Positions 1-64,000 of a stretch of DNA of 64,000 nucleotides are shown here, one piece after another. Where the stretch lies: the NCBI RefSeq assembly GCF_000505665.1, contig NC_023033.1:1888313-1952312 (forward strand), in the 5' to 3' direction. The notes below the pieces were generated by a model that was not told the DNA's origin, ran no database searches, and worked only from the letters and a program-made list of their open reading frames with translations. A program made the position numbers and the translations under genes. Source of the stretch: Thermosynechococcus sp. NK55a (lineage in GTDB: Bacteria; Cyanobacteriota; Cyanobacteriia; Thermosynechococcales; Thermosynechococcaceae). Numbering within the stretch: position 1 is the first letter of the stretch; the number at the start of each line of letters is the position of its first letter.

Positions 1-1330
1 ATTGCCAGCGGTAATGCCAAGAGAGAGCGTTGCGAAAGCGTTCTATTTCCCGCGTTGAGATGTATTGCGACTGGAAAAATGTCTGCTGAATCACCGCGCT
101 ATAGCAACACCGATTCAGGAGTGGATAGACGATGCCATTGGCAATAGTGAGCAACCAGTGATCAAGGAGGGCATCGAGGATCTCTAAGGCCGCAGCGGTG
201 CCGTAGCGATAGGTTTGCTGATGGAGGGTGAGGGGCTGCTGGACCAGTAAATGAGCCAGCATCTCCGCCACAAACGGGATTCGCTTCAGATACACGCTGA
301 CCACGGTTTCCCTTTCTGTGAGCAATTCCTCAATGAGGTCGGCGTTACTGCCGAGGGCAAAACGATAGGGACGAAAAAACTCCCGCAGGCTCTGCTCCCA
401 CAGGTCCTGTAGTAGGGGGTTGCCCCGCTGGTGCAGAAATTCAATACTAGGGGGTGTCGCTTGTAGAGTGCGCACCAGGACATCCCACTGCCGCAGGATA
501 GTATAGAGCAGTTCCCGCCGCTGTTGGAGGATGAGCACCTCTAGCTCCAAAGGCTGCGATGTTAGGTTCAACAGATCCGACTGCAGCCGTTGTAAGCAGC
601 GATCCACCAGTTGGGAAATGATTTCAATCTGCGGACGCACGGGGGATGCCACCGGCCTAAGGGGTGTTTGACTTGGCTGTGGCAGGAAACGGGACACCAA
701 CCAGCGGGCGGCCCGAATTTCCCGATGGCGGCCTTCACACACAAGCCGTTCAAGGGGCGACAGGCTCGCCCGACCCAGATGCTGATCCAAAGCCTGCAAC
801 CATGCATCCATTTCCCCCAGTCCTTGCTGGAGAACCTGGTACCGCCAACGATCCCACGGATTGGGAAACAGCACCCTCAAAGGCGGCTTCGGGGGCGTTA
901 CTGTGTGAACGATTTCCCCTTGGGCAATGGCCAGAATTCCCGCCAACAGATCACTCAGCGCCGTATTGCGATGGTAAATGCCTTCGACAGCGGCCTGTTG
1001 AGCAAGGGAGACTAACTCAAGGGCAGCGGGTCGGACGGTGAGAATGATCCGCAGGGCAGGATAGTGTTGTTTCAGCCACTGCCACAGCCAAGGGGTGGTG
1101 GCATCATTGACCGTGAGTTGGGCATCACAGAGAACAATCCAAGGCGTGCGTTCCTCATCGAGGGGCGTGTTTTCCAGATAGGTGATTAGGCTGTGGCCAT
1201 CGTGAAAGACCAGCGGCTCAATTCCCAACTGCTGTCGAATGCCTGTCCAGAGGCCAAGGCGGATAACATCTTCTCCTTCGACAATAATCAGGCCAAAAGT
1301 CGGGGAGGCATCAGCAGTGGTAGGAGTCAT
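1..1330 (-). CDS. Ycf55/DUF3685 family response-regulator-like protein, 3' end outside the window
   Basis: The reverse strand is open from an ATG at 1330 to the window edge (over 440 codons). The N-terminus reads like a receiver domain: beta strand FGLIIVEGED, a second strand IVLCDAQL, a third IILTVRP, then a helix and VEGIY. The acidic pocket is reduced compared with a true CheY-type domain. The remainder matches the cyanobacterial/plastid Ycf55 (DUF3685) family, including ERETVVSVYLKRIPFVAE and, at the edge, REIERFRNALSWHYRW. The biochemical role of the family is unknown to me; a regulatory role is inferred from the receiver. The stop codon lies beyond position 1. Confidence 0.8.
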   Translation of the reverse strand, partial: MTPTTADASPTFGLIIVEGEDVIRLGLWTGIRQQLGIEPLVFHDGHSLITYLENTPLDEERTPWIVLCDAQLTVNDATTPWLWQWLKQHYPALRIILTVRPAALELVSLAQQAAVEGIYHRNTALSDLLAGILAIAQGEIVHTVTPPKPPLRVLFPNPWDRWRYQVLQQGLGEMDAWLQALDQHLGRASLSPLERLVCEGRHREIRAARWLVSRFLPQPSQTPLRPVASPVRPQIEIISQLVDRCLQRLQSDLLNLTSQPLELEVLILQQRRELLYTILRQWDVLVRTLQATPPSIEFLHQRGNPLLQDLWEQSLREFFRPYRFALGSNADLIEELLTERETVVSVYLKRIPFVAEMLAHLLVQQPLTLHQQTYRYGTAAALEILDALLDHWLLTIANGIVYPLLNRCCYSAVIQQTFFQSQYISTREIERFRNALSWHYRWQ

Positions 1331-1438
1331 GGGCCTTTGGTGGAGACTTTGGTGGGGGTGGTAAGGGACTATTCAGGACTATTCAGATATTGACCGAGAA
1401 CCCCCCTGATAAACAATTCCACAATGTTTGGCACCCAC

Positions 1439-1725
1439 TTAACTCAACGCCAGCATGGAGATCTTTAGGGCTATCTGGAGGGAGGGCAGCGGTAGTTTCT
1501 GGGAAATTCCTTGCCAAACCGTTAGCAGCCATTGATTTTCAGCTTGCCGCACGTATTGCTCGACACAGGGGCGCTTTGGGTTAATGAGTAGATATTCCTG
1601 AGGGGTTGGAATCTGGCGATAGTCAAAAAACGTTGGCCTGCGATTCCGATTGCTATCTCTTCTTGAGCTCAGTCAGGGGCAGGGGTGAGATGCCTGATCT
1701 CTGTTTCCAAGGCTACAGCCATCAT
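1439..1725 (-). pseudogene. Decayed Uma2-family (DUF820) endonuclease remnant
   Basis: A Shine-Dalgarno-like TTAGGAGAA precedes an ATG at 1725 that opens with a typical Uma2 start (MMAVALETEIRHLTP), but the frame stops after 18 codons. A second in-phase-broken piece downstream reads FFDYRQIPTPQEYLLI and then VEQYVRQAENQWLLTVW before its stop at 1439. This is the C-terminal part of Uma2/DUF820 proteins, which are PD-(D/E)XK-like and very common in cyanobacteria. The central catalytic region is missing. This is a deletion plus frameshift remnant, not a working gene. Confidence 0.7.
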
Positions 1726-1815
1726 GGTTTTTCTCCTAACCCTTCAGAAGGTAGGGTGGTTATCGCCCCTGTGGGCAATAGGCTATACTGCTGAAGCTGT
1801 GGTTTTCTCCGACCG

Positions 1816-2829
1816 ATGGAGCCAACGCCTGACTTTGTTTTGCCGATTCCGGCTGCAGATGCCCCCCTGTCTGAGGAGGAATTTTTCCAACAGGTGCGCC
1901 AAGCGTGGCAGGTGTGTGAGCGCTTTGACCTGCAAACGGAGATCTGGCGGGGGCAAATTCTACGGACAGTGCGCGATCGCTATCGCCGTCAAGGAGATGA
2001 GCAGGGCATCGGCTTTCGGCAGTGGCTCCAGGAACAGGAGATTAGTAAACGCCGTGCCTATGATTTGATGCAGTTGGCCGATCGCGCCGATGAATTGCTC
2101 AAGGAACGCCCCCTACCCCCTGAAGCCATTTCTCGTTTTAGTAAACGCGCCTTTTTGGAAACTGCCGCAGCGGATCCCGAGGTGCAGGCCCTGATTACCC
2201 AAGCAGCAGCAGCTGGCGATCGCATTACCCACCGCGAAGTGCGTCAACTGCAAGAGGAATGGACTGCCCTGCACTCTGCTTTTCTACCGCCAGTGGTACG
2301 CCAAAAGGCCAGCGATCGCACCCTTGCCCCCCGCTACCTCGCCCCCCTGGTCAAAGAGCTAGAAAAGCTTCCCCCCCAGCAGCAGCAGGAACTCTCCCAA
2401 GCCCTCGCTAGCGACCCCAGCGTGGAAACTATTAAGGAAATCACGGCAACAGCTCGCCAACTCAGCCGCTATCTTGAGGCCGCCCCCCAAATTCAAGCCC
2501 TCAACGCTCACCCGGTGGACTTGGAACAGGTCCTGATCGAAGCCCAGCGCCTTGAGCAACTACAAACCGTTGTCGATCTCCTGCAGCAGGCAGCGCAACT
2601 GGAAAGTACCATTGCTCGGCTTTATACCACCTGGCAGCGCCTCAGCCATCTGAGCGATCGCCTCTACCAAGAAACGGGTGCCAGCACGCCACAATTACAG
2701 GCGCTATTAGAGGCCCTAGATTTTCTCTCTGGCGATATTGTGCAAATTGACCTGGCGGGACAAACCGTTAAAGTACATATCTTTTCTGAGGGTGAAACTC
2801 GTGGCCCCAATTCTCCCCCTGAATTCTAA
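1816..2829 (+). CDS. Hypothetical cyanobacterial protein with HTH-like N-terminal segment
   Basis: 337 residues, not recognised with confidence. Residues about 45-95 contain a helix-turn-helix-like stretch (FRQWLQEQEISKRRAYDLMQ) resembling segments in DUF3102-type and partition/replication accessory proteins. Residues 100-290 are rich in Q, E, L and A and probably form long helices or coiled coil (for example LPPQQQQELSQALASD). The C-terminus ends in a short beta-rich piece (GDIVQIDLAGQTVKVHIF). HIP1 sites are dense, so it is native rather than acquired. It stands alone between the Uma2 remnant and sqdB. A DNA-associated role is only a guess. Confidence 0.65.
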   Translation: MEPTPDFVLPIPAADAPLSEEEFFQQVRQAWQVCERFDLQTEIWRGQILRTVRDRYRRQGDEQGIGFRQWLQEQEISKRRAYDLMQLADRADELLKERPLPPEAISRFSKRAFLETAAADPEVQALITQAAAAGDRITHREVRQLQEEWTALHSAFLPPVVRQKASDRTLAPRYLAPLVKELEKLPPQQQQELSQALASDPSVETIKEITATARQLSRYLEAAPQIQALNAHPVDLEQVLIEAQRLEQLQTVVDLLQQAAQLESTIARLYTTWQRLSHLSDRLYQETGASTPQLQALLEALDFLSGDIVQIDLAGQTVKVHIFSEGETRGPNSPPEF

Positions 2830-4074
<1,245 letters not shown>

Positions 4075-4080
4075 GCTGTG

Positions 4081-4917
4081 ATGACTCCCTATGCTGTAAC
4101 GGCGTCTTGGCTGGCTGAGCATTTGGCAGATCCAAGCGTTGTGATTGTGGACTGCCGCTTTGACCTTATGGACACGACGCGGGGGCAACGGGAGTATGCC
4201 CAGGGACACCTACCGGGCGCTTATTATCTTGACCTAGAGCAGGATCTCTCTAGCCCCCGGCAAGAACATGGCGGGCGTCATCCTTTGCCCGATCCCGAGA
4301 AATTAGCAGTACGGCTCAACCAAATGGGGGTCACTCCAGAAACGCTAGTGGTGGCCTATGATGATTCGCGGTTTGCCTATGCTGCTCGCTGCTGGTGGCT
4401 CTTGCGCTGGTTGGGACACGATCGCGTGGCGGTCCTCGATGGTGGCTATCGCACCTATGTAGCAGCGGGCCATGCCATCACGAGCCTTGTGCCACCGCCT
4501 CGGCAGGGAAACTTCAAGCCCCAGCCTCATCCTGAGTGGGTAGTGGATCGCGCTGCTGTGATTGCTGCTCAAGGCGACCCCCAAACGGTGATTGTGGATG
4601 CCCGCGAACCCCGTCGCTATCGCGGTGAAATTGAACCCATTGATCCGATAGCGGGTCATATTCCCGGAGCGGTGAACTATCCATGGCAGGCCATCGCCAA
4701 TGAGCAGGGGCGACTCAAATCGGTTGCGGAACTGCAAGCCCACTGGCAGCCCTTGGCTAGGGCTAAGCAAATTATTGTCTATTGTGGATCGGGGGTAACG
4801 GCCTGTGTGGATATTTTGGGGCTGGCGATCGCTGGCCTGCATCAAACCAAACTCTATGCAGGCAGTTGGAGCGATTGGTGTTCCTATTTGACGGCACCTA
4901 ACAACCGTTCGCTATGA
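4081..4917 (+). CDS. Sulfurtransferase (two rhodanese domains, SseA type)
   Basis: About 279 residues with two tandem rhodanese folds. The N-terminal domain is non-catalytic (AQGHLPGAYYLDLEQDLS). The C-terminal domain carries VDAREPRRYRGEIEP, the GHIPGAVNYPW signature and the active-site loop VYCGSGVTAC with its catalytic Cys. CGSGVTA is the loop type found in 3-mercaptopyruvate sulfurtransferases (thiosulfate enzymes usually have CRxGx[RT]), so MST activity is favoured. Start is ATG 4081; a GTG at 4078 is an alternative. It lies a few bases after sqdB on the same strand, so co-transcription is likely, and a role in supplying reduced sulfur species is inferred. Confidence 0.85.
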   Translation: MTPYAVTASWLAEHLADPSVVIVDCRFDLMDTTRGQREYAQGHLPGAYYLDLEQDLSSPRQEHGGRHPLPDPEKLAVRLNQMGVTPETLVVAYDDSRFAYAARCWWLLRWLGHDRVAVLDGGYRTYVAAGHAITSLVPPPRQGNFKPQPHPEWVVDRAAVIAAQGDPQTVIVDAREPRRYRGEIEPIDPIAGHIPGAVNYPWQAIANEQGRLKSVAELQAHWQPLARAKQIIVYCGSGVTACVDILGLAIAGLHQTKLYAGSWSDWCSYLTAPNNRSL

Positions 4918-4945
4918 TAGCCTAAGCCCTCTTCCTCACTTGGCT

Positions 4946-5542
4946 ATGGAACGTCTTCCCGGTAATGCTCCCCCGCCGTCCCATCGAGGTACTACCCAAC
5001 CGCTCCACCGTCTTGGCCGTGAACTGCAACGCTTTGGCTGGATTGGCTTTTGGATCCAGGTCGTCCTTGGCTTTGTCTCGCTGTTGATTATTATTATTGT
5101 TATCTTTAGCCGCCAATTTAATATCAATCGTCTGCAAAACGGCATGAACAGTCCCACCCTGGGCTTAGTGTTGGCGATTATTGGCCTAGTGTTTTTGGGT
5201 GTGAGTATTTACTGCTGCTATCGCTATCCGCAACTGGGCCGACGCTTGGATCAACCAGAAAAGCGCCCAACTAAGGAGCACGTGATCCGCAGCTTGAATA
5301 TTGGTCTTTGGGTAAATATCGCTGGCATGATTTTTACCGTGGCCGCCGCAGAGTGGAATGTGGGGATGTTATTACTCAAGGTGTTGTCCATTCCCCAAGG
5401 GGCAGCGGTCTATGCCACTAATGTATTGATTGAGCCGTTGGAGATTTTTGTAATTCAGGCGAAGGTGAACACGATTGCTGCTCAGTTGACGGGTATTATT
5501 GTGGCGCTGTGGTTGTTGCGCTGTGTGCGCCGTCCAGTGTGA
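4946..5542 (+). CDS. DUF3611 family membrane protein
   Basis: About 198 residues. It has a soluble N-terminal piece (LHRLGRELQRFGWIGFWIQ) followed by hydrophobic segments near residues 35-55, 72-92, 125-145 and 165-195, consistent with four membrane helices. The pattern matches the DUF3611 family of cyanobacteria and plant chloroplasts, whose function is not established to my knowledge. A TTG at 4940 is also in frame; ATG 4946 is preferred. It follows the rhodanese gene by under 30 bp and precedes pyrF by about 25 bp, so the four genes sqdB to pyrF may form one transcription unit. Confidence 0.75.
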   Translation: MERLPGNAPPPSHRGTTQPLHRLGRELQRFGWIGFWIQVVLGFVSLLIIIIVIFSRQFNINRLQNGMNSPTLGLVLAIIGLVFLGVSIYCCYRYPQLGRRLDQPEKRPTKEHVIRSLNIGLWVNIAGMIFTVAAAEWNVGMLLLKVLSIPQGAAVYATNVLIEPLEIFVIQAKVNTIAAQLTGIIVALWLLRCVRRPV

Positions 5543-5566
5543 ATGATCTGAGGAGATCCACGAGAC

Positions 5567-6271
5567 TTGTTTAATTCTCAAGCGGCTGTTGCTAGCAAAA
5601 TTATTGTGGCTTTGGATGTGCCCAATTTGGAGGTAGCGATCGCCACTATCCACAGGCTGCCCCAAGTGCAATTTTGGAAAGTGGGGCTAGAACTCTTTTG
5701 CGCCAGTGGGCCGATTATTCTTGATGTCCTCAAGGATCAGGGGAAGCGTATCTTTCTCGATCTAAAGCTTCATGATATTCCCAATACGGTAGCGGCCGCC
5801 GCACGAGCGATCGCTCCCTATGGGGTGGACTTTGTAACCATCCACACTGCCACTGGCTTAGTCGGTCTGAAAACTGCTCAGGCAGCTCTCAGGGAAAGCG
5901 CCACTCAACTCATTGGTGTCACATTGCTCACCAGCATTGGCGCAGACACCCTGCAGCAGGAACTCCAAATTCCCCTTGATCCGGCTACCTATGTAGAGCG
6001 CATGGCTAGTCTTGCCCATCAAGCAGGACTGGCGGGCATTGTCTGCTCACCGCAGGAAGCTGCACGGGTGAAACAACGCTGGGGCGAGGATTTCTTGAGA
6101 ATTTGTCCGGGGATTCGCCCCCTTGGTAGCGCAACGGGCGATCAAGCGCGATCCCTGACGCCTAATGCTGCCTTTGCTGCCGGTGCCTCTTACCTTGTCA
6201 TTGGCCGCCCGATTTTACAAGCAGCGGATCCCGCCGCAGCCTTTGATGAAATTTGCTGCAGCCTTGTTTAA
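5567..6271 (+). CDS. pyrF: Orotidine 5'-phosphate decarboxylase
   Basis: Decarboxylates OMP to UMP, the last step of de novo pyrimidine synthesis, as a cytosolic TIM-barrel dimer. 234 residues, normal for the bacterial group I enzyme. The catalytic loop FLDLKLHDIPNTV carries the Asp-Lys-Asp network, and the C-terminal phosphate-binding segment is ASYLVIGRPI. The frame opens with a TTG at 5567 preceded by a GAGGAG-like ribosome binding site, so a non-ATG start is likely. UMP kinase (pyrH) lies about 5 kb away on the other strand, so the pathway is not clustered. Confidence 0.92.
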   Translation: MFNSQAAVASKIIVALDVPNLEVAIATIHRLPQVQFWKVGLELFCASGPIILDVLKDQGKRIFLDLKLHDIPNTVAAAARAIAPYGVDFVTIHTATGLVGLKTAQAALRESATQLIGVTLLTSIGADTLQQELQIPLDPATYVERMASLAHQAGLAGIVCSPQEAARVKQRWGEDFLRICPGIRPLGSATGDQARSLTPNAAFAAGASYLVIGRPILQAADPAAAFDEICCSLV

Positions 6272-6322
6272 GCAATTTACAAAAGCCTGCAAACCAAGAT
6301 ATGATTAGAAGTTGCTGAACTA

Positions 6323-6394
<72 letters not shown>

Positions 6395-6465
6395 TTGCTC
6401 GTTGCCAGTTACAAGTTATAAGATCAACTTCATTGGACTTCATTAGACGAGTTTAGGACTCTGCC

Positions 6466-6798
6466 ATGGATACCCCAATTCCGCCGATTCAGCTTCCCCC
6501 CTGTGGTGACTGCACTGCGGAGGCGGAATGGTTGGAGGCAGCCCTTCTCAATTGGCTCAATACCGAGTATTTACCGGAAGCTGTGAATCTGGTGATTGCC
6601 CAGCGGGCAGCTCAAGTGTACCGCCGTCAGCGGCTGGAAGGGGAGCACGATCTTGGGGGCATTCTCTTGGCCTTGGTCACGGAGTTGCAAGAGTTTGATT
6701 TTTCCCAAAGCTTCTATAGCGAGTTTGCGGTTGCCAATGCGGTGAGTGATCTCCTCCTGCGGCGACTGGGCATTGAACCCTGCTGTGGAGTGGGCTAA
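6466..6798 (+). CDS. Conserved-looking cyanobacterial hypothetical protein
   Basis: 110 residues, acidic and mostly helical. The N-terminus has two cysteines ([14 protein letters not shown]) and the C-terminus a CC pair (IEPCCGVG). The centre reads [21 protein letters not shown] do not recognise a named family. Coding character is good (HIP1-like codon use, clean ATG at 6466). The last 4 bp overlap the end of glmU on the opposite strand, so the two genes converge tail to tail. The paired cysteines would allow metal binding or a disulfide, but nothing in the sequence decides this. Confidence 0.6.
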
Positions 6799-8144
6799 GC
6801 TTTGGGTTCCCAGTTGGGTTTGACCACTTGACGACAGCGGGCAATGACAAGGGCATTATCCGGTACATCTTCTGTGACGGTCGAACCCGCCGCTACTGTG
6901 ACATTGTTACCAAGGGTTACTGGTGCCACTAAAACACTGTTAGCCCCTGTCTTGGTGCCGCTACCAATATGGGTGGGGTGTTTGCGAACACCATCGTAGT
7001 TGGCGGTGATTGTTCCTGCCCCGATATTGACGCGATCGCCCAAGGTGGCATCCCCCAGGTAGGACAAATGGGAGGCCTTGGTGTCACTGCCCAACTGCGC
7101 TTTTTTTAGCTCCACAAAGTTGCCAATGCGGCAGTGATCGGCAACCACACTTTGCTGGCGGATGTGGGCAAAAGGCCCTACTTGGGTATCCTCGCCAATC
7201 TCACTGTCGGTAATCACGGCATAGCGAGCGGTCACCCGTTCGCCAATGACACTATTTTCAATCAAGGTGCCGGGGCCAATAATGCTGCCACTGCCAATAC
7301 GGGTTTGGCCGCGCAGGTGAGTTTGGGGTTCAATCACCACATCCGGTGCTAGCTCAACGGTATCCTCAATCGTGATACTGGCCGGGTCAATTAGGGTCAC
7401 CCCCGCCTGCATCCAAGCTTTTTTGATTCGATTTTGGAGCACTTGATAGGCTGTCGCCAACTGCACGCGATCGTTGACGCCCAAAATCTCCTCATAGTCT
7501 TCCACGTCCACTGCCATCACGGGACTTAGGGCATTGACGGCATCGGTCAGGTAGTATTCCTGCTGATCATTATTGGACTGGAGATGGGGCAACACAGCAG
7601 CAAGTTGGGGCCAATGGAAACAATACACCCCAGCATTAATGCGGCGGTTTTGCTTTTGGGCTGTGGTGCAGTCACGATCCTCAATAATTTGCTTCAGCAT
7701 ATTCTGACTGTCGCAAATCACGCGGCCATAGCCTTGGGGGTTGGGAATTTGTGCCGTTAAAATAGTGGCCGCATTGTTGTGTTTCTGGTGAACTGCGAGC
7801 AAGTGTGCCAGTGTTTGACCACGCAATAGGGGCACATCGCCATTGAGCACCAAAAGATGGCCTTCATAGTCCTTGAGGTAGGGCAAAAGCTGCTGCACAG
7901 CATGACCTGTTCCCAACTGTTCCCGCTGCTCGACAAATTCCACGTGGGGCTGATCCGCTAAAGCGGCACGGACGGCCTCTCCTCCATAGCCAATGATCAC
8001 AAACTGCCGTTGCGGTTGCAGAGATTGAACTTGGTGTAAAACCCAGCCCACCAGCGATCGCCCACCTAAGGGGTGGAGAACTTTTGGCAGTGAGGATTTC
8101 ATCCGTGTGCCTCGTCCTGCCGCTAAGACTGCCACAATGACCAT
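6795..8144 (-). CDS. glmU: Bifunctional GlcNAc-1-P uridylyltransferase / GlcN-1-P acetyltransferase
   Basis: Makes UDP-GlcNAc for peptidoglycan and outer-membrane glycans: acetylates GlcN-1-P, then adds UMP. The N-terminal pyrophosphorylase signature is [20 protein letters not shown], followed by VLNGDVPLL. The C-terminal half is a left-handed beta helix of hexapeptide repeats ([19 protein letters not shown]) with the acetyl-CoA segment [19 protein letters not shown]. The frame extends to 8282, but the conserved N-terminus begins at ATG 8144 (449 aa, normal length). It converges with the small gene at 6466-6798. Confidence 0.95.
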
Positions 8145-8355
8145 GGATTTGTTGTGCCTCAATGAGCAAAGGGATGGCGAACTGGCACTCCCGGGGGGAA
8201 GCCGCCCAGCATCAGCGCCATCCACAATTGGAGTATACCAAGGTTGCGGTAGCCAAAGATAGCAGCCCCACGGGCGAGTCAATGCCCCTAAGATGAATCA
8301 AGCGCACCAAAATCCAGTAAGGTTGATGCAGTAGTTGACGAGTCACTCACCGTCC

Positions 8356-9084
8356 ATGACCGCTTCAAAATCAACCAAGCGACCTGTCCCCTTGGCAGCT
8401 CAGTTCCTAAAACTGGTGGGAATTATCCTACTCCTCACCTTTTTGGTCGAGTGGGGTATTCTCTTTATTACTCCCCAGTTTAATAACAGCCAGTGGCAAC
8501 TCACGGTTGTCAACCAATTCATTGACCGCGGCGCCACCCCCTTGATTGGGTTTGTCTTTATCTACACTGGCTTTTGGATTCAAGCGGTCTCTGGGAGTGC
8601 TACGCAGCCGGAGCCAGGGGAACCTGCCCTGAAGGATTGGCGATTTTGGGTTTTTGTCCTCTCGAGTTTGCTGGGATTACTGTGCCTGCTGGCGATTCCT
8701 CTCTACCTATCCATTACAGGCCAAATTACGGAACAGGCGGTCAACCAAATCAATCAAGAGGCGGCACAGGCAGAAATTCGGCTGGAGCAGGAACAGCAAC
8801 AAATCAAACAACTGGCCAGTAGCGGTCAATTGCAGCAACTTCTGAAAAGCAATCAACTGCCTCCCGATCAACGGGCGATTCTTGAGCAGTTACAAAAAGA
8901 CCCCCAAGCCCTCGACAAACAAGCGGGTCAGGCACGGGAGCGCATCCGCAGTCAACAACAGGAAGCGGTCAATCGGGCACAACAGGAAGCTTTTTTGAAT
9001 CGTTTAAGGGTAGGCATTCGTAGTTTTCTATTGGCAGTGGGCTTTATTACCATTGGTTGGAGTGGTCTGCGCGAGCACCGCTAG
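8356..9084 (+). CDS. HpsJ-like membrane protein
   Basis: About 242 residues. It has membrane segments near residues 20-40 (LKLVGIILLLTFLVEWGI), 60-75 and 95-120. A long Q/E-rich periplasmic or cytosolic coiled coil follows (residues about 125-210, for example QEAAQAEIRLEQEQQQIKQL), and a final membrane helix FLLAVGFITIGWSGL. This architecture fits the cyanobacterial HpsJ-like family named from hormogonium polysaccharide loci. In a unicellular host a role in envelope or polysaccharide export is only inferred. A TTG at 8335 could add seven residues. Confidence 0.6.
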   Translation: MTASKSTKRPVPLAAQFLKLVGIILLLTFLVEWGILFITPQFNNSQWQLTVVNQFIDRGATPLIGFVFIYTGFWIQAVSGSATQPEPGEPALKDWRFWVFVLSSLLGLLCLLAIPLYLSITGQITEQAVNQINQEAAQAEIRLEQEQQQIKQLASSGQLQQLLKSNQLPPDQRAILEQLQKDPQALDKQAGQARERIRSQQQEAVNRAQQEAFLNRLRVGIRSFLLAVGFITIGWSGLREHR

Positions 9085-9121
9085 GCATTGTTACCATTGC
9101 CACCTACCTGAGGAGTGAACT

Positions 9122-10291
9122 ATGGTTTACCTCATCGTGCCTTGGCGCTTTCTGTCGCAGTCGGTGGGTCTTGGCTGCTTGATCAGTTTGCTCCTACAAC
9201 TGACGGCCGCAGCAGTGGAATTGCGGGTCGCGGTTTTGGATCGGGTGCGTCAAGTAACAATTAGTAGCTCCACCCCAGCGCAATTACGGGATGAGGTGGG
9301 TCGGGTCCTGACAGTGGCACCGCAGCAGAGTATTACCGCTGTCCTCACAGGGACTGGCCTACAAGCAGGGGGTGTGCATGGCCGGCAAGTTTTCCTCGAA
9401 CCTCGAGACAATGGCCTCGTGCGAGTGGGCGATCGCTGGTATCGCGGGCGGTTGCAATTGGTGAGTACCAATGAGGGGATTCTCGCCATCAATCTTGTGG
9501 ATTTAGAGGCGTATCTGCCCAGTGTAGTGGGTAAGGAAATGTATCCCTCTTGGCCGCTAGAAGCCCTCAAAGCCCAAGCAGTGGCTTCCCGTTCCTTTGT
9601 TCTCTTTCGGCGCGATCGCGCCCGCCGTCGGCCGGGCAGCCTTTTTGATGTGGGTGCCACCGTTACTCATCAGGTGTATGGGGGGGTCAGTTCAGAAACC
9701 GCCAGTACCCTAGCCGCCGTTGCCGCTACCCGCGGTCAAGTGCTGACCTACAATGGCCGAATTATTGAAGCGCTCTTTCATGCCTCCTCTGGCGGGCACA
9801 CAGAAAATTCAGAAGACCTTTGGCAAACTGTGATTCCCTACCTGCGGGGTACCCCTGACTTTGACCAAGTCTCCCCCAACTTTCAATGGACGGTTCGTTT
9901 TACAGCCGCACAACTGCAGCAACGCCTCCCCGGTATTGGTTCAATTGTTGGCTTTCGCCCCTTACAATTGACCCCCCAAGGGCGAGTCATGTCAGTGCAA
10001 GTGGTGGGCACAGCCGGTAGCCGCACAATTTCTGGCAGTGAACTACGGCGCGCGTTGGGACTGCGCAGTACCCTACTGACGATCACACCAGAATATGGCA
10101 ATGTGGCCAGCCAAAGGGCTCAAGGTGTGCCAGTGGCTTTTACAATTACTGGACGGGGTCACGGCCATGGCCTGGGCATGAGTCAATGGGGGGCCTACGG
10201 TATGGCCTTGCAGGGTTACACCTACGACCAAATTTTAGGGCATTATTACCAAGGCGTTACATTGAGTGTATTGGACACAACTGAGCGTTGA
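9122..10291 (+). CDS. SpoIID/LytB domain protein
   Basis: 389 residues. An N-terminal hydrophobic segment (about residues 14-33) serves as signal peptide or anchor, so the protein is probably periplasmic. The SpoIID domain follows: VVGKEMYPSWPLEALKAQAV (conserved catalytic-type Glu) and SRSFVLFRR, then HASSGGHTENSEDLW and the C-terminal GRGHGHGLGMSQWGAYGMA, all hallmarks of SpoIID. Bacillus SpoIID is a lytic transglycosylase; cyanobacterial members are usually annotated as amidase enhancers. Remodelling of peptidoglycan is inferred. A GAGGAG ribosome binding site sits before the ATG. Confidence 0.88.
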   Translation: MVYLIVPWRFLSQSVGLGCLISLLLQLTAAAVELRVAVLDRVRQVTISSSTPAQLRDEVGRVLTVAPQQSITAVLTGTGLQAGGVHGRQVFLEPRDNGLVRVGDRWYRGRLQLVSTNEGILAINLVDLEAYLPSVVGKEMYPSWPLEALKAQAVASRSFVLFRRDRARRRPGSLFDVGATVTHQVYGGVSSETASTLAAVAATRGQVLTYNGRIIEALFHASSGGHTENSEDLWQTVIPYLRGTPDFDQVSPNFQWTVRFTAAQLQQRLPGIGSIVGFRPLQLTPQGRVMSVQVVGTAGSRTISGSELRRALGLRSTLLTITPEYGNVASQRAQGVPVAFTITGRGHGHGLGMSQWGAYGMALQGYTYDQILGHYYQGVTLSVLDTTER

Positions 10292-10343
10292 CGAGCTTTA
10301 TGTCCCTCGACTATGCTGCCCCTAGCGGTATGGAGTCAAGGTT

Positions 10344-10982
10344 GTGGTCTTAACACTCTATTTCTTGCGCCACGGGCAAACTAGCTTTAGTCGTGCCAAT
10401 GCCTACTGTGGAGAACTGGATCCACCCTTGACGGATGCTGGCCTAGCGATGGCTGAAGCGTTTGCCGAGCACTATGCCCAGTTGTCTTGGCAGGCAGTCT
10501 TTGTCAGCCCAATGGTGCGAACTCGAGCCACGGCACAGCCCCTGTGCGATCGCCTGGGTCTCCAGATGCAGATCCGCGACGGTCTGCGGGAAATTCACTA
10601 TGGTCAGTGGGAAGGCCTCTCTCCGGAAGAGGTGAATGCCAAGTTTCACGATGACTATGTGCGCTGGCTGGCGGATCCGGGCTGGAATGCCCCCACAGGG
10701 GGTGAGCGGGGGATTGACATCTACTACCGCAGTAATGCCGTCCTCTTAGAAATTGAACGGGAGTATCCCGACGGCAATGTTCTGCTTGTTTCCCACAAAG
10801 CCACCATTCGGATTATGCTCTGTGGCCTTCTGGGTATTGATGTGGGACGGTTTCGCGATCGCATTGCTGCCCCAGTGGCCAGTGTCAGTGTTGTGGAGTA
10901 TACCTCCCGTGGACCACTGCTCCTTGCTCTGGCGGAGCGATCGCACCTGAGTCCAGAACTGCGGCACCTGCCGGGCACCTAA
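10344..10982 (+). CDS. Histidine phosphatase family protein (phosphoglycerate-mutase-like)
   Basis: 212 residues. The catalytic motif YFLRHGQTSFSR contains the phospho-accepting His, and a second His is in LLVSHKATIRIMLCGLLG. The proton donor Glu is in LREIHYGQWEGLS. This is the branch-1 histidine phosphatase fold used by cofactor-dependent mutases, fructose-2,6-bisphosphatases and many broad phosphatases; the substrate cannot be told from sequence. The start is a GTG at 10344. The gene ends 1 bp before frr on the opposite strand. Confidence 0.85.
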   Translation: MVLTLYFLRHGQTSFSRANAYCGELDPPLTDAGLAMAEAFAEHYAQLSWQAVFVSPMVRTRATAQPLCDRLGLQMQIRDGLREIHYGQWEGLSPEEVNAKFHDDYVRWLADPGWNAPTGGERGIDIYYRSNAVLLEIEREYPDGNVLLVSHKATIRIMLCGLLGIDVGRFRDRIAAPVASVSVVEYTSRGPLLLALAERSHLSPELRHLPGT

Positions 10983-10983
10983 C

Positions 10984-11532
10984 CTATACGGTCATAATAT
11001 CCTTTTCTTTCTCGGCAAGGAGGGCGTCAATTTTGCCGATGTATTTGTCGGTGAGCTTTTGCACTTTCTCTTGCAAATCCTTGACTTCATCTTCGGTGAG
11101 CTCGCCGGCTTTACCCGCCTTTTTGATGTGATCAATAGCATCGCGGCGGATGTTGCGAATCGCTACTTTGCCCCCTTCGGCAATTTTGGCGGCGGTTTTC
11201 ACCAATTCTTTGCGTCGCTCCGTGGTTAAGGGTGGAATGTTGAGGCGGACGCTAGAGCCATCGTTGTTGGGCGTCAAGCCCAAGTCAGAGAGTTGAATGG
11301 CTTTTTCAATGCTGGCCAATGTGGAGCGATCGTAGGGCTGAATCAAAATCGTGGTCGCATCGGGGGTGGAGATATTGGCCAAGGAGCGCAGGGGAGTTTC
11401 AGTGCCGTAGTAGTCCACCATCACCCGGTCTAATAACGCCGCGTTGGCGCGACCCGTGCGAATGCTATTGAAGTCATGCTGGGTTGCTTCAACCGATTTT
11501 TGCATCCGCTCTTCGACATCAGCTAATTTCAC
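10984..11532 (-). CDS. frr: Ribosome recycling factor
   Basis: Works with EF-G to split post-termination ribosomes. 182 residues from a GTG at 11532, which gives the standard N-terminus [17 protein letters not shown]. The frame extends 24 bp further upstream, but that part has no family similarity. Family marks include [20 protein letters not shown] and the basic [14 protein letters not shown]. The start codon lies inside the end of pyrH (14-bp overlap), the usual pyrH-frr arrangement, so translational coupling is likely. Confidence 0.95.
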
Positions 11533-12247
11533 AGGAGCCTCCAACCATCGTACCAATGGGTTCCCCAGTCAAGGCGCGGTAGATGTTACCGGCTGTTTCT
11601 AAGCTAAACACAATAATGGGGATATCATTATCTTTACACAGGGCGATCGCTGTACTGTCCATCACTGCCAAGTTATGGGTGAGGGCATGGGTGTAGGTGA
11701 GACTACGGTAGCGACGCGCGTTAGGATTTTTGTGGGGATCAGCGTCATAGACGCCATCGACCTTAGTGGCTTTGAAGATCACTTCGGCATCAATTTCGGC
11801 AGCGCGCAGGGCCGCGGTTGTGTCCGTGGTAAAAAAGGGATTGCCTGACCCTGCCCCAAAGATCACCACCCTTCCCTTTTCTAGGTGACGAATGGCACGG
11901 CGGCGAATATAGGGTTCGGCCACCTCCTGCATGGCGATCGCAGTTTGCACTCGTGTGGGCACATTCATCTGTTCAAGGGCATCCTGAAGGGTCATGGCAT
12001 TCATAACCGTGGCAATCATACCGATGTAGTCTGCGGTTGCCCGATCCATGCCAGCCGCCGCTCCTTTCATACCACGAAAGATATTGCCACCTCCCACCAC
12101 AATAGCGGTTTGAACTCCCGCCTGCACCACCTGAGCAATTTCACTGGCAAATGCCTGCACCACTTTTGGATCAATGCCGTAGTTCAGGTCGCCCATGAGG
12201 GCTTCACCGCTCAATTTGAGCAATACGCGGCGATATTTAGGATTCAT
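11519..12247 (-). CDS. pyrH: UMP kinase
   Basis: Phosphorylates UMP to UDP; a hexameric amino-acid-kinase-fold enzyme. 242 residues. Motifs: [14 protein letters not shown] (nucleotide-binding lysine), [30 protein letters not shown] and the uridine-site region [10 protein letters not shown]. It runs directly into frr. A tRNA-Arg gene lies just upstream on the same strand with about 50 bp between. Confidence 0.96.
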
Positions 12248-12299
12248 TGCGAGGATTCTTGCACTCCAATACGCTCCCCATCAACGATAGCAGGTTAGA

Positions 12300-12373
12300 C
12301 GCGCCCGGTTGGACTCGAACCAACGACCAATCGCTTAGAAGGCGAGTGCTCTATTCCGCTGAGCTACGGGCGC
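12300..12373 (-). tRNA. tRNA-Arg (TCT anticodon)
   Basis: On the minus strand the acceptor GCGCCCG pairs with CGGGCGC. The T arm is GGTTCGAGTCC, the D arm AGCTCAGCGGAA, and the anticodon loop CTTCTAA gives TCT. The discriminator is G (complement of 12300) and no CCA is encoded. Confidence 0.93.
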
Positions 12374-12432
12374 ATTTTTCAATATTTTCCCACACGGCAT
12401 AAGCTGAAGATAATATCTGGCTAGTTAGGACG

Positions 12433-13128
12433 ATGCCGATGGATCTAACTTCTCCTCCTTCTCGTTTGCTTTTGGTCTGCGCTGACAACCACCTGTCGCA
12501 ACGCATGGGGCAAGACCTTCAGGCGGCGGGTTACGATCCAGTGATTGCGACAACAGAAAAAGAATGTCACTTGGCCTGTGCTGAATGGCAGCCTGCCTTG
12601 ATTATCATGGATCGCTATTTGGGGCGGCTCAACAGTATGGAGTTGTGCCAGCAGCTGCGTCAGCAGGGGATCAGTCTGCCGATTCTACTAATGCTGGAGA
12701 GCGATCGCCTCGAAGATCGGGTCGCTGTCCTGGAGTCAGGGGCTGATGATTATCTATTGCTGCCCTACAGTCCCAAGTCTTTTCTCCAGATGATTCAGCT
12801 CTACCTGAAGCCACCGGTAACTCAAAGTGAGGTGTTGCGATTTGATAATTTGACCCTCGATTTGTTGACGCGGCGAGCAGAGCGCAATGGGCGGATCATC
12901 GACCTTACCATGAAGGAATATGAACTGCTGAAGTTTCTCATGGAGCACCCCCGCGAAGTCCTCACCCGTGAGCAAATTTTAGAAAACGTCTGGGGCTATG
13001 ACTTTTTGGGTGAATCCAACGTCATTGAAGTCTATATTCGTTACCTGCGGTTGAAGATTGAACCCGATGGTGAAAAACGGTTGATTCACACAGTGCGAGG
13101 AGTGGGCTATGTTCTCCGTGAAGCCTAA
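12433..13128 (+). CDS. nblR: OmpR-family response regulator, NblR-like
   Basis: 231 residues. The receiver domain (residues 10-125) has the phospho-acceptor region LIIMDRYLGRLNSME, but the usual acidic pair of the first strand is replaced (LLVCADNHLSQ). This is the atypical pattern I associate with NblR, the regulator of phycobilisome degradation under stress. The C-terminal winged helix is strongly conserved: LTMKEYELLKFLMEHPREVL and the recognition helix SNVIEVYIRYLRLKIE. The gene assignment rests on this resemblance and is less certain than the family. The last 20 bp overlap the next gene. Confidence 0.65.
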   Translation: MPMDLTSPPSRLLLVCADNHLSQRMGQDLQAAGYDPVIATTEKECHLACAEWQPALIIMDRYLGRLNSMELCQQLRQQGISLPILLMLESDRLEDRVAVLESGADDYLLLPYSPKSFLQMIQLYLKPPVTQSEVLRFDNLTLDLLTRRAERNGRIIDLTMKEYELLKFLMEHPREVLTREQILENVWGYDFLGESNVIEVYIRYLRLKIEPDGEKRLIHTVRGVGYVLREA

Positions 13129-13621
13129 GTTACGCTGGCTGGTTCTGGCATTGGTGACCTTGGGGTTTCTGCTAGGGTGTCAAAACCGGAGCCAAGGGGA
13201 TCCGGCAACCCCGCCTCCAATGGTTCGCGCCGTTCCGCAATATCTACCCATTACGGCGAAGGCGCGCATTCACGATACCTGGATTCAATTGGAAGTGGCG
13301 CGCACGCCAGCCCAGCAGCAGTTGGGCTTGATGTTTCGTCCCCAATTGCCGGGCGATCGCGGGATGCTGTTTCCAATGTCTCCGCCCCAAGTGGCCAGCT
13401 TCTGGATGAAAAATTGCCTGATCCCCCTCGACTTAATTTTTCTCCGGCACGGCAAAGTGGTGGCGATCGCCCCCCAAGCCCCCCCTTGCCCAACCCTCCC
13501 TTGCCCCACCTATGAGTCTGGGGTTCCAGTGGATGCGGTTTTAGAACTGGCGGGTGGCCGCGCTGCTGAATTGGGACTCAAGGTCAATGATCCTGTAGAG
13601 ATACAGTACTTGGAGCCTTGA
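13109..13621 (+). CDS. DUF192 lipoprotein
   Basis: 170 residues. The N-terminus has a lipoprotein signal: basic start, hydrophobic LVLALVTLGFLLG, then Cys (LLGC lipobox). The mature part carries the DUF192 core: LEVARTPAQQQLGLMFR, RGMLFPM, FWMKNCLIPLDLIFL, and a proline/cysteine-rich loop PPCPTLPCPTY. The function of DUF192 is unknown. It begins inside the end of the response-regulator gene, so the two are probably co-expressed. Confidence 0.85.
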   Translation: MFSVKPKLRWLVLALVTLGFLLGCQNRSQGDPATPPPMVRAVPQYLPITAKARIHDTWIQLEVARTPAQQQLGLMFRPQLPGDRGMLFPMSPPQVASFWMKNCLIPLDLIFLRHGKVVAIAPQAPPCPTLPCPTYESGVPVDAVLELAGGRAAELGLKVNDPVEIQYLEP

Positions 13622-13919
13622 CTGGCGGTCAGGGTTAATTAGCGTCTGAAATATTATTCCAATATTATTCCAAAGTGCTTTGACTAAATTTTTTGCTGTA
13701 GCTTATGCCAATAGTAAATGATCTTAGTAATCATAAATTTTTGTAATAGAATTTGTGAATAACATAATTTAACCAGAAATATAAATTAAGTACCAAAAGC
13801 CTGTCAGGATTTACTTCACATTTTTGACCTCATCCACAATTGAGGTTCTTAGTTGCTTATTTAACTATATGATAATATAAAAACTACAATTAGCTATAGT
13901 CATCGCCAGGGAGGAACCC
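13622..13919. other. AT-rich intergenic region upstream of chrA
   Basis: About 300 bp, clearly more AT-rich than its neighbours, with many TAAT/ATTA words and no open frame I trust. A near-duplicated AATATTATTCC (13649-13671) is visible. It probably holds the chrA promoter; I see no clear operator. Confidence 0.4.
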
Positions 13920-15146
13920 ATGCCGGAGTCGGAGGTTGAAGAGTCATCTCCTTTGCCCCTTAATCTTTGGGAAATGACCGCTGTATTTCTCAAGTTGGGG
14001 AGTATTGGCTTTGGCGGTGGAATCGCCATGATTGCCCTCATGGAACATGAGTTTGTCAAGCGACGGCGGCTCTTGGCCATTGATGAATTCCTACACGGAG
14101 TTGCCCTCAGCCAAATCCTAGGATCGTTTCCGGTAAATACAGCGCTCTTTGTTGGCTATCGTCTCCATGGATTTTGGGGAGGTCTGTTGGGCAGTCTCGC
14201 CTTTTTGCTGCCGTCCGTTGTGGCGGTGATTTTACTATCTTGGCTCTATTTCGGGTTTCATAAGATTCCCTCATTGCAAAGTGCCCTTGCGGGACTAACG
14301 CCAGTGGTCATTGGCATTATCTTGGCAGCGGTCTGGTCAATGGGGCAAAAGTCCGTGCGCTCGACGGTAACGATCGCGATCGCCATTGCGGCCTGTCTCG
14401 GTAGTTTGACCCGCATCAATCCCTTGCTCATCCTTGGCAGTGGCGGCATCATTGGTCTCATTCTCCAACTTAGCCCACCCACAAAAACCACGAAACTCCA
14501 AACTTCCCAAAAATCAGCCCTCGTTGGCTTACCCCTGGCCATCCAAACCCTACCCCACCAAGCTGCCCAAATGGCCACTGCCTCTTCTCAACCCGTTCAG
14601 TGGCTAACTCTAGTGTTGACCTTCCTGAAGGTGGGGATTGTTTTCTTTGGTGGTGGCTTTGTCCTAATCCCCGTGCTGAAACAACTCTTGATCGATCAGT
14701 TGCATTGGCTGACGCAGCAGGAATTTATTGATGGTGTGGCTATTAGTCAATTGACACCGGGACCGATCGCGGTCATTGCCACCTTTGCCGGATTCCGTGT
14801 CGCTGGTATTAGTGGTGCCCTTTTGGCAACCGTGGCCTTATTTTTGCCATCCCTACTATTGATGTTTGCTCTCGCCCACTACTATCAAGTGGTGAAGCAT
14901 CTCCAACGGGTGAAGCAATTTTTGGCGGGAGTGAATCCTGCAGTGGTGGGTATGGTGTTGTCAGCAGCGATTAACCTTGCTCCTGCAATTGTCCATCCCC
15001 AGCCCATCAGTCTCATTCTGAATAGTTTGCTCTTAGTCTTTTCCCTTGTGGCGATTACGCGCCTCAAATGGCATCCAGCAATCGCCCTCGCTGTGGGAGC
15101 AACAGTTGGATTACTCGGCGGCCAGTGGTTAACCGGCACCGCCTAG
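13920..15146 (+). CDS. chrA: Chromate transporter ChrA (CHR family, two-domain)
   Basis: 408 residues with two homologous halves, each starting with the CHR signature: FLKLGSIGFGGGIAMIALME and FLKVGIVFFGGGFVLIPVLK. The second half has ISQLTPGPIAVIATFAGFR. About ten membrane helices are expected. Bacterial ChrA exports chromate by proton antiport; in cyanobacteria some members may move other oxyanions. The ribosome binding site is GGGAGG just before ATG 13920. A perfect 8-bp inverted repeat follows the stop. Confidence 0.9.
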   Translation: MPESEVEESSPLPLNLWEMTAVFLKLGSIGFGGGIAMIALMEHEFVKRRRLLAIDEFLHGVALSQILGSFPVNTALFVGYRLHGFWGGLLGSLAFLLPSVVAVILLSWLYFGFHKIPSLQSALAGLTPVVIGIILAAVWSMGQKSVRSTVTIAIAIAACLGSLTRINPLLILGSGGIIGLILQLSPPTKTTKLQTSQKSALVGLPLAIQTLPHQAAQMATASSQPVQWLTLVLTFLKVGIVFFGGGFVLIPVLKQLLIDQLHWLTQQEFIDGVAISQLTPGPIAVIATFAGFRVAGISGALLATVALFLPSLLLMFALAHYYQVVKHLQRVKQFLAGVNPAVVGMVLSAAINLAPAIVHPQPISLILNSLLLVFSLVAITRLKWHPAIALAVGATVGLLGGQWLTGTA

Positions 15147-15150
15147 CGAG

Positions 15151-15178
15151 GAAAACTCAAGCTTGCCCTCGAGTTTTC
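15151..15178 (+). terminator. Hairpin downstream of chrA
   Basis: GAAAACTC (15151-15158) and GAGTTTTC (15171-15178) are perfect 8-bp arms around a 12-nt loop, 4 bp after the chrA stop. No long T run follows, so it may be a weak terminator or an mRNA 3'-end stabiliser. Its T/A-rich arms could work in both directions for the converging gene. Confidence 0.5.
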
Positions 15179-15234
15179 GAGGGGTCTGAGACTTTAGTGT
15201 CAAACTTTCCTTAAGACGAGATTGAGCACGATGT

Positions 15235-15567
15235 TCAATAATTTTTTGATACATTTTCCATTGCTTTTTTCACTTGCTCCTTCACTTGTAAGCCACTGTT
15301 GGGTGCCGGCTGCGGAGCCTTGATTAATTGAATAGCTTGATTTTGCTGTAGAAGCTGCTGAAAGAGTGTCTTGGTTTTTAAGATGGATTCGCTTTGAGGT
15401 GGCATAGTATTGGTGGCGGCCAAATAGAAGCCTGAAGGGATAACAGGGCAAAAAGGGATTGCACAATCGGCGCAGCACTGGGGGTGAAAAGCACACAGGT
15501 GCTTTGAGAACTCGGCCAGCACGGTGATTAATTGTCGCTTGATCTTGGGGAGAATCCTCAGAGGCAA
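15235..15567 (-). CDS. Possible small Cys-containing hypothetical protein
   Basis: A 110-codon frame from a TTG start. It contains a Cys-rich patch (HLCAFHPQCCADCAIPFC) and ends in a helical segment (QVKEQVKKAMENVSKNY). An overlapping frame from an ATG at 15607 opens plausibly (MINTQRVQLTATELASED) but turns unnatural, so the true gene may start there and be frameshifted near 15540. I do not recognise either. Low confidence that it is expressed. Confidence 0.35.
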   Translation of the reverse strand: MPLRILPKIKRQLITVLAEFSKHLCAFHPQCCADCAIPFCPVIPSGFYLAATNTMPPQSESILKTKTLFQQLLQQNQAIQLIKAPQPAPNSGLQVKEQVKKAMENVSKNY

Positions 15568-15629
15568 GTTCAGTTGCTGTTAACTGAACACGCTGAGTAT
15601 TGATCATTGTGAGTATTGATCACTGTATT

Positions 15630-18293
15630 TTAGGAGGCGCTGACGGTGTGGCGATCGCCTGTCCCCGCAGGGCTGACTGCACTAAAGGTCAACTCACTAC
15701 CCACCAAATCCACCAAAATCGTATCGCCAGGGGTAAAGACCTCCTCAAGAAGCTTCACGGCCAGAGGGTTCTCCAATTCCCGTTGAATGGCGCGCTTGAG
15801 AGGACGTGCCCCATAGACTGGATCAAAGCCCACCGCCACTAAATGATCGAGCGCTGCTGGGGTGAGGTGCAGGTGAAGTTTTTGATCCGCAAGGAGTTTT
15901 TCCACCCGTCGCAGTTGAATTTGGGCAATCTGAGCCAGTTCCGTCCGCCCTAGCCCGTGGAAGAGAATCACGTCATCAATGCGGTTGAGAAATTCGGGGC
16001 GAAAATACTTTTGGGCACTTTGGAGCACCCGTTGCCGCATTTCCTCATAGCGGCTGTCATCCACTGCCAAATCTAAGATATGCTCGCTGCCCAGGTTACT
16101 GGTCATAATGATCACAGTGTTGCGGAAGTCCACCGTCCGCCCTTGGGAATCAGTAATGCGGCCATCATCCAGCACCTGCAAGAGCACATTAAAAACCTCG
16201 GGATGGGCTTTTTCCACCTCGTCAAACAGAACCACGGCATAGGGACGACGGCGGATAGCTTCGGTGAGTTGACCGCCACTGTCAAAGCCAACATATCCCG
16301 GCGGTGCGCCAATCATGCGGGAGACGGCATGTTTTTCCATGTACTCCGACATATCAATGCGCACCAAGGCATTTTCATCATCAAAGAGGGCTTCGGCAAG
16401 GGCACGGGCCAGTTCCGTTTTGCCAACGCCTGTGGGTCCCATAAAGAGGAATGAACCAATGGGACGGGCAGGGTCTTTCATGCCAGCTCGGGCGCGGCGG
16501 ATGGCAGCGGCCACGGCGGCCACGGCATCGGTTTGACCAATCACCCGCTGATGGAGGACTTGTTCCAGCTGCAGGAGTTTTTGGCGTTCTGAGGCCATGA
16601 GTTTTTGCAGGGGAATTCCCGTCCACTTGGCAACAATTTCGGCAATGTCAGCTTCGGTGACTTGATCGCGCAAAAAGGTGCCACCTGCGGCTTGAAGTTC
16701 CAAAAGTTGTGCTTCGGTGGCCTCCAGTTCCCGTTGGAGGGTTTCTAAACGACCATATTTGAGTTGCGCGGCTTTGTTGAGGTTGTAGTCCCGCTCTGCT
16801 TGCTCAATTTGCAACTTCACTTGGTCTTCTTCTTCCTTGAGGCTGTTGATGCGCTCCAGCAGTTCTTTTTCTGCTTGCCAGCGGGCTTGCATGGCCTGTT
16901 GTCGCGGCTGCAGTTGGGCAATTTCCGCTTCGATGCGCTGCAGGCGATCGCGAGTGGCCTGTAGTGGTGCTTGGCTGAGGGGCAGGCTCTCCTCCTGTTT
17001 GAGGGACAGTCTTTCCATTTCCAGTTGCCGCAGGCGCCGCTCAAGGGCTTCCAGTTCAGCGGGCTTGGTGGTGATTTCCATTTTTAGCTTGGCGGCTGCC
17101 TCATCCACGAGGTCAATGGCCTTATCGGGGAGGTAGCGATCGCTAATATACCGATCCGAAAGCATGGCCGCGGCCACCAATGCCGAATCGGTAATTTTAA
17201 CGTTGTGGTGAATTTCGTAGCGATCCTTGAGGCCGCGCAAAATTGAGATCGTATCCTCAACACTGGGCTGGCCAATATACACCTGCTGAAAGCGGCGTTC
17301 TAAGGCAGCATCTTTCTCAATGTATTTGCGATATTCATCTAGGGTGGTGGCGCCAATGCAGCGCAGCTCTCCCCGCGCCAACATCGGTTTAAGTAGGTTG
17401 CTGGCATCCATCGACGAGTTTTGATTGGCACCAGCGCCAACAACTGTGTGCAGTTCATCAATAAAAAGAACAATTTGACCTTCGGAATGGGTGACTTCGT
17501 GAAGAACAGCCTTGAGGCGATCTTCAAAGTCACCGCGAAACTTGGCACCCGCCACCAGACTCCCCAGGTCGAGGGAAATCAAGCGCCGATTTTTTAGGGA
17601 TTCTGGCACATCGCCGTTGATAATCCGCTGGGCAAGACCTTCAGCAATGGCGGTTTTACCAACACCCGGTTCACCAATGAGAACGGGATTATTTTTCGTG
17701 CGGCGGGAGAGAACTTGAATAACGCGGCGAATTTCTTCATCGCGGCCAATGACGGGATCCAGTTTGCCTTGGCGGGCAGCTTCGGTGAGATCACGACCGT
17801 ACTTTTCAAGGGCAGCGTATTTATTTTCGGGGTTTTGATCTAAAACTTTTTGGGCACCGCGAATGGCTTTGACGGTGGCAGCCAACTGCTCGCGATCGCA
17901 ATTTAGGGCCCGGAAAAGACGTTGACCAATGCGGCGATCGCCCACAAAAGCCAGTAAAAGATGCTCAATGGAAATGAATTGATCCTCTTCCTCTTGGCGG
18001 AGGCGATTGGCCTCATCAAGGAGCGCATCCAAACTGCGACCACAGTAGAGTTCGCTGCCTGCGGGAACGCGCGGCTGTTGCTTAGCAAAATCCATCAGCC
18101 GCTTGAGCACCCATTCGGTGTCAATATCCGCCCGCTCAAGAATCAGTTGACCCAGTCCCTCTTCCCGCAGTAGGGCAATCATGACGTGCTCTGTTTCCAG
18201 GTATTGGCTGCGATATTCCCGTGCCACATCCTGGGACTGAACAATGGCTTCCCATGCCTTATCAGTAAACTTTGTTGGATCCGTTGGTTGCAT
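15630..18293 (-). CDS. clpB: ATP-dependent disaggregase ClpB
   Basis: Hexameric Hsp100 chaperone that works with DnaK to extract proteins from aggregates. 887 residues from ATG 18293 (a start at 18311 has no family support). Order: N-terminal Clp repeat domain ([19 protein letters not shown]), NBD1 with Walker [16 protein letters not shown] and Walker [15 protein letters not shown]. Then a long coiled-coil middle domain (residues about 410-530) that distinguishes ClpB from ClpC, and NBD2 with [18 protein letters not shown] and the C-terminal D2 small domain. Cyanobacteria often carry two clpB genes; which paralogue this is cannot be told here. Confidence 0.94.
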
Positions 18294-18388
18294 AGTGATA
18301 ATTGCGGGCAAAACCCCACCGACTGTGAATGCATTATGCCATCATCTCCAGTGTAATCAACAGGCCACCACCCCACCCACAGGATGAT

Positions 18389-18985
18389 TTACAGAGGTGG
18401 CAAATAGAGAAACGCCCGCAGGAGATTAGCCAGTTTTTTCTTGCTGCTATAGTCACCGCTGTAGTACGGTTGCAGGGGGACTGTGTCGCCAGAGGTCATC
18501 TGGACCACGACGCGATAGAGGCGATCGCCGTCAGAATCCTTATGGATATCAATGGCAATGTCCCTAATTTCGCGCAAGAGCAATTCCTTGTGAGTTCGGC
18601 AGAAAAATTTGCATGGAGAATTGTCAAGGTACCACTGCCCCGATCTCAATCCAGCGTTAAAACACCGGTGCAGGAAATTAGACTCATCCCTACAAACCCT
18701 ACAAAAAAGAACACCCCTGCCATGATCCCTACTATCTAGCGATCGTCCGCACGCGCTGAAAGTTCGGTTTGATTGGGATCCCCTAAGAATTGGTTAATTT
18801 GCTGTACTATGGCGGCGCGATCGCTCGGCTGTGAGATAGCACTACCCAATACGGTTGACTTGCCCGCCACATCAAGAACAATCAAGAACAATGCGGTATA
18901 TGCGATCGCTGTCACTGTCAATATCCTCCTCCAACTTTGCCTGTCGTAGGAGGGGAAGCGGAATATTCACTCGCTCTTAGATTAC
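18389..18985 (-). pseudogene. Broken cyanobacterial hypothetical gene (two-repeat membrane protein)
   Basis: Pieces of one protein appear in order on the minus strand but in changing frames. The first repeat (LEEDIDSDSDRIYRIVLD) is interrupted by an exact tandem duplication of TTGTTCTTGA at about 18882-18901; removing one copy joins it to VAGKSTVLGSAISQPSDRAA. Then comes a hydrophobic stretch (MAGVFFFVGFVGMSLIS), an in-frame TGA, and a second repeat with DIHKDSDGDRLYRVVVQMTS and QPYYSGDYSSKKKLANLL. The two repeats share the D-S-D-G/S-D-R-x-Y-R-hydrophobic core. I know this only as an uncharacterised cyanobacterial family. At least two disabling changes are present. Confidence 0.6.
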
Positions 18986-19169
18986 AAAATACGTTGTTGT
19001 GACACTACATCCATAGGGCAGGATTTGGCGTTGACGGTGAAGTTGTCCAACTGGGAAGAGGCTCAATGTTAGCATAGATACAAGACAAAAATCCCGCCTA
19101 TAAACCAATTCCCCAAAGATCTCTGCCGCAAGTGCAGGGAATTGTCCGTTTGCGCCAGTATTTTCACGC

Positions 19170-19697
19170 CTAATCCTCCTGAGAATGTAAAAATAATCCC
19201 ACGCTTGTGGCTAACTGCTGAAAATTGGGTTCAATTCGTTGTCCTAAATACTCTTCAACTACCCGAGCAATCATACTTGCTAAAAAGAAGGGGACACCGG
19301 TAATGCGTTTTGGATCAATCCTGAGATGGCCACGGCTCGTGATGATCGTTGAGTAACCATTGGCAATAAATTGATTTTCCCCCTGACAGTCAACGGCCTC
19401 CGTAAAGGCATGGGGGACAATGCGCCAGCGGGTGAGATAGTGGCGATTGTCCCAATAGCTATAGTCCGTCCATGAGAGCATTGCTTCACTCAAGAATGCC
19501 CGTGCCGCCGCTGGAATGTCACCGCCACCATGCCAAACCAAAACCATTTCTAGGCCTTGGGGCTGTTCGTGGCGCGCCTGTACTTCAATTGCTCGCACAT
19601 TGGGCATCCAGTTCACCAGTTCTGGCAGGCGATCGCGATAGGTGCGATAGACAGCGTCACGGGGAAAGGGTAGCTCTACTTGGGAAGAAATTTCCAT
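19170..19697 (-). CDS. SRPBCC-fold (START/Bet v1-like) protein
   Basis: 175 residues from ATG 19697. It begins with the typical START-type strand and helix (MEISSQVELPFPRDAVYRTY, RDRLPELVNWMPNV). The middle has WTDYSYWDNRHYLTRWRI, and a long C-terminal helix lines the cavity. Members bind hydrophobic ligands or lipids; the ligand is not predictable. It starts 4 bp after the end of the upstream channel gene on the same strand, so they are probably co-transcribed. Confidence 0.65.
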   Translation of the reverse strand: MEISSQVELPFPRDAVYRTYRDRLPELVNWMPNVRAIEVQARHEQPQGLEMVLVWHGGGDIPAAARAFLSEAMLSWTDYSYWDNRHYLTRWRIVPHAFTEAVDCQGENQFIANGYSTIITSRGHLRIDPKRITGVPFFLASMIARVVEEYLGQRIEPNFQQLATSVGLFLHSQED

Positions 19698-19701
19698 GAC
19701 C

Positions 19702-21120
19702 TTATCCCCACTGTGGAGACTGCCGCGCAATCACAACCACGTAATCCCCCACCTGCAACTCATAGTTCATCGGTGGATTAATATACGTTTGGCGACGCCC
19801 CTCAACGCGACGTTCCACAGCTATCAGGAGAGCATCGTCCTGCTCCTTAAGGTGTCGTTGCGCATACCAAAAGGTTTTGCCTGCCAGCGTTGACGGCAAA
19901 GGCAGCCGATAAAATTGGTTCCCCACCTGTACCGTCAGCAGCTCCGCAAAGACGTCCATCGCCCCTTGATTGCGCACTGCATTGCCAATGAGGTGACCTG
20001 TCATTTCATCAGCTACAACCACATCCTCCACCCCTGCCGCTTGAAGTTGGACATTGTTATTGCGATCCAAAAGCTGAGCACAGGTGTAGATCGTTGGATT
20101 GAGCTTTTCCATGGTCAGCGCAGCAAGAACAGTGCGGGCATCGCGGTCTTGATCACTGCGGGGCTGGCTGGTATCCGCCAAGAGAATGGCACGGGAGGCA
20201 TGGTAAATCTGCACCTTCTCTAAAACGTCAATGCGGGTATAGTCTCCCGAATAAAAGTAGAGGCGATTTTGATCCGCTGTCCGCAATTCATTCACAGGCA
20301 GCTGTGCCAGTTCAGCAATAACGACAATCGGCGCATAGCGGGTTTGGGGATCGGTTTGTAACTCCTCCAGCACAAGGGGGGCACTGCGATTCCAGCCACA
20401 AAGAATAATGTGGTTGCGCAACTCATCCAAGTCAAGGTTCTTAATGCTCATGACCGACTGCAACCGCTGCACCATGAAGGCAGACACCACCCCTGTAAAC
20501 ACGGCAAACAAGGTCAGCCCCGACAAAACCACGACTAGGGTAACGATCCGCCCGGCATGGGTTTGAGGATAGGCACCAATGGGTTCGGCAGACACTAAAG
20601 AAAAGAAGCTGTACCACAGGGCATCCCCAAGGGTCTTGATGTTTGGGTTTGAGGTTCCTTCGATAATATAAAAAGCCAGCCCCCCAAAGAGCATGATCAA
20701 CACAATGATTAACAGTGCTGAAATTTGGGCACTGTAGAGACCAGAAATCTGGGGGGCAATGTAGTGGAAGTTGCGGTTCATCAGAATTGAGGCACGGGGC
20801 AGACGCAGCAGTGGCAGCAAACGAAACAGTGTCCACTGGGGCGGCGTGGGGAGAATCGCAACTAGATCAAGCCAGTAGTGGCGGAAAAATCGTTGCTTTT
20901 TGCGGGCGATCGCAAATCGTAGGAATAACTCAACAACAAAGCACAGCCGCAGGGGTAAATCCGACAGCATCACAAAAAAATTAGGGTACCCGGGCTGTAT
21001 CCAGAAGAGATCAATAACCACCAAAAGTACCCATATTAAAATCAAAACCAGCAGGCTAATTTCTACCTGTGGAGAGTGCAAAAATAGATCAAGCTGCTGT
21101 CTCAGCCGGCTTTGTCCCAT
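19702..21120 (-). CDS. Ion-channel protein with TrkA-type NAD-binding domain, non-canonical pore
   Basis: 472 residues. There are four to six membrane helices in the first 230 residues, including an S4-like basic stretch (FRLLPLLRLPRASI). The pore loop (residues about 167-192) has FFSLVSAEPIGAYPQTHAGR where K+ channels have TVGYGDxxPxTxxGR. The P/T/GR context is kept but the selectivity sequence TVGYG is replaced. A cytosolic RCK/TrkA-N-like domain follows (NHIILCGWNRSAPLVLEELQ, a Rossmann glycine motif variant), then a TrkA-C-like tail (LQVGDYVVVIAR). It resembles plant CASTOR/POLLUX-like and cyanobacterial relatives in design. Ion selectivity cannot be assumed to be K+. Confidence 0.75.
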   Translation of the reverse strand: MGQSRLRQQLDLFLHSPQVEISLLVLILIWVLLVVIDLFWIQPGYPNFFVMLSDLPLRLCFVVELFLRFAIARKKQRFFRHYWLDLVAILPTPPQWTLFRLLPLLRLPRASILMNRNFHYIAPQISGLYSAQISALLIIVLIMLFGGLAFYIIEGTSNPNIKTLGDALWYSFFSLVSAEPIGAYPQTHAGRIVTLVVVLSGLTLFAVFTGVVSAFMVQRLQSVMSIKNLDLDELRNHIILCGWNRSAPLVLEELQTDPQTRYAPIVVIAELAQLPVNELRTADQNRLYFYSGDYTRIDVLEKVQIYHASRAILLADTSQPRSDQDRDARTVLAALTMEKLNPTIYTCAQLLDRNNNVQLQAAGVEDVVVADEMTGHLIGNAVRNQGAMDVFAELLTVQVGNQFYRLPLPSTLAGKTFWYAQRHLKEQDDALLIAVERRVEGRRQTYINPPMNYELQVGDYVVVIARQSPQWG

Positions 21121-21191
21121 AGGTGCAGCAAAAAGAGAGCATTAGATTTGAATTGGCGCGATCGCCGGCTACTAATGAGCGAATAGTGAAC

Positions 21192-21440
21192 CTAAGTGGG
21201 AATCAGTTCTCCTGGACGCAGTTTTGCCCACCGTCCCTGTTCTTCGACGAAACTCGCACAGCTGACCACATCCCACTCCAATTGAATTTCTTCCCCTTGG
21301 GTGCGGATATTCACATTGATTGTTGGCTCAATCGGGTCAAAGTCTGGCGTCAGGGTCAAATGGGGCTGCTGGTGCTGCGCTTCAACCGCATGATAAGTGG
21401 TGCAGCGATCCACCAGGGCGCAGTTAACACAAATACACAT
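21192..21440 (-). CDS. ycf34: Ycf34 family iron-sulfur-type protein
   Basis: 82 residues from ATG 21440. The N-terminus [20 protein letters not shown] has the invariant Ycf34 cysteines, and a later VVSCASF adds another. The segment [20 protein letters not shown] is diagnostic. In Synechocystis, Ycf34 has been reported to bind an Fe-S cluster and to influence photosynthetic electron transport. The start codon lies inside the 3' end of menB (17-bp overlap), suggesting coupled expression with phylloquinone synthesis. Confidence 0.85.
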
Positions 21441-22320
21441 GGCGAATTCTCCCAATGCCACATGTTCCTACTGTAGCGCATCCCCTAGGGTCGCCAAGGA
21501 AACTGCCGAAAGTTGGGGGGCGTTTTTCCAAAAAGGCGGTCTTGCCCTCGGCACTCTCTTGGGTGAGGTAGTACAGCAGCGTTGCGTTCCCCGCTAACTC
21601 CTGGAGGCCGGCCTGGCCATCACAATCAGCATTAAAGGCCGCCTTGAGGCAGCGAATGGCCAAGGGACTTTTACTGAGGATTTCCTGTGCCCAGCGGATT
21701 CCCTCTGCCTCTAGCTCCTCAACAGGGACAACGGCATTCACCAAGCCCATCGCCAGCGCCTCCTGAGCGGTGTATTGCCGACAGAGAAACCAAATTTCCC
21801 GCGCTTTTTTCTGACCCACAATGCGGGCTAGGTAACTAGCTCCAAAACCACCATCAAAGCTCCCCACCTTTGGCCCCGTTTGGCCAAAAATGGCATTGTC
21901 CGCCGCAATGGTGAGGTCACAGACCAGGTGGAGCACATGGCCACCACCAATGGCATAGCCGGCCACAAGGGCAATCACGACCTTGGGTAGGGAGCGAATT
22001 TGCCGTTGCAGATCCAGCACATTCAGCCGCGCCACCCCCTGCTCGTCGAGGTAACCTGCCTCAGCGCGAATGCTTTGGTCACCACCTGCACAAAACGCAT
22101 ACTTACCATCCGCGTGGGGGCCTGCCCCCGTGAGCAAGACAACCCCAATGGTGGGATCATTGCGAGCATCCTCAAAGGCCTGACTCATTTCAACAATGGT
22201 TTGAGGGCGAAAGGCATTGCGCTTGTGGGGGCGATTAATCGTAATTTTGGCAATGCCCGTCGTTTTGTGGTAAAGGATGTCAGTGTAGTTGTGAACCTGC
22301 TGCCAGTGGACGCTGTCCAT
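21424..22320 (-). CDS. menB: 1,4-dihydroxy-2-naphthoyl-CoA synthase MenB
   Basis: Crotonase-fold enzyme that closes the naphthoquinone ring (O-succinylbenzoyl-CoA to DHNA-CoA) for phylloquinone, the photosystem I A1 cofactor. 298 residues. Motifs: [16 protein letters not shown], the oxyanion-hole region [26 protein letters not shown] and [18 protein letters not shown]. The C-terminus runs about 20 residues past the usual GSFLGDP end into the ycf34 start. A homologue with the shorter end would be more typical, but the frame is open. Confidence 0.93.
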
Positions 22321-22591
22321 AAAGTATCATCGCCGAGGTGAACCCCCATTGTACCCTGAGGATTCCCAGGTTGAGAGGGGAATAACATCGCCTAAACAAC
22401 TGATCTGTTCTACCTGTGGAAGTCCCCAAAAGCAAGCTCACCGACGGCAGCCTGCCAGAAAACGCCTGAGGGTCTCTCGCCATGAATTCTTGATAGCACT
22501 CCTGCGATACGAAGGCGCGGGAGGCCACCAATGGGTTGTCCCCCAATCCTCAGGTATCATAAAACTCTAGGCACATGGGCATAGCAGGATC

Positions 22592-24919
22592 ATGAGCAGT
22601 GATTTTCTCGCAGGACTCAATCCCTCACAGCGGCAGGCAGTGGAGCACTACTCGGGTCCCCTGTTGGTGGTGGCAGGAGCCGGTTCTGGGAAAACGCGCA
22701 CGCTCACCTATCGAATTGCCCATTTGATTCGCCATCGTCAGGTAGCACCAGAGAATATCTTGGCGGTGACGTTTACCAATAAGGCCGCCCGCGAAATGAA
22801 AGAGCGGATTGAAGCCCTTTTTAGCCAAGAGATGGCCAAGGAACTCTACGGCAGAGACTGGCTGGATCTGTCCCCTGCAGAACAGCAGCGGGTGCGATCG
22901 CGCGTCTATCACACCTACACCAAGCCCCTATGGATTGGCACCTTCCACAGCCTATGTGCTCGACTTCTGCGCTTGGAAATTGAGGCCTATCAACATCCCC
23001 AAGGGTATCGCTGGACGCGGCATTTTACAATTTTTGATGAGTCAGATGTACAAACCCTAATCAAGGGAATTATTACGGGTGAACTCAATCTCGATGAGCG
23101 CAGGCATGATCCGCGCGCTATCCGCTACAAAATTAGCTATGCCAAAAACCGCAGACTCAGCCCAGATCAATTGGAGCAGGAACAGAGATCGCCCGCTGGT
23201 CGTGTAGCAGCAGAGGTTTATCGTCGCTATGAGGCAGCTCTTGCCAAGAATAATGCCCTTGATTTTGATGATTTAATTTTGCGAACAGTGCATCTGCTGC
23301 AACAGCGCCCTGAGCGTCTTGACTATTGGCATCAGCAGTTCCAGCATATCCTGGTGGACGAGTACCAAGATACCAATCGCACCCAGTACGATTTCATTCG
23401 GCTGTTGGCCACCAATGGCACCCCCCCTCAACAGTTTCAGAATTGGGGCAATCGCTCAATTTTTGTGGTCGGCGATGTAGATCAATCCATCTATTCATTT
23501 CGCTGTGCCGATTTCACTATCCTGATGAATTTCCAGCAGGATTTTGGCGATCGCCTACCCGATCAGGATACCCGCACAATGATCAAGTTGGAAGAAAACT
23601 ATCGCTCCGTTGCCAACATTTTGCAGGCCGCCAATTATCTCATTGAGCACAACAGTGAACGCATTGATAAAGTGCTACGTCCCACCAAGGATCCCGGTCC
23701 CCCCATTCACTGTGAATGTTGCGACACTGAAACCGATGAAGCCTATTTCATTGCCCAACAGATTAAAGCCTTGGGCAGTCAATCCCTCGAACCCCAATGG
23801 GGACGGTTTGCGATTCTCTACCGTACCAATGCCCAATCTCGCCCCTTTGAGGAGGCTTTAGTTCGCGCAAATATTCCCTACACCGTGGTTGGTGGTCTCA
23901 AGTTCTATGAGCGCAAAGAAGTCAAGGATATTCTCGCCTACCTGCGGCTGCTGCAAAATCCTCAAGACACCGTGAATCTGCGGCGAATTATCAATGTGCC
24001 GCGCCGCGGTATTGGCAAAACCACGCTAGAGCGCCTCAGCGATGCTGCCCAAACCCTTGGCATTTCCCTGTGGGACTTAATTGCTGATACCGAATCCATG
24101 ACACCGTTGGCTGGGCGAGCCAGCCGGGCACTGCAGCAGTTTGTGACCCTCATGACCCGCCTGCGATCGCTAGTAGACGATATTGAACTCCCTGAACTGG
24201 TGAAAACCGTGATTGAAGAGACAGGCTACCGCCGCGAACTCGAAAACGCAGGCACCGACGAAAGCTTAGAGCGACTGCAAAACCTGATGGAATTGGTCAA
24301 CGCTGCCCAGCAATTTAGCGAGGAGAATGAGGGGGCCAGCCTCAGCGATTTCCTCAACAGTTCTGCCCTTGCCTCAGATTTGGATACATTGCAAGAGGGA
24401 GAGGGGGGCGTCTCCCTAATGACCTTACATGCTGCCAAGGGGCTAGAATTTCCCGTGGTCTTTTTGGTGGGGATGGAGCAGGGACTGTTTCCCAACTTCC
24501 GCAGTCTCAACGATCCCATGGCCCTAGAAGAGGAACGCCGCCTCTGCTATGTGGGCATTACCCGTGCCCAGGAGCGCCTCTTTCTGACCTTTGCCCAAAG
24601 CCGTCGTCTTTACAATGGCAGGGAAGACACGATACCGTCGCAATTTCTGACGGAGCTACCCCCAGAACTGCTCACGGGCAATGTTCAACGCCGCCCCCCA
24701 AGGGCCACTGTCATGAAGGTATCCCCCTCGCGGTTAAGCAAGGCTGCTGCCTCGCTTTGGCGGGTGGGCGATCGCATTGTCCATCCCGTCTATGGCGAAG
24801 GGGAAATTACCCATGTCTTCAATGTGGGGGCGAAACTCTCTTTGGTGGTTCGCTTTCCGCGACGCGGGCAAAGGGTCGTTGATCCCCGGCTGACGCCCCT
24901 TGAGAAGCTCAGCTACTAA
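22592..24919 (+). CDS. pcrA: UvrD/PcrA-type superfamily 1 DNA helicase
   Basis: 3'-5' DNA helicase for nucleotide excision repair and replication restart. 775 residues. SF1 motifs in order: LNPSQRQAVEH (Q motif), VVAGAGSGKTRTLTYRIAHL (Walker A), TFTNKAAREMKERI (Ia), ILVDEYQDTNRTQY (II), VVGDVDQSIYSFR (III), VFLVGMEQGLFPNF and RRLCYVGITRAQERL (VI). The C-terminal 60 residues hold a PcrA-type Tudor-like domain (VGDRIVHPVYGEGEI). A degraded gene remnant converges on its stop codon, and the foreign island begins just beyond. Confidence 0.94.
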   Translation: MSSDFLAGLNPSQRQAVEHYSGPLLVVAGAGSGKTRTLTYRIAHLIRHRQVAPENILAVTFTNKAAREMKERIEALFSQEMAKELYGRDWLDLSPAEQQRVRSRVYHTYTKPLWIGTFHSLCARLLRLEIEAYQHPQGYRWTRHFTIFDESDVQTLIKGIITGELNLDERRHDPRAIRYKISYAKNRRLSPDQLEQEQRSPAGRVAAEVYRRYEAALAKNNALDFDDLILRTVHLLQQRPERLDYWHQQFQHILVDEYQDTNRTQYDFIRLLATNGTPPQQFQNWGNRSIFVVGDVDQSIYSFRCADFTILMNFQQDFGDRLPDQDTRTMIKLEENYRSVANILQAANYLIEHNSERIDKVLRPTKDPGPPIHCECCDTETDEAYFIAQQIKALGSQSLEPQWGRFAILYRTNAQSRPFEEALVRANIPYTVVGGLKFYERKEVKDILAYLRLLQNPQDTVNLRRIINVPRRGIGKTTLERLSDAAQTLGISLWDLIADTESMTPLAGRASRALQQFVTLMTRLRSLVDDIELPELVKTVIEETGYRRELENAGTDESLERLQNLMELVNAAQQFSEENEGASLSDFLNSSALASDLDTLQEGEGGVSLMTLHAAKGLEFPVVFLVGMEQGLFPNFRSLNDPMALEEERRLCYVGITRAQERLFLTFAQSRRLYNGREDTIPSQFLTELPPELLTGNVQRRPPRATVMKVSPSRLSKAAASLWRVGDRIVHPVYGEGEITHVFNVGAKLSLVVRFPRRGQRVVDPRLTPLEKLSY

Positions 24920-25183
24920 ACCCGGCTCATACTCTCCAGCTCTCGATGTTCAGCTTTGTGGCCAATGAGTAGGTTCGTCAGCCGTTGAGTTTGTTCAATG
25001 AGTTTGTTGACCCAAAGGCCTACACTCTGCCCATTCTCTTGAGTAGCTCAGGTGCAACGTGTCTGCAGCATAGGGGATTGGTAGGAGCGGATCAGAGCTG
25101 GATGGAGTCCTCCCGGGATGGGTCATATCCTTGGCAATAAACAAAATTGAGTTTGCAGTCAGTGGCGTGGATCCTGCAGCCAT
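24916..25183 (-). pseudogene. Decayed 3' end of an unrecognised gene behind pcrA
   Basis: The minus strand shows natural-looking protein in two frames. GLWVNKLIEQTQRLTNLLIG continues to HKAEHRELESMSRV and a stop at 24916. Upstream, in another frame, is LLPIPYAADTLHLSYSRE. One frameshift near 25050 separates them. I cannot name the family. Its position at the left edge of the island suggests the insertion or later decay destroyed a backbone gene here. Confidence 0.45.
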
Positions 25184-25519
25184 TCGGTATTGGAACTGAA
25201 TGGGTCCTTTGGGAAAGTAGAGGTGGTAGAGTAGGCGTGCTAACGCATGGCTACACGGACCTCAAGATGCCCTTCTAGATATCATCTCAAGTTTAAGTTA
25301 CTTGAGGCAGCGGATAAGCCTCTGAGAAACCAAATACCCTGCGCTGAACCCACTCACCCCCCGCCTAGGTTACAGACGCGTGTAAATCAGCATGTGTTCA
25401 CCTAAACCTCTTGATGGTGTTGCCGGATGACTCGTTTCGCAACTAGTCATTGCACCGCCCGACCGCTAGCGTTTCGGCCACAGCGCGGAGTGAGTCGGTT
25501 GGAAGCGCGTGTTGGGCGA
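25184..25519. other. Gene-free left edge of the foreign island
   Basis: No frame here looks like protein. HIP1 is absent and codon-like periodicity disappears. The left boundary of the acquired DNA probably falls in this stretch. I found no tRNA fragment or direct repeat that matches the right end. Confidence 0.4.
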
Positions 25520-26621
25520 TTACTCGATGTTTACCCGTATTGCAGAACGAAGCTCTGGGTCAACAACTTCAAGTGCCAAATCCAATATCTGCTGGATATT
25601 CTTTCGACTATAGTTTGTTCCCATATACCATCCAGGAACGAGTTCAATAGAGTATGCTTCCGCCAAGTCCGGTCGGCCCGGATAGAGTTCCTGCCTATTA
25701 CGGGCTATGTATCTCCGTTTCCTTCCATGATTTCTTGATGCAAATCGGTCAAGAAAACCAGCATCAGCTTTCGCCAACAACCGGAAGACCGTTACCATGA
25801 CCTCTACCGCCGATGCAGCCTTGTACGTCTTGCCTTCAAACACGAATGAAAAACTGCCTGTGGTTCTGGATCGAGAAATCTGCTCCCGGTGTTCTGGTGC
25901 CCGGCGCATAGCCGTTTGTTGATGCGACGGTATCGGATATGCAGAAACTACGTCAAGATGGCGATTCGATTTTAAAAATTCGCTACACAAATCCAAATCC
26001 GGCTTATAGCCACAGAGATCTGCAACTTTTTCGGCTAATAATTCCAACAACAATAGAATCAGGCTCTTCAAGCAAACTCTCCCAAGCTCTGGGGAGCGTT
26101 GCCTCAATTTCTCTATCCCGGGCCACGTTTTGATAATCTGCACGTGCAGATTTTAAAGCTTCGCCAGAACACACTTTTTCATAGTGGAGATATCGTTCAA
26201 GCCTGCTGACTGCTTCTTCGATCTCACGTTCAAGCAGGTCGAGCTTATATACTCTCCTTTCATCATATCGGCCCTGTTCACCGGGAAGATAAAAACTCCA
26301 CTCTTGTCCATCTGTCAGAACAGCCATTGGAACTCCCGAATGAAAAGCGTATTCGAATAGCTGTCTATCAGCCCCTTCGGAAATGCCAACCCTCTTGACC
26401 TCAATAAATATCAATGGACGACGGGGAGGATTACATAGTGCAAAATCGACACGGCCCCCTTGGACCGAGAACTCGGGAACAACCACATTTGTATCAAATA
26501 CGGGCCATCCCAGTTCATGCAAGGTCGGAAGAAGAATTCCCTGGGAAACAGCAGCCTCAGATATAAACTCACCGCGTCGTAGACGCTCTCGAACCTGTTC
26601 TATGTGGTTTGAAATTTCCAT
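25520..26621 (-). pseudogene. HsdR-N-like (type I restriction R subunit N-domain) protein, frameshifted
   Basis: Start ATG 26621 after a GAAGG site: MEISNHIEQVRERLRRGEFI. The PD-(D/E)XK nuclease core of HSDR_N-type domains is present: SVQGGRVDFALCNP, then LIFIEVKRVG (D and ExK), and AVLTDGQEWSFYLPGE. At 26054-26060 the frame shifts: LLEEPDS continues as LLLLELLAEKVADLCGYKPD in the next frame after what looks like one inserted T. The C-terminal part (SFVFEGKTYKAASAVEVMV, VPGWYMGTNYSRKNIQQIL) is intact to the stop at 25520. Stand-alone proteins of this type are common in defence islands. Function is probably lost unless the shift is a sequence error. Confidence 0.7.
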
Positions 26622-26663
26622 TGATGCACCTTCTTTTTTATAACTTATTACGAGTATGCTCAT

Positions 26664-26993
26664 TTACGACCGCAAAAACTCGCACAGCGATTCAGGCTGA
26701 CAAGTTTCACCCGTTTGTGGGTCAAAAATAATGTCATCCCGAAAACAGTAGTAAAGGTGTGACCACCTTTCATACATTTTTCTAAAGATGACGGGGTTAT
26801 CATCTTCCGATAACGCCAAAGTATCAACTTTGCCCGAGTGCTGTACGCCCGTGGGAAATTCTGACTGCACCAACCGACAATTGAACACTGTTTCAAGATT
26901 CCCTTCGACAAGTATTTGAAGATTTTTCTCAAGCGCAAAATTGGATTGCGTCAGAACGGATAACTTTTGATCTGTGATTTCAAATAGTGGCAT
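26664..26993 (-). pseudogene. Truncated NucS/DUF91-like endonuclease N-terminus
   Basis: From ATG 26993: MPLFEITDQKLSVLTQSNFA, LEKNLQILVEGNLETVFNCR and VDTLALSEDDNPVI. This is the N-terminal pattern of NucS-like/DUF5655-associated nucleases, ending just before the expected catalytic E-x-K strand. The frame then changes to unrelated sequence (RKMYERWSHLYYCFRDDIIF). So the catalytic core is deleted and the start is fused to another fragment. The HsdR-N-like gene begins 42 bp downstream on the same strand; the two were probably an operon. Confidence 0.5.
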
Positions 26994-27293
26994 GGATTTT
27001 TCTAAATGATACTTTGATTTTGCAAGGGGGGAAGCCAACGAAGGAAACTGTCGAAAAACCCTTTTTCGCAGAGCGACGCCTGCCTAGGGTGGCTAGCGCG
27101 GCGGGGTGAGGGGGCATGCCAAGCGGTTGGAATAGGGATTTTCGGCTAATTCGGCGTCCCAGACACATAGATTTTCCCAATACTATGTACCAATGCGTAC
27201 AGTTTCCATTGTAGATCTACTTTCGATTTCGAGCGCAGCCTGAATCGGTTCATTTGTTTGTGAATACAAATGTGCGATGTTCCTCTTGCGTTG

Positions 27294-27538
27294 AAGGGAC
27301 TGCAGTAAGGTTTTCCTCAACTCCACCACAAGGGCCTCTTGCGCGGGCGAAAGCGTTGTTTGCAGACGGTGCGCTGTGTGTGGGCGCTCTTCAAAGGTGG
27401 TGCGCTGTTTCCACTTGAACACCGTCATGGGGGAGGTTCCGTAGCGCCTGGCCAGCGCGCAATCGAGTCAGAGCTCGCCGCAATTCCCGGGCAAATGGGG
27501 AGTGTGGTGCGAGCGCACTTGTGTAGCCGGATGATCAT
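27294..27538 (-). mobile_element. IS481-family transposase N-terminal fragment
   Basis: The minus strand carries the start of an IS481 transposase in broken frames: MIIRLHKCARTT near 27538, then LARRYG and TVFKWKQRTTFEERPHTAHR, then LQTTLSPAQEALVVELRKTL, ending abruptly near 27294. This is the HTH region of that family; the DDE catalytic domain is absent. It lies between the moderate-GC and high-GC halves of the island. The adjacent 27000-27180 contains no gene and may be scar sequence from the same or another insertion. Confidence 0.6.
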
Positions 27539-27636
27539 GCACTTAGCTCCTTGAAGCGTCGGACCATGCCCGGACGCCCCTAGCCAGCGATCTCAGCTAG
27601 GATGCTGCGGGCCATCAGGTAGCCATGGCAGGAAGA

Positions 27637-27667
27637 TATTGTATAATCGCCTGCTGTATTGTATAAT
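27637..27667 (+). promoter_or_regulatory. Tandem TATTGTATAAT repeats: likely promoter/operator of the defence-like operon
   Basis: TATTGTATAAT occurs twice, at 27637-27647 and 27657-27667, a 20-bp period (two helical turns). Each copy contains a perfect -10 hexamer TATAAT in TG-extended context. They lie 33-63 bp before the first codon of the operon, in a short AT-rich stretch within otherwise high-GC DNA. Tandem -10 elements or a repeated operator for a dimeric regulator both fit; no regulator gene is obvious nearby. Confidence 0.55.
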
Positions 27668-27699
27668 TTCCCACCATATTACAGAGCAACGCAATCACA

Positions 27700-29127
27700 G
27701 TGAACGACGGTGACAACAACCTGGCTCCGGGCGACGTGGTCTCGGGCTTGGAGCCCTCTGAGTTCGTCGAGATCCAGCGTGTCGCTCCCTTCGGCGGCAA
27801 GACGCTGGTCGAAGGCGTCGGGCTCCAGTCCCGCCGAGTGGTGAAGCGGCCTCTCACCGCTGAGGAGCTGGCCGCGCTCGTCAAAGTCAGCGACCGACTC
27901 CGTACGTTCGATGGCGATGCCAGCCTCTTCCTCCTCGGCACCGAGGCCGAGCGCATCCGCATCGCCCACCAGTTCGACCCGCTCTTCGTCGTCAACTCCA
28001 GCATCGTGGATCCGTTGCCTCACCAGGTCGAGGCCGTCTATCGCTATCTCCTGCTCCTTCCGAGGATCCGGTTTTTGCTGGCCAACGACACGGGAGCAGG
28101 CAAGACCGTTATGGCCGGCCTGCTGATCAAGGAGCTGCTCTTCCGGGGAGTGATCCAGAAAATCCTCGTCATCACCCCAGGCGGCCTGACGAAGCAGTGG
28201 CAAGAAGAGGAACTCCAGGAGAAGTTCGGCCTCCACGCGTGGCTACTGGGTCGCGCGACGTTCGAGGCGGAACCAGGCCAGTTCTCCCGCTACGAAGAGA
28301 GCATCTTTGTCACCTCCATCGATTTCCTGGCGCGGAATGGACGCTGTCTCAAGGCCGCATTGGAAACTCAATGGGACCTCGTGGTAGTGGACGAGGCCCA
28401 CAAGCTCTCCTCGGCCTATGAGTACGGCACCAAGCTCAAGGAGAGCAAACGCTACAAGGCGCTGAACGCGATCGCCCGCAAGACCGATCATCTGCTCTTC
28501 CTCACGGCGACGCCGCACCGAGGACGAAAGGACACGTTCCGCCGGCTCCTTTTGCTGCTCGATGAAGACCTGTTCCAGAAAGACGAACACGTCGCCGACC
28601 GGGTGCGCGAGCAGGCTGCGCCTTACGGAGCCTCAGGACCGGAGGACTTCGAGGACGAGCGCCCGATCAGCCAGGCGCGCAACCGCTTCTTCCTCCGCCG
28701 GCTGAAGGAGGAGATGGTGGACTGGGACGGGCAACCTCTTTTCAAGCCACGCCACACCAAGATGATCGGCTACAACCTCACCCCTGAGGAGAAGACGCTC
28801 TACGACGCGGTGACACGCTACGTCCGCTCGAAGCGCAAGGAGGCCAAAGAGAAGAGGAATCGGAACGTCGAGCTGGCCCTCATGGTTATGCAACGGCGGC
28901 TGGCTTCGAGCCTCTATGCAATCACGCGGACTCTGGAAAACCGGCCGCGCGCCCTCAACGAGGTCCTCGTCATCCTGCGGGATCCGCGCCGGCGGATGGG
29001 GCGCATCCAGCGGTACGGTCAGGCGGGCGATGAGCTCCACTATGAGGGGAGGGGTATGAAATTGCAGAATCGGAGAATACTGTGTACCACGATGCCGATT
29101 AGCCGTTCAGTATCGGCTCTAACCTAG
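27700..29127 (+). pseudogene. SNF2-family helicase 1, internally deleted and truncated
   Basis: GTG start at 27700. It has a complete SF2/SNF2 first lobe: LPHQVEAVYRYLLLLPRIRF, Walker A NDTGAGKTVMAGLLIKELL, VVVDEAHKLSSA and LFLTATPHRGRKDTF. After residue about 425 (NEVLVILRDP) the sequence jumps directly to a motif VI-like RMGRIQRYGQ, then to unrelated residues and a stop. The intervening second lobe (roughly 200-250 residues in the paralogue that follows) is missing. So a deletion has fused lobe 1 to motif VI and cut the C-terminus. It is paralogous to the helicase at 29150. It may still bind DNA or ATP, but translocase activity is unlikely. Confidence 0.75.
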
Positions 29128-29149
29128 AGGCGGCAGGAGGATCTGAAGC

Positions 29150-32100
29150 ATGGCTGAGAATCGCCTTTCAACGCGGATCGGACAGCAGATCTCCCTGCCG
29201 GGGCACTTCGATGTCCCCGTCTGTCTCGAGCATGTTAGGGCGCTGGGGGCCGACGGCTCGGCGGGCTACGAGTGCCGCGTCCGGCTGCCCGACGGTACGC
29301 TTGAGGAGACAGTCATCTCGCCCGCAGAAGCGGCGTCACTCTGTGGCACAGACCAGGAAGGGCCGACGGCGATCAAGCCCGTTGATGCGGAACGACTCCG
29401 GCTGTTGATTGAGTCGGCCCGCATACGCTTGGCCTACGCGCACGACCACCAGTTCGCGGTAAGCCTCTCGGGCATCCGTACGCTGCCGCACCAGATCGAG
29501 GCCGTTTACCAGGTCATGCTGCCGCAGCCGCGCCTACGCTTCTTGCTCGCCGATGACCCGGGGGCCGGGAAGACCATCATGGCCGGTCTCCTGATCAAGG
29601 AGTTGAAACTGCGGGGGGCCATCGAGCGCGTGCTCATCCTCTGCCCCGCGCCCCTCACGATTCAATGGCAGGACGAGATGCTCCAGTGGTTCGGCGAGTC
29701 GTTTGACATCATCTCGTCCGCCGTGGACCAGCAGCAGCTCGGGAACCCGTGGCAGCGCTCGTCGCAGGTCATCGCCTCCATCGACTACGCGAAGCAGAAC
29801 GACGTGCGCGAGCGGGTTTGGCAGCAGAGGTGGGACCTCGTTGTCATTGACGAAGCCCACAAGTGCTCGGCCTATACCAAGTCTTCCTCTTCCTCGGAAC
29901 GCAGCAACGAAGTGGTCGAGACCAAGCGATATCAGCTCGTGAAGCGACTTTCCGAGGCGGTGGATAACGTGCTGCTCATCACTGCGACGCCGCACCACGG
30001 AAACGAAGACAGATTCTCACACTTCCTGCGGCTCATCGATCTCGACCTCTTCCCCGAGCCGCACCGGTTCGGCAAAGAGGCAGCCGAGGCACGCCGAGAG
30101 ATCTTCAGGCTCGGCAAGGGCTCGCCATGGTGCCTGCGCCGCCTGAAGGAGGATCTGAAGGACCTCAACGGCAAGCGGCTGTTTTCCAACCGGCTTGCCA
30201 AGACCGTGACCTTCCGTCTCAATAGCGAGGAGTACGCCCTCTACAAGTCGGTGACGGACTACATCAACAAGTTCATCCCTCACCAGAGCGGCAAGCGCGG
30301 GTCATCGGCCGCGCTCACGCGCACGGTCCTCCAGCGGCGCCTGGTCAGTTCGACCTGCGCCATCCACGAGTCCCTGAAGCGGCGGCTCAAGAAACAGCAG
30401 GACCTGCTGGATCAGCTGGCGGGCCTTTCTCCCGCCCAGCGCGCCAACCGCCTTGCGGCTCTTCAAGGACGCCTGCCCGACGCAGAGCAGGATGAAGACG
30501 ACCTCGATAACGAGGTCCGCGACCGGCTCGTCGACGAGTACACAGCGGCGCTGGAACTGGAGCAATTGCGGGCCGAGATCGCCGCCCTCAAGGAACTCGT
30601 CGAGCAGGCCCGCAAGGTGCGCGAGCTCGCGAACGATTCCAAGTTGGCCGCCCTCAAGAAGTGCCTGGGTGAGGCCCAGTTCGTTGATCTCAAGGATGGC
30701 CGGGGCAAGCTCCTCGTCTTCACCGAGCATCGCGACACCCTCAATTACGTGCGCGAGCACCTTAAGCTCTGGGACTACAGCACCTGCGAAATCCATGGCG
30801 GCATGAATCCACACGAGCGCAAACGCGCTCAGGAGCAGTTCCGCACCACTGCCCAAATCTGCGTGGCGACCGAAGCGGCCGGCGAAGGCATCAACCTTCA
30901 GTTCTGCCACCTGATGATCAACTACGACATGCCGTGGAATCCCACGCGTCTCGAGCAGCGCTTGGGGCGCATTCATCGGATCGGCCAAGATCGCGACGTT
31001 TACGCCTTCAACTTCGTGGCCACGGATTCCGAGGACGGGCAGCCCATCGTGGAGGGGCGTATCCTGCATCGCCTCCTCGAGAAGCTCGACACGATGAACG
31101 AGGCCCTGGAAGGGCGCGTCTTCGACGTCATCGGCGAGGTCCTCTCGCTGAACGACGTCAACCTGCCCGACATGCTGCGGGAAGCGGCCTACGATCCACG
31201 CCGGCTGGACGAGTACCTGGACCAGATCGACCGCATCGATCCGGCCAAGTTGAAGGAGTACGAAGAGGCCACGGGCATCGCTCTCGCCCGAAACCACGTG
31301 GACTTCACGGGATTCCAGCGCCACAACCTCGAGGTCGAGGAGAAGCGGCTCATGCCCCGCTACGTGGAGACGCAGTTCATCGCCGCGGCCAAGGAGGTCG
31401 GCCTTCACGTCGAGCCGAGGGCCGACGGCCTCTGGCGTATCGAGCACGTCCTGGCCGACCTGCGTTCAGAGCGACTTCGGTCGGTCCAGCGCTTGGGCAA
31501 GCCTGACCCCTCCTACCGCAAGGTCACGTTCCATAAGCACCACCTCGAACAGGCTGCCCATGTCGATGCGGTCCTCATGGGACCCGGCCATCCCCTCTAC
31601 GCGGCGGTGGACGAGAAGCTCAACGAGAAGCTGGCAGCTCTCCAGGGAGGGATCGGGTTTTACGTGGACCCGCTCACGACCGAGCCGTACCGGCTCCACT
31701 TCTTCGAGATCACCATCCGCGGCAAGGACTCCAGGGGAAGCGACGTTCCGCTGCATGGGGAGCTCGTGGCAGTCCGGGAGCAGCGTGGACAGTTCGAGAT
31801 CGTCCCGAGCGACATCCTGCTCAACCTGCCACCTCAGGCCAACCCGCCGTCCGCAGTCGATCCCGTCGACACCCAGGCGGCCTCGGACTTCCTGAAAAGC
31901 ACGTATCAGCTCGAGTGCCGCGCTCGCTGCCAGGAAGAGCGCCAGCGGTTCGCCCGCATCTGCCGGGAGTACCTGGAACGCTCCTTCGATGTCCGGATCA
32001 AGCGGGCCCAGGAGCGGGCCATGCTCCTCGCGGCAGAGGCGACGACCAAGCCCGAGTACAAGCTGTCGGCGGATGAGGCGCGCAAGTACGTGGAGGAGTT

Positions 32101-32671
32101 GCAACGCCAGCGCCGGGAGCGGCTTAGCGGGCTCGGTCGGTTGGAAATCGCCCGTACCGGCCCCGTGCGTCACGTGGCCACGGCCATCGTCTTGGCAGCC
32201 GGCGCTGACACGGAAACTCAACTGGCGGACCTCGCGGACGAACTCGATCCCAACGTCCGAAGCCGGAGCGAACGAGCGGCCGAGGACCTTGTGGTGACCG
32301 CGCTCAAGGAGGAAGGCTTCCCAGGGGATCGCATCGAGCGTGTCGGGCACCTGAAGCTCGGCTTCGACATCCGTGCCCATCGGATCGCGGACGAGGCGAC
32401 CGGCGAGGTGCTCGTCAAGCGCGTCGAGGTCAAGGGCCGCGCTCGCGGGCAGCCCGTGCGCCTCACGACCAACGAATGGTATAAAGCACAGCAACTTGCC
32501 GAGACCTATTGGCTCTACGTGGTGTGGGATCCGCTCGGCCCGAACCCGGAGCTCGTCCGCATCCAGAATCCCGCGGTACGATTGGACCACGCCAAGCGCC
32601 AGATCGTCGCGGCGCGGTTTTTCGAGATCCCGGCGGAGGCGGTCGTCGAGGCGGGTCGAGCATATCTTTAG
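29150..32671 (+). CDS. SNF2-family helicase 2 with C-terminal DUF3883 domain
   Basis: 1173 residues, ATG 29150 after a strong GCAGGAGG site. Lobe 1: LPHQIEAVYQVMLPQPRLRF, Walker A DDPGAGKTIMAGLLIKEL, VVIDEAHKCSAYTK and LLITATPHHGNEDRF. Lobe 2: LLVFTEHRDTLNYV, ICVATEAAGEGINLQFCHLM and motif VI LEQRLGRIHRIGQDRDVYAF. The C-terminal 120 residues form DUF3883 (VKRVEVKGRARGQPVRLTTN, YWLYVVWDPLG), a nuclease-fold-like domain often found in defence helicases. All catalytic motifs are intact. It belongs to the COG0553-type helicases that accompany restriction-like modules, and is inferred to translocate on or recognise foreign DNA. Confidence 0.88.
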   Translation: MAENRLSTRIGQQISLPGHFDVPVCLEHVRALGADGSAGYECRVRLPDGTLEETVISPAEAASLCGTDQEGPTAIKPVDAERLRLLIESARIRLAYAHDHQFAVSLSGIRTLPHQIEAVYQVMLPQPRLRFLLADDPGAGKTIMAGLLIKELKLRGAIERVLILCPAPLTIQWQDEMLQWFGESFDIISSAVDQQQLGNPWQRSSQVIASIDYAKQNDVRERVWQQRWDLVVIDEAHKCSAYTKSSSSSERSNEVVETKRYQLVKRLSEAVDNVLLITATPHHGNEDRFSHFLRLIDLDLFPEPHRFGKEAAEARREIFRLGKGSPWCLRRLKEDLKDLNGKRLFSNRLAKTVTFRLNSEEYALYKSVTDYINKFIPHQSGKRGSSAALTRTVLQRRLVSSTCAIHESLKRRLKKQQDLLDQLAGLSPAQRANRLAALQGRLPDAEQDEDDLDNEVRDRLVDEYTAALELEQLRAEIAALKELVEQARKVRELANDSKLAALKKCLGEAQFVDLKDGRGKLLVFTEHRDTLNYVREHLKLWDYSTCEIHGGMNPHERKRAQEQFRTTAQICVATEAAGEGINLQFCHLMINYDMPWNPTRLEQRLGRIHRIGQDRDVYAFNFVATDSEDGQPIVEGRILHRLLEKLDTMNEALEGRVFDVIGEVLSLNDVNLPDMLREAAYDPRRLDEYLDQIDRIDPAKLKEYEEATGIALARNHVDFTGFQRHNLEVEEKRLMPRYVETQFIAAAKEVGLHVEPRADGLWRIEHVLADLRSERLRSVQRLGKPDPSYRKVTFHKHHLEQAAHVDAVLMGPGHPLYAAVDEKLNEKLAALQGGIGFYVDPLTTEPYRLHFFEITIRGKDSRGSDVPLHGELVAVREQRGQFEIVPSDILLNLPPQANPPSAVDPVDTQAASDFLKSTYQLECRARCQEERQRFARICREYLERSFDVRIKRAQERAMLLAAEATTKPEYKLSADEARKYVEELQRQRRERLSGLGRLEIARTGPVRHVATAIVLAAGADTETQLADLADELDPNVRSRSERAAEDLVVTALKEEGFPGDRIERVGHLKLGFDIRAHRIADEATGEVLVKRVEVKGRARGQPVRLTTNEWYKAQQLAETYWLYVVWDPLGPNPELVRIQNPAVRLDHAKRQIVAARFFEIPAEAVVEAGRAYL

Positions 32672-32680
32672 GAGCAGGCC

Positions 32681-33703
32681 ATGAATGACACGAACAAAAT
32701 TCGCCCATCGCCCTCCCGTGGCCGCCCCGGTTTCTCCATCAAGATCGAGGGACCGAGAGTCGGAGAGGCGCGTCTTTCGGCGAACGACCTGGCGACGATC
32801 ATCCTCCGTACGCAACAGGCGTTGAAGCGCATCGGGCAGGTGCTCTACGGGGAATCGTCCGTCGGTCAAGGGCGAAAGAAGAAGGAGATCGAAGAGTTGT
32901 GCGAGCTCTTCGTTGTGGGCTGGAAGCCGGGAAGCGCCGTCGCCGAGGTCGAACTTGCCGAGCCTCCGGCCCAGATGAGCTTCTTCGGGTACATCGGAGA
33001 GGAGAGCCTCAAGGCCTTCCTCAATGGCATGATGCGTATCAAAGATGAGCCGATCGAGACCCTTCAGATGGTGCCGGCAGGTTTCGATCCCGGAGTGCTC
33101 CAGACCTGCGACTCCCTGGGACACGTGCTGGATCACGGCGTTGACACGATCACCTTTCGGCCGATCCATGTGGAGACAGTACCTCCCGTCACATTCGATC
33201 GCCCGCTTCGAGAGAAGGTCAGGGGGCTGCTCGGGAAGCCCCTCGACCAGCGTCAGGTGGAGAAGGTCGGGCGCCTCGAGGTGCTCGACGGCCATCGCGG
33301 CGTGCAGGGACGTCTTTGGGAGCCGGATGGGACGAGGTGGCTTTGCATCTTCAAGCCCGAACATGTGGAGCTTCTTCCGGATTTGTGGCTGCGCACGGTA
33401 AGGGTGGTTGGCGAGGCGGTTGTCGAGCCGAACAGGGAACGCGTCCTCAATGTCGCGTCCGTTGTTACTGTCGAGGAGGAATTCCAAGAGAGCGCTCTGG
33501 GCGGAGAGGTGGAACTCGCGCCCTTTTGGACCTCTCTCCCGTTGGAGAAGCTGGCTGAACTTCAAGGCGTTCAGCCTGCCGACGACCTCGACCAGATCAG
33601 CGCGCTCTGGCCGGTGGACGACGATCCGGATCAGATGCTCGCTCACATCCTCGAAGAGCGCTCGGCGCGCCGCGGCATCGCACGGGGGGAGCATGACCGA
33701 TGA
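32681..33703 (+). CDS. Unrecognised 340-residue protein of the defence-like operon
   Basis: ATG 32681 with TAGGAG just upstream. I recognise no family. The N-terminal quarter is basic and beta-rich (FSIKIEGPRVGEARLSANDL), followed by a helix (IILRTQQALKRIGQVLYGES) and a Lys-rich loop (GQGRKKKEIEELCELF). The central part has repeated strand-like segments, including WEPDGTRWLCIFKPEHVELL. The C-terminus is acidic and helical (WPVDDDPDQMLAHILEERSA). No membrane segments or cysteine clusters. The stop overlaps the PIN gene start by 4 bp, so it is probably the partner of the PIN protein (antitoxin, adaptor or effector). High GC, no HIP1. Confidence 0.7.
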   Translation: MNDTNKIRPSPSRGRPGFSIKIEGPRVGEARLSANDLATIILRTQQALKRIGQVLYGESSVGQGRKKKEIEELCELFVVGWKPGSAVAEVELAEPPAQMSFFGYIGEESLKAFLNGMMRIKDEPIETLQMVPAGFDPGVLQTCDSLGHVLDHGVDTITFRPIHVETVPPVTFDRPLREKVRGLLGKPLDQRQVEKVGRLEVLDGHRGVQGRLWEPDGTRWLCIFKPEHVELLPDLWLRTVRVVGEAVVEPNRERVLNVASVVTVEEEFQESALGGEVELAPFWTSLPLEKLAELQGVQPADDLDQISALWPVDDDPDQMLAHILEERSARRGIARGEHDR

Positions 33704-34122
33704 GCGTTGTGCTTCTCGATACGACGGTCGCGAGTCTCCTGCATCCCAAGAAGAAGGGGAGCGAGATTCGAGCCAAGTACGAGACGCACATGCGGGGACA
33801 AACCCTCGCCTTGAGTTTTCAAAGCGTGGCCGAACTGTGGCACTGGGCAGAGACGAATGGGTGGGGAGAGAGCGCTCGCCAAGGGCTTGATAGTTTCGTG
33901 CGTCGGTTTCTCGTGATTCCCTACGACTATGAGCTGGCTCGGGTCTGGGCGCGGGTCATGGAAGAGAGCCGGAAGGAAGGCCGTCGCTTCGAGGCCGGAA
34001 ACTGTTGGATTGCCGCCACTGCGGTGCATCGGCAAATCCCCCTTCTCTCCCACGACAAGGATTTCGCCGGGCGCGCCATCAGCGGGCTAAACGTGATCAC
34101 CCATGTGGAGGAAATGAAGTGA
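33700..34122 (+). CDS. PIN-domain protein (VapC-like)
   Basis: 140 residues. PIN fold: VVLLDTTVASLL (Asp7), SFQSVAELWHWAE (Glu45), AGNCWIAATAVHRQIPLLSH and the terminal DKDFAG (Asp119, Asp121). The third acidic residue, normally the Asp of ND-x-WIAATA, is Asn101 here, which may lower metal binding and RNase activity. No canonical VapB-type antitoxin is adjacent; the 340-residue protein takes that position. ATGA overlaps the upstream stop, and its own stop overlaps the methyltransferase start (GTGA), so all three are translationally coupled. Confidence 0.85.
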   Translation: MSVVLLDTTVASLLHPKKKGSEIRAKYETHMRGQTLALSFQSVAELWHWAETNGWGESARQGLDSFVRRFLVIPYDYELARVWARVMEESRKEGRRFEAGNCWIAATAVHRQIPLLSHDKDFAGRAISGLNVITHVEEMK

Positions 34123-37100
34123 CCGACGACCGGCGGCTGATCGAGGACTACCTCCCCATTGAGGCGATCAGCAAGGAGGCCTCGCGGGAGAAGTCCGTAC
34201 GCAAGGGGCACATCTCCACGCTGCATCTGTGGTGGGCGCGGCGTCCGCTCGTAGCCTGCCGAGCCGCGGTATACGGAGCGCTGGTGCCGGCGAGTCGGTT
34301 CCGGCCGGCGAACGGGCCGGAGGAGAAGCGGGACAGCTTGACCCGGGCCAACGCGGCGAAGTTCGTCGAGCGGCTCTGTCAGTATCCGGGCTCCCCGCAG
34401 GCCATCGCCGAGGCGCAGAAGCACATCCTCGAGGCGCACGCCGAGCGCCTGACGAAGGAGACCGGGAATCCGGTCAGTGTGCAAGACATCGTCCAGGGCC
34501 GCGCTCCGCGGCCGAAGGTCCTCGACATGTTTGCCGGCGGCGGGGCGATCCCGCTCGAGGCGCTGCGGCTCGGGTGCGAGGCCTACGCGCTCGACTTGAA
34601 CCCCGTGGCCCACATCATCGAGCTCTGCACGCTGGTCTACCCGCAGAAGTATGGCAAGCCCGACCCGAACGCGCGCGGCATGACCGGCCCCAAGAACGCG
34701 AAAGGCGAGACCACATGGGGCGGGCTGGCCGAGGAGGTCCGCTACTGGGGCAACTGGGTCCTCCAGAAGGTCAAGGCCGAAATCAGCGACCTCTATCCAC
34801 TCATCCCCGACCCAGACAACAATGATGAGAGACCTCTCGTCAAAGCCGAAATGTGGCAGTCCTCTGAAAGGGAAACTGTCCCGCCAGGGTATCTCGTGCC
34901 CGTCGCTTATTTGTGGACACGGACTGTTCGATGCAAAAATCCTTCGTGCGGGGCGACTGTGCCACTGGTACGCCAGACCTGGCTATGCAAAAAGAAGGAT
35001 CGCTATGCGGCGCTGCGGATGATCGCGCCCAAGGGCGAAAAAAGGGTCCGCTTCGAGGTGGTGGAAAGCCACACCGAGAAGGGACTGGGTTTCGACCCGG
35101 CAGGCTTTTCCAAGGCCGGCAACGCTACCTGCCCGTTCTGTGGAACCGTGGCCGACAGCGATTACGTGAAGGCTGAGGGCTGTGCCAAGCGCATGGGCGA
35201 GCAGATGATGGCCATCGTTTGCACCCGGCCGGGAAGGCAGGGGAAGGTGTACTTGTCAGTGGAACAGGCCCTGGAAGCGACAGGCGGGACGCCTGTCATC
35301 CCACCTGAAGAAGAGATTCAAAAGCGCATCGAGGCGCTCTGCCGGAAAACAGGGCTGACGGTGCCGAGGGAGCCGATGGATGTAAATGATCCCACCACTG
35401 TTGCCGGAAGAGGTTTTGGCATTAAAACATTTAGTGACCTCTTCACCCCGCGCCAGATGCTCTGCCTGCTCACCTTCGCCGCGGCGGTGCGGGAGGCTTA
35501 TCAAACCATGGTGGGACAGGCCGGTGGCACAGGCTTCCAGCCTTTGAATCAAGGCACAGGCAGGATGCCTGTGCCACCATTGGATGAGGAGAGGGCCAAG
35601 GCGGTAGTGACGTATCTTGCAGTTATTCTCGACCGCTTGGCGGATTTCAACTCGGTTCTTGCAACCTGGAAAGAATCCGCAGGCCATACCTTCGGCCGAC
35701 AGGCGTTGCCAATGGCATGGGACTTCTCCGAGGTTAACCCGTTGTGCGGCGAGACTGGCAGTTGGGGATCACAGCAGCGCTACGCGATTGAGCACGTAGA
35801 TTCATCTATCGCTAACGGCCTTCCCGCCACCGTCACCCGCGGCTCGGCGACCGCGCTCCCCTGGCCTGATGGAACCTTTGACGCCGTCATCACCGACCCG
35901 CCTTACTATGACAACATACAGTATGCTGCTCTTTCGGATTTTTTCTATGTCTGGCTCAAGCGGACCATCGGCCACCTCTACCCGGAGCATTTTGGTGCAG
36001 AGCTCTCACCGAAGAAAAACGAGGCTGTTGCTTCGCCATGGAGGCATAAAAGCAAGGTAGATGCAAGAAAGGCCTACGAAGAGATGATGGCCAAGTCCTT
36101 TGCCGAGGCGAACCGGGTCTTGAAACCAGGCGGCCAGATGGTCGTGGTCTATGCCCACAAAACGACGCTCGGCTGGTCCACGCTCGTGGATGCCTTGCGG
36201 AAGGCGGGGTTCATCGTAACAGAAGCCTGGCCGCTCGACACCGAAATGAAATCACGGCTTGTGGCAAAGGGAACCGCTGCCCTTGCCTCCAGCATCTTCC
36301 TGGTTGCCCGCAAACGGGAAGGGACGGAGACGGGCTCCTACGAGGACGAGGTCCGGCCCGAGCTGGAGCAGATCGTCCGCGAGCGGGTGGACTCGCTCTG
36401 GAAGATGGGGATCACCGGCGCGGACCTGGTGATCGCCGCCGTGGGCGCGGGCCTGCGCGCTTTCACGCGGTTCGCCCGGGTCGAGTACGCCAACGGCGAG
36501 GAGGTCCCGGCCGAGAAGTTCCTCGCCGAGGTGGAAGGGGTGGTGCTGGAGACGCTGTTGGAAAAGATCTTCGGCATGGCCGGCAGTGGCGTGGCCGCCG
36601 TGGACGGACCGAGCCGCTTCTACGTGCTCTGGCGCTATACCTACAAAGTAGCCGAGATGGAGGCGGGCGAGGCGATCGTCTTCACCTACGGGCAGAACGT
36701 GGAACTCGACGGCGCGAAGGGCCTCTCCACCGGAAGGCATGCCCTAGTCGAAAAGAAGAAGGGGAAGTACCGCCTGCGGGACTTCACGGAGCGGGGTGAG
36801 GACGAAAAGCTGGGTCTCCCCGACAACAGAACGGCGGCACCGCTGATCGACGCCCTGCACCGTATCCTGTGGCTCGTGGAGAACCAGCCGCGCGCGCTCA
36901 ACAAGTTCCTCGATGAGGCCCGGCCCAACCGGGAACGCCTGCGCCTGGTGGCCCAGGCCCTGGCCGGGACTGCTCTTGCGGGCAAGAAGGATGATGGCCC
37001 GGACCACACGGTGGTCACGACGGCCGCCGAACAGGCGGCGCTCAAGAAACTGGTCGCCAACTGGCGGGCGCTGATCGACCAGCGGCTCGCCGAATTGCCG

Positions 37101-37127
37101 CTTTTAGCGACGGAGGATTCACCATGA
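34119..37127 (+). CDS. DUF1156 adenine-specific DNA methyltransferase with Zn ribbon (COG1743-like)
   Basis: 1002 residues from GTG 34119, preceded by GGAGG. The DUF1156 N-terminus is LIEDYLPIEAISKEASREKS and HISTLHLWWARRPLVACRA. SAM-binding motif I is VLDMFAGGGAIPLEALRLG, and catalytic motif IV is VITDPPYYDNIQYAALSDFF (DPPY, N6-adenine type). An inserted Zn ribbon has CKNPSCG, WLC and CPFCG. Two short palindromic repeats interrupt the coding sequence in frame (35279-35297, 35523-35578). The C-terminal part has FTYGQNVELDGAKGLSTGRH. It is presumed to mark self DNA. Base composition alternates between very high and moderate GC along the gene. It overlaps its neighbours by 4 bp at each end. Confidence 0.9.
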   Translation: MTDDRRLIEDYLPIEAISKEASREKSVRKGHISTLHLWWARRPLVACRAAVYGALVPASRFRPANGPEEKRDSLTRANAAKFVERLCQYPGSPQAIAEAQKHILEAHAERLTKETGNPVSVQDIVQGRAPRPKVLDMFAGGGAIPLEALRLGCEAYALDLNPVAHIIELCTLVYPQKYGKPDPNARGMTGPKNAKGETTWGGLAEEVRYWGNWVLQKVKAEISDLYPLIPDPDNNDERPLVKAEMWQSSERETVPPGYLVPVAYLWTRTVRCKNPSCGATVPLVRQTWLCKKKDRYAALRMIAPKGEKRVRFEVVESHTEKGLGFDPAGFSKAGNATCPFCGTVADSDYVKAEGCAKRMGEQMMAIVCTRPGRQGKVYLSVEQALEATGGTPVIPPEEEIQKRIEALCRKTGLTVPREPMDVNDPTTVAGRGFGIKTFSDLFTPRQMLCLLTFAAAVREAYQTMVGQAGGTGFQPLNQGTGRMPVPPLDEERAKAVVTYLAVILDRLADFNSVLATWKESAGHTFGRQALPMAWDFSEVNPLCGETGSWGSQQRYAIEHVDSSIANGLPATVTRGSATALPWPDGTFDAVITDPPYYDNIQYAALSDFFYVWLKRTIGHLYPEHFGAELSPKKNEAVASPWRHKSKVDARKAYEEMMAKSFAEANRVLKPGGQMVVVYAHKTTLGWSTLVDALRKAGFIVTEAWPLDTEMKSRLVAKGTAALASSIFLVARKREGTETGSYEDEVRPELEQIVRERVDSLWKMGITGADLVIAAVGAGLRAFTRFARVEYANGEEVPAEKFLAEVEGVVLETLLEKIFGMAGSGVAAVDGPSRFYVLWRYTYKVAEMEAGEAIVFTYGQNVELDGAKGLSTGRHALVEKKKGKYRLRDFTERGEDEKLGLPDNRTAAPLIDALHRILWLVENQPRALNKFLDEARPNRERLRLVAQALAGTALAGKKDDGPDHTVVTTAAEQAALKKLVANWRALIDQRLAELPLLATEDSP
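35279..35297 (+). repeat. Short palindrome inside the methyltransferase gene, copy 1
   Basis: GACAGGC (35279-35285) and GCCTGTC (35291-35297) are perfect 7-bp arms with a 5-nt loop. It is read in frame as part of ATGGTPVIPP and resembles the larger palindrome 230 bp downstream (core ACAGGC-n5-GCCTGT). It looks like a REP-type unit that has become coding sequence. Confidence 0.65.
35523..35578 (+). repeat. Paired REP-like palindrome inside the methyltransferase gene, copy 2
   Basis: An outer 12-bp inverted repeat, GGTGGCACAGGC (35523-35534) and GCCTGTGCCACC (35567-35578), encloses an inner perfect 9-bp hairpin, GGCACAGGC (35553-35561) with GCCTGTGCC (35567-35575). The element keeps the reading frame and encodes GGTGFQPLNQGTGRMPVPP. 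Elements with this GGCACAGGC/GCCTGTGCC core are, as far as I recall, abundant in some Planctomycetes- and Armatimonadetes-type genomes and not usual for thermophilic cyanobacteria. Confidence 0.7.
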
Positions 37128-37369
37128 CTGACTGGCAAGACCGTATCTCCATCGATCCCAACGTGTGTCATGGCCGCCCGTGCATCAAGGGCACGCGGAT
37201 CTGGGTGTCGTTGATTGTGGACAATCTGGCAGAAGGCATCTCCGAGCAGGAATTGCTGGCGGCCTATCCACAGCTCACGATCGAGGACATTCGGGCCGCG
37301 CTGGCCTATGCGGCGGAAATGACGCGTGAGCGGATCATCCCCATTCCGGCGAAGGCAACAGGGGCATGA
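37124..37369 (+). CDS. DUF433 antitoxin
   Basis: 81 residues. DUF433 pattern: RISIDPNVCHGRPCIKGTRI, then VDNLAEGISEQELLAAYPQL and TIEDIRAALAYAAEM. DUF433 proteins carry an HTH-like fold and act as antitoxins to DUF5615 PIN-like toxins in the known pairing. It starts with ATGA overlapping the methyltransferase stop and ends overlapping the toxin start. It may also repress transcription, but its location deep in the operon makes autoregulation of the main promoter uncertain. Confidence 0.9.
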   Translation: MTDWQDRISIDPNVCHGRPCIKGTRIWVSLIVDNLAEGISEQELLAAYPQLTIEDIRAALAYAAEMTRERIIPIPAKATGA

Positions 37370-37752
37370 GCCTGAAACTCGACGAGAACCTCGATGTCCG
37401 CCTCGTGTCCATGCTGCGGGACGAGGGGTTCGATGTCGATACCGTTCGCGACGAGGGATTGTCGGGATCGTCAGACGAAGTGATCTATCAGGTTTGCCGG
37501 GACTCCCGGCGAGTGCTCGTTACGCTCGACCTCGACTTTGCCAATCCCGTTCGCTACCCGCCGGAGCCCACCGAGGGCATCGTGGTGGTCCGTGTCCCAC
37601 GGCCCCTGTTGGGCCTGATCCGGGCGACGTTGCTTGACGCGTTGCCGGAGATCAAGTCCGGTCCGTTGAAGGGATCTCTCTGGATCGTCGAACCGGGAAG
37701 AATCCGCGTTCACGAGCACCGCAAAGGCAACGGCGAGGAGGAGTCGGAATGA
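37366..37752 (+). CDS. DUF5615 PIN-like toxin
   Basis: 128 residues. Mut7-C/DUF5615 motifs: LKLDENLDVRLVSMLRDEGF (Asp6, Glu7), VDTVRDEGLSGSSDEVI and VTLDLDFANPVRYPP (LDxDF). These are the acidic residues of a PIN-like nuclease, inferred to cut RNA. The C-terminus WIVEPGRIRVHEHRKGNGEE is longer and more charged than in short members. It pairs with the preceding DUF433 gene and overlaps the DUF499 ATPase gene by 4 bp. Confidence 0.88.
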   Translation: MSLKLDENLDVRLVSMLRDEGFDVDTVRDEGLSGSSDEVIYQVCRDSRRVLVTLDLDFANPVRYPPEPTEGIVVVRVPRPLLGLIRATLLDALPEIKSGPLKGSLWIVEPGRIRVHEHRKGNGEEESE

Positions 37753-40660
37753 GCACCCGAGGCCTCCGCCCGTGGACCGACCTCGTGAAGTTGCACCCTG
37801 ATGTCGAAGGGGGCGCGCTCACGGAGGCGGTCTTCGCCATTGACCTGGGAGCCATCGCCTCGGGCGACCCCAACGTGCCCGTCGTGAACCGGGACCCAGA
37901 GGCCTTCTTCCGGGCAACGTACCTCACCGCGGATCTCCAAAAGCTCCTCGAGGAGGTGCTGGCGTCGCTCGCCGGAAAGTCGGGCTACAACCGAGTCCTC
38001 AAGCTCCGCACGCCGTTCGGAGGCGGCAAGTCGCACACGCTGGCGGCACTCCTCCACGCCGCACGGAAGCGCGAGGCCCTGGACAGCATCCCCGAGGGGA
38101 AGGGATTCACGCGGCCGAAGGACGTGGCGGTGGCGGTGTTCGACGGGGAGAAGTTTGACGCCCGCAATGGCAAGGAACTCGAAGGCGGGCGCACGATCCG
38201 GACGATGTGGGGCTGGCTCGCCTGGCAGATCGACCCCGAGACGGCCTTCCCCATCGTCGCCCAGCACGATGAGGATCGCGTCGCTCCCGGCGGCGATGTG
38301 ATCCGGGAGCTTCTGACGAAGGGAGCGGGGGGACGTCCGGTCCTCATTCTGCTCGACGAGGTCCTGAAGTACATGGAGCGCGCGGCGGCGGTGGCCGTGC
38401 TCGACTCGACCCTCCAACGACAAGCCAAGGACTTCTTCCAGAACCTGACCGTCGAGGTGTCCGGGAGCACGAACGCAGTGCTTGTGTACTCACTCACGTG
38501 GAGCGCGCGGGAGGCGTTCGGCAACGTCACGCTGCTCGCCGAGATCGATAAGCTCGCCGCGCGGGTGGATCAGGTTCGCGAGCCGGTCAGCGGAGACGAG
38601 ATCCTCCCCATTCTGCAGCGTCGCCTTCTCGGCGCTCCGCCGGACCACACCGTTGCCACGGAGGTCGCGACAGCCTATCAGGAAGTCGTGACCGGCATGC
38701 AGAGGGCCCACGCGGAGACGCCCGCCGAGCGCCAGCAGGCCGAAGAAGAAGGCCGCTTGCTGCGCGACCGGATGCGGGCCGCGTACCCATTCCACCCCGC
38801 TCTCATCGACGTGATGCGGGAGCGCTGGACAGCGGTTGACGCCTTCCAGCGAACCCGCGGGGCGCTCCGCTTCCTCGCCTCCTGCATGCACTCGCTCAAG
38901 AGGAACGGCGACGCGGGGCCGCTCCTGGGTCCCGGGGACGTGCCGCTCTGGGATGAGGAGGTGCGGGTCAAGCTGCTGAAGGAACTCGGGCTCCAGAACG
39001 ACTACGACCCAGTGATCACGGCGGACATCGAGGGGCCGAACGCCCGGGCCAAGCGCATCGACAAGCGGCTGGCCCGCGAGACGCCTCAACTCGCGAGCGT
39101 CAAGCCAGCGACCCGCCTGGCCACCGCCATTCTGCTGTACTCGTTCGGTGGCCTCCGGCGTGAAGGTTCAGGCAACGCTGAAACGCTTCCCCCGGGCGTG
39201 ACCGAGAGTGAGCTTCTCGCCGCGTGCGTCGGACCGGCTCTCGACAACATCACGGCGACCGCGGTGCTGTCGGAGCTGCGCAACACCTGCCTCTACCTGC
39301 ACTACGACGGTGTCCGCTACTGCTTCAAGAAGGACCCCAACGTCACCAAGCTCATTGAGGACGCGGAACAGGAAGTTGCGCGGCAAGAGGCGGAAGCCCA
39401 AGGACGCGGTCCGGTTCGGGACAAGATCAAGGAGATGCTCGACGCGCGCCTTGCGGGGCACGCCGGCGCCATTGTGTGGCCGGAGAAGAGCCAAGACATC
39501 CCGGACGGCGAGCCGCGCTTTCTCGTGGCCTACCTGCCGCTGGAATTTGCTAGAGAGAACAAGGCGGAACAGGAGCGCCAGGCAAGGGAGTTGCTGTCGA
39601 AATACGGGGACCGCCCAAGACGCTATCGCAATGGCCTCGCCTTGGCGATCCCCGACAAGAAGCAGATCGAGGCGCTCCGCCGCGCGGTGCGTTACCTCCT
39701 GGCCATCGAGCGGGTGGACGCGAAGAAGCAGCAGCTGCGGCTGACGAAGGACCAGCTCGACCAGCTCAAGGAGAGGAAGCGCACCGAAGAAGCGACGGCG
39801 GAATCCTGCTTCCGCGACCTTTACACGGCAGGGTGGCTGCCGCGGGTCGAAAACGGCGAGATCGGCATCGAGCGCGTGGAACGGGGGGGTGGCCCCTTCA
39901 ACCCACCGGGATTCACCAGCGAATCATGGAGCTACTCACGAGCGTAGGAACCCCGCGCGTCCATGGCAGCGTCACCCCGGGCAAGATCGTAGAGCGCGTG
40001 CGGCTGGGAGAACCGCTTGCCCCGGGCGAATCGCCACTCTTGGGCATCAAAGCCTCAGAGGTGCTGGAGGCCTTCTTCCGGGACATCGCGCCTCCGCGCC
40101 TCGAATCGTCGAACGTCCTTCGGAAAGGTATTGCGTGTGGGGTGACGGAAGGAACCTTTGCGTACACGAGCGGATCACAGCCTGCGCTCGGCCCCGACGG
40201 GAAGTTCCAGGTGGCCCGTGACAAGGTGGTGATCGGACGGACGCTTGCTGAGGACGAGGTGGATTTCGAGTCTGGCTTCCTCATGGTGCCTACGGCCCTT
40301 CCCGAAGCGGCAGCCACTCCCGCACCGGGAACCGTTCCGGTCCCACCTGGGGTTCCGGTTCCCACCTCTGGGGCGCCTCCTCGGCTTATGGAGGGTGGGC
40401 CGGTTCTTGCCCCAACGCCCGGTGCAGCGGGCGCAGCGCGCCAAGGCACCGTGCGATTGAAGTTCAAGGCCACGAGGGACCAGATCTTCAAGGCCTTTCC
40501 CGCCATCGCCAACTTGGCGGACAAATCGGACGACCGGAAGGTCACGATCCACGTCGAAGGACAGTCTTCGGAGGGCTTCGACCCGGTGTGGCTCCGCAAC
40601 GCGGTCGAGGAGCCGCTGGACGAGGCTAATATCGAGCGAGAGCTAGACGGGCAGTCGTAG
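37749..40660 (+). CDS. DUF499 AAA+ ATPase (COG1483-like), frameshifted in this sequence
   Basis: Two frames make one gene of about 970 residues. Frame 1 (37749-39947): LRPWTDLVKLHPDVEGGALT, Walker A RTPFGGGKSHTLAALLHAAR, Walker B PVLILLDEVLKYM and VYSLTWSAREAFG. It degenerates after VERGGG. The true C-terminus continues in another frame, IHQRIMELLTSVGTPRVHGS, to KATRDQIFKAFPAIANLADK and the stop at 40660, with a Pro-rich linker between. The switch coincides with a run of seven G (39883-39889); eight G would join the frames. DUF499 ATPases co-occur with DUF1156 methylases in predicted restriction-like modules, where ATP-driven target engagement is inferred. Either a sequencing error, a null mutation or a phase-variable switch. 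Confidence 0.8.
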
Positions 40661-40881
40661 CCGCAACTTTGACCAGAGGGCGGACGCCCCATGCCTGATC
40701 CTACTCGACGAGCCAGCAGATTACTGTGTGGGTGCGGCGGCGGTGCCGGTGGGAGACACCACCCTGGCGAATCAGACCGTCTCCTTTACCGCGCAGGTTA
40801 CCGACACGGTGCAACGGGTGAGTTGACAGAACTTCACCAAAGCAAGAATAATAAGAGATCGCCTACGAAAAACTATCAGAA
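40661..40881. other. Right edge of the foreign island
   Basis: After the DUF499 stop the high GC falls off around 40830. A short coding-like tail, AAVPVGDTTLANQTVSFTAQ to a stop at about 40827, may be the 3' remnant of a gene. The backbone tRNA-Leu follows. No direct repeat of the tRNA 3' end was seen at the left edge. Confidence 0.4.
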
Positions 40882-40965
40882 GCGGAACTGGCGGAATTGG
40901 TAGACGCGCTAGATTCAGGTTCTAGTGTCCGCAAGGACTTCGGGGTTCAAGTCCCCGGTTCCGCA
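40882..40965 (+). tRNA. tRNA-Leu (CAG anticodon)
   Basis: The acceptor arms GCGGAAC and GTTCCGC pair. The anticodon arm CTAGA-TTCAGGT-TCTAG gives CAG. The long variable arm (GTGTCCGCAAGGACTTC) marks a class II tRNA, and the T arm is GGGTTCAAGTCCC. Discriminator A at 40965, no encoded CCA. It directly borders the island, whose genes lie on its 5' side. Confidence 0.94.
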
Positions 40966-41024
40966 TCCTAGGGAGCCTTCAAAGTACGGTAGGATAGAAG
41001 CATTGGCTTCTGTGCGTTGTCATT

Positions 41025-41663
41025 ATGGCTTTTTCCTCCATTGCCGTTCGCGAACTCCCCATTTTTCCTTTGCCGGATGTTGTGCTCTTTCCGGGACGAC
41101 CACTGCCGCTCCATATTTTTGAATTCCGCTACCGCATCATGATGAATACGATTCTGGAGAGCGATCGCCGATTTGGCATCGTGATGTGGGACCCGCAAAC
41201 GGGACGGCCAGCCACGGTGGGCTGTTGTGCGGAAGTGCGTCGCTACGAACGGCTTCCCGATGACCGCATGCTCATTGATTCTCTGGGTCAGCAGCGGTTT
41301 CGCATCCTTGACTATGTGCGCGAAAAACCCTACCGCGTTGGACTGGTGGAGTGGATTGAGGATGAACCCACCAGCATTGATCTGCGCCCCTTAGCCCAGG
41401 AAGTACGTCAACTCCTCGAGGATGTGGTGCGCCTCTCGGCAAAACTGACGGAACAACCCATGGAACTGCCCCCCGATGTGCCCACCACTGCCCTGGAGCT
41501 GTCCTATTGGATTGCCAGTAATTTTCGCGGTGTCGCTCAGGAGCAGCAACGCCTTTTGGAGCTACAGTCCACCTACGATCGCCTGCTGCGGGAAGCGGAA
41601 ATTTTAACCACCACCCGCAATCACTTGGCGGCCCGTACCGTCCTCAAGGAAACCTTCAAATAG
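41025..41663 (+). CDS. LON substrate-binding-domain protein
   Basis: 212 residues that match the N-terminal domain of Lon but without ATPase or protease parts: VRELPIFPLPDVVLFPGRPL, LHIFEFRYRIMM and FGIVMWDPQTGRPATVG, plus RFRILDYVREKPYRVGLVEW. The C-terminal third is helical. Such stand-alone LAN/LonN proteins are conserved in cyanobacteria; a substrate-binding or adaptor role is likely but unproven. Confidence 0.85.
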   Translation: MAFSSIAVRELPIFPLPDVVLFPGRPLPLHIFEFRYRIMMNTILESDRRFGIVMWDPQTGRPATVGCCAEVRRYERLPDDRMLIDSLGQQRFRILDYVREKPYRVGLVEWIEDEPTSIDLRPLAQEVRQLLEDVVRLSAKLTEQPMELPPDVPTTALELSYWIASNFRGVAQEQQRLLELQSTYDRLLREAEILTTTRNHLAARTVLKETFK

Positions 41664-41744
41664 GCCGTGTCCTTCTCGACGGAATATGTTAGGCTAGAAG
41701 TCCTGCTTATTTTGCTTCACGTTGCCTTGTAGGGGAGAAAACTC

Positions 41745-41981
41745 ATGAGCCGCGTTTGTCAACTAACTGGAAAAAAGGCCAATAACGCCTACGCTATTTC
41801 CCACTCCCATCGGCGGACCAAAAAACTACAGGAAGTGAATTTGCAATGGAAACGGGTGTGGTGGCCAGAGGGCAAGCGTTGGGTGCGACTGCGCCTCTCT
41901 ACCAAAGCCATTAAAACCCTCGAGCGCAAAGGCCTGAGTGCATTTGCCAAAGAAGCGGGGTTGAATCTTAACAAACTCTAA
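41745..41981 (+). CDS. rpmB: 50S ribosomal protein L28
   Basis: 78 residues, standard length. It opens [20 protein letters not shown], contains [20 protein letters not shown] and ends in the conserved [12 protein letters not shown] segment. AGGGGAG ribosome binding site before ATG 41745. Converges with the dipeptidase gene 13 bp further on. Confidence 0.96.
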
Positions 41982-41994
41982 GGGTGACCCATCC

Positions 41995-42704
41995 TCAGAA
42001 ATCGACGCGCCCATAGCGAGCGAGGATGTCCCGCTGGTGAGTCTGTTGCTGCGTTTGCCACGCCCACAACTGATCCCCAAGGGAAAAGTGCCACCACTCG
42101 TTTGGGTGGCGCTGAAAACCCGCATCGCTCATTGCTTGATAGAGAATTTGGCGACGCTGAGCAAAGCAGGCGGCATTGATCTGGTCAGGATGACGATCGT
42201 AAAAATCGGGAAAGGAACGCTCGGAAACTTCATCAATGGCGCCCCCCATGTCCAGAGGATGGCCTGCCTGGTCAGCCAGGGTCAGATCAACGGCAGCACC
42301 GGTACTGTGGGGGGCGGTTCCTTGGGGTCTGAGCTGGGCACAGCCCAAAATTGATAAACCTGCTGCCAAATCTCGGTGGCGATCGCGGGCTCAAGCTGCT
42401 GCGAATCATACCCCCGCTCTTGACAAAGGGCAGTAAAGGTATGCGCCACCATGAATTGCTGCACCGCAATTGGGCGATAGGCATCAAAAATCGCCAGTTG
42501 CCAGCCGTAGGGCTCTAGGAATGCTTGGGCCCGCTCCAGGGCAGCAATCACGCCTAAGCGCAAGTAAAAGGGCGAAGCCCTGCCATAGGGGGCACCGAGA
42601 CTTTGATAGGGATGGGGGGCCAACCGCAGAAAGGCAGGGGGAATAGGTGCTAGGGGTTCCCCGCACTCCGCAATCGGAATTTTAGTATAGGGCTTATCCC
42701 CCAT
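41995..42704 (-). CDS. VanX-like D-Ala-D-Ala dipeptidase (M15), frameshifted in this sequence
   Basis: Two overlapping frames form one gene of about 235 residues. The first (from 42704) has GDKPYTKIPIAECGEPLAP and FDAYRPIAVQQFMVAHTFTA and fails after PKEPPP. The second continues HSTGAAVDLTLADQAGHPLD (HxxGxAxD zinc ligands) and ends with HPNEWWHFSLGDQLW (catalytic Glu, His). Adding one base to the six-G run at 42309-42314 (a C run on the coding strand) joins them exactly at PPPHSTGAAVD. Zn-dependent cleavage of D-Ala-D-Ala suggests a role in peptidoglycan turnover. The intact motifs on both sides argue for a very recent mutation or a sequence error. Confidence 0.78.
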
Positions 42705-42709
42705 CGGGA

Positions 42710-43114
42710 CTAGGACTTGGCTTCGCGATCAAGGGCGAGTTCGACTTGCTTAAACTCCTGTTCGAGGCGGGCTTTCAGCTTCTCAGGGAGAGGACGATTG
42801 GGATAGGAACTGTAGTGACCCGCGAGGGAGTTGAGGGCGGTTTGCATCGTCATAAAAGAGGAGAGCGATCGCAACGAGTCATCGCGACGATAGAGGGCAA
42901 AGAAATCATTCAACTTTTTGCGGGCCTCTGCTTGAGCTGCCTTTTTGTTGGGGGCATTCTCTGGTAGAGCGATCGCTTCCCGCAGGCTACTGATCAGGGC
43001 AAGGGTATCTTCACGGAAATTGCCCGTTAGCCCCGTGGGCACATTGGCACAACTGGTCAGCAGTAGTGACACACTTAGGAAAAGCGCGCAAACCATCGCC
43101 CAAAAACGTTTCAT
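42710..43114 (-). CDS. psb27: Photosystem II assembly lipoprotein Psb27
   Basis: 134 residues from ATG 43114. Lipoprotein signal with FLSVSLLLTSC, then the four-helix Psb27 fold: NVPTGLTGNFREDTLALI, KKLNDFFALYRRDDSLRSL, LNSLAGHYSSYPNRPLPEKL. Psb27 binds CP43 on the lumenal side and keeps the Mn cluster site open during PSII assembly and repair. It is acylated and sits on the lumenal thylakoid face. The dipeptidase gene follows 6 bp downstream. The sequence is, from memory, nearly that of T. elongatus. Confidence 0.95.
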   Translation of the reverse strand: MKRFWAMVCALFLSVSLLLTSCANVPTGLTGNFREDTLALISSLREAIALPENAPNKKAAQAEARKKLNDFFALYRRDDSLRSLSSFMTMQTALNSLAGHYSSYPNRPLPEKLKARLEQEFKQVELALDREAKS

Positions 43115-43285
43115 ACTCAACCCCAAAACAAAATTTAGGTTTTAAGATACCCACGAGGCTAATCTTAGCAAGAATTGGTTACCCTAACCCGGTTCTGTCC
43201 CTGGGAAAAGGACGGTATTTGGGGCATGATGATCTCAGCCATGATAAACGCTAGGTGATCAAGGGGTGCAGGAACGCGGTTGGCA

Positions 43286-43786
43286 ATGACAATCTACTTT
43301 TATCGCGTCAAGGATGCCTACGGCAGTTTTTCCAATTTCTCTCCCCACGGGTTTACCCTAGAGGGCTATTACTGGCCAACAGCAGAGCACTACTACCAAG
43401 CCCACAAATTCTTTGGCACTCCCTATGAGGCCTTTGGTCATGCTATTCGCATCGCGCCAACTCCTGAGGCGGCTGCCCAACTGGGTCGCAGTGGTCGCTA
43501 TCCTGTTCATCCCCAGTGGGATCAGCTCAAACAGGCAGTGATGTGGCGTGCCCTTGTGGCTAAATTTACCACCCATGCCGAGTTGCGGGAACTGCTCTTG
43601 GCAACCGTGGATGAAGAATTAGTGGAGGACTCCCCTGTAGATAGGTATTGGGGCTGTGGGAGCGATCGCCAAGGCTCAAACTACCTAGGACGGCTGCTGA
43701 TGCATTTGCGGCACTGTCTGCGCCAAGGGGCAGATCTCCACGTCTTTACTCCCCTGCAGGATTGCCCTTTCTGTCAGATGCCATGA
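43286..43786 (+). CDS. NADAR/YbiA-like N-glycosidase
   Basis: About 166 residues from ATG 43286 (TTG 43280 in frame). Core: FSNFSPHGFTLEGYYWPTAE, HYYQAHKFFG and MWRALVAKFTTHAELRELLL, then VEDSPVDRYWGCGSDRQGSN and YLGRLLMHLR. Characterised NADAR members hydrolyse an early riboflavin-pathway intermediate (YbiA) or remove ADP-ribose from guanine in DNA. Which applies here is open. The C-terminal tail ends DCPFCQM and overlaps the mutL 3' end by 13 bp (convergent). Confidence 0.85.
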   Translation: MTIYFYRVKDAYGSFSNFSPHGFTLEGYYWPTAEHYYQAHKFFGTPYEAFGHAIRIAPTPEAAAQLGRSGRYPVHPQWDQLKQAVMWRALVAKFTTHAELRELLLATVDEELVEDSPVDRYWGCGSDRQGSNYLGRLLMHLRHCLRQGADLHVFTPLQDCPFCQMP

Positions 43787-45399
43787 CTTTTGCCTACCAC
43801 CCAGTGGCGACGGAAAAAACGGGCAAGGCTAGATTCTTTCAGTTGCAGACAGATAGGGCGACCATGGGGGCAGGTGTGGGGTTGACGACAACGGTACCAC
43901 TGATCCACCAAGGTTTGCATTTCCGCAAGGGTGAGGGGCGTTCCGTTACGAATGGCACTGCGACAGGCAACGGCCACTTTGGCGGCGCTCAGATCCGTCA
44001 CTTGGCTGAGTTCAATGAGGGCGGCGACTCGATCTGGGCGATCGCGCAGTAGAGCAGGAACCCTACGCACTGCCCAAAGCTGCACCCCAAAGGGGGCGAC
44101 CCCTAGCCCCCAGTCTTGAAAGCGTTGCACTTGTGTTTCCGTGAGAGATTCCAGCAACACCGGCTGCTCTAGCTCCACTGCTTGCCAATCCGTTTCAATC
44201 TGCTCGTAAAGCACCCGTTCATGGGCAATGTGCTGCTCAATCAGCCAAATGCCCTCGGCGTGCTCGGCAATAATGTACGTATTGTGCAACTGGCCCACCA
44301 CTTTCAGTGCAGGTAGGGAAGTGGTAGGTCCCTTTGGGGATAACAGGGTTCGATAGCGAGCCGGAGGTTCAGCCGCTTTGAGCACCTGATAGCCGCTGGC
44401 ATCATTCAAGGGGGTGGTTGGGCAGGCCAGGAGTTGGCCAATGCGTTCTACCAACAGGGTTTGCCATTGCTCTGGCTCCCGTAGATAGATCCTGCGCTTT
44501 TGGGGCTCTGCTGACCAGTCGATCGCCCCCGGGGGTAAATGGAGATGGGCAATACAGAGGGGAAAGCGCTGCCGAGGGAGGCTGCGACCAAAGGCCTCAA
44601 GAATCACCTGCTGCCACGAGGGATCACTGTGCAGTTCCACCCAACGGCCATTAACGGCAACCCCTAACCCATCGGGGCGGGGACGGTGGTGGCAATCTGG
44701 CGGCGCCAAGACCAGTTCGATCTGGGCATCACTCATTTGGCGTAGATCTTGAGGATGCAGTTGTGGGATGAGTTGCAGCAGGCGATCGCCCAAAGACGCC
44801 ACTGCCGGCCAGTGACACCACTGTTTGCCATCCTTAAGGAGATACCAAGCCACCTGCGGGAAACAGAGGGCGATTTGCTGAAGCCGCTGCCGTACCTGGT
44901 TTGGATTTGCTCCCTGCTGACGTTGGGGCCAGTTCTGAAAAATGTGCTCAGCAATCACACGGGTCCCCACCGCCATTCCTAGAGGACGCTGGCTGCGCAC
45001 CTGCCCGTGGGCATCATAACTCACTCGCCAACCGCTATCTGCCTCGCGATGGCGGCTGCAAATCGTTAACTGGGCCATTTGTGCCAAACTGTGGAGGCTT
45101 TGGCCGCGAAATCCCAAGGTTGTGATGTCGGCTAGTTTCCCGCTGGCGGGTAACTTGCTGCTGGTGTAGGGGAGGGCTACTTGAGTGAGATCTGCCCAGC
45201 GAATTCCTTCGCCATTGTCCGTGACCTCAAGGTGCCATGCTGCAGGGTGCCAGTGCAGGTGGATGCGACTTGCGCCAGCATCAAGGGCATTTTCCACCAG
45301 TTCTTGGGCAATCGTGGCAAAGGAGTCGAGGGTTTCAGCGGCAGCGATCGCCCGCTGCATTTCAAGAGGCAACGGAACAACCGTCAGGCCATTATTCAT
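43774..45399 (-). CDS. mutL: DNA mismatch repair protein MutL
   Basis: 541 residues from ATG 45399. GHKL ATPase: AQELVENALDAGASRIHLHW, DNGEGIRWADL and TLGFRGQSLHSLAQM. The linker is followed by the C-terminal dimerisation domain (IAEHAEGIWLIEQHIAHERV). I do not see the endonuclease DQHAxxER motif in full; IEQHIAHERVLYE is the local equivalent, with Glu in place of the first Asp. The start overlaps the coaBC stop by 4 bp (ATGA). An upstream in-frame ATG at 45408 is less likely. Confidence 0.93.
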   Translation of the reverse strand: MNNGLTVVPLPLEMQRAIAAAETLDSFATIAQELVENALDAGASRIHLHWHPAAWHLEVTDNGEGIRWADLTQVALPYTSSKLPASGKLADITTLGFRGQSLHSLAQMAQLTICSRHREADSGWRVSYDAHGQVRSQRPLGMAVGTRVIAEHIFQNWPQRQQGANPNQVRQRLQQIALCFPQVAWYLLKDGKQWCHWPAVASLGDRLLQLIPQLHPQDLRQMSDAQIELVLAPPDCHHRPRPDGLGVAVNGRWVELHSDPSWQQVILEAFGRSLPRQRFPLCIAHLHLPPGAIDWSAEPQKRRIYLREPEQWQTLLVERIGQLLACPTTPLNDASGYQVLKAAEPPARYRTLLSPKGPTTSLPALKVVGQLHNTYIIAEHAEGIWLIEQHIAHERVLYEQIETDWQAVELEQPVLLESLTETQVQRFQDWGLGVAPFGVQLWAVRRVPALLRDRPDRVAALIELSQVTDLSAAKVAVACRSAIRNGTPLTLAEMQTLVDQWYRCRQPHTCPHGRPICLQLKESSLARFFRRHWVVGKSHGI

Positions 45400-46613
45400 G
45401 GCAGCCATTCTTGGACAATGTCAAAAATTTGGTGGGCCAGAATTAACTTTGGTACCTTGGCAAGAGGGCGCGATCGCCCCTGACGATCCAGCACTACCGC
45501 AGCATTTTCAACGGTGCCGAAACCACAATCCGCTTGATCTACTGCATTGGCAACCATCAAATCCAAGCCCTTGCGTTTTAGCTTCTCCTGGGCAGGCGTG
45601 ACAATATCCCCCGTTTGGGCGGCAAAACCAATCAGACGTTGGTGGGGCTGACGCATTTGAGCCACCGCTTGCAAAATATCGGGCACAGGACTCAGGGGTA
45701 AGGCCGTAGGCAACTCCGATTTAGGCAGCTTTCCCGACCACTGCTGAGCCGGGCGGACATCGCCAACGGCGGCAGCCATCACCAGCCAATCTGCCTCTGG
45801 CCACAGCTCTAGGATGGCCTTGAACATTGCTTCGCCACTCATTGCTTCAATAGCGCGTACCTGCGCTGGGATCGGCTCGGCGATCGCCCCATGAATCAAC
45901 GTTACCGTCGCCCCGCGATGAAGGGCTGCCCTTGCCAGAGCGATCCCCATTTTTCCCGTTGCCGGATTACCGATGAAGCGCACCGCATCCCAATATTCCC
46001 GGGTGCCCCCGGCGGTAATCAACAGATGCTTCCCAGCTAAGTCTCGCTTGCCGTGGGTATAGGCCAAAGAATCTAAATAGGCAATGATTTCCTGCGTCTG
46101 CGCCATTCGCCCCACACCGACACTGTCACAGGCCAAGCGGCCATAGGCCGGGGGTAAGCAATGATAACGGGGCTGTTGTTGCAGTTGTTGCCAATGGGCT
46201 TGTACCGTCGGTTGCTCCCACATTGTGGTGTTCATAGCCGGTGCCACCAAGATTGGCATTTGCGAGGCCAGCACCGTACTGACCAGTAGGTTGTCCGCTA
46301 AACCCAGCACCAATTTTGCCAACGTATTAGCTGTCAGGGGAGCAATTAACATCAGGGTTGCCCTTTCCGCCAGCTCAATATGCAGTGGTCGTGGCGCTTG
46401 GGGATGCCAAAAATCCGCATCCGTGAGTACTGATCGCCGGCACAGGGTTGAAAGGGTCAAAGGGGTAATGAATTGCGAAGCAGTCTCCGAAAGGATGGCA
46501 GAAACCTGCCACCCCGCTTTCACCTGCGTGGAGATCACATCGCAGATTTTATAGGCAGCAATGCCACCCCCCACCCCCACCAGCAAATGGGGAACTGTTC
46601 TAGGACTCGTCAA
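45396..46613 (-). CDS. coaBC: Bifunctional CoaBC (phosphopantothenoylcysteine decarboxylase/synthetase)
   Basis: 405 residues; two steps of coenzyme A synthesis. The N-terminal flavoprotein decarboxylase has LLVGVGGGIAAYKICDVI, LIAPLTANTLAKLVLGLADN and APAMNTTMWEQP. The C-terminal CTP-dependent ligase has LLITAGGTREYWDAVRFIGN, ATGKMGIALARAAL and IGFAAQTGDIVTPAQEKLKR. Its first 14 bp overlap the DUF2555 gene and its end overlaps mutL, a tight minus-strand cluster. Confidence 0.95.
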   Translation of the reverse strand: MTSPRTVPHLLVGVGGGIAAYKICDVISTQVKAGWQVSAILSETASQFITPLTLSTLCRRSVLTDADFWHPQAPRPLHIELAERATLMLIAPLTANTLAKLVLGLADNLLVSTVLASQMPILVAPAMNTTMWEQPTVQAHWQQLQQQPRYHCLPPAYGRLACDSVGVGRMAQTQEIIAYLDSLAYTHGKRDLAGKHLLITAGGTREYWDAVRFIGNPATGKMGIALARAALHRGATVTLIHGAIAEPIPAQVRAIEAMSGEAMFKAILELWPEADWLVMAAAVGDVRPAQQWSGKLPKSELPTALPLSPVPDILQAVAQMRQPHQRLIGFAAQTGDIVTPAQEKLKRKGLDLMVANAVDQADCGFGTVENAAVVLDRQGRSRPLAKVPKLILAHQIFDIVQEWLP

Positions 46614-46815
46614 AGGCCTCTAAATCCAAAAGATACAGATAGGGCTCCACCAGCTCTGGTCGGTGAAACGCAATGGCACGCAGGAGGTGCCAGTCTTCGA
46701 GGGCAGCAAAGGGGGTGTCGTAGTCATCCTCCTCAAGTCGTCGCGCCAAGGCTGCCACATCTTGGGGGGTTAGATGGTTGATATATTCCTGAGAATAGTG
46801 ATGTGTTGCTTGCAT
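46600..46815 (-). CDS. DUF2555 family protein
   Basis: 71 residues from ATG 46815. Family core: LTPQDVAALARRLEEDDYDT, PFAALEDWHLLRAIAFHRPE and LVEPYLYLLDLEAFDES. This small acidic cyanobacterial/plastid family has no function I can state. It overlaps coaBC by 14 bp, which suggests co-expression. The frame extends to 46857, but the family similarity starts at 46815. Confidence 0.75.
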   Translation of the reverse strand: MQATHHYSQEYINHLTPQDVAALARRLEEDDYDTPFAALEDWHLLRAIAFHRPELVEPYLYLLDLEAFDES

Positions 46816-47188
46816 AACCCCTCCGGCATGACGTCTAAGGAGCACAGCTCTTTTCACTAGGGATGAGACATACTCAACACTGGGAAGACTAGAGAGTATT
46901 CCATCGCTGTGACGCTGGTATTTTCTATTTTAGAACCCCTAGAAAAAGACTGTAATCCTGCTGTTAGAATTATACTCCTTGATGACAAGCCTCCAGCGTG
47001 CTTTATTGTCAGAAGATTCATTGTCAGAAGAGCAAGCTCACCAGTTACTGGAAGCAACTGTAGCCAGTCGGCAACCAGAAAGCAGATAGCAAACAATTGT
47101 TGCAAATAAAATAATTGTTGCACTGAGATAAAAAGCAGTCGCCCCCATTGGCTATCGTTGAAAAACATAACCGACTGGGGAAGGCCCG
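46816..47188. other. Intergenic region with one doubtful 35-residue frame
   Basis: Between divergent DUF2555 and the secreted protein. A plus-strand frame from ATG 46982 to 47089 reads MTSLQRALLSEDSLSEEQAH and on to a stop (35 aa). It contains the internal repeat ATTGTCAGAAGA twice (about 47006-47031). It could be a small protein or a remnant. The antisense 103-codon frame looks spurious. Nothing else is clear. Confidence 0.3.
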
Positions 47189-47578
47189 ATGAGACAGCAG
47201 CAGATCACTCCTCTCCTTCTGACCGTAACCCTTGGCGGGGCAATTGCTCCCCTACCCTTCTCTACAGTGGTCGTTGCCCAAGCCACCAATTTAGCACCTA
47301 TCAACATTGCTGAGTTGGTGCGTGCCCGCAACTATGCCCGCCAAGCCGCAGAACGGGCCAATGGTGGATTAACCCGCTATCGAGCCGAGCAGTCCATGCA
47401 TGGTCCTGTACGCCAAGCCCCCTATGTGCGTAATGCCGACGGCTCCTACACGTTTCGGATTTTGGGCTATCGGGTGAGAAATGGCGTACCCGAATCCATG
47501 CCTAGCATTGAAACAGTGGCTACTGTGGCTCCCGATGGTCGCACCACCATTGACTACAACGGCCCAATCCGCAACTAA
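47189..47578 (+). CDS. Hypothetical secreted protein
   Basis: 129 residues. The signal peptide (LLLTVTLGGAIAPLPFSTVVV, cleavage probably after VAQA) points to periplasm or lumen. The mature part: INIAELVRARNYARQAAERA, NGGLTRYRAEQSMHG, then a beta-rich end DGSYTFRILGYRVR and DGRTTIDYNGPIRN. I do not recognise the family. Its stop overlaps the dpsA stop by 4 bp (convergent). Confidence 0.65.
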   Translation: MRQQQITPLLLTVTLGGAIAPLPFSTVVVAQATNLAPINIAELVRARNYARQAAERANGGLTRYRAEQSMHGPVRQAPYVRNADGSYTFRILGYRVRNGVPESMPSIETVATVAPDGRTTIDYNGPIRN

Positions 47579-48051
47579 CTGACCAAACCATCGCCCTTGG
47601 CCAAGAACTCCTTGAGGAACCAGCGATGTTTTTGGTGAGTTTGCACCAAGCGGGTGTAGAGATCGGCGGTACCAATATCACCGGCCTCAGTGGCGATTTC
47701 GGCATCTTGGTGCATTTCAGTAATGATCAGTTCATGGTTGGCGATCGCCTCCTCAATCATTTGCTTGACCGTGAGTTGGCCACTGGAGGGGTTTACTGTT
47801 GCTACTTTTAGGTAGTCTGCTGGGTCTGCCACGGGTTGGCCATCCAGCATGAGGCTACGCTCAGCCAGTTCATCAATCATGGCAAAAACCTCTGACCCCT
47901 GTTCTTCAAAAAGCAGGTGTAAATCACGGAACAGAGGGCCGTAGGTCAACCAATGGTACTTCTTGTAGTTCAAATACATGAGCACTGCATTGGCCTGTTC
48001 CCGTTTGAGCGTGGTCAGCACTTGCTCCTTCAGCGTGGTTGTTGCACTCAT
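47575..48051 (-). CDS. dpsA: Dps-family mini-ferritin (DpsA-like)
   Basis: 158 residues; forms a 12-subunit cage that oxidises and stores iron and protects from peroxide. Dps pattern: LKREQANAVLMYLNYKKYHW (ferroxidase His/Trp region), GPLFRDLHLLFEEQGSEVFA with the conserved D/E ligands, and IDELAERSLMLDGQPV. T. elongatus has two Dps proteins; proximity to psb27 fits the DpsA gene, which was described as having an unusual ferroxidase site. The exact paralogue is inference. The upstream region has a TACTC-n5-GAGTA inverted repeat (48099-48113). Confidence 0.85.
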   Translation of the reverse strand: MSATTTLKEQVLTTLKREQANAVLMYLNYKKYHWLTYGPLFRDLHLLFEEQGSEVFAMIDELAERSLMLDGQPVADPADYLKVATVNPSSGQLTVKQMIEEAIANHELIITEMHQDAEIATEAGDIGTADLYTRLVQTHQKHRWFLKEFLAKGDGLVS

Positions 48052-48244
48052 AGCAGTCTCCTTTGACAGTCGTTGAACTGTCCTGTCTTACTTAATCATA
48101 CTCATAACGAGTACGTTTTAGCAATCCCTCAGGGTGCTACTGCCATTCTATTGACATTAAGATGAAGGTGGTTTCCTGCTGCTTAACAACGTTAGGATAA
48201 GCAGCATAGCAATGAACTCCATAATTTAGTTTTTAGCTACTCCT

Positions 48245-49219
48245 ATGGATGCTTCGGCCAATCGCCCCGACACCTACGTTCCCCTACACTCGCCGACTCG
48301 CGCTGGTGAACAGCAGCGGGGGTTTATGCGTCCCAGTGAGCTGATTTTAGCGGCACCCACACCCCGATTATTGTTGCACTCAGTTTACATGCAACGTTCA
48401 ATTGTGTTGGATCAGTTACCTGCTTGGCAAATTGGTCGCAGCAAAGACTGTGATATTGTTTTGCCCGATCGCTGGTGTTCACGGCGTCACATTCGCATTG
48501 AGCGTCAAGCGGATCATCGCTATTGTTTGACTGATCTCAAGAGCATGAACGGGACGTTTGTGGGCAATAACCGCATCCAGACTCCCTACATCCTCCGGCA
48601 TGGGGATCGCATTTCCATTGGTGAGTCAGAGCTAGAATACATTGACCTGCGGGATGTGCCAGGTCCTTACCCCTACACCCATCACTCCGGTGAGAGCAAG
48701 GGTCAAGTGACGGTGTTGATGACCCATTCTTCCCGTACCCAAGGGGAAATGTGGCGGGAATTATTGAACTCCCAGAGTATTTCAACGATTTGGGCAACTT
48801 CCCACTTTGAGTTAGAAAAAATCATTGCCCATCTGGAGTCCCTCAACTGCAACATCAACCTCTTGCTCTTGGATTTGGGAATGCCAAAAACGAATCCCTA
48901 CAACTTTTGTCGGCAGTATCGCCAGCGCTATCCACAAATGAATGTCATTCTCCTCAGTGGCATGCGTACCCGTGTCCATGAATCGGAGTGCAAGTGGGCA
49001 GTCAATCAAGGCGCGATGGCCCTCTTTGGGGGGTTGCCCCGCGAAAATATGCTTGGGGAGCTCACAAATATTACGGAGCGATTACAAACAATTGCCAAAG
49101 CCCTGGGCTGGACCTACTTCAATCCTGAAGCTCTCACCAGTACCCTTCTAAAACTGCAAGATGCTGTGGATACGGAGATGCCGGGGATTGTCCTTGAGAA
49201 CCGCTGCATGGATGAGTGA
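48245..49219 (+). CDS. FHA domain / receiver-like domain protein
   Basis: 324 residues. FHA domain (about residues 50-135): WQIGRSKDCDIVLPDRWCSR, RHIRIERQADHRYCLTDLKS, MNGTFVGNNRIQTPYILRHG, with the conserved GR, S-R-H and N-G phosphothreonine-binding residues. The C-terminal half resembles a response-regulator receiver: VTVLMTHSSRTQGEMWREL, NLLLLDLGMPKTNPYNF (Asp candidate) and VILLSGMRTRVHE. It may link Ser/Thr kinase and two-component signalling. It overlaps the next gene by 4 bp (GTGA). Confidence 0.85.
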   Translation: MDASANRPDTYVPLHSPTRAGEQQRGFMRPSELILAAPTPRLLLHSVYMQRSIVLDQLPAWQIGRSKDCDIVLPDRWCSRRHIRIERQADHRYCLTDLKSMNGTFVGNNRIQTPYILRHGDRISIGESELEYIDLRDVPGPYPYTHHSGESKGQVTVLMTHSSRTQGEMWRELLNSQSISTIWATSHFELEKIIAHLESLNCNINLLLLDLGMPKTNPYNFCRQYRQRYPQMNVILLSGMRTRVHESECKWAVNQGAMALFGGLPRENMLGELTNITERLQTIAKALGWTYFNPEALTSTLLKLQDAVDTEMPGIVLENRCMDE

Positions 49220-51650
49220 GCAGTGCTACAGTCAGTGGAAGTAGTGTTTTCAGCAGATGGCGAACATTGGTTGTTACAACGTCACAAATTAGTGCCCTTG
49301 ATAAATCCCTAGGACGTCTGGAGTGGCCACGTCTCTGTCAGCAGTTGGCAACATTTGCTTCGACAAAGCGGGGGATGCGTCAGCTTCAAGGGGGAGACAT
49401 CTTAGGGGGTACCCCAGCGGCCAGTCGAGTGCTGTTGGCGCAAACTGCCGAGGTAATTGCCCTAGAGACGGTACATCAAGTGCGCTTAGATTTCAGCCAA
49501 GTCACGGATATTGAACCTGCCCTTGCGCGACTGGATCATCAGGGCTGTTTGCAAGGCACGGAATTACTGGCGATCGCCCACCTGTTGAGTGCTGCGCGGC
49601 AACAGCGACGTCAAATTGAGGAGCACGAGCAACTCAGTGAACTCCAACAACTGGTGGCCGGTGTCCGCACCTATCCTGAGGTGACGCAGGAAATCTACCG
49701 CTGCATTACCGATCAAGGTCAAGTCAGCGATCGCGCCAGTCCTGAATTAGCTCAGATCCGCCAGCAGCAACGGCAATGCCGCGCCCAGATCCAGCAGCAG
49801 CTTCAGCAGATTCTTCAGCAGCGAGCAGGGGCAATTCAAGAGGCAGTGGTTACCCAACGGCGCGATCGCTATGTGTTGGCGGTCAAAGCCACCCACAAAG
49901 ACCAAATTCCGGGCATTGTCCACGATCTCTCCGCCAGTGGAGCCACACTCTACATTGAGCCACAGGAAACCATTGACCCGCAAAACCGCCTGCAACAACT
50001 GGCCCATCAGGAGGCTGAGGTCGAACGCGCCATTTGCCAAGCCCTTTCGGATCAGTTGGCCACCATTAGTGATGATCTGTGGTATCTACTGGATGTGCTG
50101 ACTACCCTCGATGTGGCAGTTGCCCGTGCCCGCTATAGTCTCTGGTTGCAGGGAAACCCACCGCAGTTTGTGAGTAATACGCGGCTGCACCTGAAGGCCT
50201 TGCGTCATCCCCTCCTGGTGTGGCAGGAGCACCATGAACAGGGTCAGCCAGTGGTTCCCATTGACATTGAATTACAGCCAGCCACAAAGGTGGTGACCAT
50301 TACAGGCCCGAATACAGGCGGGAAAACGGCAACCCTAAAAACACTGGGATTGGCCGCCCTCATGGCCAAGGCGGGGTTGTATGTGCCGGCGGCAGCCCCC
50401 GTAGAGTTGCCTTGGTTTACGGGCGTTTGGGCAGACATTGGTGATGAGCAGTCCCTTACTCAAAACCTGTCCACGTTTTCTAGCCATATCTGCAATATCC
50501 GCGATATTCTCACAGAGCTGGAGGTCACAGGCGGCAATACACTGGTGCTCCTGGATGAAGTGGGGGCAGGCACGGATCCCACTGAAGGCACAGCCCTGGC
50601 GATCGCTCTGTTACGCTATCTGGCAGAGCACGCCAGCCTCACCTTTGCCACCACCCACTATGGTGAGCTCAAGGCCCTCAAGTACCAAGACAGCCGCTTT
50701 GAAAATGCCTCCGTTGAGTTTGATGAGGAGACGCTAGCCCCCACCTATCGGTTGCTGTGGGGCATTCCGGGACAATCCAATGCCCTGGCGATCGCCCAAC
50801 GGTTGGGGCTATATCCCAGCATTGTTGAGGCGGCCAAGGCCCTTCTCAGCAGAGATAGCAACAGTGTCAATGAGATGATCATGGGTCTGGTGGCTCAGCG
50901 CCAGGATCAAGAGGCCAAAACCACAGCGGCAGCGACCCTGCTGCGCGATACCGAAGCCCTCTACCAGGAAATCGCCACGAAGGCGCAGGAACTACGACAG
51001 CGACAGCAGCAGTTGCGCCAGCAACAGGAGGAACAGGTACGCACTGCCCTCCATCAAGCTCAGCAGGAAATTGCCAAAATCATTGCCCAACTGCAACGGG
51101 CCAACAGTCCTGAACAGGTACAAGCCGCTCAAACTGCCTTGGCGCAGATTGAAAAAACCTACCTACCACCCCCCCGCCCGCTGGCTTTATTCCTCAACCG
51201 GGCGATCGCGTGCGTTTACCCCAATGGCAACAGGTGGGTGAAGTCCTCAGTGTCAGCCAGCAGGGGGATATTGTCGTCCAAGTGGGTTCCGTGAAATTTA
51301 CTGTGCCGCCCCACGCCGTCGAGTCCCTTCAAGGGGAACCCGTACACACGCCGTCTAAGCCCAAGCCTAGCCCAGCTCCCTCCCCGCCAACTGCCCGCAC
51401 AACAGCACCGGCCATCCGCACCGAGAGCCGTACCCTGGATCTGCGGGGCAAGCGTATCCATCAGGCGGAACCTCTCCTAGAGGAATTCCTCAACCGCCAG
51501 CAGGGAACCGTTTGGATTATCCACGGCCACGGCAGTGGTGCTCTACGCCGGTTTGTGCATCAATTTTTAGATCAGCACCCCAGCGTTCAAAGCTATCACC
51601 TTGCGCCTCCTGAAGAGGGTGGCCGGGGAGTAACAGTTGTGCAGTTATAG
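49216..51650 (+). CDS. mutS2: Endonuclease MutS2, frameshifted in this sequence
   Basis: Two frames form one gene of about 811 residues. Frame 1: LEWPRLCQQLATFASTKRGM, lever/clamp helices, Walker A VTITGPNTGGKTATLKTLGL, NTLVLLDEVGAGTDPTEG and FATTHYGELKAL. It breaks after YLPPPRP at a seven-C run (51169-51175). Eight C restores AGFIPQPGDRVRLPQWQQVG, which runs into the C-terminal Smr nuclease domain (LDLRGKRIHQAEPLLEEFL, IIHGHGSGALRRFVHQFL). MutS2 splits collided ribosomes and/or suppresses recombination; it is not the mismatch-repair MutS. GTG 49216 overlaps the FHA gene stop; a start further in is possible. Confidence 0.85.
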
Positions 51651-51662
51651 GAAAAAAGACCC

Positions 51663-53051
51663 ATGCAGCAGCGGATTAAGGATATTCTTCACCAAGGTCA
51701 AGTGGGCGATCGCGTCACCGTCAAAGGCTGGGTGCGTACCAAACGCGAACTCAAGGAATGCACCTTTGTCAACCTTAACGATGGCTCAACCCTAGCCGGA
51801 TTGCAGGTGGTCATTCCCAACACCCTTGCAGCCGCCACCCCAACCATCAAAGACCTGACCACCGGTGCCGCAGCGGAATTCACAGGCGAGCTGATGCGCT
51901 CCCCTGGCAAAAACCAAGCCATTGAACTCCATGCCCAGGAGATTCACCTTTGGGGCAGTGCCGATCCAGAAACCTATCCCCTGCAAAAGAAACGCCACAG
52001 CTTTGAATTTCTACGCACCATTGGTCATCTGCGACCACGAACCAATACCCTAGGCGCTGTGATGCGAGTGCGCAATGCCTGTGCCACTGCCATTCACCAA
52101 TTCTTTCAGGAGCGGGGATTCCTCTGGGTGCATACCCCCATCATTACCGCCAGTGACTGCGAAGGGGCTGGGGAACTCTTTACTGTCACCACACTGGATT
52201 TAACCCAGCCGCCCAAAACCCCAGAGGGGAAGATTGACTTCAGTCAAGACTTTTTTGGCCGTCGTGCCTACCTCACCGTCAGTGGCCAACTGGAGGCAGA
52301 AATTATGGCCACAGCCTTTACCAACGTCTATACCTTTGGCCCCACCTTCCGCGCTGAAAACTCCAACACCTCGCGCCACCTTGCCGAGTTTTGGATGGTA
52401 GAGCCAGAGATGGCCTTCTGTGACCTCAGGGGGGATATGGAACTGGCGGAGGCCTTTTTGCAGTTTATCTTTCGCTATGTCCTTGACCACTGCCCAGAGG
52501 ATATGGCCTTCTTTCAGGAGCGGATTGATAATAGCGTCATAGCCACTGCCGAACAGATGGCCACTCAACCCTTTGCCCGCCTCAGCTACAGTGAAGCGAT
52601 TCAAGTCCTTGAAAAGAGCGGCCGTGCCTTTGAATTCCCGGTGGCTTGGGGACTAGACCTGCAATCGGAGCATGAGCGCTATCTTGCTGAGGAATACTGC
52701 CGACGCCCCGTAATTGTCTATGATTATCCCGCTGCCATCAAAGCCTTCTATATGCGCCTCAATGACGATGGCAAAACCGTGGCGGCAATGGATGTCCTCG
52801 CACCCAAAATTGGCGAGATCATTGGCGGCTCTCAGCGAGAAGAACGCTTTGATGTGTTGCAGGAGCGAATTGTGACCCAAGGCCTAGATCCTGCCCCCTA
52901 CTGGTGGTACTTGGATTTGCGTCGCTATGGCAGTGTGCCCCACGCCGGCTTTGGCCTTGGGTTTGAGCGGCTCGTACAGTTTATGACGGGCATGGACAAT
53001 ATCCGCGATGTCATTCCCTTTCCACGGACGCCGGGCAATGCCGAGTTCTAG
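51663..53051 (+). CDS. asnS: Asparaginyl-tRNA synthetase
   Basis: 462 residues, class IIb. An OB-fold anticodon domain is at the N-terminus ([20 protein letters not shown]). Class II motifs: [40 protein letters not shown] (motif 2) and [20 protein letters not shown] (motif 3). It charges tRNA-Asn directly. It begins 12 bp after mutS2 and converges with the antiporter gene (4-bp overlap). Confidence 0.96.
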
Positions 53052-55102
53052 CCCAGGCGCGGCGGTTCGCCAAAGAGGATAATTGAGGTTTGCAGCTCTC
53101 GGATGACTTGGGTAGTGATGTCACTCACCGCCAGCCCACCTGCTGTGCCGCGCCGAATCGAACGCATTAAAACCAAGTCATAGAGTCCTGCTTCTTCGAG
53201 GATGGTCCTGGGAATATCACTACTAGCAACGGTTTTAATGTGCACGTCAAGGAGACTTGCTCCCTTAGCTTCCTGTAGAATCTGGCGCAAATCCTCCTCA
53301 AACTGCGCCATTTGTTCATAGGGTGTGTTTTGCAGGGCCACGTGCAGCAGCATCACCTTTGCTTGACTGGCACTGCCAAGGGCTTGGGCAAAACTAATAA
53401 TCCGTAGAGTTCTTGGGCTGAGATCTCGGGTCGGCACCAAAATTGAACGGATATTCTCCGGATCATCCAATAGGCGAGTAATGGCCACAGGACAGGGGCT
53501 TGACCAGAGGACGTGGTCAATGATGCTGCCAAAAAGCTGGGCGCGCCAACTACTAGTTTCTGGCCAGCCCAAGACAATGAGACTCGCCTCCTGTTCACGA
53601 CTAAAGCGACTAATCCCGAGGGCAATATCTTCATCAATACGGATGGCAGTGGTTGTCTCGACGTTGTAGGGTGCCGCCAGTTCAGCGGCGCGGCGCAGCA
53701 GTTTGCGAGAGCGACGGAGCTTGGTATCGAGGCGGGGATCATTCATGTGCACTTGGCAAGGAATAACCGCAACTGCCACAACTCGCCCCGCCTCATGATG
53801 GGCTAGCAGTGCCGCCAATTCCATGAGGGGGCGTTGGGTTTGGGGATTGTGGATGGGAACGACGACAGTAAAGGTGTGGGGCTGGGGATCCTCGTGGCCA
53901 TCCCACCACGTTGCCAGTTCCTCAATCTCCTCCTGCTCGGGCTGGGGAATTGGCAGCCGACTGGCAGCGCGTGCTGTAACCAGCGGGCCAAGAATTGAGG
54001 TGACCACCATTAGCACCAGCACGCTGTTGAGAATGTCTTGGGTGAGAATCCCCTCCTGGAAGCCGACTAGGGTTGCCGCCAAGGTGGCCGCCACCTGAGG
54101 CAAAGACAACGACCACATTGTCAACATTTCCATTGAGGTGTAGCGATACCAGCGGGCAGCCAGCCAAGCCGCAATGAACTTGCTGCCAATGAGACCGACG
54201 ACAATGGCAACCGTAATGCCAATGGAGGCGAGGGTCTTGACAAAGGCAGGAATGTCAATCAGCAGCCCCATGTCCACAAAAAAGCAGGGGATAAAGAGGA
54301 CACCACCGATAAACTCAACTTTTTCCTTGACGGGACTGTCCTCGAGAACATCATTGACGGCTAAACCGGCTAAAAAGGCACCGACAATCTGCTCAATGCC
54401 AATGATTTCGGCACCGATGGCAGCAACGAATAATGTCAAAAGAATGAAAAGGAATTGCTTCCCCTGAGCATCGTGCGATCGCCGGAAAAATTGCTTACCA
54501 ATGCGGTCAACCCCCCACAGAACTAGAAAGCAATACAGACCAAGGGCAATCAATTGGTTGAGGAGAGTCAGCACCGTGAATTCACCGCGGTTAATGCCCA
54601 CGCAGATGGCCAGCACCACCAGCGCTGCGGTATCGGTAAAAATGGTTGCGCCAATCGTAATGGTCACGGCTTCATTGTGCACAACCCCCAACTGCCGCAC
54701 AATTGGATAGGCCAAGAGGGTATGGGAAGCCAGCAGTGAGCCAATGAGAAGCGAGCCATTCCAATCAAAACCAAACCAGTGGCCAATGGTGAATCCGGTT
54801 GCCAGGGGGACAATGAAGGTCAAAGCACCGAACAACAAAGAGCGATCGCGAGTTCTGCGAAAATGGCTCAGATCAATTTCTAGCCCCGCCACAAACATTA
54901 AATAGACTTTGCCAATGCCTGAGAGGAGTTTGATGGTGTCGCTGTCGTGTTCTAGGAACTGTAGCCCATTGGGTCCAAGCAGCACACCAGCCAACAGCAG
55001 ACCCACGAGCCCCGGTAAGCGCAGCCGCTCAAACACCGGCGGAATGGTTAAAATGACAGCCAAAAGAACCATAAAAATAAAAATGGGGCTACTAGTGTTC
55101 AT
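53048..55102 (-). CDS. CPA2-family cation/H+ antiporter with C-terminal USP-like domains
   Basis: 684 residues. Twelve or so membrane helices (residues 5-400): [19 protein letters not shown], the family motif region [17 protein letters not shown], and [17 protein letters not shown]. It is followed by a cytosolic part with two universal-stress-protein-like folds ([40 protein letters not shown]). It exchanges Na+ or K+ for H+; USP parts probably regulate by nucleotide binding. In cyanobacteria, relatives act at the plasma or thylakoid membrane. The upstream gap contains GGTGACTTTAA twice (55117, 55132). Confidence 0.87.
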
Positions 55103-55155
55103 GGCCGCAATCTACAGGTGACTTTAATGCCGGTGACTTTAAGGATACACAGTAC

Positions 55156-56394
55156 CTACTGAGCCTGAAAATAACGGCCAATGGTTTCCACGTCCTTATC
55201 GCCGCGTCCTGAACAGTTAATGACAATGCGGGGCTGCCCCGTCAATTGAGGGCATAGGGTTTCCAGATAGGCTAAGGCATGGGCGGTTTCAAGGGCAGGG
55301 AGAATCCCCTCCAACTGAGCTAGGCGCACACAGGCAGCCACCGCCTCAGCATCGGTGACACTGTAGTATTCTGCCCGACCAATGTCCTTGAGGTAGCTAT
55401 GCTCTGGCCCCACCCCTGGATAGTCTAAACCGGCGCTGATGGAGTGGGCCTCAATCACCTGACCATCGGCATCCTGCAATAGATAGCTCATGGCACCATG
55501 GAGCACCCCCACTTCGCCTTTGGTGAGGGTGGCGGCATGGTGACCGGTGTCCAGCCCTTGCCCTGCCGCTTCCACACCAATTAAGCGCACTTGGGGTTCT
55601 TCAACAAACTCATGGAAAAGTCCCATCGCATTGGAGCCACCGCCAACACAGGCAAGGAGAATATCCGGCAGACCGCCCCATTTCTCAAGACACTGCTGGC
55701 GGGTTTCAGCCCCAATGACGGCGTGGAATTCCCGTACTAGCATTGGGTAGGGATGGGGGCCTGCCACTGAACCCAAGATGTAATGGGTGGTTTCAACATT
55801 GGTCACCCAATCGCGAATTGCTTCTGAGGTGGCATCTTTGAGAGTTCCTGTGCCGGCACTGACGGGGGCCACTTCTGCTCCCAATAGACGCATCCGCAAC
55901 ACATTTAACCGCTGCCGCTCCATATCCTGCACCCCCATATAAATCACACATTGGAGGCCAAAGCGGGCACACACCGTTGCTGTGGCTACCCCATGCTGAC
56001 CGGCACCTGTTTCGGCAATAATGCGCTGTTTGCCCATGCGCTTGGCCAGGAGCACTTGCCCGAGGGCGTTGTTGATTTTGTGGGCACCTGTATGGTTGAG
56101 GTCTTCCCGCTTCAGATAGATTTGGGGCTGGGCTTGATCATGGGCATAGTGGGCGCTGAGACGTTCGGCAAAGTAGAGGGGACTTGGGCGACCCACATAG
56201 TCTTGGAGGAGTTGCTGCAATTCTGCTTGAAAGTCAGGGTCTTGGCGGTAGTGGGCAAAGGCCGCCTCCAATTCACTGAGGGCGGGCATCAGCGTTTCAG
56301 GAACATATTTGCCACCAAAGCGACCAAAGCGACCCCGGGAATCGGGGCGAGCAGTAGCACTGAGGGCAGCAGAGGGGGCAACAGTCACGGGCAA
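55156..56394 (-). CDS. trpB: Tryptophan synthase beta chain
   Basis: 412 residues; a PLP enzyme joining indole and serine. The PLP lysine lies in [20 protein letters not shown]. Phosphate loop: [16 protein letters not shown]; also [20 protein letters not shown]. The N-terminus has [20 protein letters not shown]. The alpha subunit gene is not adjacent, as is usual in cyanobacteria. Confidence 0.97.
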
Positions 56395-56436
56395 ATTCCT
56401 TTCTTTATTAAGGGTTTCTTATGCGATTGTGCCACG

Positions 56437-57213
56437 TTACGGGCGGCAACGGCGGGTGGTGCCCAAGGGATTGAGCCACTCCAATAGGCAGGCCTCAAGA
56501 ACTTGCATTTCGGGAAAGAGACTTTGCTTGAACCACTGGCCGAGGGCATCCAAGGGAGAAAATTCTGCACCAACTTGCCACTTGAGGTTTTGGCTAAGGG
56601 GGGTGAGGTGATTCCCCGGTAGCCTGAGGGCAGTGACCATATCGCCAAATTTAGCTCTGAGGAGACTGCGCAGGCGCGCCGTTTGGTCAATGTCATCATC
56701 CTGGAAGCGAATCAGGAGGTTGCGGCGCACGGGATAGCGCTCTTGAATGAGCTGTTCGGTTTCGGTTGGGCTGGGGGTGAATTCAACACCGACGGGGGTC
56801 AGGTTTTCCATCCAAGGAATGGATTGACTGGCGGGGTAGTTGTTGAAGGCTATGAACATATTCCCAGCCCGATCGCCATCGTAGAGGCTATTGATCAACA
56901 GGTGGAGCTTGCAGCCCATACTGTGCCCTAGACCATAGATGGGCAATGCTGGCGGGTAGCCTTGGCGGTACACCAACCAATCAAGGGCATACTCGAGCTT
57001 ATTGAGGGCATCGAGGGCGATCGCCCCATGATCAAAAGTATTCACAAAGGGTGTGGCAATAATGCCATAGCCAGCCTCCGCTAGGTGCTCCAATAAGCGC
57101 CGATAGGTCAATTGCGGTGCCGCTGCCACAAAGGCTCCCCCCAGAAAGTGAATCCACCCCAAGGGACGCTGGGGAATACACAGCCAATTGCCGCGAACCT
57201 CTTGCCACTCCAA
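56437..57213 (-). CDS. DUF1350 alpha/beta-hydrolase-like protein
   Basis: About 259 residues from a TTG at 57213; an open frame continues to 57285 but the extra 24 residues look non-family. Core: WIHFLGGAFVAAAPQLTYRR, IIATPFVNTFDHGAIAL and the nucleophile elbow YGLGHSMGCKLHLLI (GHSMG). The family is conserved in cyanobacteria and chloroplasts; the substrate is unknown. It is divergent from the CofE-like gene, whose start touches the extended frame, so the real start must be internal if both have promoters. Confidence 0.75.
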   Translation of the reverse strand: MEWQEVRGNWLCIPQRPLGWIHFLGGAFVAAAPQLTYRRLLEHLAEAGYGIIATPFVNTFDHGAIALDALNKLEYALDWLVYRQGYPPALPIYGLGHSMGCKLHLLINSLYDGDRAGNMFIAFNNYPASQSIPWMENLTPVGVEFTPSPTETEQLIQERYPVRRNLLIRFQDDDIDQTARLRSLLRAKFGDMVTALRLPGNHLTPLSQNLKWQVGAEFSPLDALGQWFKQSLFPEMQVLEACLLEWLNPLGTTRRCRP

Positions 57214-57285
57214 AATCCAATCACTCCAAAAATGCCTAACTGACTGTAATCTAGCGAATACGGGAAATACAGTGGTACAGGACAC

Positions 57286-58467
57286 GTGATGATTGCAACA
57301 GTGATTGGGATAGGGGCAGCCGCCCTAGGATCCCTAGCCCTTTTGGGGGCGATCGCCCTGGAATGGCGGTATCGCCAGCGGCCAGCCCATCCCCTGGAAG
57401 TGATCCGTGCTACTTGGAATCTAGAAATCTACGAGCCAACCCACTACCGTTTTGTTGGGCTACTGGGGTTGAGCAATCCCCACCGCGGCCTTGAGGTGAT
57501 GGTGCCACAGTTGCAGGCAGAGGTGGTGTTGCTGTCTGATGGCAGCGTGGAGGGCATTGAAACGCATGTACAGGTTATCCCCCGCCACCCGGAGCCAGAG
57601 TTCCCGCCCCGTGCCGATGGCTATTGGTTTGCCTATATTGTCAAGTCCACAAAGCAGACAAATGTCGAGATTTGTGTGGATTTGCAGGGAATTGGCGTGA
57701 GCGAGGTCAAGGCGGCTTGGGTCAAGATTCACTACGTTGCCTATGGCCCCCATGGTCGCTTCCTGAAAACCCATCATGAATTTATCCCCCTGAAATTTCC
57801 TGCCAAGGGAGATACGGGTGTGTGGCGGCAGGCAGAGGGGGCGGCGGTACTACCCATTCGCACCCATTTACTGACGCCCTTGGACATTCTCCCCGAGGTG
57901 CTCAATCGCTACGTCATGCCCCATGCCCAACCGGGAGATATTGTTGCCATTGGTGAAACCCCCATTGCCATTATTCAAGGCCGTCTTAAGGATCCAGCCC
58001 AACTGCGCCCCGGCTGGGTAGCAACGCGGGTCTGTCAATTCTTTCTACCCACCTCCAGTTTGGCCACAGCCTGTGGCATGCAAGCCCTAGTTGAAGAGGT
58101 GGGAGAGTTGCGGGTGCTGTTGGCTTTTGTTGGGGGAGCGATCGCCAAAATCTTTGGCCACAAGGGCGGTTTCTATCAATTGGCTGGTGAGCAAGCTCGC
58201 CTCATTGACGACGTCACCGGCACGCTGCCCCCCTACGACCAATTTATTGTCATGGGACCTGCCAACCCCCAAGCCATCGTAGATGATCTGGCGGCCCAAA
58301 CTAGCCTTGGCGTAGCCATTGTTGATGTCAATGATCTAGGAGCAGTCAAAGTTCTGGCCGCAAGCAAAGGGGTTTCCCATGAGCTGCTGATCAAAGCCTT
58401 AAGGAAAAATCCCGCCGGCAATGCCGATGAGCAAACCCCCCTTGTGCTAATTCGGCCTTCCCAGTGA
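57286..58467 (+). CDS. F420-0:gamma-glutamyl ligase-like (CofE-like) protein
   Basis: 393 residues. The N-terminal membrane segment (VIGIGAAALGSLALLGAIAL) is followed by a beta-rich domain (residues 35-190). The C-terminal half resembles CofE: PGDIVAIGETPIAIIQGRLK, FGHKGGFYQLAGEQARLIDD and GVAIVDVNDLGAVKVLAASK. Cyanobacteria generally lack a complete F420 pathway, so the substrate may be another amino-acid ligation. GTG/ATG start at 57286 or 57289 is not settled. Confidence 0.75.
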   Translation: MMIATVIGIGAAALGSLALLGAIALEWRYRQRPAHPLEVIRATWNLEIYEPTHYRFVGLLGLSNPHRGLEVMVPQLQAEVVLLSDGSVEGIETHVQVIPRHPEPEFPPRADGYWFAYIVKSTKQTNVEICVDLQGIGVSEVKAAWVKIHYVAYGPHGRFLKTHHEFIPLKFPAKGDTGVWRQAEGAAVLPIRTHLLTPLDILPEVLNRYVMPHAQPGDIVAIGETPIAIIQGRLKDPAQLRPGWVATRVCQFFLPTSSLATACGMQALVEEVGELRVLLAFVGGAIAKIFGHKGGFYQLAGEQARLIDDVTGTLPPYDQFIVMGPANPQAIVDDLAAQTSLGVAIVDVNDLGAVKVLAASKGVSHELLIKALRKNPAGNADEQTPLVLIRPSQ

Positions 58468-58761
58468 AGTGGTTTCTATTAGTTTGGCTGGGAAAGGCTC
58501 CCAGCACCACCTGGTCACCTTGTCTCATTTCTCCTTGTCGGTTTCTATTTTGTTTTTGTAAAATTTTAGCTCCACGGCTGCCCGGGGGCGCAATCCCTCG
58601 CCAGAACTGGTTTGCAGAAAATTCAAGCACTTCCAAATCTATTAGAAATGCCCCTAAGGCGGATAGTGTCTGGGTGAGGTAAAATTTCTGAACTAGGCGA
58701 ATATTGGAATCCAGAGGTGCTTGCATTGCCAGCCAATGGCAAGTCTGAAGAGGAGCGATCG
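58468..58761. other. Gap between the CofE-like gene and ccdA (convergent)
   Basis: About 290 bp. A T-rich stretch TTTTGTTTTTGTAAAATTTTAG (about 58548-58569) could mark transcription ends. A minus-strand frame across the region looks non-coding. Nothing else seen. Confidence 0.35.
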
Positions 58762-59484
58762 CTACAGCCGAATGGCCAAAGCAATGACTCCAAAGGCAAT
58801 GAGGAGCACGCCGCTGACTCTGGTGATCCAACTCGACCACTGCCGCAGGGCCAGTAGCTTTTGTAGGGCACCACTAAAGGTACCCACCACGATCAGGGGC
58901 ACGACGTAACCTGTTGTGTAGGCCAAGAGCAAACCTGCCCCCACCCAGAGCTTTTGGGTTGTGGCCACCCACGCCAACAGCGTTGCCAAGACGGGTGTGC
59001 TGCAGGGGGCAGCAACTATGCCAAAGGTGGCCCCTAGGGTATAGGACTGCAAGCCCGCAGGGACGCGATCCGGCAGTTCCTCTAGGAAGCGACTGCGGGG
59101 AAAGCTGAGGGGCAAGGCCTCGAGCAAATTTAACCCCATGAGAATGGCCACCAAACTAACCACAAGGGTTAACCCCCAGCCCACCTGACCGTAGATGCGC
59201 CCGGCCAAGGCCGCTGTCATCCCCAATACCGTTAAGGTGGTGGCAAGACCCAAGGCAAACCAAAGGGACTGGCGCAACACGGAGCCATGTTGCTTGCTGG
59301 CATAGCCGGCGATATAACCCACCGTAATCGGCAGCATGGAGAGGGTACAGGGGGTCAGACTGGTGAGCAGTCCCGCCAAAAAGACGATACCGACACTGAT
59401 CACCGTTAGATCACGGAGTTGACCGGTCACCCACTGGTTGGCCCACTGTTCCAGTTGGTAGAGTCCTAGGCTGAGGCTGGCCAT
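58762..59484 (-). CDS. ccdA: Cytochrome c biogenesis protein CcdA
   Basis: 240 residues from ATG 59484; six membrane helices. The two membrane cysteines that relay reducing equivalents are in LTSLTPCTLSMLPITVGYI and GIVAAPCSTPVLATLLAW. It moves electrons from cytosolic thioredoxin across the thylakoid or plasma membrane to apocytochrome c reduction. It starts 4 bp after the M16 peptidase stop, so both are probably one transcript. A start at 59526 would overlap that gene by 38 bp. Confidence 0.9.
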   Translation of the reverse strand: MASLSLGLYQLEQWANQWVTGQLRDLTVISVGIVFLAGLLTSLTPCTLSMLPITVGYIAGYASKQHGSVLRQSLWFALGLATTLTVLGMTAALAGRIYGQVGWGLTLVVSLVAILMGLNLLEALPLSFPRSRFLEELPDRVPAGLQSYTLGATFGIVAAPCSTPVLATLLAWVATTQKLWVGAGLLLAYTTGYVVPLIVVGTFSGALQKLLALRQWSSWITRVSGVLLIAFGVIALAIRL

Positions 59485-59488
59485 GGTT

Positions 59489-62227
59489 TTAGGGGCTAAA
59501 GGAAACGGCAGGCCCGGCAGTGACAATTACCAGTCGCTCCGGATCAATTAGCTCTCGTAGGGCTTGATTGACCTCCTCTAAGGTCACCTGCTGCAAGCGA
59601 TCGCTAAACTGTTGCAATTCCTGCGGCGGTAAACCCACACTAGCATTCCCCAACAACGTCCGTGCCACCATATCCACATTCGCCAACTCCACGATATAGG
59701 TATTGCTGAGGCTACGCTTGGCCGCATCGAGTTCGGCAGCAGTGAATCCCTGGCGGCGCGCCTCCCGCAGCAGTTGCAGTGTCGCTTGAATGGCCTTGGC
59801 GGTATCTTCGGGGGCAGTTTGTAACTGAATCATAAACGGTCCGGCCTGACGACTGGCCGTAAAGAAACTGTAGATACCGTAGGTTAACCCCTGGCGATCG
59901 CGAATCTCCGTACCCAAGCGACTGGCCAGCGCATCTCCCCCGAGAATGTGATTCATCAGCATCGCGGCATAGAAGCGAGGATCCCGGCGATCGATCCCCG
60001 GTGCCCCTAAATAGGTAATGGCTTGGCTTTTACCGGCAATGACCGCATTCCGAAAGAGGGTTTGCGGGGGCGGCGAAACCGCAGGAAAGGTGAGGGAAAG
60101 GGGAGCCGTTTGGGGCTGCCAAGCGCCAAAAATGTCATTGAGGCGCGATCGCACCGCCAGGGGGTCAAAATCTCCCACGAGGGTCAAAATCGTGCGATCC
60201 GGCCTATAGGCGGCACGATAAAAGTTCAGGAGGTCTTGGCGTTGAATAGCCTGCACCGACTCCGGGGTGGCAAAGGGATGCAGCGGATGATTGGCTGGAT
60301 AGAGGGTTTCCTGCAGGACACGGCGCCCCCAGCGCACCGGATCATCCGCCTCCAGACCCAGGGCTGTCAGGTAGCGCTGCTGACTCAGTTTGAACTCTGC
60401 CTCTGGGAAGGTGGCTTCCTGCAGCACCTCGCCAAGGGTGGCCAAGAGGGTGGGTAGCTCCCTAGCTAGGGCATAGCCTTCGACATCAACCCCGTCGCGA
60501 AGGGCGCTGAATTCAAGGCTAATGCCGCGATCCTCAAGGGTTTGAGCTAAGGTGAGGGCAGTTTTGGTGCGGGTACCGTTAAGCAAATTGGCGGCGGTGA
60601 GGTTGGCAACCCCCGGCTGCGTTAGCAGATCATAGCCCGTGCCAGCATCAATCCGCCCCGCCAGGGTAACCGTGGGGGTACTGCGATCCACCAGTAAGAG
60701 CACCCGCAGACCATTTTGCAGCGTTAAGGTTTCCACCCCATTGGTTTTGACCGCCGGGGCAGCCTGGGTGCTTCCTGGGGGTAAATAGGCGGCGATGGTT
60801 TGGGGATCCACAGGTTCACCGACCAGATTGTGGGCTGTGGTTTGAACCGCCGGCCGACCCGACAGCTCCACATCGACAAATTCACTGGGAATAAATTCCC
60901 CGACAATCCAGCGATCGCGCCCAAAATAGGTTTGCACCACCCGTTGCACATCGGCAGGGGTGACCTTTTCAATGGCCGCCAGGTGGCGATCGCTAAAGCG
61001 GTAATCGCCCGTGAGGGTTTCATCATTGGCCAGTTGACTAGCTTGGGCATCAATATCGCGATTGCGGAGAATAAAATTGGCCTTAAGCTGTTGTTTGGCG
61101 CGTTGCAATTCACCCAGACTGAGGGAACGCTCCGCCACTTGCTGCAAAATCTTGCCAATGGTCTGCTCAATGGTTTCAAGGGATTGATCGGGGCTGGCGA
61201 TCGCCCCCATTTCAAACCAGCCCCCCTTCTGCAAGGCAGCTACGTAGGAGTAGGCCGAGCTGGCTTGCCCCGTTTCCATCAGTTCCTGATACAGGTACGA
61301 ACTGCGGCCGCCACTGAGGAGCATATCCAGGACATCCAAGGCCGCTTGATCCGGATGGGTCATCCCTGGAATAGGCACCAAAATCTGGAGTAGCGGCGCA
61401 CTCCCCGGTTCCCTGAGGCGAATTCGCTGGGCTGAGCCGGCCTCAGGCGGCGGCAGCGGCGGATCGATCAAAGGTTCTGGCGGCTGCGGAATTGCCCCAA
61501 AGGTTTTCTTGACCAGCTCCAGTGCCCTCGCAGGACAGACATCGCCAGCAATCACCACCACGGCATTATCGGGGCGATAGTACTGCTGATAAAAACCCCT
61601 GACTGCCGGTAGCGTCAACTGCTCCACATCACTGGCTGTTCCCCCCACTGGCAAGCCGTAGGGATGCTTGGGATAGAGGGCCGCTAGCACCGCACGACTG
61701 AGGCGATATTCAGGACTATTTTCATAGCCTTGCAGCTCCGAGATCACCACCCGCTTTTCACTTTCAAGGGCATCGGGGGTGATGAGGGTATGGCGCAGGC
61801 GATCGGCTTCAAGGATCAGCAGTGGCTCCAGTTGGTCAGCGCGCACCGTGTGGTGGTAGGCCGTCAGGTCATAGCTGGTAAAGGCATTGGAAGAACTGCC
61901 CAGGGCATAAAATAGTTGCCCAAACTGCACCGGTCGGCTTTGGGTCCCCTTAAACATCAGATGCTCTAGCTGGTGGGCAATCCCGTTTTCTCCCTTGGGT
62001 TCATGGCGAGACCCCACGCGATACCACACCTGCAAACTCACAACGGGCGCCGTGGGAATTTCCTTAATCAGAACGGTCAGGCCATTATCTAAGACCGTTT
62101 TGGTCACGCCACTACCGAGTCCTTCTACCATGGCCAGGGGAAAAATTACAGCTAAACTGGTACTCAAGAGCATCAAGCCAACAAATAAGAAGATTCTAAC
62201 GAATTTTGGAGTGAGCCCTAGGATCAT
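59489..62227 (-). CDS. M16-family zinc metallopeptidase (double-domain)
   Basis: 912 residues. N-terminal signal or anchor (IFLFVGLMLLSTSLAVIFPL), so exported. Inverted zinc motif HQLEH (GIAHQLEHLMFKG, residues about 82-86) with the downstream Glu in LESEKRVVISELQGYENSPE. Four M16 repeats; the second half (from VETLTLQNGLRVLLLVDR) lacks the zinc motif, as usual. Probably degrades peptides in the periplasm or lumen. Upstream gene of ccdA. Confidence 0.9.
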   Translation of the reverse strand: MILGLTPKFVRIFLFVGLMLLSTSLAVIFPLAMVEGLGSGVTKTVLDNGLTVLIKEIPTAPVVSLQVWYRVGSRHEPKGENGIAHQLEHLMFKGTQSRPVQFGQLFYALGSSSNAFTSYDLTAYHHTVRADQLEPLLILEADRLRHTLITPDALESEKRVVISELQGYENSPEYRLSRAVLAALYPKHPYGLPVGGTASDVEQLTLPAVRGFYQQYYRPDNAVVVIAGDVCPARALELVKKTFGAIPQPPEPLIDPPLPPPEAGSAQRIRLREPGSAPLLQILVPIPGMTHPDQAALDVLDMLLSGGRSSYLYQELMETGQASSAYSYVAALQKGGWFEMGAIASPDQSLETIEQTIGKILQQVAERSLSLGELQRAKQQLKANFILRNRDIDAQASQLANDETLTGDYRFSDRHLAAIEKVTPADVQRVVQTYFGRDRWIVGEFIPSEFVDVELSGRPAVQTTAHNLVGEPVDPQTIAAYLPPGSTQAAPAVKTNGVETLTLQNGLRVLLLVDRSTPTVTLAGRIDAGTGYDLLTQPGVANLTAANLLNGTRTKTALTLAQTLEDRGISLEFSALRDGVDVEGYALARELPTLLATLGEVLQEATFPEAEFKLSQQRYLTALGLEADDPVRWGRRVLQETLYPANHPLHPFATPESVQAIQRQDLLNFYRAAYRPDRTILTLVGDFDPLAVRSRLNDIFGAWQPQTAPLSLTFPAVSPPPQTLFRNAVIAGKSQAITYLGAPGIDRRDPRFYAAMLMNHILGGDALASRLGTEIRDRQGLTYGIYSFFTASRQAGPFMIQLQTAPEDTAKAIQATLQLLREARRQGFTAAELDAAKRSLSNTYIVELANVDMVARTLLGNASVGLPPQELQQFSDRLQQVTLEEVNQALRELIDPERLVIVTAGPAVSFSP

Positions 62228-62344
62228 TGTTTCACTGAATTGCCTTTTAATTGCCTTGGGGGGCGATCGCGCTCCCAGAAGTCCTCATCGCCGCAGAAGG
62301 ACTCGCCAGAACCACCCCTGATGCTGCCGCCATCATGATTGTTG

Positions 62345-62570
62345 TTATTGTTGTTGCGATTGTTGTTTCATCGTTGTTGCCATCCACACCAGGCGATCGC
62401 ACAGATAGACTTCAAACTTGTACCCTTGCCAACTCACTTCCATCACCTTGGAGCTTGGGCAGGTCCGTCTGAAGATGAGGAAGAAAAGTACATCTGTTTG
62501 CTTTCGGCACCTCTGCGCCCCAGGCCAGCCACTCTCTAAGGACCTTGGCTTGAAATTCCTGATCACCCAT
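62345..62570 (-). pseudogene. Frameshifted small hypothetical gene
   Basis: ATG 62570 opens MGDQEFQAKVLREWLAWGAE, VPKANRCTFLPHLQTDLPK, and then runs into a stop at 62412. The next frame continues naturally as VMEVSWQGYKFEVYLCDRLV and ends in a QQQSQQQ tail encoded by a TTG/TTA-rich microsatellite (62345-62370). One frameshift near 62450 would unite about 75 residues. Not recognised. The rest of the 62228-62636 gap holds nothing clear. Confidence 0.4.
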
Positions 62571-62636
62571 CTGCTAGTTGCCCCGCAGGTTCTCTCTATC
62601 TTGAATGAATCTTGGCAGAGCGGGTGAAAAAAACGC

Positions 62637-63878
62637 CTAGGGCACAAAGCGCAGGAATTTTTTCTTGCCCACTTGCAGCACTTGGTTGACGTAGGGTTCT
62701 GGCGCGGTGAGGGTAAAATCCACATCGGTAATTTTCTCACTGTTGAGCCGGACACCACCCCCTTGGATTTGCCGCCGTGCTTCGCTGCTGCTGGGGCAGA
62801 GCTTGGTGTGACTGAGCACGTAGGTTAGCTTTACAGGAAACTGAAACTCGCCAAGGGAATACTCTGGAATTGATCCCGCCTGTGCCGTTTGCCCTTGGGT
62901 GACGATCGCCGCTAGTTCTGCTTGGGTTTGCAGGGCCAGCTCTCGCCCATGGTATTGACTGACCACTTCTAGGGCTAAGGCCTTCTGGCGATCGCGAGGA
63001 TGAGCGGGCAAACTGTCCAAAGGCAAATCCGTAAGCAACTCAATGTACTGGTTCACCAAAGCATCGGGAATTTTTTCAAGCTTGGAGTACATACTGGCTG
63101 CCGACTCCGTGAGCGCCACATAGTTGCCAAGGGACTTGGACATTTTCTGTACCCCATCCGTACCCACTAGGATCGGCATCAGCAGGCCAAATTGCACGGT
63201 TGGCAAACGAAAGTGACGCTGTAAATCGCGACCGACGGCAATATTAAACTTTTGATCGGTTCCCCCCAATTCCACATCTGCGGCCACCGCCACCGAATCA
63301 TAGCCCTGCATCAGCGGATAGAGAAACTCATGGAGAAAAATAGGCGTTTCCTTGGCGTAACGTTCCGCAAATCCCTCCTTGGCCAGCATTTGGCCCACGG
63401 TCATCGTTCCCAAAAGCTCAAGCACTTTGCGCAGATCCAGTTTGGCAAGCCACTCTGAGTTGTAGCGAATTTCTAAGCGGCCGGGGGTCTCAAAATCCAA
63501 AATCGGCCTCACCTGTTCAAGGTAGGTTTGCACATTGGCTGCTACCTCCTCAGGGCTGAGTTGTTTGCGTACTTCCGACTTCCCCGTGGGATCGCCAATT
63601 TGAGCCGTAAAGTCACCAATAATCAGCACGGCACAGTGCCCCGCATCCTGAAACTGGCGCAGCTTGCGCAGGACAATGCTATGACCGAGGTGAATTTCAC
63701 TGCCGGTAGGATCAATGCCAAACTTAATTCGGAGCGGGCGTTGCGTTTGCCGCAAATAGGCCCAGAGATTTTCCTCGGGTTTGGCGGAATCAGGGACATG
63801 GGGGAACGTTTCCACAACGCCGCGCTGGAGCCGTGCAATGGTGGCCTCAAGGTCTGAAGACATCATTTGATTGGGCAT
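62637..63878 (-). CDS. tyrS: Tyrosyl-tRNA synthetase
   Basis: 413 residues, class I. HIGH-type signature [19 protein letters not shown], adjacent [20 protein letters not shown], and KMSKS in [16 protein letters not shown]4-like C-terminal RNA-binding domain: [19 protein letters not shown]. This is the TyrZ-like branch of about 400-420 residues. ATG 63878; the upstream 122 bp to the window edge contain HIP1 but no gene start. Confidence 0.95.
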
Positions 63879-64000
63879 TTATGGGCATTTATTGGGGTGA
63901 GGACATTTTCTGGTCTAGGATGGCTATGATAGCAATCAATGGCGATCGCGCGGCAATTTTGCCATTCCCGACTTTTATCCAAATAAAAATCGTATACGAA

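Follow-up and report, generated by a model that had tools for sequence, protein, structure and literature searches.

The gene at 27700-29127 (plus strand) of the window, by which we mean the whole stretch of 64,000 nucleotides analysed here, is very probably a pseudogene, namely the N-terminal HmaA relic of an older Hma system whose ends now bracket a second Hma system. The site displays an internal deletion and a truncation in this gene, hereafter helicase 1, a different break in the copy of a genus-mate (G003), two bookends, empty sites in other members of the genus, and different middles between the bookends. The genome carrying the window (G000) is a single contig of 2.52 Mb; this size, together with UDP-sulfoquinovose synthase and MenB, would suit a thermophilic cyanobacterium such as Thermosynechococcus.

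An in-frame internal deletion in helicase 1

Helicase 1 starts with GTG and codes for 475 residues, the frame being open throughout until the stop codon at 29125-29127. Residues 1-431 (27700-28992, plus strand) form an SNF2/SF2 lobe 1, seen as an HmaA-type relic from Pfam (SNF2-rel_dom, ResIII, and DEAD), from the PADLOC HmaA model, which covers residues 8-422, and from the near relatives, with which lobe 1 shares 68-85% identity. The sequences by which an SF2 lobe 1 was recognised, GAGKT, DEAH, and TATPH, are all present in the translation, and we take them to be motifs I, II, and III. Lobe 1 is then joined to motif VI, ALNEVLVILRDPRR running straight into RMGRIQRYGQAGDE. The junction, placed by alignment with G003 and the full-length relatives, lies at 28992/28993 (plus strand), between codons 431 and 432, and keeps the frame, codon 432 opening the motif VI signature RMGRIQRYGQ.

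Alignment with full-length homologues, a check proposed in the earlier note, makes the deletion visible: between RDPRR and RMGR, 178 codons are missing compared with 11 of 17 relatives and 176-177 compared with the remaining six, the L020 row, which ends upstream of motif VI, having been left out of this count. With these 176-178 codons gone, helicase 1 is left without a full lobe 2, motifs IV and V included, and has no Pfam Helicase_C match. The motif VI remnant (28993-29032, plus strand) was identified by DNA agreement and BLAST, 36 of its 40 nucleotides being identical to L018 and 36 of 40 to L019, both full-length relatives, and 33 nucleotides matching L019 at 97% in BLAST, vs. just 28 of 40 for the motif VI of helicase 2. 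Such agreement rules out a chance look-alike. Since the distant helicase L067 also matches the remnant in BLAST (32 nucleotides at 91%), the DNA of motif VI appears conserved beyond the helicase-1 subfamily.

These data support the view that helicase 1 was once full-length and has undergone a genuine internal deletion that kept the frame. The earlier note had described an open frame with lobe 1 fused to motif VI, which is how the ORF at 27700-29127 reads and what the DNA of motif VI confirms. Its estimate of 200-250 missing residues, made against helicase 2, holds as to the loss but not as to the size, which comes to 176-178 codons against the relatives of helicase 1.

A lost 3' half and an unrelated tail

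After motif VI, L018 has some 567 further residues, which are gone from helicase 1; as the earlier note had remarked, the tail is unrelated, and no match to the relatives is obtained past ~29032. Because these C-terminal ~567 residues are missing in addition to the internal gap, helicase 1 contains two lesions and two joins. The C-terminal region is of NOV_C type in helicase 2, and Pfam returned no NOV_C match in helicase 1. When the missing half was searched in the genome, no close copy was found elsewhere in G000, the best match being helicase 2 (30%), which rules out that the C-terminus had moved to another place. The frame is closed by a stretch (29033-29149, plus strand) that leads up to the start of helicase 2 and for which only short chance words were found in 11 genus genomes and the fetched loci.

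Helicase 1 is thus most likely a pseudogene, shortened by the in-frame loss inside it and by truncation at its 3' end. It is a relic, not a working fused helicase, because the C-terminal half and nearly all partner genes are gone. As the motif IV/V stretch and the C-terminal part are missing, its product should not work, and the truncated protein would be expected to fail as a translocase or effector. The junction is known from the assembled contig, and one might suspect an assembly or sequencing artefact, with the gene intact in the cell. We regard this as highly improbable, given that the sequence belongs to a single 2.52-Mb contig from which any close copy of the C-terminal half is missing, that helicase 1 is also broken in G003, and that the window branch shows relaxed change (see below).

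Relatives of helicase 1

A search of the genome collection with helicase 1 yielded 33 loci. In 19 of them the open frame is closed and 1103-1235 residues long, its end not being the native one in L025, L027, and L036, and 21 loci extend to the C-terminal end. Among the latter, L042, L045, and L046 are just 36-37% identical to L018, and several carry internal frame changes or stops (L025, L027, L033, L044, and L047). Seven loci leave their contig while still matching (L020, L021, L022, L035, L043, L048, and L049), and five break into other DNA, at residue 834 in L036, 381 in L037, 416 in L038, 360 in L040, and 125 in L050 (L018 numbering). The full-length relatives retain lobe 2, motif VI, and the long tail in the alignment, and the short architecture, lobe 1 plus motif VI, was found in 0 of the 33 related loci. 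A genuine short family, which the earlier note had named as the finding that would speak against a deletion, is thereby ruled out. At the level of the phylum, three of 386 genomes match helicase 1 at E <= 1e-100, namely, G000, G003, and G411, the last with 54% identity and an open frame of 1148.

Replacement by a defence module accounts only partly for the five other copies that break off. In L037, a partial Type I methyltransferase and an AlbA_2-type protein come after the break. L036 contains a 1208-residue frame (7974-11600) in which helicase-1 residues up to ~834 are joined in frame to an HmaB-like C-terminal stretch; this fusion is another deletion inside an Hma operon. The protein after the L038 break has no PADLOC match. 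In L050, the break is followed by two ORFs without match in Pfam or PADLOC and three more without Pfam match; a repeat of 1827 bp (7655-9481 and 14510-16336, 99.9% identity) was also noticed there, each copy including a 125-residue N-terminal piece of helicase 1. L040, with 178 bases left after the break, was not judged for replacement. With regard to a possible carrier, no helicase-1 relative was found in plasmids at E 1e-80, nor in viral contigs, and the sole plasmid DNA match, of 41 nucleotides, lies within tRNA-Leu.

Full-length helicase 1 appears to be the HmaA of its own Hma system, because an HmaB match is present downstream in 15 of the 21 loci reaching the C-terminal end (the remaining six have just 56-1820 bases after the helicase-1 gene), and HmaC follows in L023, L025, L031, and L039, and also in the broken L036. 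In the window, helicase 1 has neither its own HmaB nor its own HmaC beside it, the sole remnant being a 49-codon HmaC scrap 11.5 kb away. When the partner HmaB of L023 was searched in G000, it matched the HmaB of the second system alone.

Helicase 2 and the second Hma system

The Hma system is named in PMC8565338, and PMC12839542 equates it with the Type-1 DUF499-centred BREX-related (BR) systems, described as tripartite, with a DUF499 ATPase, a methyltransferase, and a helicase. PADLOC recognises HmaA, HmaB, and HmaC side by side in 29150-40660. Helicase 2 (29150-32671, plus strand, 1173 residues) is the HmaA of this set on the basis of PADLOC, of its Pfam Helicase_C and NOV_C domains, and of its relatives (47-53%). 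It is followed on the same strand by an ORF of 340 residues (32681-33703) without Pfam or PADLOC match, by a PIN-domain ORF (33700-34122, Pfam PF01850), by HmaB, a DUF1156 methyltransferase according to PADLOC and Pfam (34005-37127), and by HmaC, a DUF499 protein according to the same two sources (37749-40660). The true start of HmaB is probably downstream of 34005, judging from the homology, which begins at residue 32-42. The plan of one frame per gene breaks down at HmaC, which occupies two overlapping frames (37749-39947 and 39833-40660), vs. one frame of 957-976 residues in three relatives. The frame change falls within 39842-39908, close to a G7 run (39883-39889), and may reflect a real break in the gene, phase variation of the tract, or an error of sequencing. 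The region 29150-40660 is a second, predicted Hma / Type-1 BR system, headed by helicase 2.

Helicase 1 ends 22 bp before helicase 2, with which it shares 41% identity over the common part. The earlier note had suggested that two tandem SNF2 paralogues would facilitate such a deletion, and unequal recombination between them would indeed have two SNF2 genes in tandem at its disposal. However, helicase-1 sequence lies on both sides of the junction, where the overlap is ~1 nucleotide, the motif VI remnant is identical to helicase 2 at 28 of 40 nucleotides only, and the pair is absent from the related loci compared, so that this origin is not supported and deserves little more than a nominal probability. 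The DNA around the 33 helicase-1 loci, whose flanks are often short, yielded no helicase-2-like gene distinct from helicase 1, and in these loci the matches to helicase 2 land on helicase 1 itself. Conversely, helicase 1 is absent from the 3.7-8.4 kb upstream in all five nearest helicase-2 relatives (47-53%). Of 388 genomes of the class, 13 match helicase 2 at E 1e-150, G000 among them. Helicase 2 is not a local duplicate; the two helicases belong to two different Hma systems, and their pairing is an accident of this island.

The island, its empty sites, and the copy in G003

The island (24905-40817) lies between a uvrD-like gene (22592-24919) and tRNA-Leu (40882-40965). In five members of the genus (G005, G007, G004, G001, and G006), the end of the uvrD-like match is separated from the tRNA-Leu flank by 343-582 bp of other sequence, and the same interval measures ~16 kb in G000 and G003. 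The site of G009 looks empty too, since only ~620 bp or so separate the flank from a 50-nucleotide fragment of the end of uvrD. G002 and G010, with flanks apart on the chromosome, and G008, with flanks on different contigs, were left out of this comparison. The left parts of G000 and G003 are 93.0% identical over 17488-25624 and 90.9% over 25563-28996. G+C is 0.59-0.68 in the island at 28-40 kb, vs. 0.49-0.58 in the flanks, and falls to 0.45 at 26 kb. An HSDR_N-type gene recognised by Pfam (25520-26663, minus strand) is frameshifted in the window, where it is spread over two frames (25520-26143 and 26004-26663), and is a single ORF of 383 residues in G003.

Helicase 1 of G003 is 88% identical over residues 1-443. 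The frame lengths in the two genomes are similar (486 and 482), and a shared deletion was suspected; it is ruled out by the differing translations. The G003 gene extends beyond the junction of the window, has an in-frame TAG, and ceases to match L018 at residue ~527. The intact first helicase that the earlier note had suggested looking for in related strains is thus not seen in G003, whose copy is broken at another point, nor in the five genus members with an empty site; it exists as a full-length gene in other relatives. Behind helicase 1 of G003 come DUF499, DUF3780, a DUF1156 methyltransferase, a PLD helicase, an Mrr_N protein, and a DUF3644 protein, a middle that resembles a Type-2 BREX-related system.

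The second bookend, which closes the island on its right-hand side, is a 49-codon HmaC scrap of helicase-1 type (40677-40823, plus strand). It is 73% identical to L023 HmaC, its counterpart in G003 (767011-767157) is 71% identical, and in the search of G000 and G003, which also returned the DUF499 genes now present in the two genomes, both scraps align to residues 189-237 of L023 HmaC. The scrap of the window shares 65-75% with the HmaC of five helicase-1 loci and 50% with the window's own HmaC; taken together, the two scraps show 60-76% with the HmaC of the five loci, vs. 40-50% with the window HmaC and 36-39% with DUF499 of G003. Because an HmaC scrap of helicase-1 type survives at this edge, the old system brackets the newer one. 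To the right of ~40737, the window and G003 are 98% identical (94 nucleotides). To the left, the two scraps are far more divergent in DNA and retain the same protein pattern, as if a crossover had occurred inside the scrap. A single ancestral HmaC scrap does not account for this divergence, which we count against the explanation preferred here. A further HmaC-like piece, with an internal stop, was noticed on contig C1 of G003 (765281-765535), 45% identical to residues 560-645 of L023 HmaC.

Selection and decay

Taking L018-L020 as outgroups, the window branch of helicase 1 has 15 synonymous and 30 nonsynonymous changes and the G003 branch 20 and 11 (Fisher p 0.010), the test resting on 45 and 31 changes, respectively, and the expectation under random change being a nonsynonymous-to-synonymous ratio of about 3.0. 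Of 184 columns that are invariant in 18 relatives, 8 are altered in the window and none in G003, vs. 0-5 in each of the relatives when it is left out in turn. In the close-clade form of this test, the window deviates at 21 of 296 columns, and the relatives span 3 to 29, which includes this value. The end branches of the tree measure 0.13 for the window and 0.055 for G003, and are longer in some relatives. Furthermore, the copy of the window has a D to N change at the conserved residue preceding Walker A, and one codon has been added behind its DEAH box. The pairwise dN/dS between helicase 1 of the window and that of G003 is 0.21, far below 1, the neighbouring genes having values of mostly 0.04-0.21, with 0.44 and 0.57 in two short ORFs. 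Since this ratio is low and the close-clade result is no outlier among the relatives, the break is likely to be fairly recent, and a dN/dS of 0.21 leaves room for constraint until recently or for a residual role.

The short helicase 1 might then be functional, as a lobe-1 protein modulating the second Hma system, e.g., one that binds DNA or a partner but does not translocate. Its open frame of 475 residues, the low dN/dS to G003, and the complete HmaA beginning 22 bp downstream would suit such a role. Yet its architecture occurs in 0 of 33 loci, it is missing beside all five nearest helicase-2 relatives, and the window branch is relaxed, the changes next to Walker A and DEAH included, so that we consider this function very unlikely. 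With regard to helicase 1 as a relic of an older system, the frame that is still open, the dN/dS of 0.21, the close-clade test, and the missing source of 29033-29149 are counted against it, and the HSDR_N-type neighbour, likewise frameshifted, is counted in its favour.

Possible nested replacement at one site

The following course of events is very probable. An older Hma (Type-1 BREX-related) system entered the site in, or before, the common ancestor of G000 and G003. The lineage of the window lost 178 codons of helicase 1 between lobe 1 and motif VI, as well as everything from just past motif VI to the last 49-codon HmaC scrap; the order of the two deletions and their joining without homology are inferred. 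The second Hma system (helicase 2, HmaB, and HmaC), now located between the ends of the old one, presumably replaced it as an incoming module. In G003, the same ends bracket the Type-2-like system, helicase 1 being broken at another point.

A nested pattern, with old ends and a newer middle, is seen in both the window and G003, the middle being another Type-1 system in the former and a Type-2-like system in the latter, with the N-terminus of the helicase retained as the left border and the HmaC scrap as the right one. We can tentatively propose that the site swaps whole BREX-related systems in this nested manner, the newcomer landing inside the resident and the old ends being kept as borders, a generalisation that is possible but on balance doubtful. 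As newcomers would land inside it, the resident system would itself be the target into which its successors insert, and, if it is true that old genes help newcomers to land, the accumulation of related systems at one place would be explained. The case itself is ordinary defence-island turnover, unusually legible, since a single site offers the empty state, an old system of which two genus-mates retain the ends only, and two different middles of related kind. It also calls for caution in annotation, where 27700-29127 would count as a second Hma helicase.

Comparison with known systems

Compared with the HmaA of Hma, as modelled in PADLOC and named in PMC8565338, residues 8-422 of helicase 1 fit the model, and its full-length relatives precede HmaB and sometimes HmaC; helicase 1 differs in having lost its partners, its C-terminal half, and the greater part of lobe 2. 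For the helicases of Type-1 systems, PMC12839542 mentions an N-terminal TUDOR-like domain, and it also refers to experimental work on HmaA in defence against phages. The same paper distinguishes the Type-2 BR systems by DUF3780 and an HKD helicase. G003 resembles these in having DUF499, DUF3780, a DUF1156 methyltransferase, and a PLD helicase between its two ends, a set that is absent from the window. The window is itself closest to the Type-1 BR systems as outlined there, its helicase 2, HmaB, and HmaC fitting the tripartite plan, with the differences that HmaC of this second system is in two frames and that helicase 1 is merely the relic of one such system.
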